Under the pieces are notes generated by a model. It was not told the DNA's origin. It was given only the letters and a program-made list of their open reading frames with translations, and made no database searches. 33,019 nucleotides of DNA from an uncultured Geobacteraceae bacterium (GTDB lineage: Bacteria > Desulfobacterota > Desulfuromonadia > Geobacterales > CAIOGM01): NCBI GenBank assembly GCA_903902345.1, contig CAIUUR010000318.1, positions 1 to 33,019 on the forward strand, given 5' to 3'. Positions 1 through 33,019 of this stretch are shown here, in pieces (position 1 is the stretch's first letter; each line of letters begins with the position of its first letter). The position numbers were made by a program, and so were the translations under genes.

Positions 1-316
1 CCCCCATGGCGATGATGAGGGTGGAACCAACCCGATTAACCGGGATGATCTGATACTTCTTGGCGATATCGTGGGGAATCAGCTTCAGCACCCCCACGTC
101 CACCTCAAAATCGGCCAGGTTGATGGAAGGTACGCCGTACTGGCGTGAAAGAAAGGTCGTGAGCTCCGATTCGGCCAGGAGACCGTTCTTTATGAGGATG
201 GAACCAAGGCGAACCCCCGGGCCGGCAGTTTGCTGCTCGTTGAGGGAGGCGACAAGCTGTTCCTTGGTTATCAGATTATTTTTAACCAGGATCTCTCCCA
301 GTCTGCTGACATGCAT
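1..316 (-). CDS. pilB: Type IV pilus assembly ATPase PilB, N-terminal part (gene runs off the window)
   Basis: About 105 residues of the N-terminal domain of PilB, the cytoplasmic hexameric ATPase that powers pilin polymerisation. The reverse strand reads MHVSRLGEILVKNNLITKEQ at the start, then a glutamine-rich helix, RLGSILIKNGLL and FLSRQYGVPSINL, ending IIPVNRVGSTLIIAMG. This is the MshEN/GspE N-terminal fold typical of Geobacter PilB. The Walker motifs lie beyond base 1. I chose the ATG at 316 because the family begins M-x-x-SRLGE; an in-frame TTG two codons upstream is possible. The gene is divergent from the mycofactocin cluster and has its own likely promoter. Confidence 0.9.
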   Translation of the reverse strand, partial: MHVSRLGEILVKNNLITKEQLVASLNEQQTAGPGVRLGSILIKNGLLAESELTTFLSRQYGVPSINLADFEVDVGVLKLIPHDIAKKYQIIPVNRVGSTLIIAMG

Positions 317-397
317 GAGCAACTCGCAAAAAAAGTCAATTCAAGCCGGTATCTTCCGATATTTCAACACGTTTCACCCTGAAACAGAATTGATATC

Positions 398-427
398 AAT
401 CTACAGCAAAGCCGTAAATCATGTCAA
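398..427 (-). promoter_or_regulatory. Probable sigma-70 promoter for pilB
   Basis: On the reverse strand a consensus -35 TTGACA (427-422) is followed after 18 bases by TAGATT (403-398). This would give a leader of about 75 bases before the pilB ATG. Seen by eye only; spacing is one base longer than ideal. Confidence 0.4.
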
Positions 428-738
428 CTCTATAACGCCGAAACGCTTGCCGCGACCCTGAGCCATCGTGGGTAACCGCTCAGTAACAGCAGACGAACTA
501 GCTATGAGCCAAACTTGAGTCGCGACTTTTTCGGAAAAATTAAAACGAGGTCTTCAATCAGCACCCCGGCAAAACTGTTGACAATCTACCCATTGTAGCT
601 ATTCACCACAAAACCCCTCCAAGGCGAGATCCACCTACCCTTTCGTTGCTGCCCTTTTTCTCCACAACCAACCACCGACATCCCCGGACAAGAGTTCTGA
701 TTACTCACCCCCTACGCGAAATACCGGCGTTTTAAAAA

Positions 739-755
739 TTGGCATCAGCATTGCA
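739..755 (+). promoter_or_regulatory. Sigma-54 (-24/-12) promoter for the mycofactocin operon
   Basis: TTGGCATCAGCATTGCA matches the sigma-54 consensus TTGGCAC-N5-TTGCA with exactly ten bases between the GG and GC doublets. Transcription would start near 767, giving a leader of about 50 bases before mftA. A sigma-54 promoter needs an enhancer-binding activator, so the operon is probably switched on by a specific signal. No clear activator site was recognised in the gene-free stretch 428-738, in which I see nothing else. Confidence 0.75.
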
Positions 756-814
756 AAAGGGATTGGGAACGCATCACTTCCGGTGCGGATTTCACAATAG
801 AGAGGAGAGTACAC

Positions 815-913
815 ATGGAACCGAAACAGTGCCTGAATGAGGAGACCCCCCAGATTCTCGACGAGATCGCGGTGGAAGAACTGGCCATCGACGGGATCTG
901 CGGGGTCTACTGA
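815..913 (+). CDS. mftA: Mycofactocin precursor peptide MftA (32 aa)
   Basis: A 32-residue peptide whose C-terminal half reads VEELAIDGICGVY. The Mycobacterium MftA signature is IDGMCGVY, so the only change in the eight-residue core is Met to Ile. In the known pathway the radical-SAM enzyme MftC acts on the terminal Val-Tyr of this peptide to make the redox cofactor mycofactocin. The strong site AGAGGAGAG lies six bases before the ATG. The stop is followed one base later by the mftB start, and mftC comes next, so the peptide, its chaperone and its modifying enzyme are adjacent. The ORF is short enough to be missed by default gene finders. Confidence 0.92.
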   Translation: MEPKQCLNEETPQILDEIAVEELAIDGICGVY

Positions 914-914
914 G

Positions 915-1172
915 ATGACTGAACCCAGGGTTAGCTTGCACAGGGCCTGCCGGGTTCGCAAAGAACGCTTCGGCCTCCTGTTTTATGACAGTCGGGGGCC
1001 GAGGCTGCTCTTTGCCGAAACCGGGGATCTGCTGGAACCCGGTTTTTTTACCGGAGAACTGTCCGTGAACGGTACACTGGACAAACTCACCGAAGCAGAA
1101 CAGCGGAAGGTAACCGGACTTCTCTCCAACCTGGCCAAGAAGGGATTCATCCGTGAGCAACAGATTTGTTGA
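915..1172 (+). CDS. mftB: Mycofactocin peptide chaperone MftB (RRE/PqqD-like)
   Basis: An 85-residue protein with the pattern of a RiPP recognition element: RACRVRKERFGLLFYDSRG, PRLLFAETGDLL, and a C-terminal helix ending LLSNLAKKGFI. MftB binds the MftA leader and delivers it to MftC; it has no catalytic residues. It starts one base after the mftA stop and overlaps mftC by 20 bases, as expected for a co-translated partner. Sequence identity in this family is low, so the call leans on position between mftA and mftC as well as on the RRE-like pattern. Confidence 0.88.
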   Translation: MTEPRVSLHRACRVRKERFGLLFYDSRGPRLLFAETGDLLEPGFFTGELSVNGTLDKLTEAEQRKVTGLLSNLAKKGFIREQQIC

Positions 1173-2172
1173 TCAGGGGCTCCGCGCCCCGGTAAATGTG
1201 ACATGGGAAGTGACGCTGCTCTGTAACCTCCGCTGCCGCCACTGCCTTTCCTCCTCCGGCGTGGCCGCCCCCCACGAACTGACCACCGCCGAGGCCCTCG
1301 ACCTGGTGGAACAGTTCGCCAAGGCCGGGGTCTTCCAGATCAATTTCGGTGGTGGTGAACCGTTCATGAGACCGGACTTCCTCCAGATCCTGGATGCCTG
1401 CCACGAACGGGGAATCATGACCTGCATCTCCACCAACGGGACCCTGCTGAACCGCCCCATGGTGGAACGGCTGGCCAAGAGCAGACTGGTGGCCATCCAG
1501 GTGAGCATGGACGGGGTGGACCGCAAAAGCTGTGACCTTCTTCGCGGCGACGGCACCTACGAGACCGCGCTCAGGGCCGTGGATATCTTGGCCAAGAGTC
1601 CCATCCCCACCAGCATCAACACCGTACTGACGGCGGCCAATGCCGCCGACATCCCGGAACTTCACGCTTTGGCCCGTTCCCTGGGGGTTTCCCTCCGGGT
1701 TAGTCGCTTCCGCCCCTCGGGACGGGGAGCGGAAAACTGGGAAGAGCTCCGCCCCACCCCACGCCAGCTTCTGGACTTTTCCAACTGGCTGGCGGAGAGC
1801 GGCGATGTCCGGACCGGCGACAGCTTCTTCTCCCTCACCTCCCAGGAACGCCAGGGGCTGGGGCTCAACCTCTGCGGAGCGGCCAAGCTGACCTGCTGCG
1901 TCGGTCCGGAAGGAAATTTCTTTCCCTGCGCCTTCCTCCAGCAGGAAGATTTTCTGGCAGGCTCCATCCGTCAGCAGAGCTTTCAGCAAATCTGGGACGA
2001 ATCCCCCATGTACGCCTCCTTCCGCCGCCTCCGGATTCACTCCTGCGAGGAGTGCCAGAGGTTCGACCAGTGTCACGGCGGCTGTCCGGCGGTGGCCTGG
2101 CATCTGAAAGGACGGATTGACGGCGGCGACCCGGAATGTCTGGAAAAATGCGTCACCATGGCGGAAGCGTAG
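1153..2172 (+). CDS. mftC: Mycofactocin radical SAM maturase MftC
   Basis: A 339-residue radical SAM/SPASM protein. The cluster motif CNLRCRHC (Cys24, Cys28, Cys31) holds the SAM-binding 4Fe-4S cluster, followed by INFGGGEPF (the GGE motif). Cysteines of a SPASM domain, which binds auxiliary clusters, fill the C-terminal 120 residues (LTCCVGPEGNFFPC, SCEECQRFDQCHGGC, and a final CLEKC). MftC oxidatively decarboxylates the C-terminal Tyr of MftA and then forms a Val-Tyr crosslink. The start is the GTG at 1153, eight bases after AAGGGA and inside the end of mftB. Radical SAM proteins are diverse, but the adjacent MftA signature makes this assignment firm. Confidence 0.93.
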   Translation: MSNRFVDQGLRAPVNVTWEVTLLCNLRCRHCLSSSGVAAPHELTTAEALDLVEQFAKAGVFQINFGGGEPFMRPDFLQILDACHERGIMTCISTNGTLLNRPMVERLAKSRLVAIQVSMDGVDRKSCDLLRGDGTYETALRAVDILAKSPIPTSINTVLTAANAADIPELHALARSLGVSLRVSRFRPSGRGAENWEELRPTPRQLLDFSNWLAESGDVRTGDSFFSLTSQERQGLGLNLCGAAKLTCCVGPEGNFFPCAFLQQEDFLAGSIRQQSFQQIWDESPMYASFRRLRIHSCEECQRFDQCHGGCPAVAWHLKGRIDGGDPECLEKCVTMAEA

Positions 2173-2189
2173 AAACGGTGAGGCGGTTT

Positions 2190-2266
2190 GAGGTTCTATG
2201 TTCAAGGTTCTATGTTCAAGGTTGAAGAACTTTGAACCCTGAACCCCGAACCTTGAACATCGAACC
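2190..2266. repeat. Inverted micro-repeat element between mftC and the OYE gene
   Basis: The left half repeats GGTTCTATGTTCAA twice and the right half has GAACCTTGAACATCGAACC, its approximate reverse complement. Together they can form a long imperfect hairpin made of units of about seven bases. It is one of four such elements in this window (also 6828-6962, 12292-12419 and 27525-27697). Confidence 0.75.
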
Positions 2267-2279
2267 GAGGAGTTTACCC

Positions 2280-4241
2280 ATGATGTTTCCCACGCTCTTC
2301 TCCCCCTTGAAGATCGGCCAGGTGGAGGTAAAAAACCGGATCTCCTTCCAGCCGCACCTGACAAATCTGGCAGTGGACTGTCTCCCCAGCGATGCCCAGA
2401 TGCACTACTGGGGGGAGCGGGCCAAGGGGGGGGCCGGACTTATCATCACCGAAGAGATGAGCGTCCACCCCACGGATCGGGCCTACGAGAAACTCATCGA
2501 CGTTTACCACAGTCAGGTCATCCCCGGTTTCCGGAAGATCACCAACTGCGTCCACCAGTACGACGCCAAGATCTTCGCCCAACTGAACCACAACGGCCAG
2601 CAGTGCGACGGGAGCCTCTCCCGGCTCCCCGTCTGGGCCCCCTCCCCCATGCCCGACGTCCTCTTCCGGGAGACCCCCAAGGCTATGGAAATAGAGGACA
2701 TTGAAGAGGTAGCTCGCTACTTCGCCAAGAGCGCCACCCATGTCAGGGCCGGACGGTTCGACGGCATAGAGATCCAGTTCGGCCATTCCAGCCTGGCCCG
2801 TCAGTTCCTCTCCCCCCTTACCAACTACCGGCAGGACGAATTTGGCGGCTCCCTGGAGAACCGTATGCGCGCGCCGCTCATGTTCATAGAGGCGGTGCGC
2901 AAGGCGGTGGGCAAGGATTACACCTTGGGGATACGGATGTGCGCCGATGAGATGATCCCCGGTGGCCTGGACCTGGCCCAGGTGCAGGAGATCGGCGCCC
3001 GCTTCGAGGCCTCCGGACTCATCGACTTCATGGATCTCTCCATCGCCACCTTCTACAACCTGTATCTTGTGGAAGGCTCCATGCACACCCCGCTGGGCTA
3101 CACCATCCCCCTGGCCGCGGGGATGAGGGAAAAGCTGAGACTCCCCGTTTTCTGCACCGGGCGAATCAACGACCCCACCATGGCTGAACGGGTGCTGGCC
3201 TCGGGGCAAGCGGACATGATCGGCATGTGCCGGGCACTCATCTGCGACCCGTACCTCCCCAAGAAAGCCAAGGAGGGGCGACTGGAGGATCTGCGTTACT
3301 GCGTTGCCGACAACCAGAACTGCATCGGCCGGATCGGGATGAACAAGACCATCGGCTGCATCCAGAACCCAGCCGTGGGGAAGGAAGCGGAATGGGGAGA
3401 AGGAACCCTCAAACCGGCCCCAGTAAAGAAGAAGGTGATGATCGTGGGAGGAGGACCGGCCGGAATGTGGGCGGCCAAAATGGCCGGCCGCCGGGGGCAC
3501 AAGGTCACCCTGTACGACAAGGGGACGGAGCTTGGCGGTCAGGTTCTCATCGCCGCCAAGGGAGCGGGGCGTGACGAGTTCGGAGTCCTGGCCCGCAACG
3601 AGAAGGAGCAGGTGAACAAGGCAGGAGTGACGGTCCAGCTGGGGAGTGAGGTCACCACCGCCCAGGTCCTGGCCGAAAAGCCCGACGTGGTTATCATCGC
3701 CACCGGGAGCGTCCCCAAGGAGTTTCCCGTAGGTGGGGCCGATGGCCCCGGCATCTGCAACGTCTGGCAGGTCCTCCAGGGGGAGGCGGAGTTGGGTGAA
3801 CATGTCTGCCTCATCGACTATGACGGCCACCACCGCGCCACCGCCACCGCCGAACTCCTGGCAATCCAGGGGAAGAAAGTTCACATCATCACCTCCAGCC
3901 TTTTCATCGGCGCGGAACTCGGTCCCACCCAGGACCTCTACCTGACCCGACAACGTCTCCTGCAGAAGGGGGTCACTTTTACCCCGGACATAGCCGTCAT
4001 GGAGGTGGGAGGTGAACTGGGGGCCAAGACGGTGAAGGGATTCAACGTCTACTCCAACCAGTGGGATCAGTGGGGCCCCTTCGACAACCTGGTCCTGGCC
4101 ATGGGGCAGCGAACCGTGGACGAGCTTTACTTCAGCCTCAAGGGTAAGGTGCCGGAACTCTACCGCATCGGCGACTGTGTGGCCCCCCGCAAGGTGGACA
4201 TGGCCATCTGGGAAGGACAGAAAGTGGGGAGGGAGATCTGA
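2280..4241 (+). CDS. Mycofactocin-system OYE/2,4-dienoyl-CoA reductase-like flavoenzyme
   Basis: A 653-residue two-domain oxidoreductase of the FadH/trimethylamine dehydrogenase type. Residues 1 to about 370 are an Old Yellow Enzyme barrel (FSPLKIGQVEVKNRI, FAQLNHNGQQ, EFGGSLENR) that should bind FMN. The 4Fe-4S segment is at 341-360. The C-terminal part has a dinucleotide-binding fold starting VMIVGGGPAGMWAA. Relatives in mycofactocin loci form named OYE families, but their reaction is unsettled. In the cluster motif the usual second cysteine is Asp344 (C341-x2-D344-x3-C348-x11-C360). The start follows GAGGAG; a second ATG at 2283 is equally possible. The stop overlaps the etfA start by one base. 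A role in moving hydride between mycofactocin, NAD(P)H and ETF is inferred from context. Confidence 0.85.
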   Translation: MMFPTLFSPLKIGQVEVKNRISFQPHLTNLAVDCLPSDAQMHYWGERAKGGAGLIITEEMSVHPTDRAYEKLIDVYHSQVIPGFRKITNCVHQYDAKIFAQLNHNGQQCDGSLSRLPVWAPSPMPDVLFRETPKAMEIEDIEEVARYFAKSATHVRAGRFDGIEIQFGHSSLARQFLSPLTNYRQDEFGGSLENRMRAPLMFIEAVRKAVGKDYTLGIRMCADEMIPGGLDLAQVQEIGARFEASGLIDFMDLSIATFYNLYLVEGSMHTPLGYTIPLAAGMREKLRLPVFCTGRINDPTMAERVLASGQADMIGMCRALICDPYLPKKAKEGRLEDLRYCVADNQNCIGRIGMNKTIGCIQNPAVGKEAEWGEGTLKPAPVKKKVMIVGGGPAGMWAAKMAGRRGHKVTLYDKGTELGGQVLIAAKGAGRDEFGVLARNEKEQVNKAGVTVQLGSEVTTAQVLAEKPDVVIIATGSVPKEFPVGGADGPGICNVWQVLQGEAELGEHVCLIDYDGHHRATATAELLAIQGKKVHIITSSLFIGAELGPTQDLYLTRQRLLQKGVTFTPDIAVMEVGGELGAKTVKGFNVYSNQWDQWGPFDNLVLAMGQRTVDELYFSLKGKVPELYRIGDCVAPRKVDMAIWEGQKVGREI

Positions 4242-5230
4242 TGCTACTCGTCATCCTGGAGTGCGCCGACGGTGAAATCGGTGACACCGACAAGGGGATA
4301 CTCTCCGCGGCAAACCGGATCAGCTCTACCCTGGAGGTTCCCTGGGGAGCGGCCGTGATCCCCGGCACTACTCCGGCAGATCCTGCCCCCTTCGCCCCCT
4401 ACGGCGTCCCGGAGGTGATCGTCACCGGAGAGGTGGCCGGGGCCGCGGATTCACCGGATCTGCAGGGGCAACTCCTGGCCCGACTGGCCCGGGAGAAAAA
4501 CGCCTCCCTGATCCTCCTCCCCCACACCGACGCCGGCGCCACCCTGGCGCCGCTCCTGGCTGCGGAACTGGATGCGGCCCTCGTCACCGAGGGGATCGCC
4601 ATCCGCCAGGCAGAGGGGGGGCTGGAGATTCAGCATCAGGCCCTGGGATGCCATGTCGCCCGCCTCCGCTCCTGGGATGGAAAGCGCCCCCTCGTCCTCA
4701 CTCTTCCCGTGAAGAGCCTGAGTCAGGTGGTTCTCCCCTCCATGAAACCGTCGCAGCCAATTCTCACTTCCTGGCAGCCCGACGGGTCGGGACTCTCCCC
4801 CAGGACAACGATCCTTCAGCGAATCCCCCCCGATCCGCAGACCGTGGATGTGAGCGAAGCCGAGGTCATTGTCAGCGTCGGCAAGGGGTGCGACCCTCAT
4901 ACGTTCGACCAGGTGAAGGAACTGGCCCGACTCCTCAACATTTCCCTGGGAGTTACCCGTCCGGTCTATGATCTGGGGTGGACCGGTTTCGAACGGATGA
5001 TCGGCCAGACCGGTCGGGCCGTAGCCCCCCGCCTCTATCTGGCGCTGGGGATTTCCGGTTCCATGCACCACCTGGGTGGAATAAAGGAATCCCGTCGGAT
5101 CGTGGCGGTAAACAGCGACACCAAGGCCCCCATCTTTGCCAATGCCGACGAGGGGTTCGTGGCCGACCTCAAAGAGCTCCTCCCCCGACTCCTGGAGCGG
5201 GTACGCAACGCCACGGAAGGTGCAGCATGA
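4241..5230 (+). CDS. Electron transfer flavoprotein alpha subunit (EtfA/FixB-like)
   Basis: A 329-residue EtfA homologue. The C-terminal FAD-binding domain is clear: IGQTGRAVAPRLYLALGISG, followed by HHLGGIKESRRIVAVN and APIFANADEGFVADL. The N-terminal half has the looser alpha/beta fold that pairs with the beta subunit. ETF carries electrons from flavin dehydrogenases to a membrane quinone reductase. The partner etfB is not adjacent but lies at 6993, after fixC and fixX, an unusual gene order. Start and stop overlap the neighbours by 1 and 4 bases, so translation is coupled. Dedicated service to the mycofactocin system is inferred from position. Confidence 0.9.
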   Translation: MLLVILECADGEIGDTDKGILSAANRISSTLEVPWGAAVIPGTTPADPAPFAPYGVPEVIVTGEVAGAADSPDLQGQLLARLAREKNASLILLPHTDAGATLAPLLAAELDAALVTEGIAIRQAEGGLEIQHQALGCHVARLRSWDGKRPLVLTLPVKSLSQVVLPSMKPSQPILTSWQPDGSGLSPRTTILQRIPPDPQTVDVSEAEVIVSVGKGCDPHTFDQVKELARLLNISLGVTRPVYDLGWTGFERMIGQTGRAVAPRLYLALGISGSMHHLGGIKESRRIVAVNSDTKAPIFANADEGFVADLKELLPRLLERVRNATEGAA

Positions 5231-6525
5231 AACAGTCATTTCAGGCAATCGTGGTAGGGGCGGGACCGGCAGGAGCCTCAGCTGCCCTGGCTATGGCCCG
5301 GGCAGGGCTGGACGTGGCTCTGGTGGAGCGGGGGAATTTTCCCGGCGAAAAGAGCATGTTCGGCGGTCTTCTCCACCGGATGACCTCCCTGGAGGAGCTT
5401 TTTCCCGACTTCTGGCACCGGGCTCCCCTGGAGCGGCACATCGCCAAGAAGGGAACGACCTTCATGACGGCGGAGTCCAGCTTCCACGTCCAGAACGAGA
5501 CAACCAACTTTTCCCGCACCCCCTACAACGGCTACACCTGCTTCCGCCCTCGCTTCGACCGGTGGCTGGCCGAGGAGGCCCGAAAAGCCGGGGCCACCCT
5601 CATTACCCGAGCGTTGGTGGAGGATGTGATCATGCGGGGGGGGAAAGTTGCCGGGGTGAAGATCCTTCGGGAAGGGGGAATCCTCCATGCGCCGGTGGTG
5701 GTGGCCGCCGACGGGGTCCTCTCCTTCACCGCCCTCAAGGCGGGACTCCGACGCCCCAAGTTCAACGTGGGACAGATGGCAGTGGGGGTCAAGGCGCTCA
5801 TCGACCTCCCCAAGGAGGTCATCGACGACCGGTTCGGCCTCTCCGGCGACCAGGGGTTTGCCAACGAATATGTCGGCTGCACGGGGGGGGTCCGGGGGGG
5901 AGGCTTCCTCTACACCAACTATGACACGGTCTCCGTGGGGCTGGTGGTTCACCTGGGGAGCCTCCGGGATAGCGGCAAGACCCCCTACGACCTGATGAAC
6001 TCCTTCCTGGAGCAGCCCCAACTGGCCAAGCTCCTCAAGGGTGGACGGCTTCTGGAGTACTCGGCCCATGTCATCCCCGAGGGGGGGTACGACATGATTC
6101 CGGAACTGGTGGGGGACGGCATCCTGGTGGCGGGGGACGCCGCGGCATTCTGCAACGCCACGGGGGTCAACCTGGAGGGGATCAACCTGGCCACCCATTC
6201 GGGAAGTCTGGCGGCCAAGACGGTGATCGCGGCCCACCAGCAGAACGACTTCTCCCGGAAGGGACTTAATCATTACAAGGATCTGCTGAACGACAGCTAC
6301 GTCATGAAGGACCTGAAGGCGTTCCGCCATGCCCCCCATATGCTCCATATCGACCGTATCTACCAGGAGTACCCGGAGCTGGTCTGCAACATGATGGAGC
6401 ATATCTACCGCATCGACGGCACCCCCAAGAGCAGCATCTCCAAGCTCCTGCTCCGGGAGTTGAAGGAAAAAGTCGGCCTGAAAAACGCCCTGTCCGACCT
6501 CTTCACCGCATGGAGGGCACTGTGA
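5227..6525 (+). CDS. fixC: FixC-like ETF:quinone oxidoreductase flavoprotein
   Basis: A 432-residue FAD protein of the FixC/geranylgeranyl reductase family. The N-terminus has the dinucleotide-binding motif VVGAGPAGASAALAMARAG and ends its first strand pair with LVERG. A second FAD motif, GILVAGDAAAFCNATGVNLE, is at about residues 297-316. FixC with FixX passes electrons from ETF to quinone, and in nitrogen fixers FixABCX can bifurcate electrons to ferredoxin. The ATG overlaps the etfA stop (ATGA), and the 3' end overlaps the ferredoxin-like partner. No nif genes are in view, so a nitrogen-fixation role is unlikely here; coupling mycofactocin oxidation to the quinone pool fits better. Confidence 0.88.
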   Translation: MKQSFQAIVVGAGPAGASAALAMARAGLDVALVERGNFPGEKSMFGGLLHRMTSLEELFPDFWHRAPLERHIAKKGTTFMTAESSFHVQNETTNFSRTPYNGYTCFRPRFDRWLAEEARKAGATLITRALVEDVIMRGGKVAGVKILREGGILHAPVVVAADGVLSFTALKAGLRRPKFNVGQMAVGVKALIDLPKEVIDDRFGLSGDQGFANEYVGCTGGVRGGGFLYTNYDTVSVGLVVHLGSLRDSGKTPYDLMNSFLEQPQLAKLLKGGRLLEYSAHVIPEGGYDMIPELVGDGILVAGDAAAFCNATGVNLEGINLATHSGSLAAKTVIAAHQQNDFSRKGLNHYKDLLNDSYVMKDLKAFRHAPHMLHIDRIYQEYPELVCNMMEHIYRIDGTPKSSISKLLLRELKEKVGLKNALSDLFTAWRAL

Positions 6526-6800
6526 ACATCGACGAGATCTTCGACTATACGAGCTTCAGCATCGATCGGGAGCCACACATTATCCTGGACCCCGCGATCT
6601 GCGCCGGCTGCCGGCAGCGGGGGTGTGTCAACTCCTGCCCGGCCCGCTGCTACAGCTACAACGAAGCGGAAGGTAGTGTGACTTTCGTCTACGACGGCTG
6701 CCTGGAGTGCGGCACCTGCTACATCGTCTGCGACCGGAACGCCTTCACCCGGTGGCGCTATCCCCGGGGAGGATTCGGCGTTGCCTTCCGGATGACGTAG
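6522..6800 (+). CDS. fixX: FixX-like ferredoxin
   Basis: A small ferredoxin-like protein of about 92 residues. It carries CAGCRQRGCVNSCPARC and CLECGTCYIVC, the cysteine set that holds the cluster in FixX and at the C-terminus of ETF:quinone oxidoreductase. I favour the GTG at 6522, which overlaps the fixC stop (GTGA) and sits four bases after GGAGGG. An ATG at 6510 would add four residues but has no binding site. It is the electron-accepting partner of FixC. It ends at a 190-base gap containing an inverted repeat before etfB. Confidence 0.88.
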   Translation: MNIDEIFDYTSFSIDREPHIILDPAICAGCRQRGCVNSCPARCYSYNEAEGSVTFVYDGCLECGTCYIVCDRNAFTRWRYPRGGFGVAFRMT

Positions 6801-6827
6801 ATTAAGATTAAAATCAAAGGCACAACC

Positions 6828-6962
6828 TTTGAACCGCAAAGACGCAAAGGACGCGAAGAAAGTCGAAAAAAACGACAGGAGCAGGAATCGTACAGGTTTA
6901 ACCAAAGACTTTCGGGTTTTCCTTGCGCTTCCTTTGCGTACGTTGCGTCTTTGCGGTTCAGA
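6828..6962. repeat. Inverted micro-repeat element between fixX and etfB
   Basis: The left arm TTGAACCGCAAAGACGCAAA (from 6829) and the right arm TTTGCGTACGTTGCGTCTTT, continuing GCGGTTCA, are near reverse complements separated by about 60 bases. The arms are built of CGCAAAG-like units. The element fills most of the only sizeable gap inside the fix/etf/mft operon and may act as a processing or attenuation hairpin. Confidence 0.75.
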
Positions 6963-6992
6963 GATTTTTTTCTGCTTTAAAGGTGAAAACCA

Positions 6993-7889
6993 ATGAGTGA
7001 TACCAAGAAAAACATCGCCGTCCTCCTCCGTCTGGCCAGTGATCCCCGACCTCCGGTCCGCCTCTCCACGGAAGGATCACGAATCAGGAGCCGCGGCATC
7101 CGGCAGATTCCCAACCCCGCCGACCTCACCGCGCTGGAAGAAGCCCTGGCCCTGGCAGTGCCACTGAAGGCCTCCGTAGTTGTTTTCGGCTTCGGCGACA
7201 AGCGACTGGACGACCTCCTCCGTCTGGGAATCTCCCTGGGAGCAACCCGCGCCGTCCGCCTGGGGGGTGAAGGGGTGGAGCGAGGGGATGCCCGGGCCAA
7301 CGCCCGGCTCCTGGCACGGGCTCTCCTGATCATGGATCCGATCCTCTTCATCACCGGCGACCGGATGGTGGACCGGGGAGATGACGCCGCCCCGGCCCTG
7401 GCCGCGGCGCTGCGGGAGTTCCCCGCAGTAAATCGGGTACTTACTGTCTCCCTCAAAGCCGATACCCTGGAGTTGCTGCGCAAATCCGACCGGGGAGGAC
7501 GACAACGGGTCAAGACGACCCTTCCCTGCGCCCTCCTGATGGCAGGGGAGGCACGGGAGGTGAGCTATCCCCCCCTGTCAGCGGTCATGTCGTCCCTGGA
7601 GGCGGAGGTGGAACTCTGGGGTCTGCCGGAACTGGGACTGCCAGAGCACGCCATCGGCAAGTCCGGGTCATATCTGGAAGGGAAACGGTTCATCACTCCC
7701 CGCCCCGACCCCATCCGGATCGCGACCCCCGACGCCAACCTCCCCACGTTTCAACGGATCAACTCCCTCCTCTCCGGCGGCATTCCTTCCCGGGAGGGGA
7801 AGATGCACCAGGGGAGTACCGACGACGCGGTGAACGGCCTCATGGCTCTCTTTGCCGCCGCGGGACTCCTCCCCGGAGAAAATCCGTGA
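6993..7889 (+). CDS. Electron transfer flavoprotein beta subunit (EtfB/FixA-like)
   Basis: A 298-residue EtfB homologue, somewhat longer than the usual 250-280. Family landmarks are IPNPADLTALEEALAL near the N-terminus, FITGDRMVDRGDDAAPALAA in the middle, and a C-terminal segment LPCALLMAGEAREVSYPPLS. EtfB forms the nucleotide-binding half of ETF with EtfA. Several family positions are altered, so whether it binds AMP (ordinary ETF) or a second FAD (bifurcating ETF) cannot be read by eye. The next gene starts inside its stop codon (GTGA overlap). Separation from etfA by fixC and fixX is unusual. Confidence 0.82.
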   Translation: MSDTKKNIAVLLRLASDPRPPVRLSTEGSRIRSRGIRQIPNPADLTALEEALALAVPLKASVVVFGFGDKRLDDLLRLGISLGATRAVRLGGEGVERGDARANARLLARALLIMDPILFITGDRMVDRGDDAAPALAAALREFPAVNRVLTVSLKADTLELLRKSDRGGRQRVKTTLPCALLMAGEAREVSYPPLSAVMSSLEAEVELWGLPELGLPEHAIGKSGSYLEGKRFITPRPDPIRIATPDANLPTFQRINSLLSGGIPSREGKMHQGSTDDAVNGLMALFAAAGLLPGENP

Positions 7890-9319
7890 TCTGCCGACTC
7901 CACCCCGAGATCAGGGTAGTGGAAAACAACCGGGGCTCATTCCTGGTGCGCGAACTCCCTCTCGCAGTCCTCAAGGTGAACGGACCATTGGCCGACACCG
8001 TGAAGCGGCTGCAGGCGTCGCCGGAGGGGGACCACACCCCCGGTGATGAGAAATGTCTGGAGCTCCTGGCGGCCCGTGGTTTTGCTCAGCGTCTCCCCCC
8101 ACCTGCCGTGGGTAATGAGGGACTCCCCCTGGTGAGCATCGTCATTCCGGTGAAGGATCGGGCCGGGGAGTTGGCCCGTTGCCTGGAGTCACTGGCTCAC
8201 GTGGAATATCCCCGCGAGCTGCGGGAGATCATCGTGGTGGACGACGGTAGCAGCGACGACTCCGCGGCCGTGGCTGTCCGCTGGGGCTGCCGCGTGGTAA
8301 CCACCGACAGCCCGGGAAGCGGACCGGCGGCGGCCCGCAACCGGGGAGTCTGCGTAGCCCGGGGGGAGATCCTGGCGTTCATCGATTCCGACTGCACCGC
8401 CTCCACCGGATGGTTGCGGGAACTCCTGGGGGGATTTTCCGATCCGGAACTGGCCGCAGTGGGGGGACTGGTGGACGGTATGCGTGAAGCCGGCCACCTG
8501 GACCGGTACGAGGCAGTCATGTCCAGCCTCACCCTGGGAACCAGGACCATGACCGGCTCTTCCGGAGAAGATACCTTCTACCTCCCCTCCTGCAACCTTC
8601 TGGTGAGAGCCGGAGCGTTCCGCTCCCTGGACGGCTTCTCCCCCGAGATGCACGTGGGGGAGGACGTGGACCTCTCCTGGCGGCTGCGGGATGCGGGGTG
8701 GCGGATCTCGTATGTTCCGGCCGGGCGAATCTGGCATGAGCACCGGAGCCGGTTCATCCCCTTCCTTCGACGGCGCTTCGACTACGGCACCTCGGAAGGA
8801 ACCCTGAACCTGCTTCACCCGGCCCGGCGCAAACGGATGATCATCCCCCCCCTCCCGGCCCTTGCCCTCCTCCTCGTCATCATAACGGCTCTGGGTGGCA
8901 GCTCGTGGTGTCTGGCCGGCGCACTGACCCTCACGGTGGGAGAGGCGCTGCTTCAGCAACGCCGACTGGCCCAGCGGGGAATCGGTATCGGCTGGCTCAC
9001 GGTCCTGAGGGCGCGATTACGCGGCACCGGGAGTCTGGCCTACTACCTGGGATACCACCTCCTCCGCTACTATGCCTGGCTGTTCATCTGCCTGATGCCG
9101 CTCTTTCCCCTGGCGGGGATGCTGTTGATTCTCATTGCTTTTTTGGCCGGCTCCGTGGATTATTGGATAAAACGACCGGGGATGAACTTCATCCTCTTTC
9201 TCGCTTTCTACCTGCCGGAACAGCTCGCCTACGGGGCGGGGGTCTTCGGGGGGTGTCTCAACCGGAAACATTTCGGCAGCTACCGGTTCGTCGTCAGGAA
9301 CAGCCTGGCGCAGGGATAA
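7886..9319 (+). CDS. mftF: Mycofactocin system glycosyltransferase MftF
   Basis: A 477-residue membrane-associated family 2 glycosyltransferase. Residues 1-70 form a small N-terminal domain resembling the PqqD-like segment of MftF. The GT-A catalytic part follows, with SIVIPVKDRAGELARCLESL, VVDDGSSDDS, the metal-binding FIDSDCTAS and EDVDLSWRLRDAGW. Three or more hydrophobic segments lie in the C-terminal 180 residues. In mycobacteria MftF adds beta-1,4-glucose chains to premycofactocin. The start is the GTG at 7886 overlapping the etfB stop. It is the last gene before the riboswitch of the next operon. Domain order and context make MftF much more likely than a generic glycosyltransferase. 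Confidence 0.88.
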   Translation: MICRLHPEIRVVENNRGSFLVRELPLAVLKVNGPLADTVKRLQASPEGDHTPGDEKCLELLAARGFAQRLPPPAVGNEGLPLVSIVIPVKDRAGELARCLESLAHVEYPRELREIIVVDDGSSDDSAAVAVRWGCRVVTTDSPGSGPAAARNRGVCVARGEILAFIDSDCTASTGWLRELLGGFSDPELAAVGGLVDGMREAGHLDRYEAVMSSLTLGTRTMTGSSGEDTFYLPSCNLLVRAGAFRSLDGFSPEMHVGEDVDLSWRLRDAGWRISYVPAGRIWHEHRSRFIPFLRRRFDYGTSEGTLNLLHPARRKRMIIPPLPALALLLVIITALGGSSWCLAGALTLTVGEALLQQRRLAQRGIGIGWLTVLRARLRGTGSLAYYLGYHLLRYYAWLFICLMPLFPLAGMLLILIAFLAGSVDYWIKRPGMNFILFLAFYLPEQLAYGAGVFGGCLNRKHFGSYRFVVRNSLAQG

Positions 9320-9332
9320 CCGTAACACAATT

Positions 9333-9431
9333 TTCTCCGAGTCCGGCATGCCTACGGGGTGAGGGTCACCCTAGGGCATCGGACCTATGGGTTCCGCGGG
9401 AAACGGCGGCGCCTCCCTTTGAAAAGGAGAA
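9333..9431 (+). ncRNA. Moco/Tuco-type riboswitch upstream of the aldehyde ferredoxin oxidoreductase gene
   Basis: This 99-base leader shares blocks with a second site at 22808-22902. TTCTCCGAG opens it, CCTATGGGTTCCGCGGGAAA plus CGGCGG lies in the middle, then GCCTC, and GGAGAA closes it. TTCTCC and GGAGAA pair as an outer stem. The blocks match my memory of the Moco RNA motif, a candidate riboswitch for molybdenum or tungsten cofactor. Here it precedes a tungsten-type enzyme. No strong terminator lies between it and the gene, so translational control is more likely than attenuation. A covariance-model search would be decisive. Confidence 0.82.
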
Positions 9432-9483
9432 TACAAGGGACAAACGATCCCGGATATTTAACAAGGGAAAAGGAGACGTACCA

Positions 9484-11220
9484 ATGGAGAAGATTGCACG
9501 GATTAACATGGGAGCGGCAGGCGGTCCGGAGGTAACAGTGACGGAGGTCGGAGAGTATGCCGGCCTGGGGGGAAGGGCGATGACCTCCATCATCATCGCC
9601 ACGGAGGTTCACCCCCTCGCCCACCCGCTGGGGGCAGAAAACAAACTCGTCATCGCTCCCGGCATGCTCAGCGGCACCGCCGGCGCCATGACCGGCCGAC
9701 TCTCGGTGGGGTGCAAGAGCCCCCTTACCGGGACCATCAAGGAATCCAACGCCGGAGGGCAGGCGGCCCAGGTCATGGCTCGCCTCGGCTACGCCGCCGT
9801 CATCCTGGAAGGGAAGCCCACCACCGACGATCTCTACAAGATCCATATCAACAAAGACGGCATCACGATCACGGTGGACAACTCTCTTCGTCTGATGGAC
9901 AACTACCCCGTCATCGCCAAACTGCGGGGAGAGTACGGCGACAAGGTCGCCTACATGACCATCGGCAGCGCCGGTGAACGGAAACTCCTCACCGCATCCA
10001 TCGCCTGCACCGACCCGGAGCTCCGCCCCACCCGCCACTGCGGTCGCGGCGGCGTCGGCGCGGTCATGGGGGCCAAGGGGATCAAGGCGATCATCCTTGA
10101 CGACGCCGGCCTGAAGATGCGTCCTCCCAAAGATCCGGAGCGGTACCGCGACGCCAACCGGAAGTTCGTGGAGGGGCTCCGGAAACACCCGGTCACCGGC
10201 GAAGGACTCCCCGCCTATGGCACCAACATCCTCACCAACATCCTCAACGAGGCGGGGGGGTATCCCACCCGGAACTTCAAGAGCGGCGTCTACGAAGGGG
10301 GTTCCAAGCTGAGCGGCGAAGCCCAGGCTGAACTGGAGATCAAGCGGGGAGGAAAAGCCACCCATGGCTGCCACCGCGGCTGCGTCATCCAATGCTCGGG
10401 GATCTACAACGACGCACAGGGGAACTACGTCACCAAGCAGCCGGAATACGAAACGGTCTGGTCCCATGGCGGCCACTGCGGCATCGACGACCTGGATACC
10501 GTGGCCAGACTGGATTACCTGGACGACAACATCGGGGTCGACACCATCGATATGGGGGTCGCCATCGGCGTTGCCATGGACGCGGGGGTCATCCCCTTCG
10601 GCGACAAGGAAGGAGCCATCCGACTCGTGGAAGAGGTGGGAAAGGGAACTCCGCTGGGTCGCATCCTGGGATGCGGCGCCGCCATTACCGGCAAGGTCTT
10701 CGGCGTGGAGCGGGTACCGGTGGTGAAGGATCAGGCCCTTCCCGCCTACGACCCCCGTCCCATTCAGGGGATCGGCGTCACCTACGCCACCACCACCCAG
10801 GGAGCGGATCATACCGCGGGGTATGCCATCGCCACCAACATCCTCAAGGTGGGGGGGGACGTGGACCCATTGAAGACCGAAGGACAGGTGGAGCTCTCCC
10901 GCAACCTCCAGATCGCCACGGCGGCCATTGATTCCACGGGGATGTGCCTCTTCATCGCCTTTGCCATCATGGACCAGCCGGAGACATTTCAGGCGCTCCT
11001 GGATATGCTGGGAAGTTTCTACGGCATCACCATGACCGGCGATGACGTGGTGGCCCTGGGAAAGAAGGTTCTCTCCGCGGAGCGGGATTTCAACAAGCGG
11101 GCCGGCTTCACCGCTGCTCATGATCGGCTCCCCCGCTTCTTCTACACCGAGGCCATCGAGCCGCACAACCAGGTGTTCGGGATCACCGACGAAGAGCTGG
11201 ATTCGGTATTCAACTGGTAA
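9484..11220 (+). CDS. aor: Aldehyde:ferredoxin oxidoreductase (tungsten-type)
   Basis: A 578-residue AOR-family enzyme. These bind a tungsten (or molybdenum) bis-pterin and one 4Fe-4S cluster, and oxidise aldehydes to carboxylic acids. Cluster ligands are Cys296, Cys300 and Cys304 (CHRGCVIQC) with Cys488 in DSTGMC, matching the family pattern of three close cysteines plus a distal one. Family blocks seen are GAENKLVIAPGMLSGT, GRGGVGAVMGAKGIKA and GADHTAGYA. The CxxxCxxxC spacing resembles bacterial AOR/YdhV-type enzymes rather than the archaeal CxxCxxxC. The start follows AAGGAGACG. The gene lies behind a Moco/Tuco-type riboswitch and ahead of moaD. The substrate cannot be told from sequence. 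Confidence 0.92.
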   Translation: MEKIARINMGAAGGPEVTVTEVGEYAGLGGRAMTSIIIATEVHPLAHPLGAENKLVIAPGMLSGTAGAMTGRLSVGCKSPLTGTIKESNAGGQAAQVMARLGYAAVILEGKPTTDDLYKIHINKDGITITVDNSLRLMDNYPVIAKLRGEYGDKVAYMTIGSAGERKLLTASIACTDPELRPTRHCGRGGVGAVMGAKGIKAIILDDAGLKMRPPKDPERYRDANRKFVEGLRKHPVTGEGLPAYGTNILTNILNEAGGYPTRNFKSGVYEGGSKLSGEAQAELEIKRGGKATHGCHRGCVIQCSGIYNDAQGNYVTKQPEYETVWSHGGHCGIDDLDTVARLDYLDDNIGVDTIDMGVAIGVAMDAGVIPFGDKEGAIRLVEEVGKGTPLGRILGCGAAITGKVFGVERVPVVKDQALPAYDPRPIQGIGVTYATTTQGADHTAGYAIATNILKVGGDVDPLKTEGQVELSRNLQIATAAIDSTGMCLFIAFAIMDQPETFQALLDMLGSFYGITMTGDDVVALGKKVLSAERDFNKRAGFTAAHDRLPRFFYTEAIEPHNQVFGITDEELDSVFNW

Positions 11221-11233
11221 TAACGGCAAAAAC

Positions 11234-11261
11234 GTAGGGGTACGGCGCGCCGTGCCCCTAC
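11234..11261. terminator. 28-base hairpin after the AOR gene
   Basis: GTAGGGG and CCCCTAC flank ACGGCGCGCCGT, forming a nearly perfect inverted repeat with one mismatched pair. There is no T-run, so it may be an mRNA 3' stabiliser or a dispersed repeat rather than a true intrinsic terminator. Confidence 0.5.
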
Positions 11262-11294
11262 ATCGGCCTGCGACACAACAACAAAGGACGAACC

Positions 11295-11951
11295 ATGACC
11301 CACGCCACGGAGCCCGACAGCAGCCCCCCCCTTCGGCTCCGGTTCCGCGTGCCGGCCGAGGGGGTGGTGGCGTTCTCGCCGTTACTCCAGGCCGGTTTTT
11401 TTGTCACCGCCCGCGTCGGCTGCAGCGTCAAGACCCTCCTCTCCGGTCAGTTCGGGATCGATGAAGAGTACGTCACCCGGCGGATCACCACGATGTTTCT
11501 GGACAGCAAGCCGGTGGACAAAATGGAGTCGACGCTGGTCCGGGACGGCGCTACTCTCGCCCTCTCCTGCGCCATGCCGGGGCTGGTGGGGGCGACACTG
11601 CGAAGGGGGGGATTCTACGCCCCCTTCCGGGCTGGAATCTCCTGCAAGGAAGACGATTCCCCTACCCGCGCCGGCATCGGCACGGTCCGGATAAAACTCT
11701 TCAACCTCCTCATGGGAGAGTTGGGTCCCCTCTTCCTGGGCCGGGGAATCATTGTCACCGCTTCTGCCATGGAAGAGCTGCTCCTCAGTAGCGGCGACCT
11801 ATTCATGACGTCATGTTCCGAGGTTTCAGTTGACGCCGCTCCCGCAGAGCTGACGGCTCTGGTGAAAAGCGGGATTTTCAAGGGACGGAAGAAGGTGAGA
11901 CTGACCGTCCTGTTCGACCCACCAGTGGAGATTCCCGAGGACGACCTGTAG
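11295..11951 (+). CDS. Uncharacterised protein of the AOR operon
   Basis: A 218-residue soluble protein I do not recognise. It has no signal peptide or membrane segment. The middle is rich in glycine and hydrophobic residues (CAMPGLVGATLRRGG, LLMGELGPLFLGRGII). Cysteines occur at several places (GCSVKTLL, LSCAMPG, GISCKEDD, TSCSEV) without a metal-binding spacing. It lies between the AOR and moaD genes, so a role in AOR maturation, tungsten-pterin insertion or electron transfer is plausible but unproven. The start follows AAAGGACGA. FdhD was considered for the cofactor context but its conserved cysteine motif is absent. Confidence 0.7.
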   Translation: MTHATEPDSSPPLRLRFRVPAEGVVAFSPLLQAGFFVTARVGCSVKTLLSGQFGIDEEYVTRRITTMFLDSKPVDKMESTLVRDGATLALSCAMPGLVGATLRRGGFYAPFRAGISCKEDDSPTRAGIGTVRIKLFNLLMGELGPLFLGRGIIVTASAMEELLLSSGDLFMTSCSEVSVDAAPAELTALVKSGIFKGRKKVRLTVLFDPPVEIPEDDL

Positions 11952-11960
11952 GAGACGCCC

Positions 11961-12185
11961 ATGCGCATCACCGTAAAACTCTTCGCCAATTTCCGTGACG
12001 GCCGCTTCAGCGTGGAGGAGCGGGAGTATCCCGAAGGAACCACCATCGGCCAAGTGGCGGATTCTATCTCCCTTCCCCATGGGGTCATCGGGATCATCAT
12101 GGTCAACAGCCGCCACGCCAAACTGGAACGGGAGCTGATGGCAGGGGATATCCTGGCCATCTTTCCCCTCCTGGGTGGCGGGTAA
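11961..12185 (+). CDS. moaD: MoaD/ThiS-family small sulfur carrier
   Basis: A 74-residue ubiquitin-fold protein ending in Gly-Gly-Gly, the tail that is adenylated and thiocarboxylated by MoeB. With MoaE it converts precursor Z to molybdopterin. It has the family pattern KLFANFRDG near the start, then a long loop, LMAGDILAIFPLLGGG at the end. The start follows TAGGAGACGCCC. Its partner moaE is 12 kb away at 24451. MoaD-like genes next to AOR genes are common, and this one may be dedicated to the tungsten pterin. ThiS cannot be excluded from sequence alone, but the context argues against thiamine. Confidence 0.85.
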   Translation: MRITVKLFANFRDGRFSVEEREYPEGTTIGQVADSISLPHGVIGIIMVNSRHAKLERELMAGDILAIFPLLGGG

Positions 12186-12291
12186 ACCTGATCACTTCCC
12201 ATGCACAATTTCCACCACCCTGCCGAAATGAGCAGCAGTAACGGCTCCCCCTTCGCCCTCATTCAAACAACTACGCCTTAATAAACAGCTG

Positions 12292-12419
12292 CACGCGGGG
12301 ACGCGGAGAAAATCAAACAAAATAAGTCAATTGCAGAGACAGTTACTTTCATCTGATTGGTGTAGGCATCATGTGACGTAACATCCTGAATTTCTCCGCG
12401 ATCTCCGCGTCTCCGCGTG
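12292..12419. repeat. Inverted micro-repeat element upstream of the ArsC-like gene
   Basis: CACGCGGGGACGCGGAGAAA (from 12292) is mirrored by TTTCTCCGCGATCTCCGCGT (from 12391) and CTCCGCGTG. The arms are built of CGCGGAGA-like units with a 75-base spacer. The rest of the gap 12186-12475 shows nothing recognisable. Confidence 0.75.
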
Positions 12420-12475
12420 ATTGGGAGCCAATTCAGGCCATTTTAAATGTATGAATTTTTAAACCACGTTCTCTT

Positions 12476-12505
12476 TTGGCACGCGTTATGTATTGACAGA
12501 TACAT
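12476..12505 (+). promoter_or_regulatory. Promoter with ModE-box-like operator for the ArsC-like/SBP/GTPase/ABC operon
   Basis: A -35 TTGGCA (12476-12481) is followed after 17 bases by GATACA (12499-12504). Between them lies CGTTATGTATTGACAGATAC, whose core ATGTAT-N6-ATACAT is a perfect inverted repeat at 12488-12505. CGTTATRT half sites resemble the E. coli ModE box. A sister site is at 18427-18458. Control by molybdate or tungstate is an inference. Confidence 0.5.
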
Positions 12506-12530
12506 CGAAGCCAACGGAGGAAGCGAACAG

Positions 12531-12968
12531 ATGGCGGATATCATCTACTACACCAAAATCGGCTGCATCACCTCGACCAAGCAGGTTAACCTGCTACGAC
12601 AATCGGGACACCAGGTAGAGGTCCGCGACCTCCTGGAGCATCCCTGGCAACCGGAAGAACTCCTTTCCTACTTCGGCGATCGGCCGGTGAAACTCTGGTT
12701 TAATCCCAACTCTCCCCGGATCAAATCAGGCGAGATTGATCCTTCAGCCTACCATGCAGCAGCCGCCCTGGAGATGATGCAGGGTGATCACCTCCTCATC
12801 CGCCGCCCCCTCATGATCTCCGGCGACAGAAAAATCTGCGGTTTCGATCCGGAGACACTCCATGCCTGGATCGGACTGAGCTCTCCTGAAGAAGCCATTG
12901 CCCGAAGCGGCGACCTTCAGAGCTGTTCGCACCCCCCTACTCCCGGTGAGCCGCCGGCCTGTCCATGA
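12531..12968 (+). CDS. ArsC/Spx-family protein (nitrogenase-associated-like)
   Basis: A 145-residue thioredoxin-fold protein of the ArsC family. It begins ADIIYYTKIGCITSTKQVNL, where Cys is followed by IT rather than the usual C-x5-R arsenate loop, then VEVRDLLEHPW and RRPLMISGDRKICGFDPE. Similar proteins are annotated as nitrogenase-associated or ArsC-related and often lack arsenate reductase activity. The start has GGAGGAAG eight bases upstream. The proline-rich tail (PPTPGEPPACP) is probably disordered. It is first in an operon behind a ModE-box-like operator and ahead of the SBP/GTPase/ABC trio, which suggests a metal-cofactor role rather than arsenic resistance. Confidence 0.75.
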   Translation: MADIIYYTKIGCITSTKQVNLLRQSGHQVEVRDLLEHPWQPEELLSYFGDRPVKLWFNPNSPRIKSGEIDPSAYHAAAALEMMQGDHLLIRRPLMISGDRKICGFDPETLHAWIGLSSPEEAIARSGDLQSCSHPPTPGEPPACP

Positions 12969-13005
12969 AGCTTACGTGGTGGACTGCTTTTTCCAGGATC
13001 TAAAC

Positions 13006-14235
13006 ATGAGTGACACCTTTCTCAATCTCACTATAAGCGAGCTGATCTCCCGTCATCCGGAAACCCTCACGGTATTCGCCGCCAATGGCCTGGGGATATT
13101 TACCGACGAAGGTACCCGGGCCACCTTCGGCTCCGCCATTCGCTTGCGCACCGCGCTGAAAGCGGCAGGGATCAACGCCGACCTCTTCTGTCGTACTCTG
13201 GAGGAGGCCGTGACTCCAAAACTCCCCCCGACTCCCGGTGAGTATCCGGAAACAACGACACCAGGGAGCCTGAACCTGTTCGCCCTCCTCCCCTGCCCCC
13301 TGAAGATCCCCCTGGAGCAGGCCTTCAACAGCTTCCTGGCATCACTTTCACCACAACGGCGCAACCGCCTCACCTTCCTCCTGGAAGGGAACGCCAACAG
13401 CCAGATGAACTACGCCGACTATGCCGACCATTTTGAGAGTCCGGCGGAGATGCCGGACATCATCATCACCCCCGGCTTCAACAGCTTCTTTCATCCCTAT
13501 TTTGTCCAGCGATTCATCCGGAGCGGGACCTTTGCCTCGGTGACGCCCCATGCCGGCGACACGCAGTTGGCAGCCATGGGGATCACCGACCCGGACGGCC
13601 ACTACAGTATGTTGGCCATGAACCTGCTGGTTCTGGTTGTGGATCATCTCCGTCTGGGGGATCGTCCCGTACCCCGAACCTGGGGGGATCTTCTCAGACC
13701 CGAGTACGAAAGAACCGTCGCCATCCGGGGAAATAGCGACGGCACCTTCTGTGAAACACTCCTGCTGACCCTCCTGAAGGAGTTCGGCGCCGACAGCCTG
13801 ACCTCCCTGGGGAAGAATGTCGCCTGGGGATGGCACCCCTCCCAGATGGTCAAATCAGCCGGAAACGGCCGCCCGGAGGGGCCGGCGGTCTGCGTCATGC
13901 CGCTCTTCTTCGCCAACAGCATGGGAACGCGGGAAGGGGTCAGCGTGATCTGGCCCGAGGACGGAGCCCTGGTAAGCCCGGTCACCATGCTGGTCAAGAG
14001 CGACAAGCAGGAGGAGCTGCGAGACCTCCTCGACTTCCTCTGCGGAACGGAGGTGGCCGGTATCTGTGCCGGGGCCTCCTTCCCGACTACCCATCCCCAG
14101 GTTGACAACAAGCTGCCGAAGCAGGCTACCTTCAAATGGATCGGCTGGGAGTATGTCAAGAACCACGACCTGAAGGAACTGATCAGCGCCACCAACAGTG
14201 CCTTCGTTCAGGCGTTTCAGGGGATTTCACCATGA
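13006..14235 (+). CDS. Cytosolic solute-binding-like protein with N-terminal ScdA_N/DUF1858-like domain
   Basis: A 409-residue protein. Residues 1-65 (LNLTISELISRHPETLTVFA, then NGLGIF) resemble the ScdA_N/DUF1858 domain found on di-iron repair and metal proteins. The rest resembles periplasmic iron-type solute-binding proteins: PDIIITPGFNSFF, RTWGDLLRPEYERTVAI, GVSVIWPEDGALVSPVTMLV. There is no signal peptide or lipobox, so the binding domain should be in the cytoplasm, which is odd. The next gene begins inside its stop codon. A likely job is holding a metal or oxyanion for the partner GTPase and ATPase, but no substrate can be read from sequence. Confidence 0.7.
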   Translation: MSDTFLNLTISELISRHPETLTVFAANGLGIFTDEGTRATFGSAIRLRTALKAAGINADLFCRTLEEAVTPKLPPTPGEYPETTTPGSLNLFALLPCPLKIPLEQAFNSFLASLSPQRRNRLTFLLEGNANSQMNYADYADHFESPAEMPDIIITPGFNSFFHPYFVQRFIRSGTFASVTPHAGDTQLAAMGITDPDGHYSMLAMNLLVLVVDHLRLGDRPVPRTWGDLLRPEYERTVAIRGNSDGTFCETLLLTLLKEFGADSLTSLGKNVAWGWHPSQMVKSAGNGRPEGPAVCVMPLFFANSMGTREGVSVIWPEDGALVSPVTMLVKSDKQEELRDLLDFLCGTEVAGICAGASFPTTHPQVDNKLPKQATFKWIGWEYVKNHDLKELISATNSAFVQAFQGISP

Positions 14236-14918
14236 AAGCCGTCACCCTGGCCGGCCCCCCCTCTTCAGGAAAGAGCGCCGTCACGATCAAGGCCATTGCC
14301 TCCCTGAAACAGAAAGGGGTGACCGTTGGGGTCGTCAAGTTCGACTCCCTCTCCACTCAGGACCAGCAGCTGTATGAGAAACAGGGGGTTCCGGTCACCA
14401 CCGGACTGTCGGGAAACCTCTGCCCGGATCACTTCTTTGTCAGCAACGTGGAAGAATCCCTGGCCTGGGGGGTAACAAGCGGTTTTGATCTCCTGGTGAT
14501 CGAGAGCGCCGGACTCTGCAACCGCTGCGCCCCCCATATCCAGGGGGTGCTGGCGATCTGCGTGGTCGACAACTTGAGCGGCGTCAATACCCCCAAGAAG
14601 ATCGGGCCGATGCTGAAGATGGCCGACATCGTCGTCATCACCAAGGGGGACATCGTCTCCCAGGCCGAACGGGAGGTCTTCGCCCACCGGGTCCGTCAGG
14701 TCAACGCCAACGCCACCATCCTCAACGTCAACGGTCTCACCGGTCAGGGTGCGGATGAACTGGGGCGGCTGCTGCAGGGCGCTCCGGAAACAACCAGCGT
14801 GACGGGAAAACTGCTCCGCTTCTCACTCCCCGCGGCCCTCTGCTCCTACTGCCTGGGGCAACGACGCATCGGCGCCGATTTTCAGATGGGAAACGTGAAA
14901 AAGATGGCCTTCAGTTGA
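14232..14918 (+). CDS. HypB/UreG-like SIMIBI GTPase with two CxxC motifs
   Basis: A 228-residue GTPase related to the nickel-delivery proteins HypB and UreG. Walker A is GPPSSGKS (8-15). The effector region has IESAGLCNRCAPH, where Cys96 and Cys99 form a CxxC at the place HypB uses for metal. The base-recognition motif is TKGD (137-140) instead of NKxD. A second CxxC (Cys204, Cys207; CSYCLGQRRIG) is near the C-terminus. It overlaps the solute-binding-like gene (ATGA) and reaches the ABC ATPase. No hydrogenase or urease genes are in the window, so it is probably a metallochaperone for another enzyme, possibly the AOR. Confidence 0.78.
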   Translation: MKAVTLAGPPSSGKSAVTIKAIASLKQKGVTVGVVKFDSLSTQDQQLYEKQGVPVTTGLSGNLCPDHFFVSNVEESLAWGVTSGFDLLVIESAGLCNRCAPHIQGVLAICVVDNLSGVNTPKKIGPMLKMADIVVITKGDIVSQAEREVFAHRVRQVNANATILNVNGLTGQGADELGRLLQGAPETTSVTGKLLRFSLPAALCSYCLGQRRIGADFQMGNVKKMAFS

Positions 14919-14941
14919 GAACGCCACTCTCCAAGGATAGG

Positions 14942-15952
14942 ATGAAGGAAGCCACGCTGGAGCTTCCCCTGGCCCAACTGCTGCGGCAGTTCCCCCTGGC
15001 CGGGGAGTTCTTTCATACCATGGGACTGCCGCTCCCCCCGGGTACGATGAGTCCGGCCACCTACTTCGCCACCCTGGACAATGTGCTGCTGGAAGATCTG
15101 GCGTTAGCGCGGGAGAGCCTTGGGGAGCAGTTCACCGACTACCTTTCACTCCTCTCCACCCTGGGAAAGGGACGGAGCTCGTCCCGGCTGGAATCCATTA
15201 CCATCCTGGGGGGGCATGACAAGAGCAACCGGCGGGAGGAGTTTACCCTCACGGTCCGGCCGGGAGAGATCATCTCCCTGGTGGGCCCCACCGGTTCCGG
15301 CAAGAGCCGGTTTTTGGCCGACATAGAGTGGCTGGCCCAGGGAGACAGCCCCACCGGACGGAGCCTGCTCATCGATGGATTTCCCCCGGAGCCGGGCTTG
15401 CGCTACGCCATCGACCGGAAACTGGTGGCCCAGCTCTCCCAGAACATGAACTTTGTCATGGATCTCTCCGTGGAGGAGTTCATCACCATGCACGCCGAGA
15501 GCCGGATGATGGAGGATATCCCGGGGATCACGAGGAACATCATCGCCCTGGCCAACGATCTGGCCGGAGAGCAGTTCTCCCCGGGTACTCCGGTTACCTC
15601 CCTCTCCGGCGGCCAGTCACGGGCGCTGATGATTGCGGACACGTCGTGCCTCAGCAACTCCCCCATCGTCCTCATCGACGAAATCGAAAACGCCGGTATC
15701 GACCGGAAACGGGCAGTACATACCCTGGTGGACAAGCAAAAGATCGTCCTGATAGCGACCCACGATCCCATTCTCGCCCTCATGGGAGAACGGCGTCTGG
15801 TCTTCAAGAATGGCGGCATCTCCGCCATCATCACCACCAGCCCCGGAGAACGGGCCAATCTGAAGCTGTTTGAAGAGATGGACGCCAAACTGGGAGCAGT
15901 ACGCAATGCCCTGCGTAACGGAGAGCGGATAGAATCGTTCCTATGGGAATGA
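14942..15952 (+). CDS. ABC-type ATPase with N-terminal ScdA_N/DUF1858-like domain, no permease
   Basis: A 336-residue protein. Residues 1-70 (LELPLAQLLRQFPLAGEFFH) resemble the same small helical domain as the solute-binding-like partner. The ATP-binding cassette follows: Walker A GPTGSGKS (115-122), signature LSGGQ (221-225), Walker B IVLIDE (242-247) with an unusual DEIENAGID in place of DEPT, and H-loop His274. No membrane protein is encoded nearby, so this is a soluble ABC ATPase. I prefer the ATG at 14942 after AAGGATAGG; a TTG at 14915 overlapping the previous stop would add nine residues. It ends the operon. Confidence 0.75.
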   Translation: MKEATLELPLAQLLRQFPLAGEFFHTMGLPLPPGTMSPATYFATLDNVLLEDLALARESLGEQFTDYLSLLSTLGKGRSSSRLESITILGGHDKSNRREEFTLTVRPGEIISLVGPTGSGKSRFLADIEWLAQGDSPTGRSLLIDGFPPEPGLRYAIDRKLVAQLSQNMNFVMDLSVEEFITMHAESRMMEDIPGITRNIIALANDLAGEQFSPGTPVTSLSGGQSRALMIADTSCLSNSPIVLIDEIENAGIDRKRAVHTLVDKQKIVLIATHDPILALMGERRLVFKNGGISAIITTSPGERANLKLFEEMDAKLGAVRNALRNGERIESFLWE

Positions 15953-16047
15953 GGGCTAGAGGTGCGTGATGTGGCGTGGCGGTTGTGGTGTACCTGTGGG
16001 AGTCAGTGAAAAACGGGATTGAATTTGTGTAAAGCAGAACAACAACA

Positions 16048-16094
16048 ACTGATTTAGTGTAAAGCAACCAGCTATCCACGTTACACAAATCAGT
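16048..16094. repeat. Inverted repeat between the ABC ATPase and fic genes
   Basis: ACTGATTTAGTGTAA (16048-16062) and TTACACAAATCAGT (16081-16094) are reverse complements apart from one inserted base. GTGTAAAGC also occurs at 16027 and, inverted, over the fic stop codon. Transcripts converge here, so the hairpin could end both, though no T-run follows. Confidence 0.6.
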
Positions 16095-16110
16095 TTATGG
16101 CTAACAGGCT

Positions 16111-17217
16111 TTACACAACCTGCCGACCTTCAGCAATGTTGATGAGTTCGGGAAATGCCAGGGTTGCCGGACGGCTACCGCTCCCTTCAAACAGCACCTT
16201 CAAGATACCGGCTTTCTGGAGCAGCCTCAAAAGACCCATTGCCGTCTGTTTGGTCGGTATGCCGGAACGAACGGCAAAGTCGGTTGTCTTGAATATGGGG
16301 CGATCGAAAATCGCATCAAGCGCCTGAATCGCATACTGCGAATGGGTTACATCAACCACCCTGATCTTCATGGCTTCATACAGCGCCAAGATGCTTCTTA
16401 CCTTTTCGGCGTTATCCATGGCTTGTGCAATGATTGCCTTCAGAAAAAATTCGATCCAGCCGCTCCAGTCGCCTCCCTGTGATATGCCTTTCAATCGTTC
16501 GTAATACTCGTCCCGGTTTGTTTCCAGATAACCGCTCAGGTAGAACATGGGGCGCGACAAGGCATGCTTGGAAAAAAGGAACAGAGGGATAACAAGGCGG
16601 CCTATCCGACCGTTGCCGTCTTTGAATGGATGAACAAGCTCGAACTGCGCATGGACAACAGCGGTTTGAATCAGCACATCGGCGTCATCACTACCAAGAT
16701 AGCGCTCCCAGTTTTCCAGATGGTCAAGGAGTTGCAGCGGGCTTGGCGGAACAAAGGTTGCGTGATCGATGGTACAGTTGTAAGGTCCGATCCAGTTCTG
16801 ATCCCGCCGGAAGCTGCCCGGCTCTTTATCTTTGCCGCGCACACTGTTCATCAGCATCCGGTGCATCTCTTTTATCAGGCCAAGCGACAGCGGTCGGTAC
16901 GCCAACTCTTCCGTGGCGATCATCAAGGCGCTGCGATAATTAACAATTTCCTGAATGTCCTGGTTTTTTTCACCGGTGAAAGTCTGCCCGGCTTCGTGTT
17001 CCAAAACCTCATCCAGCGTTGCCTGCGTTCCCTCTATTTTGGAGGAAAGCACCGCCTCCTGCGTGGTCAGGGGTGACAGCAACACATTCGGGTTGACGAT
17101 CCCCTGCAACAGACCGTCATACCGGGCAAGCTCGGCATTGGCCTTGCCGACAAGACCGACCAAGCGGCCGTAGTCAATACTTGATAAAGGTAAAGCTTGC
17201 GGAGTGTATGGTTCCAT
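16111..17217 (-). CDS. fic: Fic-domain AMP-transferase (class II, self-inhibited)
   Basis: A 368-residue Fic protein. The catalytic motif HPFKDGNGRIGR (196-207) is intact, with the nucleophile-activating His196. The inhibitory helix motif SSKIEG (58-63; S-x3-E-G) lies N-terminal, as in class II Fic proteins, where Glu62 blocks ATP. The N-terminal LTTQEAVLSSKIEGTQATLD block is typical. The C-terminal 100 residues contain a winged-helix-like region (FKTTDFAVRSGIPTKQTAMG). Such proteins transfer AMP to protein hydroxyls, and targets cannot be predicted. The start has GAGG seven bases upstream. It is a single gene opposite in direction to its neighbours and unrelated to the metal genes. Confidence 0.92.
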   Translation of the reverse strand: MEPYTPQALPLSSIDYGRLVGLVGKANAELARYDGLLQGIVNPNVLLSPLTTQEAVLSSKIEGTQATLDEVLEHEAGQTFTGEKNQDIQEIVNYRSALMIATEELAYRPLSLGLIKEMHRMLMNSVRGKDKEPGSFRRDQNWIGPYNCTIDHATFVPPSPLQLLDHLENWERYLGSDDADVLIQTAVVHAQFELVHPFKDGNGRIGRLVIPLFLFSKHALSRPMFYLSGYLETNRDEYYERLKGISQGGDWSGWIEFFLKAIIAQAMDNAEKVRSILALYEAMKIRVVDVTHSQYAIQALDAIFDRPIFKTTDFAVRSGIPTKQTAMGLLRLLQKAGILKVLFEGSGSRPATLAFPELINIAEGRQVV

Positions 17218-17634
17218 CGGTTGCCTCGTGAATATTTTAGCTGCGTGCCTGGTCGATAAATCTGCAAAATTTCAGTCCAAGTTCAGCAGGTCAGCGTCAT
17301 CTGACACTGATGGTGCGGGTTTCCATTATTCTACCTTCTACCCAAGGATCATCGCCTCAACCTCCCGCTTGGCCTGCTCCAGACCGGCGGCGGCCTCGGC
17401 GAGAAGGCGACAAATTGCCGGAAACGCTGGGGCTGGTAGTTGTCTTGACGCCGCGTATGGCGCACAGGATCTCGATTGTAATCAATAGCCGGAACATACG
17501 CAAGCGGGAAGCCTCAGACCTTTTGTCCGCTCCGGCTGAATTTGAATTTGATCTGCGTCAATGCGTTTTTCCTGGTATGATACGATAATTCGTATCAGAA
17601 AATTCGTACAGCGTTGCTATCCCATGGGGGTGAC

Positions 17635-18036
17635 ATGAACCATATCAAAGGAAAAGTCACAAAACTGCTGGTGGATTACTTTGGAGATGACTTCCGGAGA
17701 ATTACCCACGCGCTGGATGTCATGAAGCATGCCGAGATAATCATGAAAAACACCATGGGATGCGATTATGAAGTGCTCATCGCTTCAACGCTACTGCACG
17801 ATATCGGCATCAAAAGATCAGAGGAGCTGCTGGGATACAATAACGGCAAGACCCAGGAGGAGTATGGCCCGCCTGTCGCGGAGATGCTCCTCGCCGGCAT
17901 CAATCTCGATCCGGAAAAGATACGGAAGGTGTGCGAGATCATAGGTAACCATCATTCCCCGTCGCGCTTTGAATATGTCGAGCTGAAGGTGCTGAAGGAG
18001 GCGGATATGATTGTGAACAGAGCGGAGGGAAATTAA
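17635..18036 (+). CDS. HD-domain phosphohydrolase-like protein, possibly C-terminally truncated
   Basis: A 133-residue HD-domain protein. Metal-binding residues are visible: His in ITHALDVMKHAE, the HD pair in LIASTLLHDIGIK, and the following GNHHSPS. HD proteins hydrolyse phosphoester or nucleotide bonds; the substrate here is unknown. The frame ends at EADMIVNRAEGN, a point where relatives I recall continue with a further helix, so loss of the C-terminus is possible. The gap 17218-17634 before it holds only a short reverse-frame remnant (see rejected items). Confidence 0.75.
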   Translation: MNHIKGKVTKLLVDYFGDDFRRITHALDVMKHAEIIMKNTMGCDYEVLIASTLLHDIGIKRSEELLGYNNGKTQEEYGPPVAEMLLAGINLDPEKIRKVCEIIGNHHSPSRFEYVELKVLKEADMIVNRAEGN

Positions 18037-18168
18037 AACAATCATGCCGGGCGGAACTTGATGTCCGTTATTACCTGATCCGCTCCACGCGATATTCTCC
18101 GCCGATAATCATATATTCATCCTCGCATCCTGTCCTTTTCATTATTTCGAAAACTACGGTAAAAAGTT

Positions 18169-18243
18169 GTCATTCCCGAGGGTTCTATCGGGAATCCAGA
18201 CTTTGAAAACCATGGGTCCCCGATAGAAGAACTCGGGGACGAC
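18169..18243. repeat. Dispersed palindromic repeat
   Basis: GTCATTCCCGAGGGTTCTAT and CGGGAATCC on the left are imperfectly mirrored by GGGTCCCCGATAGAAGAACT and CGGGGACGAC on the right. This is the style of short dispersed intergenic repeats. The surrounding gap 18037-18426 shows no gene. Confidence 0.65.
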
Positions 18244-18426
18244 AGGCTTTTAAATACATACCGATCCGACAAAATAGCCGACGACGCACCGCCGGCGCCG
18301 AAATATCTGCACTGAATTGCGGCATCATGGCTTTACCGATGCATCGTTATATTGCACAGGATACAACGGCACAGGTTCCCGGATTCCAGTTTTACGTAAT
18401 TTCAAGATGTTACAATGTTTCATCTT

Positions 18427-18458
18427 TTGGCATGCATTGTGTAGTAGTCTATACAACG
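18427..18458 (+). promoter_or_regulatory. Promoter with overlapping ModE-box-like operator
   Basis: TTGGCA (18427-18432) and TATACA (18450-18455) are 17 bases apart, a good sigma-70 promoter. CATTGTGTAG-TAGT-CTATACAACG (18435-18458) is a 10+4+10 inverted repeat with two mismatched pairs covering the -10 box. The upstream block TTTTGGCAYGCRTTRTGTA is shared with 12474-12492, so the two promoters are probably controlled by one regulator. ModE, encoded at 18869, is the obvious candidate. Confidence 0.55.
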
Positions 18459-18613
18459 ATAGTACTGATCCACGGCACCGTCTGCCGGTCAATCGGCTAC
18501 CGTGACAATGTCGACACGAACGCGCCCGATGGTGTGCGCCGAGACTTACGCTACGGGAAAATCGAGAAACTCACCGGAGTAAAAACTCTCAACAGCAACC
18601 AAAGGAGAACAAT

Positions 18614-18682
18614 ATGCGGCAGGTAGCCATACCATTCAGGGGGAAATCAGCAATAAACGGTGTAGCAGCGGCTCATCAGTAA
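18614..18682 (+). CDS. Possible 22-residue peptide
   Basis: An ATG preceded by AAAGGAGA at ideal spacing opens a short frame, MRQVAIPFRGKSAINGVAAA and two more residues, then stops. I do not recognise it. It lies between a strong operator-bearing promoter and a terminator-like hairpin, about 150 bases into the transcript. It could be a real small protein, a leader peptide, or a chance frame in a small RNA. Confidence 0.4.
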   Translation: MRQVAIPFRGKSAINGVAAAHQ

Positions 18683-18697
18683 GCCTCCTTCATGTGA

Positions 18698-18723
18698 TGG
18701 GGGGGAATTATCCCACCTTTTTT
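18698..18723 (+). terminator. Intrinsic terminator of the small transcript upstream of modE
   Basis: A run of seven G is followed by AATTATCCCACC and six T. The GGGA/TCCC stem plus T-run looks like a rho-independent terminator, closing a unit of roughly 260 bases that starts near 18462. Confidence 0.5.
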
Positions 18724-18780
18724 ACTCCGTCCGTACTGAAATATTCCGGAATCTCACGTGGGACAACTGTCGTTTCCATC

Positions 18781-18836
18781 TTTACATTACACTTTGCATG
18801 GTATATTTATTTTTATCGGCACTGACATTTCAGTGC
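18781..18836 (+). promoter_or_regulatory. Probable modE promoter and palindromic operator
   Basis: TTTACA (18781-18786) and TATTTA (18804-18809) are 17 bases apart. Downstream, GCACTGACATTTCAGTGC (18819-18836) is a perfect 7+4+7 inverted repeat just at the expected transcript start. It may be an autoregulatory operator or a leader hairpin. Confidence 0.45.
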
Positions 18837-18868
18837 AAAACGGTAGCATTACTAACGGTGCCTGTTCA

Positions 18869-19678
18869 ATGACAGATAAAGGGAACACTCTCGGCCTCGC
18901 CGGCAATCTCTGGATCAACCGGGCCGATGACAGGTTTCTGGGAGGAGAGCGGATCAGACTCCTGGAAAAGATCGACGAGCTCGGCTCCATCACCAAGGCC
19001 GCAAAATCGGTGGGGATCAGCTACAAGACCGCCTGGGATACGGTAAATTTGATCAATAATCTGTCGGAGAGACCTCTGGTTGATCGTCTCACCGGGGGAA
19101 AAGGCGGCGGTGGCACCAGCCTCACCGCCGAAGGGAAGAAGGTCATCACGCAGTTCAATACCATTCAGGAAGAGCACCGTAGATTCCTGGACAACCTGGC
19201 AGACAGGCTGGGGGATACCGTCAGCCTCTATCAATTCCTAAGGAGAATTTCCATGAAAGTCAGCGCCCGCAACACCTTTGCCGGAACGGTCACCGCCATC
19301 ACCAAAGGGGCCGTCAACGCCGAAGTTACCCTCTCACTCAAAGGGGGAATCCCCCTCACCGCCGTCGTCACCAACGGCGCCATCGATAATCTGGGTCTCG
19401 CTGTGGGGACAGAGGCCTACGCCATCATCAAGGCCAGCTCCATCATCATCGGCGCCGACCTGCACGACGCCAAGATTAGCGCCCGCAATGTCTTCTGCGG
19501 CACGATCAACAAGATTATCGAGGGTCCGGTGAATACCGAGGTTGACGTGGAGATCGGCGGGGGCAACACCGTCAGCGCCGTCATTACCCACGACAGCTCC
19601 ACCCGACTGGAGCTGAAGGTGGGAGGACACGCCTGCGCCCTGTTCAAGGCATCCAGCGTCATCATCGGCGTCAGCTGA
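18869..19678 (+). CDS. modE: ModE-family molybdate-responsive regulator
   Basis: A 269-residue transcription factor. Residues 10-120 are the ModE winged helix (RLLEKIDELGSITKAAKSVG, SYKTAWDTVNLINN, then a GGKGGGGTSLT loop). Two Mop/TOBE molybdate-binding domains follow, each with SARN and TGAV-like strands: VSARNTFAGTVTAITKGAVN, and ISARNVFCGTINKIIEGPVN about 70 residues later, both ending KASSxIIG. ModE senses molybdate or tungstate and controls uptake and cofactor genes. The start at 18869 has a weak ribosome site. It lies 470 bases upstream of modA in the same direction. Confidence 0.94.
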   Translation: MTDKGNTLGLAGNLWINRADDRFLGGERIRLLEKIDELGSITKAAKSVGISYKTAWDTVNLINNLSERPLVDRLTGGKGGGGTSLTAEGKKVITQFNTIQEEHRRFLDNLADRLGDTVSLYQFLRRISMKVSARNTFAGTVTAITKGAVNAEVTLSLKGGIPLTAVVTNGAIDNLGLAVGTEAYAIIKASSIIIGADLHDAKISARNVFCGTINKIIEGPVNTEVDVEIGGGNTVSAVITHDSSTRLELKVGGHACALFKASSVIIGVS

Positions 19679-19682
19679 AGTC

Positions 19683-19715
19683 AAAAAAGGGAGACCGTCC
19701 ATGGCCTCCCTTTTT
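19683..19715 (+). terminator. Intrinsic terminator after modE
   Basis: AAAAAAGGGAG and CTCCCTTTTT form a stem around a 12-base loop with a terminal T-run. It separates modE from modABC. Confidence 0.85.
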
Positions 19716-19831
19716 CGGGCGGACCGTTGTATATGTTCAACCATAACGAATGCAATTTAATCCAGCATTCAGAGTGCGGGTAATTGCATTCGGCTTACAG
19801 GTAGTTCGTGACAAAGAGTATACCAGCCGTC

Positions 19832-19981
19832 TGTCATCCTGAACGAAGTGACGATACCGTTATGGAAATCAAGCAGATGCTTCACTTCGTTCAGCATGAC
19901 AGGCTTTTGTTTGTCATCCTGAACAAAGTGAAGGATCTGTTTTTAAAGCAGAAGCAGATCTTCGCTATCGCTCAGGATGAC
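19832..19981. repeat. Two tandem copies of a palindromic dispersed repeat
   Basis: Copy one runs from GTCATCCTGAACGAAGTGA (19832) to TTCACTTCGTTCAGCATGAC (19881-19900). Copy two runs from GTCATCCTGAACAAAGTGAA (19912) to CTTCGCTATCGCTCAGGATG (ending near 19980). Each is self-complementary. Confidence 0.8.
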
Positions 19982-20050
19982 AAGCTAAGGTCTGTAAGGT
20001 TTGACTACACGGATAAATCGGATACGCGCAAGGGGTATCCCCGCACCAAG

Positions 20051-20092
20051 CTCCCCCACCCCCTAACCCCCTCCCGCAAGGGGCGGGGGGAC
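20051..20092. repeat. C-rich/G-rich hairpin repeat
   Basis: CCCCTAACCCCCTCCC, GCAA loop, then GGGGCGGGGGG can fold as a GC-rich hairpin. It is a common type of dispersed intergenic repeat, 60 bases before modA. Confidence 0.5.
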
Positions 20093-20151
20093 TGATAGAC
20101 CATAGGCAAAACAGTAACAGGACATAACTAAGTTTAATCGGAGTTCAATTT

Positions 20152-20895
20152 ATGAAACTAGCAATAAAACTGACAACAGCCCTCCTCTCTATCCTGCTTT
20201 TCATTACTCCGGCCCTTGCCGGAGAGGTCAACCTCTCCGTGGCCGCCAGCCTGAAAGAGGTCATCAACGAACTTGCCGACGGCTTCGCCAAAACCCATCC
20301 CGGCGTAACCTTCGTCAAGAACTACGGCGCCTCCGGCGCCCTGGCCAAGCAGATCGAAAACGGCGCCCCCTCCGACCTCTTCGTCTCCGCCAACCGGGAG
20401 TGGCTTGAATACCTGAAGGGGAAGAAACTGGTGGATACAACCTCCGTGATCGACTTCACCTACAATACCCTGGTCTTTGCCGGCCGCCCCGGCAAGGCGG
20501 CAACACTTCAGGATCTGACCAAACTGGATAAGATCGCCCTGGGAAGTCCCAAGAGCGTCCCCGCCGGAGAGTACGCCCTGGAAGCGCTGAAGAAGAGCGC
20601 CCTGGAGAAGCAGCTTAATGGCAAGCTGGTCATGGCCAAGGATGTACGCGAATGTCTCATGTACGCCGAACGGGGTGAAGTGGACGGCGCCTTCGTTTAC
20701 AGAACCGACGCCCTGCAGGCAAAACAGGCGAAGATCCTCTTCACCGTCCCTCAGGAGCTCTACCCGCGAGTGACCTATCCCCTGGCATTGACGACTACCG
20801 GCGCGAAGAACAGGGATGCGGCGGCCTTTGCGGCCTATCTGAAGAGTGACGCTGCGAAGGGAACGCTTGCCCGATACGGGTTTGCTCCCAAATAA
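20152..20895 (+). CDS. modA: Molybdate ABC transporter, periplasmic binding protein ModA
   Basis: A 247-residue binding protein with a cleavable signal peptide (hydrophobic TALLSILLFITPALA, cut before GEVNLSV). Family landmarks: LSVAASLKEVINELADGFAK, a KNYGASGALAKQIENGAPSD oxyanion loop, and DLFVSANREWLEYL. It captures molybdate (and probably tungstate) in the periplasm. The start follows CGGAG. Followed nine bases later by modB. Confidence 0.95.
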   Translation: MKLAIKLTTALLSILLFITPALAGEVNLSVAASLKEVINELADGFAKTHPGVTFVKNYGASGALAKQIENGAPSDLFVSANREWLEYLKGKKLVDTTSVIDFTYNTLVFAGRPGKAATLQDLTKLDKIALGSPKSVPAGEYALEALKKSALEKQLNGKLVMAKDVRECLMYAERGEVDGAFVYRTDALQAKQAKILFTVPQELYPRVTYPLALTTTGAKNRDAAAFAAYLKSDAAKGTLARYGFAPK

Positions 20896-20904
20896 ACAAA
20901 CTAT

Positions 20905-21588
20905 ATGCTTCCACTCTCACCCACGGATTACGACGCCATCCTGCTCTCCCTGCAGGTGGCGGCGGCGGCAACCCTCCTCTCCCTCCCCCTGGGTATCGCC
21001 GCCGCCTACCTCATCACCTTTGTCAAATTTCGGGGGAAGGTGATGCTGGAGGTGCTCGTCAACCTTCCCCTGACCCTGCCGCCGGTGGTGGTGGGGTATT
21101 TTCTCCTCCTTCTCCTGGGGAAACAGGGGTGGCTGGGGTCACTTCTCAACGACGCGGGAATCAGGATCATCTTCACCCTCAAGGCGGCGGTCATCGCCTC
21201 GGCGGTGGTTGGCTTCCCCCTCCTGGTCCGCTCCATCCGGGTGGGGATGGAGGGGATTGATCCCCAGCTCATAAACGCTTCCCGCACCCTGGGGGCAGGA
21301 CGACAGGACACCCTGTTGACAGTGATCCTCCCTCTCTCCGTTCCCGGTCTGGTGGCCGGTTCGTCGCTGATGTTCGCCCGGAGTCTGGGTGAGTTCGGCG
21401 CCACGGTCATTGTGGCGGGCAATATCCCCGGCGTCACCCAGACCATCCCCCTGGCCATCTACGAATATGCCGCCTCCCCCACCAGCGAGAAAATGGCCCT
21501 CTCCCTCTGCCTGGTATCGGTGCTCATTTCGGCGGGGGTCCTGTTCCTCCACGAGTCCATGGCCAAGAAGATGGCGAGGAGGAGGTAA
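20905..21588 (+). CDS. modB: Molybdate ABC transporter permease ModB
   Basis: A 227-residue inner-membrane permease with about five membrane segments. It carries the ABC permease EAA loop (INASRTLGAGRQDTLLTVIL) that contacts ModC, and the ModB block FARSLGEFGATVIVAGNIPG. It forms the channel with ModC. The ribosome site is weak, so translation may depend on coupling to modA. Confidence 0.95.
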   Translation: MLPLSPTDYDAILLSLQVAAAATLLSLPLGIAAAYLITFVKFRGKVMLEVLVNLPLTLPPVVVGYFLLLLLGKQGWLGSLLNDAGIRIIFTLKAAVIASAVVGFPLLVRSIRVGMEGIDPQLINASRTLGAGRQDTLLTVILPLSVPGLVAGSSLMFARSLGEFGATVIVAGNIPGVTQTIPLAIYEYAASPTSEKMALSLCLVSVLISAGVLFLHESMAKKMARRR

Positions 21589-21589
21589 T

Positions 21590-22666
21590 ATGCGTCTCAC
21601 CATGCAGGTGGAGAAACGTTTCGGCCCCTTTACCCTGAAGGCCGGTTTCGCCGTCAACGAAGAACGGCTGGGGATCTTCGGCATCTCCGGAAGCGGCAAA
21701 TCGACCCTGGTGGGGATGCTGGCCGGACTGCAGGAGCCCGACCGAGGCGAAATCATCCTGGATGGCGAGTGCCTCTTCAGCAGCGTCCAAAAGATCAACC
21801 TCCGCCCCGAACAGCGAAGGATCGCCATGGTCTTTCAGCAGCACACCCTGTTTCCCCACCTCAGCGTCAAAAACAACCTCCTCTACGGCTTCAACCGCTG
21901 TCCGCCGAAGCAGCGCACCATCCGGATGGAGACACTGGTGGCGACACTGGGGCTGGAGGGACTCCTCCACCGGGGCGTTACCAACCTGTCGGGAGGGGAA
22001 AAACAACGGGTAGCCCTGGGACGCGCCATCCTGGCCAATCCCCGGCTCCTCCTCATGGACGAACCGCTCTCCGCCCTGGATGATTCCTTGCGCTTCCAGA
22101 TCATCCCCTATCTGAGGAGCGTCAGCGAACATTTCGGCATCCCCTATATTTTCATCTCTCATTCTGTGGTGGAGATGCGGCTCATGACCGACAGGGTACT
22201 GGTGTTCGAGAAAGGGAAGGTGATGGAGCAAAGCACCAGCGAACAGCTGGCCCGCCACCGGATGGGGTGTAGTCAGGCGGGGTATATCAACCTGCTGCAG
22301 TTGCACCATATGACCCGGCGCAACGGGATGTGCAGCTATCGTTGGGCAGGGGGTGAACTCCTCCTCTCCGCGTCCAATAGTGGTACGGAGAGCGGTCTCT
22401 TCGAGCTTTCGTCCAAGGATATCATCCTCTTCAAGAAGCACCCCGAAGCCATCAGCGCCCGAAATCTGCTGGAATGCTCCGTTATCGGCCTGTTTGAGAG
22501 CGGTTCGAAACTCGGGGTGGAACTGCAATGCGGGGGAGGAGTGCTGGTTGCCGAGATCGTACCGGAAGCAGCCACCGAACTGGGAATAGGGGTGGGGAGC
22601 GTAGTCCATGCGGCATGCAAGGCCTCCGCCTTCCGAAGGCTGGCCTCCGCTGACCAGAAAACATAA
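21590..22666 (+). CDS. modC: Molybdate ABC transporter ATPase ModC with TOBE domain
   Basis: A 358-residue ATPase. Walker A is GISGSGKS, Q-loop VFQQHTLFPHLSVKNN, signature NLSGGEKQRVALGRAI, Walker B LLLMDEPLSALD and H-loop FISHS. The C-terminal part from EAISARNLLECSVIGLFESG is a TOBE domain that binds oxyanion and inhibits transport. The start follows GAGGAGG and lies one base after the modB stop. Last gene of the operon. Confidence 0.95.
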   Translation: MRLTMQVEKRFGPFTLKAGFAVNEERLGIFGISGSGKSTLVGMLAGLQEPDRGEIILDGECLFSSVQKINLRPEQRRIAMVFQQHTLFPHLSVKNNLLYGFNRCPPKQRTIRMETLVATLGLEGLLHRGVTNLSGGEKQRVALGRAILANPRLLLMDEPLSALDDSLRFQIIPYLRSVSEHFGIPYIFISHSVVEMRLMTDRVLVFEKGKVMEQSTSEQLARHRMGCSQAGYINLLQLHHMTRRNGMCSYRWAGGELLLSASNSGTESGLFELSSKDIILFKKHPEAISARNLLECSVIGLFESGSKLGVELQCGGGVLVAEIVPEAATELGIGVGSVVHAACKASAFRRLASADQKT

Positions 22667-22807
22667 GCAGGAAAAGATAAAAACTATATATCCGAGTATC
22701 TGAATAGGCAATTAAAAGAAAAATGCTTTCCATCTACCCCGTCATGTGCTAATGTGACCGCCACTGCTTAATAAAACATGGTTATTAAATATTCAAATAC
22801 TTAGATA

Positions 22808-22902
22808 TTCTCCGAGCCGATTCACCTACACGGGTCATCCCGCACGGCGATCGGCCTATGGGTTCCGCGGGAAACGGCGGAGCCTCTCTCTGGAAAGGAG
22901 AA
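22808..22902 (+). ncRNA. Moco/Tuco-type riboswitch upstream of a porin gene
   Basis: Same architecture as the leader at 9333-9431: TTCTCCGAGCC at the 5' end, CGGCCTATGGGTTCCGCGGG, AAACGGCGG, GCCTC, and GGAGAA at the 3' end pairing with TTCTCC. The variable arm differs (GATTCACC versus GGCATGCC), as expected for a conserved RNA with changing stems. A terminator-like hairpin follows at 22950. GGAAAGGAGA inside the outer stem can also pair with TCTCTTTCC at 22941-22949, which offers a switch mechanism. Confidence 0.82.
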
Positions 22903-22949
22903 GAGCACGCAGGCGACTGAAGGTGAGAGTCGTTCTGAGGTCTCTTTCC

Positions 22950-22972
22950 GCCCACGGAATGGGGCTTTTTTT
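22950..22972 (+). terminator. Terminator in the porin leader (riboswitch expression platform)
   Basis: GCCC-ACGGAAT-GGGGC followed by seven T, about 50 bases upstream of the porin start. A competing hairpin TTCCG-CCCA-CGGAA overlaps it. This suggests transcriptional control by the upstream riboswitch. Confidence 0.55.
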
Positions 22973-23021
22973 ATACGTTTCACCGGGCTTGGCCCGGAAT
23001 TTAATTGCAGAGGAGAAGGCA

Positions 23022-24356
23022 ATGAGGAAAAGTATTGCAATTGCAGGGATTCTGGCCGTCGCCCTGGCGGCTCAGAGCGCCGGCGCCAAGACGCTGGAAG
23101 AGGTATTGAAAGAGAAGGGAGTAATCACCGAAGCGGATTACAACGAGATCGTCAAGACGGCGCCCAAGTCAGCGCCGGTGGCCTACAAACTGGGGAGCGG
23201 CTTCACCTTTACCGCCCCTGACGATAAATTTCAGTTGACGATCGGCGGCCAGTTGCAGGCTCGGTACACGTATACCGACAAGGGTGGGGACGCTCAGGCC
23301 AACAGCAGTGAGTGGAAGCTTCAGCGGGCCAAGACCCTCTTCAGCGGTTATGCCTTCAGCAAGGACCTGACCTTTAAATTCAATCAGAACTGGGCGGCGC
23401 TGGGCAACTACAATAGCAGCAGCACCAACAGCAATACCTCCACGGTACTGGAAGAAACCTTCTTGAACTACCGGATTATTGATGAAGCCCAGATCCGGGT
23501 CGGTCAGGACAAGATCCAGTATGCCCGGCAGTGGATCACCTCCAGCACTCAGAACGAGTTCGTTGACAACTCCTTCGTCACCAACGCCTTCCGGCCGAGC
23601 TATGACACCGGTCTGGGCCTCAATGGCAGCATCGCCAAGGGACTTGCCACGTATGCGGTCCAGTGGCTGGGTGGCAAGGGACAAAACGTTCCCCAGGGAG
23701 GCAACAACAGCAGCTACAACTTCCGGTTGGCAGTCAACCCTCTGGGTGAAATGAAATATTCCGAAGGGGACCTGGACAGATCGGCCAAGCCGCTCCTCTC
23801 CATCGGCAGTTCGTACTTTCACGACACCATCAAACGGAGCACTACCACTGCGACTGCTATCAACACCTTTGACAACAACAACCTGAACTTCACCGGCACC
23901 AGCGGCTGGCTGGGCCAGAAGAACAACATTACTTTTTTTGGTCCCACGGAAAATGTCAATGTCAACCTGTTCGAAACAGATCTCGCGTTCAAGTGGCTGG
24001 GCCTATCCCTGCAGAGCGAATATTTCTGGGCAGAAGGAGTTGGCCAGAGTACTAAAGGCACGGTGGTATCCAAAGGCTTCTACACTCAGGCCGGATATAT
24101 GATCATTCCCAAGACAGTGGAACTTGCTCTGCGCTATGCATGGATGGATTACAACCAGAGTGCACGCGACAGCCTGAAGTCCGAAGTCCAATGCGCAGCC
24201 AGCTGGTATGTCAACGGCCACAACCTGAAAGTTCAAACCGACGTGACGAAATCGTACGTTCAGAAGAATTCTGACTCCCTTAGCGGGCGTACCATCGCAA
24301 ACGGAACCGGTGTCAACGACACCATCCTCCGCGCCCAGGCACAGATTCTTTTCTAA
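23022..24356 (+). CDS. Outer-membrane porin (OprP/OprO-like beta-barrel)
   Basis: A 444-residue exported protein: signal peptide SIAIAGILAVALAAQSAGA, then a short helical segment KTLEEVLKEKGVITEADYNE typical of desulfuromonad porins, then a beta-barrel with alternating polar/hydrophobic strands (KFQLTIGGQLQARYTYTD) ending in phenylalanine (AQILF). Relatives are called phosphate-selective or anion porins. The start follows GAGGAGAAGG. It sits behind a Moco/Tuco-type riboswitch and is followed by moaE and the tungstate transporter, so it may admit molybdate or tungstate; that is inference, since barrel sequence does not give selectivity. A strong terminator follows. Confidence 0.88.
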   Translation: MRKSIAIAGILAVALAAQSAGAKTLEEVLKEKGVITEADYNEIVKTAPKSAPVAYKLGSGFTFTAPDDKFQLTIGGQLQARYTYTDKGGDAQANSSEWKLQRAKTLFSGYAFSKDLTFKFNQNWAALGNYNSSSTNSNTSTVLEETFLNYRIIDEAQIRVGQDKIQYARQWITSSTQNEFVDNSFVTNAFRPSYDTGLGLNGSIAKGLATYAVQWLGGKGQNVPQGGNNSSYNFRLAVNPLGEMKYSEGDLDRSAKPLLSIGSSYFHDTIKRSTTTATAINTFDNNNLNFTGTSGWLGQKNNITFFGPTENVNVNLFETDLAFKWLGLSLQSEYFWAEGVGQSTKGTVVSKGFYTQAGYMIIPKTVELALRYAWMDYNQSARDSLKSEVQCAASWYVNGHNLKVQTDVTKSYVQKNSDSLSGRTIANGTGVNDTILRAQAQILF

Positions 24357-24402
24357 TCGCTTCACCCGGTCCACACTCCGTGTGGGTCTCCATCAGTGGG
24401 GA

Positions 24403-24429
24403 GGGGGGGCGGTAACGCCCCCCTTTTTT
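24403..24429 (+). terminator. Strong intrinsic terminator after the porin gene
   Basis: GGGGGGGCG-GTAA-CGCCCCCC followed by six T. It separates the porin from moaE, so the moaE-tup operon either has its own promoter or depends on read-through. Confidence 0.9.
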
Positions 24430-24450
24430 AAATCCACCCGAAGGTGCGCC

Positions 24451-24843
24451 ATGGTCCTCATTACAACCTACCCCATCAACCCCGCCGACAGTTACCCCCT
24501 TCTCTCCTCCATTTCATCCGGTTCCATCGTCCTGCACTACGCCGTGGTGAAGAATCAGGGAGATGCCATCGGCAAAACCACCAACGGCATAAACTACCGA
24601 TTTTCCGGGGAGGCAACGGAGGAGATGAACGGCATCGCCACCGAGCTGAAGGAGCAGTGGCAACTGGAAGACGTTCTTATGATTCGTCGTGAAGGGTCCC
24701 TCGCCGTCGGGGAGATCATCTCCCTGGTTGCTGCCAGCGCTCCCGCCAGCGAGGACGCCTTCCAGGCGTGCCAACAGGGTATCAGCCGGATGAAAAAGAT
24801 GAAAACCGTCACGAAGGGCGTACGATTGGATGACAACGGTTAA
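24451..24843 (+). CDS. moaE: Molybdopterin synthase catalytic subunit MoaE
   Basis: A 130-residue MoaE homologue. It holds precursor Z while MoaD donates sulfur. Visible landmarks: SGSIVLHYAVVKNQGDAIGK, YRFSGEATEEMNGIATELKE, MIRREGSLAVGEIISLVAAS and a lysine-rich tail KKMKTVTKG. The sequence is fairly divergent from E. coli MoaE. The start follows GAAGGTG. It is cotranscribed with tupA (23-base gap). Its carrier partner MoaD is at 11961. Confidence 0.85.
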   Translation: MVLITTYPINPADSYPLLSSISSGSIVLHYAVVKNQGDAIGKTTNGINYRFSGEATEEMNGIATELKEQWQLEDVLMIRREGSLAVGEIISLVAASAPASEDAFQACQQGISRMKKMKTVTKGVRLDDNG

Positions 24844-24865
24844 ATCAATCCCAAGGAGAGATTCC

Positions 24866-25723
24866 ATGACGACGACAAGATTCCGCTTTCTGTTCACTTT
24901 TTTCTTCCTCCTGTTGCTTCTCTCCCCGGCGATATCCCCCGCCAGAGCTGCCTCCAAGAACCTCATCCTGGCAACCACCACCAGCACCCAGGATTCCGGG
25001 CTTCTCGACCTGCTGATTCCCCTTTTCGAAAAGGAGAGCGGCCTCATGGTGAAGACCATCGCCGTCGGCTCCGGTCAGGCCATGAAGATGGGGGAAAAGG
25101 GTGAGGCCGATGTCCTCCTGGTCCACTCTCCCGATGCGGAAAAGAAATTCATGACGGGTGAGTTCGGAATCAACCGGCGCCTCGTCATGCATAACGACTT
25201 CATCCTGGTCGGCCCCACGACGGACCCGGCAAAAATCAGGGGAATGAAACAATCCACGGTCGCCTTCAAGCAGATCGCCGCCACCGGCGCCCTCTTCCTT
25301 TCCCGGGGGGACAACTCGGGGACCCATGCCAAGGAGAAGGGGCTCTGGAATGGAGCAGGTATCAATCCGGAGGGACAGAAGTGGTATCAACAGACCGGAC
25401 TGGGGATGGGGCAAACGCTGAACGTCGCCGCTGAAAAAAAGGGGTACACCCTGGCGGACCGGGGAACCTATCTGGCCATGAAAAAGAGCCTGGGAATGGA
25501 GATTCTCGTTGAAGGGGAACCGCTCCTTCTCAACATCTACCATGTCATCGAGGTGAACCCCCTCAAGTGGCCCAAGGTGAACGGCGCCGGGGCCCGGGCT
25601 TTTGCCGAGTTCATGATCTCCAAGAAGGTTCAGGATCTGATCGGCAAATTCGGCGCGGAGAAGTACGGCGCCCCCCTCTTCTTCCCCGATGCCGGCAAGA
25701 AACCAGAAACTCTGGGGCTCTGA
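24866..25723 (+). CDS. tupA: Tungstate ABC transporter, periplasmic binding protein TupA
   Basis: A 285-residue binding protein. Signal peptide with a long hydrophobic core, cut after SPARA. The mature protein begins with the TupA signature LATTTSTQDSGLLDLLIPLF; the TTTS segment binds the oxyanion. Other family blocks are SGQAMKMGEKGEADVLLVHS and RGDNSGTHAKEKGLW. TupA is highly selective for tungstate over molybdate in characterised members. The start follows AAGGAGAG. The stop overlaps the tupB start (TGATG). Confidence 0.94.
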   Translation: MTTTRFRFLFTFFFLLLLLSPAISPARAASKNLILATTTSTQDSGLLDLLIPLFEKESGLMVKTIAVGSGQAMKMGEKGEADVLLVHSPDAEKKFMTGEFGINRRLVMHNDFILVGPTTDPAKIRGMKQSTVAFKQIAATGALFLSRGDNSGTHAKEKGLWNGAGINPEGQKWYQQTGLGMGQTLNVAAEKKGYTLADRGTYLAMKKSLGMEILVEGEPLLLNIYHVIEVNPLKWPKVNGAGARAFAEFMISKKVQDLIGKFGAEKYGAPLFFPDAGKKPETLGL

Positions 25724-26421
25724 TGGAGGTACTGTTCCAAGGCATACGGGAGGCGTTACGCCTCCTCCTCACCTTTGACAAGGAGGTGCTCTCCATCACC
25801 CTCCTGTCGCTGAAGGTGTCGGGGCTCGCCACCCTCATCAGCGTGGGAGTGGGGATGGGAGGAGGAACCGCCGTTGCCCTCACGGAGTTCCCCGGCAAGC
25901 GGCTCCTCGTCAGCGTCGTGAATACGGGGATGGGGCTCCCCCCCGTGGTGGTGGGACTATTCGTCACGGTCATGCTCTGGCGCAACGGCCCCCTGGGACA
26001 ATGGGAAATCCTCTACACCCCCACGGCCATGGTGATTGCCCAAACCGTCATCGCAGCCCCCATCGTCATGGGGATCACCATCGCCGCCATCCAGAACCTC
26101 CCCCCCAACCTGAAGTTGCAGATCCTCTCCCTGGGCGCGTCCCGCCCTCAGATGCTCCTTCTCTTGGTCCGGGAGGCGCGTCTCCCGCTCCTGGCGGCGG
26201 TCATGGCCGGCTTCGGCGGGGTCATCTCCGAGGTGGGTGCCTCCATCATGGTGGGGGGAAACATAAAAGGATATACCCGGGTGCTGACCACCGCCACGGT
26301 GATGGAGAGCGGCAAAGGGAACTTCGACACCGCCATCGCCCTGGGAATCATCCTCCTGACCCTCTGTTTCGGGATCAACTACCTCCTCACCGTCGTCCAG
26401 CAACGGGAGCGCCCCCGATGA
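25723..26421 (+). CDS. tupB: Tungstate ABC transporter permease TupB
   Basis: A 232-residue membrane protein with five or six hydrophobic segments and the permease block LSLGASRPQMLLLLVREARL that contacts the ATPase. GFGGVISEVGASIMVGGNIK is the tungstate/molybdate permease signature region. Overlaps tupA by one base and tupC by four. Confidence 0.93.
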   Translation: MEVLFQGIREALRLLLTFDKEVLSITLLSLKVSGLATLISVGVGMGGGTAVALTEFPGKRLLVSVVNTGMGLPPVVVGLFVTVMLWRNGPLGQWEILYTPTAMVIAQTVIAAPIVMGITIAAIQNLPPNLKLQILSLGASRPQMLLLLVREARLPLLAAVMAGFGGVISEVGASIMVGGNIKGYTRVLTTATVMESGKGNFDTAIALGIILLTLCFGINYLLTVVQQRERPR

Positions 26422-27509
26422 ACCGGACACCGGTTTTGGAGGCCCGTGATCTCAGGGTCCGGAGGGGGGGGACGGAGGTTCTGGCCATAAACTCCTTCAC
26501 CCTCCACGAAAACGAGACGGTAGCCCTCATCGGCCCCAACGGTGCAGGAAAATCCAGTCTCATGCTTACCTTGGCCGGGCTCCTGGAACCGGCGTCCGGC
26601 CAGCTGCTCTTCAGGAACGAACCGCTCCCCACGGGGAGCGCCGCCACCGGGTATCGCCGCCGCATCGCCATGGTCTTTCAGGAACCACTCCTCTTCGACA
26701 CCACCGTCTTCGGCAATGTAGCCGCGGGACTGAAGATCCGCGGCATCCCCCCCGGAGAGATCCGGGACCGGGTTGACGCCACCCTCCGGAGATTCAGGAT
26801 CGCCCACCTGGCCCAGCGATCGGCACGCAAGCTCTCCGGGGGAGAGGCCCAGCGTACGAGCCTGGCTCGGGCCTTCGCCACCCGACCGGAGGTGATCATC
26901 CTGGACGAACCGTTCGCGGCCCTGGACCCACCCACCCGGCAACTCCTCACCGACGACCTGGAGCAGGTACTCCGGGAATGGAGGACGGCAGCGATCCTCT
27001 CCACCCATGATCAGGGGGAGGCGTTGCGGCTGGCCGACCGGATGATGGTCATGAACAACGGCGCCATCGTCCAGAGCGGTCCCCCCTCCGAAGTAATGAA
27101 TCGACCCGCCACCGAATTCGTCGCGGCCTTCGTGGGGATGGAAAATATCTTCTCCGGTACGACGACGACAACGGTTGGCGGCCTCCTCTCCCTGGAAATT
27201 GCCGGTACGCATCTGGAGTTTATGGGAGATGGCGTCCCCGGTGAGAATGTGGTATTCTGCATCCGTCCGGAGCATGTGACCGTCTCCGTCGGTACACCGG
27301 AGAGTCATACCAGCGCCCGTAACGTCTTTCCGGGGAGGATAGTACGGATTGTTCCACTGGGGCTCTATCAGAAGCTCTACCTGGAGTGCGGCTTCACCCT
27401 GGTGGCGGCCGTCACCAACCAGTCACTTCAGGAGTTGCAGTTGGCGCCAGGGAGCCCCGTCTTCGCCTCGTTCAAGGCGACGGCCGTCCACCTGTTCCGT
27501 TCGGGATAA
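26418..27509 (+). CDS. tupC: Tungstate ABC transporter ATPase TupC with C-terminal TOBE-like domain
   Basis: A 363-residue ATPase. Walker A GPNGAGKS, signature KLSGGEAQRTSLARAF, Walker B VIILDEPFAALD, H-loop LSTHD. About 120 residues beyond the ATPase core form a TOBE-like regulatory domain (TSARNVFPGRIVRIVPLGLY, ending ASFKATAVHLF), more typical of ModC and sulfate ATPases than of short TupC proteins. This may allow feedback inhibition by intracellular tungstate or molybdate. Confidence 0.92.
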   Translation: MNRTPVLEARDLRVRRGGTEVLAINSFTLHENETVALIGPNGAGKSSLMLTLAGLLEPASGQLLFRNEPLPTGSAATGYRRRIAMVFQEPLLFDTTVFGNVAAGLKIRGIPPGEIRDRVDATLRRFRIAHLAQRSARKLSGGEAQRTSLARAFATRPEVIILDEPFAALDPPTRQLLTDDLEQVLREWRTAAILSTHDQGEALRLADRMMVMNNGAIVQSGPPSEVMNRPATEFVAAFVGMENIFSGTTTTTVGGLLSLEIAGTHLEFMGDGVPGENVVFCIRPEHVTVSVGTPESHTSARNVFPGRIVRIVPLGLYQKLYLECGFTLVAAVTNQSLQELQLAPGSPVFASFKATAVHLFRSG

Positions 27510-27524
27510 ACCGATACACTGCGG

Positions 27525-27697
27525 TTATCCACGAAGGGCACGAAGGTACACGAAGGAATTCTTGGTCCCTTCTCAAGTACCATAAAAAAGCCCGTTCTGT
27601 CATTTCGACCAACGGGAGAAATCTAAAGATGAAAGACACGACATGATCAGATTTTTCCTTGATTCCTTCGTGAAACTTCGTGTCCTTCGTGGATAAG
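27525..27697. repeat. Inverted micro-repeat element between tupC and moeA
   Basis: TTATCCACGAAGGGCACGAA and GGTACACGAAGGAATT on the left are mirrored by ATTCCTTCGTGAAACTTCGT and GTCCTTCGTGGATAA on the right (27662-27696). The units are CACGAAGG. Inside lies a second dispersed-repeat fragment, GTCATTTCGACCAACGGGAG at 27599. Together they fill most of the gap between the genes. Confidence 0.8.
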
Positions 27698-27749
27698 GTT
27701 ATACGGTACGATTTTTCACTCTGCACAGACCACCGGAGAAAGGTTCCCC

Positions 27750-28964
27750 ATGCTCACCTTCGAAGCTGCCCGAAAACTGATCCTCGACTCCGTCTCTCCC
27801 TGCGGGGTGGAACGGGTGGAGATCCTTCAATCCCTCGGCCGGACCCTGGCGGAAGATATCGTCGCCCCCTGGAACCTGCCGGCGTCAGACAACTCGGCCA
27901 TGGACGGTTATGCCGTGGTATCCGCCGACTGCCGGGAACCGGGGTCTCTGGAGGTCATCGGCTCCATCCAGGCGGGGGGGGTTATCAACTCCGTGGTCAT
28001 CACCGGCTGCGCCATCAAAATCATGACCGGCGCCCGAATTCCGCCGGGGTGCGATGCGGTGGTACCGGTGGAGGAGACGGAGGAGCAGAACTCCTTTGTC
28101 TATATCAAGGAACCGGTGCGTAAGGGACAGCATATCCGCCTCAGGGGGGAGGACGTGCGGGAAGGCGAAACGGTCATCCCGGTGGGGACGACGATCAGGG
28201 CGCCGGAGATCAGTATGCTCGCCTCCTGCGGCCGGGTCTTCGTACCGGTCTTCCGGAGGCCGAGGGTGGCGATCCTCTCCACGGGGGACGAACTGGTGGA
28301 GCTAGGGGAACCGGCGACGCCGGGAAAGATCATCAACAGCAACGCCTTCTCCCTGGCGGCGTCAGTCCGGGAAGCGGGAGCCGAGCCGATCATCCTGGGG
28401 ATTGCCCGGGACAACCGGGAGGATCATCGAATCAAGATGAGGGAAGGGCTCAAGGCCGACGTCCTCATTACCTCCGCCGGGGTGTCGGCGGGGGATTACG
28501 ATCATGTACGTGACGTACTTGAGGAGCTGGGGGTTGATCAGAAATTCTGGAAGGTAGCCATGAAGCCGGGAGGCCCCACCGCCTTCGGGATGAAGGATGG
28601 GAAGCCGGTCTTTTCCCTCCCGGGGAACCCGGTCTCCACCATGGTAACCTTCGAGATCTTCGTTCGGCCGGCGCTCCTTCGGATGATGGGGCGCCAAAGG
28701 GTCATCCGCCCCACCATGAAGGTGACCCTGGCCGAAGAGGTCCGAAAGAAAACGGGAAAAGTCCAGTTCGTCCGACTTCTGATAGATCAGGATGGCCGGG
28801 GATTCCGGGGGCGCTCCTCCGGTGACCAGAACACCGGTATCCTCAAGACCATGCTCATGGCCGACGCCATGGCGGTGCTTCCTGCCGGAGAGTCTCTCTT
28901 TGCCGCCGGGAGCGAAGTGGACGCCATACTCCTGCGGGAGGACGCCGGAATGCTGGAGGGGTAA
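27750..28964 (+). CDS. moeA: Molybdopterin molybdenumtransferase MoeA
   Basis: A 404-residue MoeA, which inserts molybdate (or tungstate) into adenylylated molybdopterin. Blocks in order: PASDNSAMDGYAVVSADCRE (50-70), KIMTGARIPPGCDAVVPVEE, ILSTGDELVELGEPATPGKI, the MogA-like ITSAGVSAGDYDHVRDVL and KPVFSLPGNPVSTMVTFEIF. All expected domains are present. The start follows GGAGAAAGG. It may be cotranscribed with tupABC, though an inverted repeat lies between. It converges on the ATP-grasp gene with four bases between stops. Confidence 0.95.
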   Translation: MLTFEAARKLILDSVSPCGVERVEILQSLGRTLAEDIVAPWNLPASDNSAMDGYAVVSADCREPGSLEVIGSIQAGGVINSVVITGCAIKIMTGARIPPGCDAVVPVEETEEQNSFVYIKEPVRKGQHIRLRGEDVREGETVIPVGTTIRAPEISMLASCGRVFVPVFRRPRVAILSTGDELVELGEPATPGKIINSNAFSLAASVREAGAEPIILGIARDNREDHRIKMREGLKADVLITSAGVSAGDYDHVRDVLEELGVDQKFWKVAMKPGGPTAFGMKDGKPVFSLPGNPVSTMVTFEIFVRPALLRMMGRQRVIRPTMKVTLAEEVRKKTGKVQFVRLLIDQDGRGFRGRSSGDQNTGILKTMLMADAMAVLPAGESLFAAGSEVDAILLREDAGMLEG

Positions 28965-28968
28965 CATA

Positions 28969-30231
28969 CTACCGTGGTTCGACGGCAGTTTTCGGGTTTT
29001 TTGCCGCCCGTCCCAACATCTCCCGGAAAGCCGTGAATACTTTTCGCATCTGCGGTTGTTTATAGGGGAAGAGTGAGACCGGGTCGACGGCATGCACCAG
29101 CCCGATGTTGTCCAGTTCAAAAACGAGCAGTTTACCTTCGGGAGTTTCCCCGCAATCCATCACGGCATAATCCAGACCAATCCGCTCATGAATAATCCCG
29201 AAAGGCTCTTTGTGCCTGCGGGCAAAGTCGTCATCGAAACCGACCATGAATCGTGCTTCCTCGGCGCGCTTCGCAGCACTTTCCGTCATCCCGGCACTTT
29301 TGTAATGAACAATCCAGTTTTCGGAAATCGCCAGGTGGCAGACGTAGGGCTGACCGTCAATCAGGGCAACACGATACTTCCGGTACAGGCCATCATCCCC
29401 GGCATATTCCACAAATCGTGAGACAATGAAGTCAGGTGCCGCGGTGGAACCCAGGTACGCACCGATCCCCTCCGGACTCTCCACCCGGACAAGCCCCTCA
29501 CCGGCATGGGAATCCACCGGCCGAAGTATGACCGGAAAGGCACTATCCCCCAGCAGATCGGCAACCGATCGTTCTCCCCTACGGAGTTGCTCCATTATCT
29601 CTCTGTCCAGTCGAACCGATAGCGGCATTTCCAGACCGGGAACGTTGCGGAGTAACGCACTCACCCGATCACGAGACAGAGCCATGATCCGGTCGGGGCT
29701 GTTGAGAACAGGGCGAGGAGATGACCGGAGCAGAGTGTGGAGACGTTCCAGCGGGAGTCGGTTTCGGTCCGATAGCCCAATGGCGACAAAGAGGAGATCG
29801 TGCTCCGGCAGCGGATCGGGAATGGAGAGTTCCGGGGTAAGGTAGAGGAGGTCCAGCGCCACATCGGATCCCTCCAGGAGGAAATCCAGGGGGGTGTTAT
29901 CCAGCGGGTCGCCAGGGACCATGAGGGCAAGGAGTCTCATTCCCGGTCGGCCATGTGCAGTCAGCAGGTGATAGAACTGCCGGATGTTTGTCGCCTTGGC
30001 TTGCAGCTCCGACGACATTTCATTGTTTCCTGTCAACTGGAACAGGATGGATACCCCCATCAGCTTGTGGGCAAGATCAGGATGGTTCGCCGCGGCTGCG
30101 GCAAGCAGACTGATATCGACTCCCGACGCCAGCTGCCGCAGAAGCGATGCCATGCCCATGAATGAGCCCCCGTCGGGGCGAACGCTATCAAGGGTGGTCA
30201 GGGGATCATTACAACTCACGTACGTCCACAC
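28969..30231 (-). CDS. ATP-grasp (RimK-like) protein of unknown function
   Basis: A protein of up to 420 residues. The N-terminal half (about 220 residues) is helical and unrecognised (ASLLRQLASGVDISLLAAAA, HLLTAHGRPGMRLLALMVPG). The C-terminal half is an ATP-grasp ligase fold: FPVILRPVDSHAGEGLVRVE, FIVSRFVEYAGDDGLYRKYR, then LVFELDNIGLVHAVDP, where Glu and Asn are metal ligands. ATP-grasp enzymes join a carboxylate to an amine or thiol; no substrate can be named. The first possible start is GTG at 30231 directly after CGGAG; later in-frame starts fit the ribosome site as well. It is a single gene, opposite to moeA. Confidence 0.75.
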   Translation of the reverse strand: MWTYVSCNDPLTTLDSVRPDGGSFMGMASLLRQLASGVDISLLAAAAANHPDLAHKLMGVSILFQLTGNNEMSSELQAKATNIRQFYHLLTAHGRPGMRLLALMVPGDPLDNTPLDFLLEGSDVALDLLYLTPELSIPDPLPEHDLLFVAIGLSDRNRLPLERLHTLLRSSPRPVLNSPDRIMALSRDRVSALLRNVPGLEMPLSVRLDREIMEQLRRGERSVADLLGDSAFPVILRPVDSHAGEGLVRVESPEGIGAYLGSTAAPDFIVSRFVEYAGDDGLYRKYRVALIDGQPYVCHLAISENWIVHYKSAGMTESAAKRAEEARFMVGFDDDFARRHKEPFGIIHERIGLDYAVMDCGETPEGKLLVFELDNIGLVHAVDPVSLFPYKQPQMRKVFTAFREMLGRAAKNPKTAVEPR

Positions 30232-30243
30232 CTCCGGGATTCA

Positions 30244-30360
30244 GAAATAAAAGTTCCTGCTTACGCCCCACACCGTCACCACCCGCCAGCCCAGGTTTTC
30301 GAGATCAAACCACTCCTTCTCACCCAATGAACTCCATTTTAGCAACTTGAGAGCCCAGAA
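30244..30360 (-). pseudogene. Vsr/DUF559-like endonuclease remnant, copy A
   Basis: On the reverse strand LENLGWRVVTVW is the pattern of the end of Vsr-type very-short-patch repair endonucleases (x-E-x-x-GWRVL-x-VWE), but it then runs into unrelated sequence and a stop. A diverged second copy is at 31535-31700. The upstream catalytic part is missing in both, so this is a fragment. Confidence 0.55.
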
Positions 30361-30492
30361 CTGCTTAAGCCACAAGCAACGCATAATTGCATGTACATCC
30401 CCATCTCCATCCCATCTCCATCGCCTAAACCGCTTGACTTGAAATGCCAACGCTTGTATTTTCTCGAGTATCAGACTGCTGCGGAGGACGTT

Positions 30493-30942
30493 TTGACCAT
30501 ACGCTTGGTGTATCTTGATGTCTGCGCACTCTGTCGACCATTTGATGATCAGAGCTTTATCCGAATTCGCCTGGAAAGTGAGGCCGTAAAGCTTATTTTA
30601 CAAAGAGTCAGAGACAAGCGCCTGCGCCTGCTGCTGTCACCAGTTCATTACCATGAAATCAGGGCCTTTTCCGACGTGATCGAACGCACCGAGCTGCTCG
30701 GAATCGTTACCCACTTGGGTGACCAGATCAAGACGGATCATCATGCAGCTCGCAATCGAGCCGAAGATCTTGTACGTAGCGGTTTCGGCATTGCCGATGC
30801 CGCCCATGTGGCGTACGCCGAAGCCGGAGGCGCCGATTTCATCACCTGTGACGATAAATTACTTAAAAAAAGCAGCAAATCAGACATTTCAATCTGGTCT
30901 GGCGACCCGCTCCAATTCTGTAGTAAGGAGAACCTGAAATGA
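30493..30942 (+). CDS. PIN-domain protein (VapC-like)
   Basis: A 149-residue PIN-domain ribonuclease-like protein. Acidic residues of the active site are visible: Asp in VYLDVCALCRPFDD near the N-terminus, Glu in LESEAVKLIL, Asp in GFGIADAAHVAYAEAGGADF, and TCDDKLLKK near the end. I chose the TTG at 30493 because GGAGG lies five bases upstream and the PIN fold starts at once; an upstream ATG at 30391 would add a non-family extension. The stop overlaps the start of a small partner gene (ATGA), in the manner of a toxin-antitoxin pair. Confidence 0.78.
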   Translation: MTIRLVYLDVCALCRPFDDQSFIRIRLESEAVKLILQRVRDKRLRLLLSPVHYHEIRAFSDVIERTELLGIVTHLGDQIKTDHHAARNRAEDLVRSGFGIADAAHVAYAEAGGADFITCDDKLLKKSSKSDISIWSGDPLQFCSKENLK

Positions 30943-31142
30943 AAGCAGTACAATATAGAGACGATGAGGTAGTAATCCAAAAAGGTGTAGAGCTATTGCT
31001 CAATGGTCTAGGCCCCCTGGAAACGTTACGGTTTCTCAATCTTCCCCATGATCGGAGACTTGAGAGTGTAAAGCGTCATCGCGAGTGGCAATCGCACTTG
31101 GAAAAAGACAGCTTTTTCAATGGAGTGTTTCCAGAGGCTTAA
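30939..31142 (+). CDS. Small partner of the PIN protein (candidate antitoxin)
   Basis: A 67-residue charged protein overlapping the PIN gene by four bases, with AAGGAGA upstream. It contains GLGPLETLRFLNLP and RLESVKRHREWQSHLEKDSF. I do not recognise a DNA-binding fold. Position argues for an antitoxin or accessory role, but the order toxin-first is less usual. Confidence 0.6.
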   Translation: MKAVQYRDDEVVIQKGVELLLNGLGPLETLRFLNLPHDRRLESVKRHREWQSHLEKDSFFNGVFPEA

Positions 31143-31356
31143 CGTGAAGTTCCCTGGTGACGAGAGTGATATTGACGTTGCAATCATTTCCCCGGCTTTT
31201 TCCGGCGACCGCTTTGACGACCGCCGGCGGATTGTGCCACTACGCCGGAGGATAGACGCCAGAGTTGAGCCAATCCCGTTCCGACCAGAGCAGTTTGCCA
31301 ACGGCGGCAATTTAATCGACGAAATAAAGAAGACCGGGTTCAGTATTACTCCTTAA
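31120..31356 (+). pseudogene. Nucleotidyltransferase-domain protein lacking its N-terminus
   Basis: The frame reads GDESDIDVAIISPAFSGDRF, then RRRIDARVEPIPFRPEQFANGG, the central and C-terminal part of MNT/KNTase-like minimal nucleotidyltransferases. The preceding Gly-Ser loop (LFGSxARG), which binds nucleotide, is replaced by FQRLNVKFP, so the protein is probably inactive. The frame overlaps the end of the previous gene by 23 bases, consistent with a deletion that fused the two. Confidence 0.6.
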
Positions 31357-31382
31357 AACACGGCTGCCGGCAACCAACCTGG

Positions 31383-31407
31383 ATGCCGGATAGCAAATTT
31401 CCGGCAT
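31383..31407. repeat. Short hairpin repeat
   Basis: ATGCCGGA and TCCGGCAT flank a nine-base loop. No T-run. It lies in the gene-poor stretch 31357-31869. Confidence 0.5.
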
Positions 31408-31534
31408 GACAGACGATCCTATTCATCCTACTTCCTCTTCTCATCTAGATGGCACAAGGGGGACGTTCACGTACAACGTCCCTCCTCCCTCTCAACTTCA
31501 CCAGTCCCGGAATCTGCAGCGTCTGCCGGTCAAG

Positions 31535-31700
31535 TCAACAGGAACCGGATAGACAGATAGAAGCGGCAAGACGCCGGGCAAGTTCCGCCTGGTCCCGCAG
31601 TTCCCACTCCCCCACCGTCACCGCCCGCCAGCCCAGGTTTTCAAGTTCAACCCGCACCTTCTCACCCCATGAACTCCATCCTGGCAACTTGAGAACCTGA
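31535..31700 (-). pseudogene. Vsr/DUF559-like endonuclease remnant, copy B
   Basis: On the reverse strand LENLGWRAVTVGEWELRDQA and ELARRLAAS form a longer Vsr-type C-terminus than copy A (30244-30360). About 90 bases of the two copies are clearly homologous and in the same orientation. The catalytic N-terminal part is absent. Confidence 0.6.
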
Positions 31701-31869
31701 CTTCAGACCCCCTCATTCTGGAAGCATAAGCCGCAACCAACTTACATAAAAATGTGATAAGGGACAACTGTTTTTTCTTGACTACGGGCGGACATATCAG
31801 GGTAATACCTGCTCCCTACTCTACCGCTCAGGGCACTTTTCAAAAAATTGCCACCAATATCAGCGATGT

Positions 31870-31895
31870 GACTCATAGTCCGTGGACACATCGTC
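31870..31895 (+). promoter_or_regulatory. C-box operator of a restriction-modification controller protein
   Basis: GACTCATAGTC (31870-31880), then CGTG, then GACACATCGTC (31885-31895). This is the two-half-site arrangement of C-protein operators (GACTTATAGTC consensus), closely resembling C.Esp1396I as I recall it. GATAAG at 31904-31909 would serve as -10, placing the transcript start at about the ATG, so the message may be leaderless, as in several C genes. Confidence 0.8.
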
Positions 31896-31917
31896 AGCAC
31901 AAGGATAAGCATTAAAA

Positions 31918-32175
31918 ATGATAATTCATAAAAGTCGACTATTGATCTTGTTAGGACAGCGAATCCGCGAATTCCGCGCAAAACTTGGGATAACCCAAGA
32001 AGAACTAGCGTTCAAGGCGGGTATGGATCGCACATATATATCCGGAGTCGAACGCGGAATCAGAAATCCAACCTATACATCACTTGTGAGCATTGCATCG
32101 GCCCTCGAATCAAATCTTTCTGATCTGTTGATAGCTGTCGAATCACTATCTACAAACAAGGCTCAACAGGATTAA
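31918..32175 (+). CDS. Controller (C) protein of a type II restriction-modification system
   Basis: An 85-residue Xre-type helix-turn-helix protein: LGQRIREFRAKLGITQEELA, then FKAGMDRTYISGVERGIRNP, TYTSLVSIASAL. Length and sequence match C proteins, which bind C-boxes to delay endonuclease expression until DNA is methylated. The C-box lies directly upstream and the endonuclease six bases downstream. The start has no well-placed ribosome site, in line with leaderless translation. Local base composition is AT-richer than the upstream genes. Confidence 0.88.
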   Translation: MIIHKSRLLILLGQRIREFRAKLGITQEELAFKAGMDRTYISGVERGIRNPTYTSLVSIASALESNLSDLLIAVESLSTNKAQQD

Positions 32176-32181
32176 TGTCAA

Positions 32182-33019
32182 GTGAAACCATGCATAATTA
32201 TAAAAAATCTAGGTGAATTCACGCCATCGAAAACTCACGATCGATATGTTGAGGTAGAGATTAAACTCGGCAAGCGTAGCATTGTTACAGCCATACCTAA
32301 AACAATTGAGTATCAAGGCCTTAAGCTGAGTGACGAAGTGTTCGAAGCCACACTAAACGAAAAATGTAACGAGATAATAAATTTAGACATAGACAAGTGG
32401 AAAAAAAATAGTGACACTTACTGGTCAAACAGAATTAAGGGACAAACATATAAAGTATTACAAGCACTGTATTCGGGAGTATGGGAATGCAGGGTATGTG
32501 GACCGACAAAAAATGCAAGTAACCACTCAGCAGCTCGCATCAGAGATCTAAAAAAATGCGGTTATATATTAGCATCAAAAAACAAAAAATGTAAATTTTG
32601 CAGAAAAAGTACTATGCATGATGTATTGGTAATGCTCGAACGAAATGCAAATAGATTTGTTCATGACAATAAACTTAGAGCTGCAATGTCCGAAAAGCTG
32701 AAAAATAAAATAAAGATAACACTTCATAATATTGAAGTTTGTTTCAACAACGAGGCTCCTAACAATGAACTTTTAATTGACCACAAGTTTCCGTCGCAAA
32801 GATGGCTCAACTTAGAAACAGCAAATTCTGAAACAATGAACGACGATGAAATTCGACGTAAGTTTCAGCTATTAAGTAATCGCAGCAATATGCAGAAATC
32901 GAGGCAGTGTGACAGATGTGTAACCGATGGAAATCGTGGCGATTTTTTTGGAATCCGCTGGTATTTCGAGGGAAGTGAGAAATGGGAAAAAGCTCGAAAG
33001 GACGATGAAAAGGGGTGCA
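32182..33019 (+). CDS. HNH-type type II restriction endonuclease, partial (runs off the window)
   Basis: A frame of 279 codons open at the window end, beginning at GTG 32182 (a stop lies three codons upstream). Two CxxC pairs (Cys103/106, Cys137/140) may form a zinc site. The nuclease core is LLIDHKFPSQRW (Asp200, His201), followed by KFQLLSNRSNMQKS (Asn233, Asn236), then CDRC (243-246). This beta-beta-alpha-metal pattern is that of HNH restriction enzymes such as the Eco31I-like group. No methyltransferase is visible; it should lie beyond 33019. The DNA is markedly AT-rich, suggesting recent transfer. The recognition site cannot be predicted. Confidence 0.8.
   Translation, partial: MKPCIIIKNLGEFTPSKTHDRYVEVEIKLGKRSIVTAIPKTIEYQGLKLSDEVFEATLNEKCNEIINLDIDKWKKNSDTYWSNRIKGQTYKVLQALYSGVWECRVCGPTKNASNHSAARIRDLKKCGYILASKNKKCKFCRKSTMHDVLVMLERNANRFVHDNKLRAAMSEKLKNKIKITLHNIEVCFNNEAPNNELLIDHKFPSQRWLNLETANSETMNDDEIRRKFQLLSNRSNMQKSRQCDRCVTDGNRGDFFGIRWYFEGSEKWEKARKDDEKGC

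Follow-up and report, generated by a model that had tools for sequence, protein, structure and literature searches.

A conserved OYE-ETF-FixCX gene cassette occupies the mftD slot of mycofactocin loci and may replace the MftD step

Nearly all that is known of mycofactocin comes from aerobic mycobacteria, in which MftD performs the key oxidation and MftG returns electrons to respiration. The mycobacterial genes comprise mftA-B-C-D-E-F plus that for MftG. In M. smegmatis, deletion of mftD abolishes all mycofactocins, and an mftE mutant is partially rescued by an unknown peptidase (PMC7491314). The MftD step has been described as aerobic (PMC8406134), and the replacement for MftG in ~25% of the genomes with MftC was stated to be open in the 2025 MftG paper (PMC11778925). 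Names for several proteins considered here are already known, namely the NCBIfam families 'mycofactocin system FadH/OYE family oxidoreductase 2/1' (TIGR03997/TIGR03996) and 'mycofactocin-associated ETF alpha/beta' (NF038209/TIGR04503), and Streptomyces loci already bear them. These names record association rather than function, and FixC and FixX are not named in the set. In the open literature searched, we found no paper explaining these genes as a unit, or linking mycofactocin to ETF, FixC or old yellow enzymes.

The window analysed here is a 33,019-nt stretch of DNA from an uncultured Geobacteraceae bacterium of the class Desulfuromonadia. As in mycobacteria, the MftA core, MftB, MftC and MftF are recognized by curated profiles, jointly above the NCBIfam cut-offs (Table 1), which by sequence criteria identifies the window as a mycofactocin biosynthesis locus. 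Unlike the mycobacterial locus, it lacks mftD, mftE and MftG and carries OYE2-etfA-fixC-fixX-etfB between mftC and mftF (hereafter, the cassette). The original prediction of an OYE-like enzyme, etfA, fixC, fixX and etfB at this position is borne out by the profile matches and by the recurrence of the same order in the class. MftA ends in IDGICGVY, the core with its C-terminal Val-Tyr, and these last 8 residues are identical in 53 class peptides. For the ETF subunits, the mycofactocin-associated families are the top matches, with scores (142 bits for EtfA, 57 bits for EtfB) under the cut-offs of 240 and 200, as holds for Desulfuromonadia and haloarchaeal subunits. From their layout, the genes from mftA to mftF plausibly form a single operon. 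It had been claimed that all starts and stops overlap except at one repeat-filled gap; in fact gaps occur twice, between mftC and OYE2 (2173-2282) and between fixX and etfB (6801-6992), each with a long inverted repeat. An alternative ATG start for OYE2 lies at 2280. The AOR family gene follows mftF directly in most class loci and is a conserved neighbour, outside the cassette.

Table 1. Features of the mycofactocin locus in the window
Feature	Coordinates	Strand	Evidence
mftA, mycofactocin precursor, 32 aa	815..913	+	NF040489 46 bits, TIGR03969 40 bits, both above cut-off
mftB, RiPP chaperone	915..1172	+	TIGR03967 55 bits (cut-off 33)
mftC, radical SAM/SPASM maturase	1153..2172	+	TIGR03962 345 bits (cut-off 265)
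Inverted repeat, mftC-OYE2 gap	2192..2266	.	35-nt arms 2192-2226/2232-2266, 83% complementary
OYE2, FMN/Fe-S/Rossmann enzyme	2283..4241	+	TIGR03997 962 bits (cut-off 793)
etfA (FixB-like), FAD-carrying ETF subunit	4241..5230	+	PF00766, PF01012 above cut-off
fixC, ETF:quinone oxidoreductase	5227..6525	+	PRK10157 FixC 369 bits; ETFQO_UQ-bd above cut-off
fixX, dicluster ferredoxin	6510..6800	+	PRK15449 FixX 71 bits; Fer4_10, Fer4_9 above cut-off
Inverted repeat, fixX-etfB gap	6824..6966	.	39-nt arms 6824-6862/6928-6966, 85% complementary, 65 nt apart
etfB (FixA-like), second nucleotide-site motif degenerate	6993..7889	+	PF01012 48.5 bits
mftF, mycofactocin glycosyltransferase	7886..9319	+	TIGR03965 366 bits (cut-off 280)
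Aldehyde:ferredoxin oxidoreductase (AOR) family gene	9484..11220	+	AFOR_N, AFOR_C above cut-off

That mftD and mftE are missing from the locus had also been predicted, and a whole-genome profile search (genome 98% complete) returned neither over its cut-off; the best TIGR03966 (MftD) match scored 21 bits (cut-off 471), and the sole MftE match 119.6 bits (cut-off 172). Across the class, mftD occurs in 3/58 genomes and MftE exceeds its cut-off in 0/277. The 119.6-bit match is a creatininase, which we considered as an in-trans MftE. Its gene adjoins a glucokinase-like ORF and queE-like and queD-like ORFs, and relatives occur in 161/277 class genomes, 37/57 with mft and 124/220 without (P = 0.29). 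Since its occurrence is independent of mft, we rejected this candidate. For MftG (TIGR03970), there were no matches in the window's genome, none over the cut-off in the 33 class genomes tested, and none in any cassette genome tested.

The order mftA-B-C-OYE2-etfA-fixC-fixX-etfB-mftF is found in 44 complete class loci, and 13 more show the same order interrupted by contig ends. MftC and OYE2 occur together in 52 class genomes, with only one of the two present in 5 and 6 (P = 2e-43). This recurrence and co-occurrence place the arrangement far beyond chance. Of the cassette proteins, OYE2 shows the highest conservation (78-96% to the window, versus 43-83% for EtfA/B), and in the class comparison it is conserved more strongly than MftC. 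In two class genomes, G084 and G088, mftC is followed directly by mftF and mftD is present; close relatives of both have the cassette and no mftD. On the MftC tree, the switch from cassette to mftD needs two separate changes, and in neither genome was MftG gained on loss of the cassette. The original prediction had named mftD and mftE adjacent to the locus in close relatives without ETF genes as evidence against it: these two relatives do have mftD and no cassette, and mftE is in neither.

These patterns bear on the view, put forward in the original prediction, that the cassette is a respiratory reoxidation module. As a mycofactocinol:quinone oxidoreductase, it would do the job of mycobacterial MftG: OYE2 would oxidise reduced mycofactocin coming from alcohol dehydrogenases, ETF-FixCX would pass the electrons to menaquinone, and some other, unlinked enzyme would carry out the MftD step. 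MftG, of the GMC family, possibly shares with the cassette the role of moving mycofactocin electrons to respiration, although its fold is unrelated. The absence of MftG from all class and cassette genomes tested fits this view, as does the vacancy described in the MftG paper. A mycofactocin-type iron alcohol dehydrogenase, found in 51/57 mft-positive versus 11/220 mft-negative class genomes, implies that a recycling route is needed; as no class genome exceeds the cut-off of the curated methanol dehydrogenase TIGR04266, the class enzyme is only a relative. Moreover, the PMFT midpoint of -255 mV (PMC7491314) makes ETF to quinone downhill, and a complete branch to quinone would fit a task with high flux. 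However, the essential MftD step would be left without an enzyme in all cassette genomes but one, and the cassette trades with mftD, not MftG. G088, for example, has lost the cassette and lacks MftG, yet has mftD and still encodes the iron alcohol dehydrogenase linked to mycofactocin; MftG and OYE2 are both absent from several genomes with mftD. We regard reoxidation as a serious rival to the MftD-replacement reading favoured below, though the less probable of the two.

Mycofactocin loci outside the class also carry the cassette, at the position held elsewhere by mftD: we found it in Streptomyces, Chloroflexales, Competibacteraceae, Dormibacteraeota and haloarchaea. Its presence in Streptomyces and haloarchaea means that it is not specific to anaerobes. 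Hence what stands of the earlier reading is a conserved five-gene, mycofactocin-tied cassette with a route to quinone; its description as an anaerobe's counterpart of MftG does not. In these loci mftE usually persists alongside the cassette, so MftD appears to be the displaced step. When presence of the cassette in the locus was tabulated against mftD in the genome, 62 genomes had the cassette only, 32 mftD only, 1 both and 8 neither (P = 5e-18, uncorrected for the tree). Tree correction leaves 3 informative independent pairs, all opposite (P = 0.25); mftD changed opposite to the cassette in 3 pairs and was unchanged in 1, and mftG mostly showed no difference. Thus, cassette presence tracks mftD absence better than MftG absence. 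Within ±10 kb of loci outside the class, OYE2 was found 28 times and mftD 18 times, with 0 loci having both. Similarly, 12 plasmids with mftC, scored on the plasmid sequences alone, carry OYE2 (8/12) or mftD (4/12), never both and never neither. Among Streptomyces plasmids, one strain has mftABC-mftD-mftE-mftF, and others read mftABC-OYE1-OYE2-etfA-fixC-fixX-etfB-(SDR)-mftF/mftE. MftA ends in GVY in cassette loci and mftD loci alike.

We favour, at a probability of roughly 45%, the reading that OYE2-ETF-FixCX replaces the aerobic MftD step, the oxidative deamination of AHDP, and delivers the electrons to quinone. MftA, MftB and MftC would yield the Val-Tyr-derived cyclic core. An unlinked peptidase would make the missing MftE cut. 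OYE2, taken as an FMN/4Fe-4S dehydrogenase that does not depend on NAD(P)H, would stand in for MftD by oxidising the amine of AHDP, the released core, to give pre-mycofactocin, the redox-active keto-amide. Electrons would pass to a non-bifurcating ETF (EtfAB) and through FixCX to the quinone pool, so that the oxidation would need no O2, and MftF would glycosylate the product. From gene content and homology, we infer what OYE2 acts on, how the electrons travel, that quinone is their sink and that no O2 is needed. Reoxidation of mycofactocinol may be a further task of OYE2 or of this chain. The same cassette/mftD swap in other bacteria and archaea suggests a second, O2-independent finish of mycofactocin. 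In it, a dehydrogenase of the OYE/TMADH type, served by a dedicated ETF and quinone oxidoreductase, would take over from MftD; the cassette would have spread as a unit to at least Desulfuromonadia, Chloroflexota, Dormibacteraeota, gammaproteobacteria, actinobacteria and haloarchaea, and would let anaerobes make and use the cofactor. Our estimate for this wider form is the same. A five-gene cassette that trades with mftD makes completion and recycling of the cofactor in anaerobes testable by gene swap, and the reading, if true, would assign a role to OYE and ETF families whose database names so far record association only.

MftD replacement is favoured by the essential nature of the step, the exclusion, the swaps, the shared slot and GVY core, the conservation of OYE2 and its TMADH/HADH-like fold. 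Against it, the informative pairs number only 3, a dedicated quinone branch is heavy for a single biosynthetic step, and mftD in the swapped lineages must itself function in relatives of anaerobes. In four Thermodesulfobacteriota genomes, mftABCF is accompanied by neither the cassette nor mftD, although the MftA core there is GIY, not GVY. In addition, 10 Geodermatophilus and Pseudonocardia genomes have OYE1/OYE2 in the mft locus, ETF-FixCX undetected and mftD unlinked, with MftG in most. Two mft loci per genome would be one explanation, but each has a single mftC. This pattern indicates that OYE2 has another or additional role, at least there. It weakens the idea that OYE2 stands in for MftD everywhere and ties the replacement claim to the complete OYE-ETF-FixCX set.

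Another possibility, which we consider improbable, is that the cassette does both jobs, with one of OYE1/OYE2 acting on AHDP, the other on mycofactocinol, and ETF-FixCX in common; a lone OYE2 would cover both or one. Both mftD and mftG are present in the mftD loci of Streptomyces and Tsukamurella and both are missing in cassette loci, and the tandem OYE1-OYE2 of Streptomyces, Chloroflexales and Competibacteraceae goes with one ETF set, as this would predict. However, Desulfuromonadia and both haloarchaeal plasmids have a single OYE. The persistence of OYE1/OYE2 in actinobacteria with mftD and MftG could instead mean that OYE2 works on a growth substrate whose use is coupled to mycofactocin (e.g. 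in an alcohol/aldehyde pathway with the adjacent AOR), ETF-FixCX serving that catabolism independently of biosynthesis and recycling. Enzymes of the OYE type serve catabolism in many pathways, and AOR adjoins the locus. Even so, OYE2 sits between biosynthetic genes in unrelated hosts whose alcohol dehydrogenases differ (those of the class are iron enzymes, those of haloarchaea and Streptomyces SDR enzymes), it is better conserved than MftC, and the cassette swaps positions with mftD, making a catabolic role quite improbable.

The predicted model of OYE2 (pLDDT 90) has the three-domain architecture of trimethylamine dehydrogenase (TMADH) and 2,4-dienoyl-CoA reductase (DCR). It superposes on histamine dehydrogenase (HADH) and TMADH with TM 0.92-0.93 and on DCR and 2-naphthoyl-CoA reductase with TM 0.90-0.93; naphthoyl-CoA reductase is the closest fold, a point against MftD replacement. 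As in TMADH/HADH, there is a putative FeS cluster region and the last domain has no NADPH motif, its second Rossmann motif being an invariant IDYDGH[HQ]RA instead of GxGxxG. Identity is ~27%, and the Cys that links the flavin in TMADH (6-S-cysteinyl FMN, Cys30) aligns with Leu26, which also counts against the replacement. In the four-Cys [4Fe-4S] motif, the second ligand position holds Asp in the window's OYE2 and 16/52 homologues and Cys in 36/52. DCR, by contrast, has the GxGxxG pyridine-nucleotide motif and a Tyr that aligns with Ser in OYE2, so an NADPH ene-reductase is unlikely. TMADH has an ETF partner, in a solved complex (1o94); for OYE2, the adjacent genes make ETF the putative partner.

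FixC, FixX and the ETF subunits also resemble the bifurcating Thermotoga EtfABCX/FixABCX (7koe), with FixC related over its full length (7koe_C, E = 3e-83). This raises the alternative of electron bifurcation to ferredoxin, already mentioned in the original prediction, in which mycofactocin or NADH oxidation would be coupled to quinone and ferredoxin. Bifurcation requires an NADH or ferredoxin partner, and the cassette, linked to OYE2 and mft unlike the Thermotoga genes, encodes none. Examination of the second-FAD motif makes this alternative very improbable: EtfB has DRGDDAAPA where bifurcating ETFs have DGDTAQVGP, and across the family the D-G-D-T-A-Q-V-G motif is lost, with P/A for Q in 47/54 and P for G in 50/54. 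EtfA retains its FAD-binding segment, and flow from OYE2 to ETF, FixCX and quinone would be the natural reading of the cassette's sequences.

All genes of the mycofactocin core are present in the window, with mftA, mftB, mftC and mftF each exceeding curated cut-offs in profile searches, and the interval between mftC and mftF is filled by OYE2, etfA, fixC, fixX and etfB (the cassette). With 962 bits against a cut-off of 793, OYE2 (2283-4241) is a member of TIGR03997, 'mycofactocin system FadH/OYE family oxidoreductase 2'. EtfA and EtfB match mycofactocin-associated ETF models best, yet both score below those cut-offs. These NCBIfam models, NF038209 and TIGR04503, fail to catch the ETF orthologues of Desulfuromonadia and haloarchaea, and hence the cassette is hidden from public annotation outside actinobacteria. 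The original prediction allowed the locus a single gap, when there are two, both with inverted repeats. Its claim that the locus lacks mftD and mftE extends to the whole genome (98% complete), which has neither mftD nor a true mftE. The creatininase found instead adjoins glucokinase-like, queE-like and queD-like ORFs, and its relatives occur in 161 of 277 class genomes, irrespective of mft.

Positions of features in the window and in two other class genomes
Feature	Sequence	Position	Remark
Gap with inverted repeats	window	2173-2282
Gap with inverted repeats	window	6801-6992
ETF genes	window	4241-5230, 6993-7889	below model cut-offs
Tungsten-type aldehyde:ferredoxin oxidoreductase (AOR)	window	9484-11220	after mftF in most class loci
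'Nitrogenase-associated protein'	window	12447-12968	TIGR01616, over cut-off
Fic-type adenylyltransferase	window	16111-17217 (-)	NF046030, under cut-off
ModE, ModABC, TupA-like and WtpC-like transporter, MoeA	window	18758-28961	further along
Shortened OYE2	L095 (G150)	4015-5340	residues 36-278 affected
Iron-containing alcohol dehydrogenase (example)	G000:C385	4716-5753	below cut-off

Within the class, MftC exceeds its cut-off in 57 of 277 genomes, OYE2 in 58 and both in 52. The order mftC-OYE2-etfA-fixC-fixX-etfB-mftF is complete in 44 fetched loci, window included, and another 13 show the same order up to a contig edge. Among the 44, L095 stands out for an OYE2 short by ~240 codons between intact flanking genes, reflecting either a deletion or an assembly gap. 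In two loci, L062 and L099, the cassette is absent and mftC is followed directly by mftF; their genomes (G084 and G088, respectively) both carry mftD, a gene found in only three of 58 class genomes searched. In G084, ~1.5-2 kb separates mftD from the mft genes, and mftD is encoded on the opposite strand. G088 is sister on the MftC tree to the cassette-bearing G087 (94% identical) and G084 is placed elsewhere; because the branches are well supported, two changes are required. The third carrier, G125 (L114, with L125 and L126), combines a full cassette with two similar mftD copies on other contigs. No other class genome was found to combine the two, which makes G125 a natural test case for redundancy.

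Scanning other phyla for MftC relatives yielded 80 loci, with cassettes in Chloroflexales (L153), Dormibacteraeota (L156), Competibacteraceae (L163), an actinomycete (L179) and, interrupted by a contig end, Desulfobacterales (L150). Here a second OYE (OYE1) often precedes OYE2, mftE is usually present alongside, and mftD was never found within 10 kb. Plasmids of Haloterrigena and Halolamina carry mftABC-mftF, with OYE2-etfA-fixC-fixX-etfB on the opposite strand; mftE is annotated in the former, and a creatininase-family gene sits at that place in the latter. Streptomyces plasmids provide the clearest contrast between mftD and the cassette. That of NBC_00080 reads mftG / mftA-B-C-D-E-F, versus mftA-B-C-OYE1-OYE2-etfA-fixC-fixX-etfB in NBC_00334, NBC_00564, NBC_00557, SAT1 and S. 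yangpuensis, followed by SDR, mftF or mftE in variable order. Among 12 plasmids with mftC, OYE2 is on eight and mftD on four; none has both or neither.

Across 107 genomes scored for a cassette in the locus and mftD in the genome, 62 have only the cassette, 32 only mftD, one both and eight neither, with four unclassifiable due to contig ends (P = 5e-18, uncorrected for the tree). Only three informative independent pairs remain on the tree, all opposite (P = 0.25), and thus the exclusion is strong in repetition and position but weak as a formal test. Two groups depart from the pattern. Ten Geodermatophilus and Pseudonocardia genomes, each with a single mftC, have OYE1 and OYE2 beside mft and an unlinked mftD (L157, L167, L168, L180, L182, L184, L186, L190, L195, L198); ETF-FixCX was not detected at their mft loci. 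In four Thermodesulfobacteriota genomes, mftABCF occurs without mftD or OYE2. They are among seven (L143-L149; Syntrophaceae, Desulfobacteraceae, Desulfomonilaceae) in which MftA, as read, terminates in GICGIY instead of GVY, and which may therefore make a different molecule, perhaps a cofactor variant whose core is Ile-Tyr.

MftE can be replaced by an unidentified peptidase, whereas loss of mftD abolishes all mycofactocins (PMC7491314), and the reaction of MftD is reported to be aerobic (PMC8406134). Hosts with mftABCF and a normal MftA therefore need another enzyme for oxidative deamination of AHDP. By position and exclusion, OYE2 is the best candidate. Its model (pLDDT 90) is about as close to naphthoyl-CoA reductase as it is to histamine dehydrogenase and trimethylamine dehydrogenase (TM 0.92-0.93). 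Reductases of this fold have an NADPH motif; OYE2 lacks it, with IDYDGH[HQ]RA invariant there, and so its electrons should come from the substrate and go to another protein. Amine dehydrogenases pass electrons to ETF, and OYE2, presumably acting on AHDP, would do likewise. EtfA keeps its FAD-binding segment, EtfB has lost the second-nucleotide motif, and FixC is related across its full length to the quinone-reducing FixC of Thermotoga. Together with the missing NADPH motif, these features argue for a one-way chain, OYE2 to ETF to FixCX to quinone; electron bifurcation is unlikely. In the window and 16 of 52 class homologues, from several families, Asp replaces Cys as the second [4Fe-4S] ligand of OYE2 (residues 340-347), possibly giving an Asp-ligated or [3Fe-4S] cluster.

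The original prediction had the same chain oxidize mycofactocinol, as a counterpart of MftG, a protein found in none of the 33 class genomes tested. We rate this reading lower, because the cassette trades places with mftD rather than MftG, and G088 lives without either cassette or MftG. (MftG was found in neither G084 nor G088, which are 76% and 99% complete, respectively.) MftG also shows nearly no relation to the cassette in the independent pairs. A double role is possible, above all where two OYEs are present. Mycofactocin clusters, with that of Geobacter uraniireducens among them, were described by Haft (2011), who left open what the flavoprotein does (PMC3023750); the paper on MftG likewise leaves open what replaces that protein (PMC11778925). 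OYE1/2 and ETF already carry mycofactocin-associated names at NCBI, and our literature search found no paper dealing with the cassette or with the way it excludes mftD.

An iron-containing alcohol dehydrogenase, kin of NDMA-dependent methanol dehydrogenase, co-occurs with mft in the class (51/57 versus 11/220 without mft), often 10-25 kb away, and is retained in G088. It is a probable mycofactocin client in these anaerobes. The AOR gene and the window's genes from ModE to MoeA make it seem likely that alcohol is converted to acid by a route that has a metal supply of its own. The stretch from the AOR gene to the molybdate genes also encodes a 'nitrogenase-associated protein' and a Fic-type adenylyltransferase.
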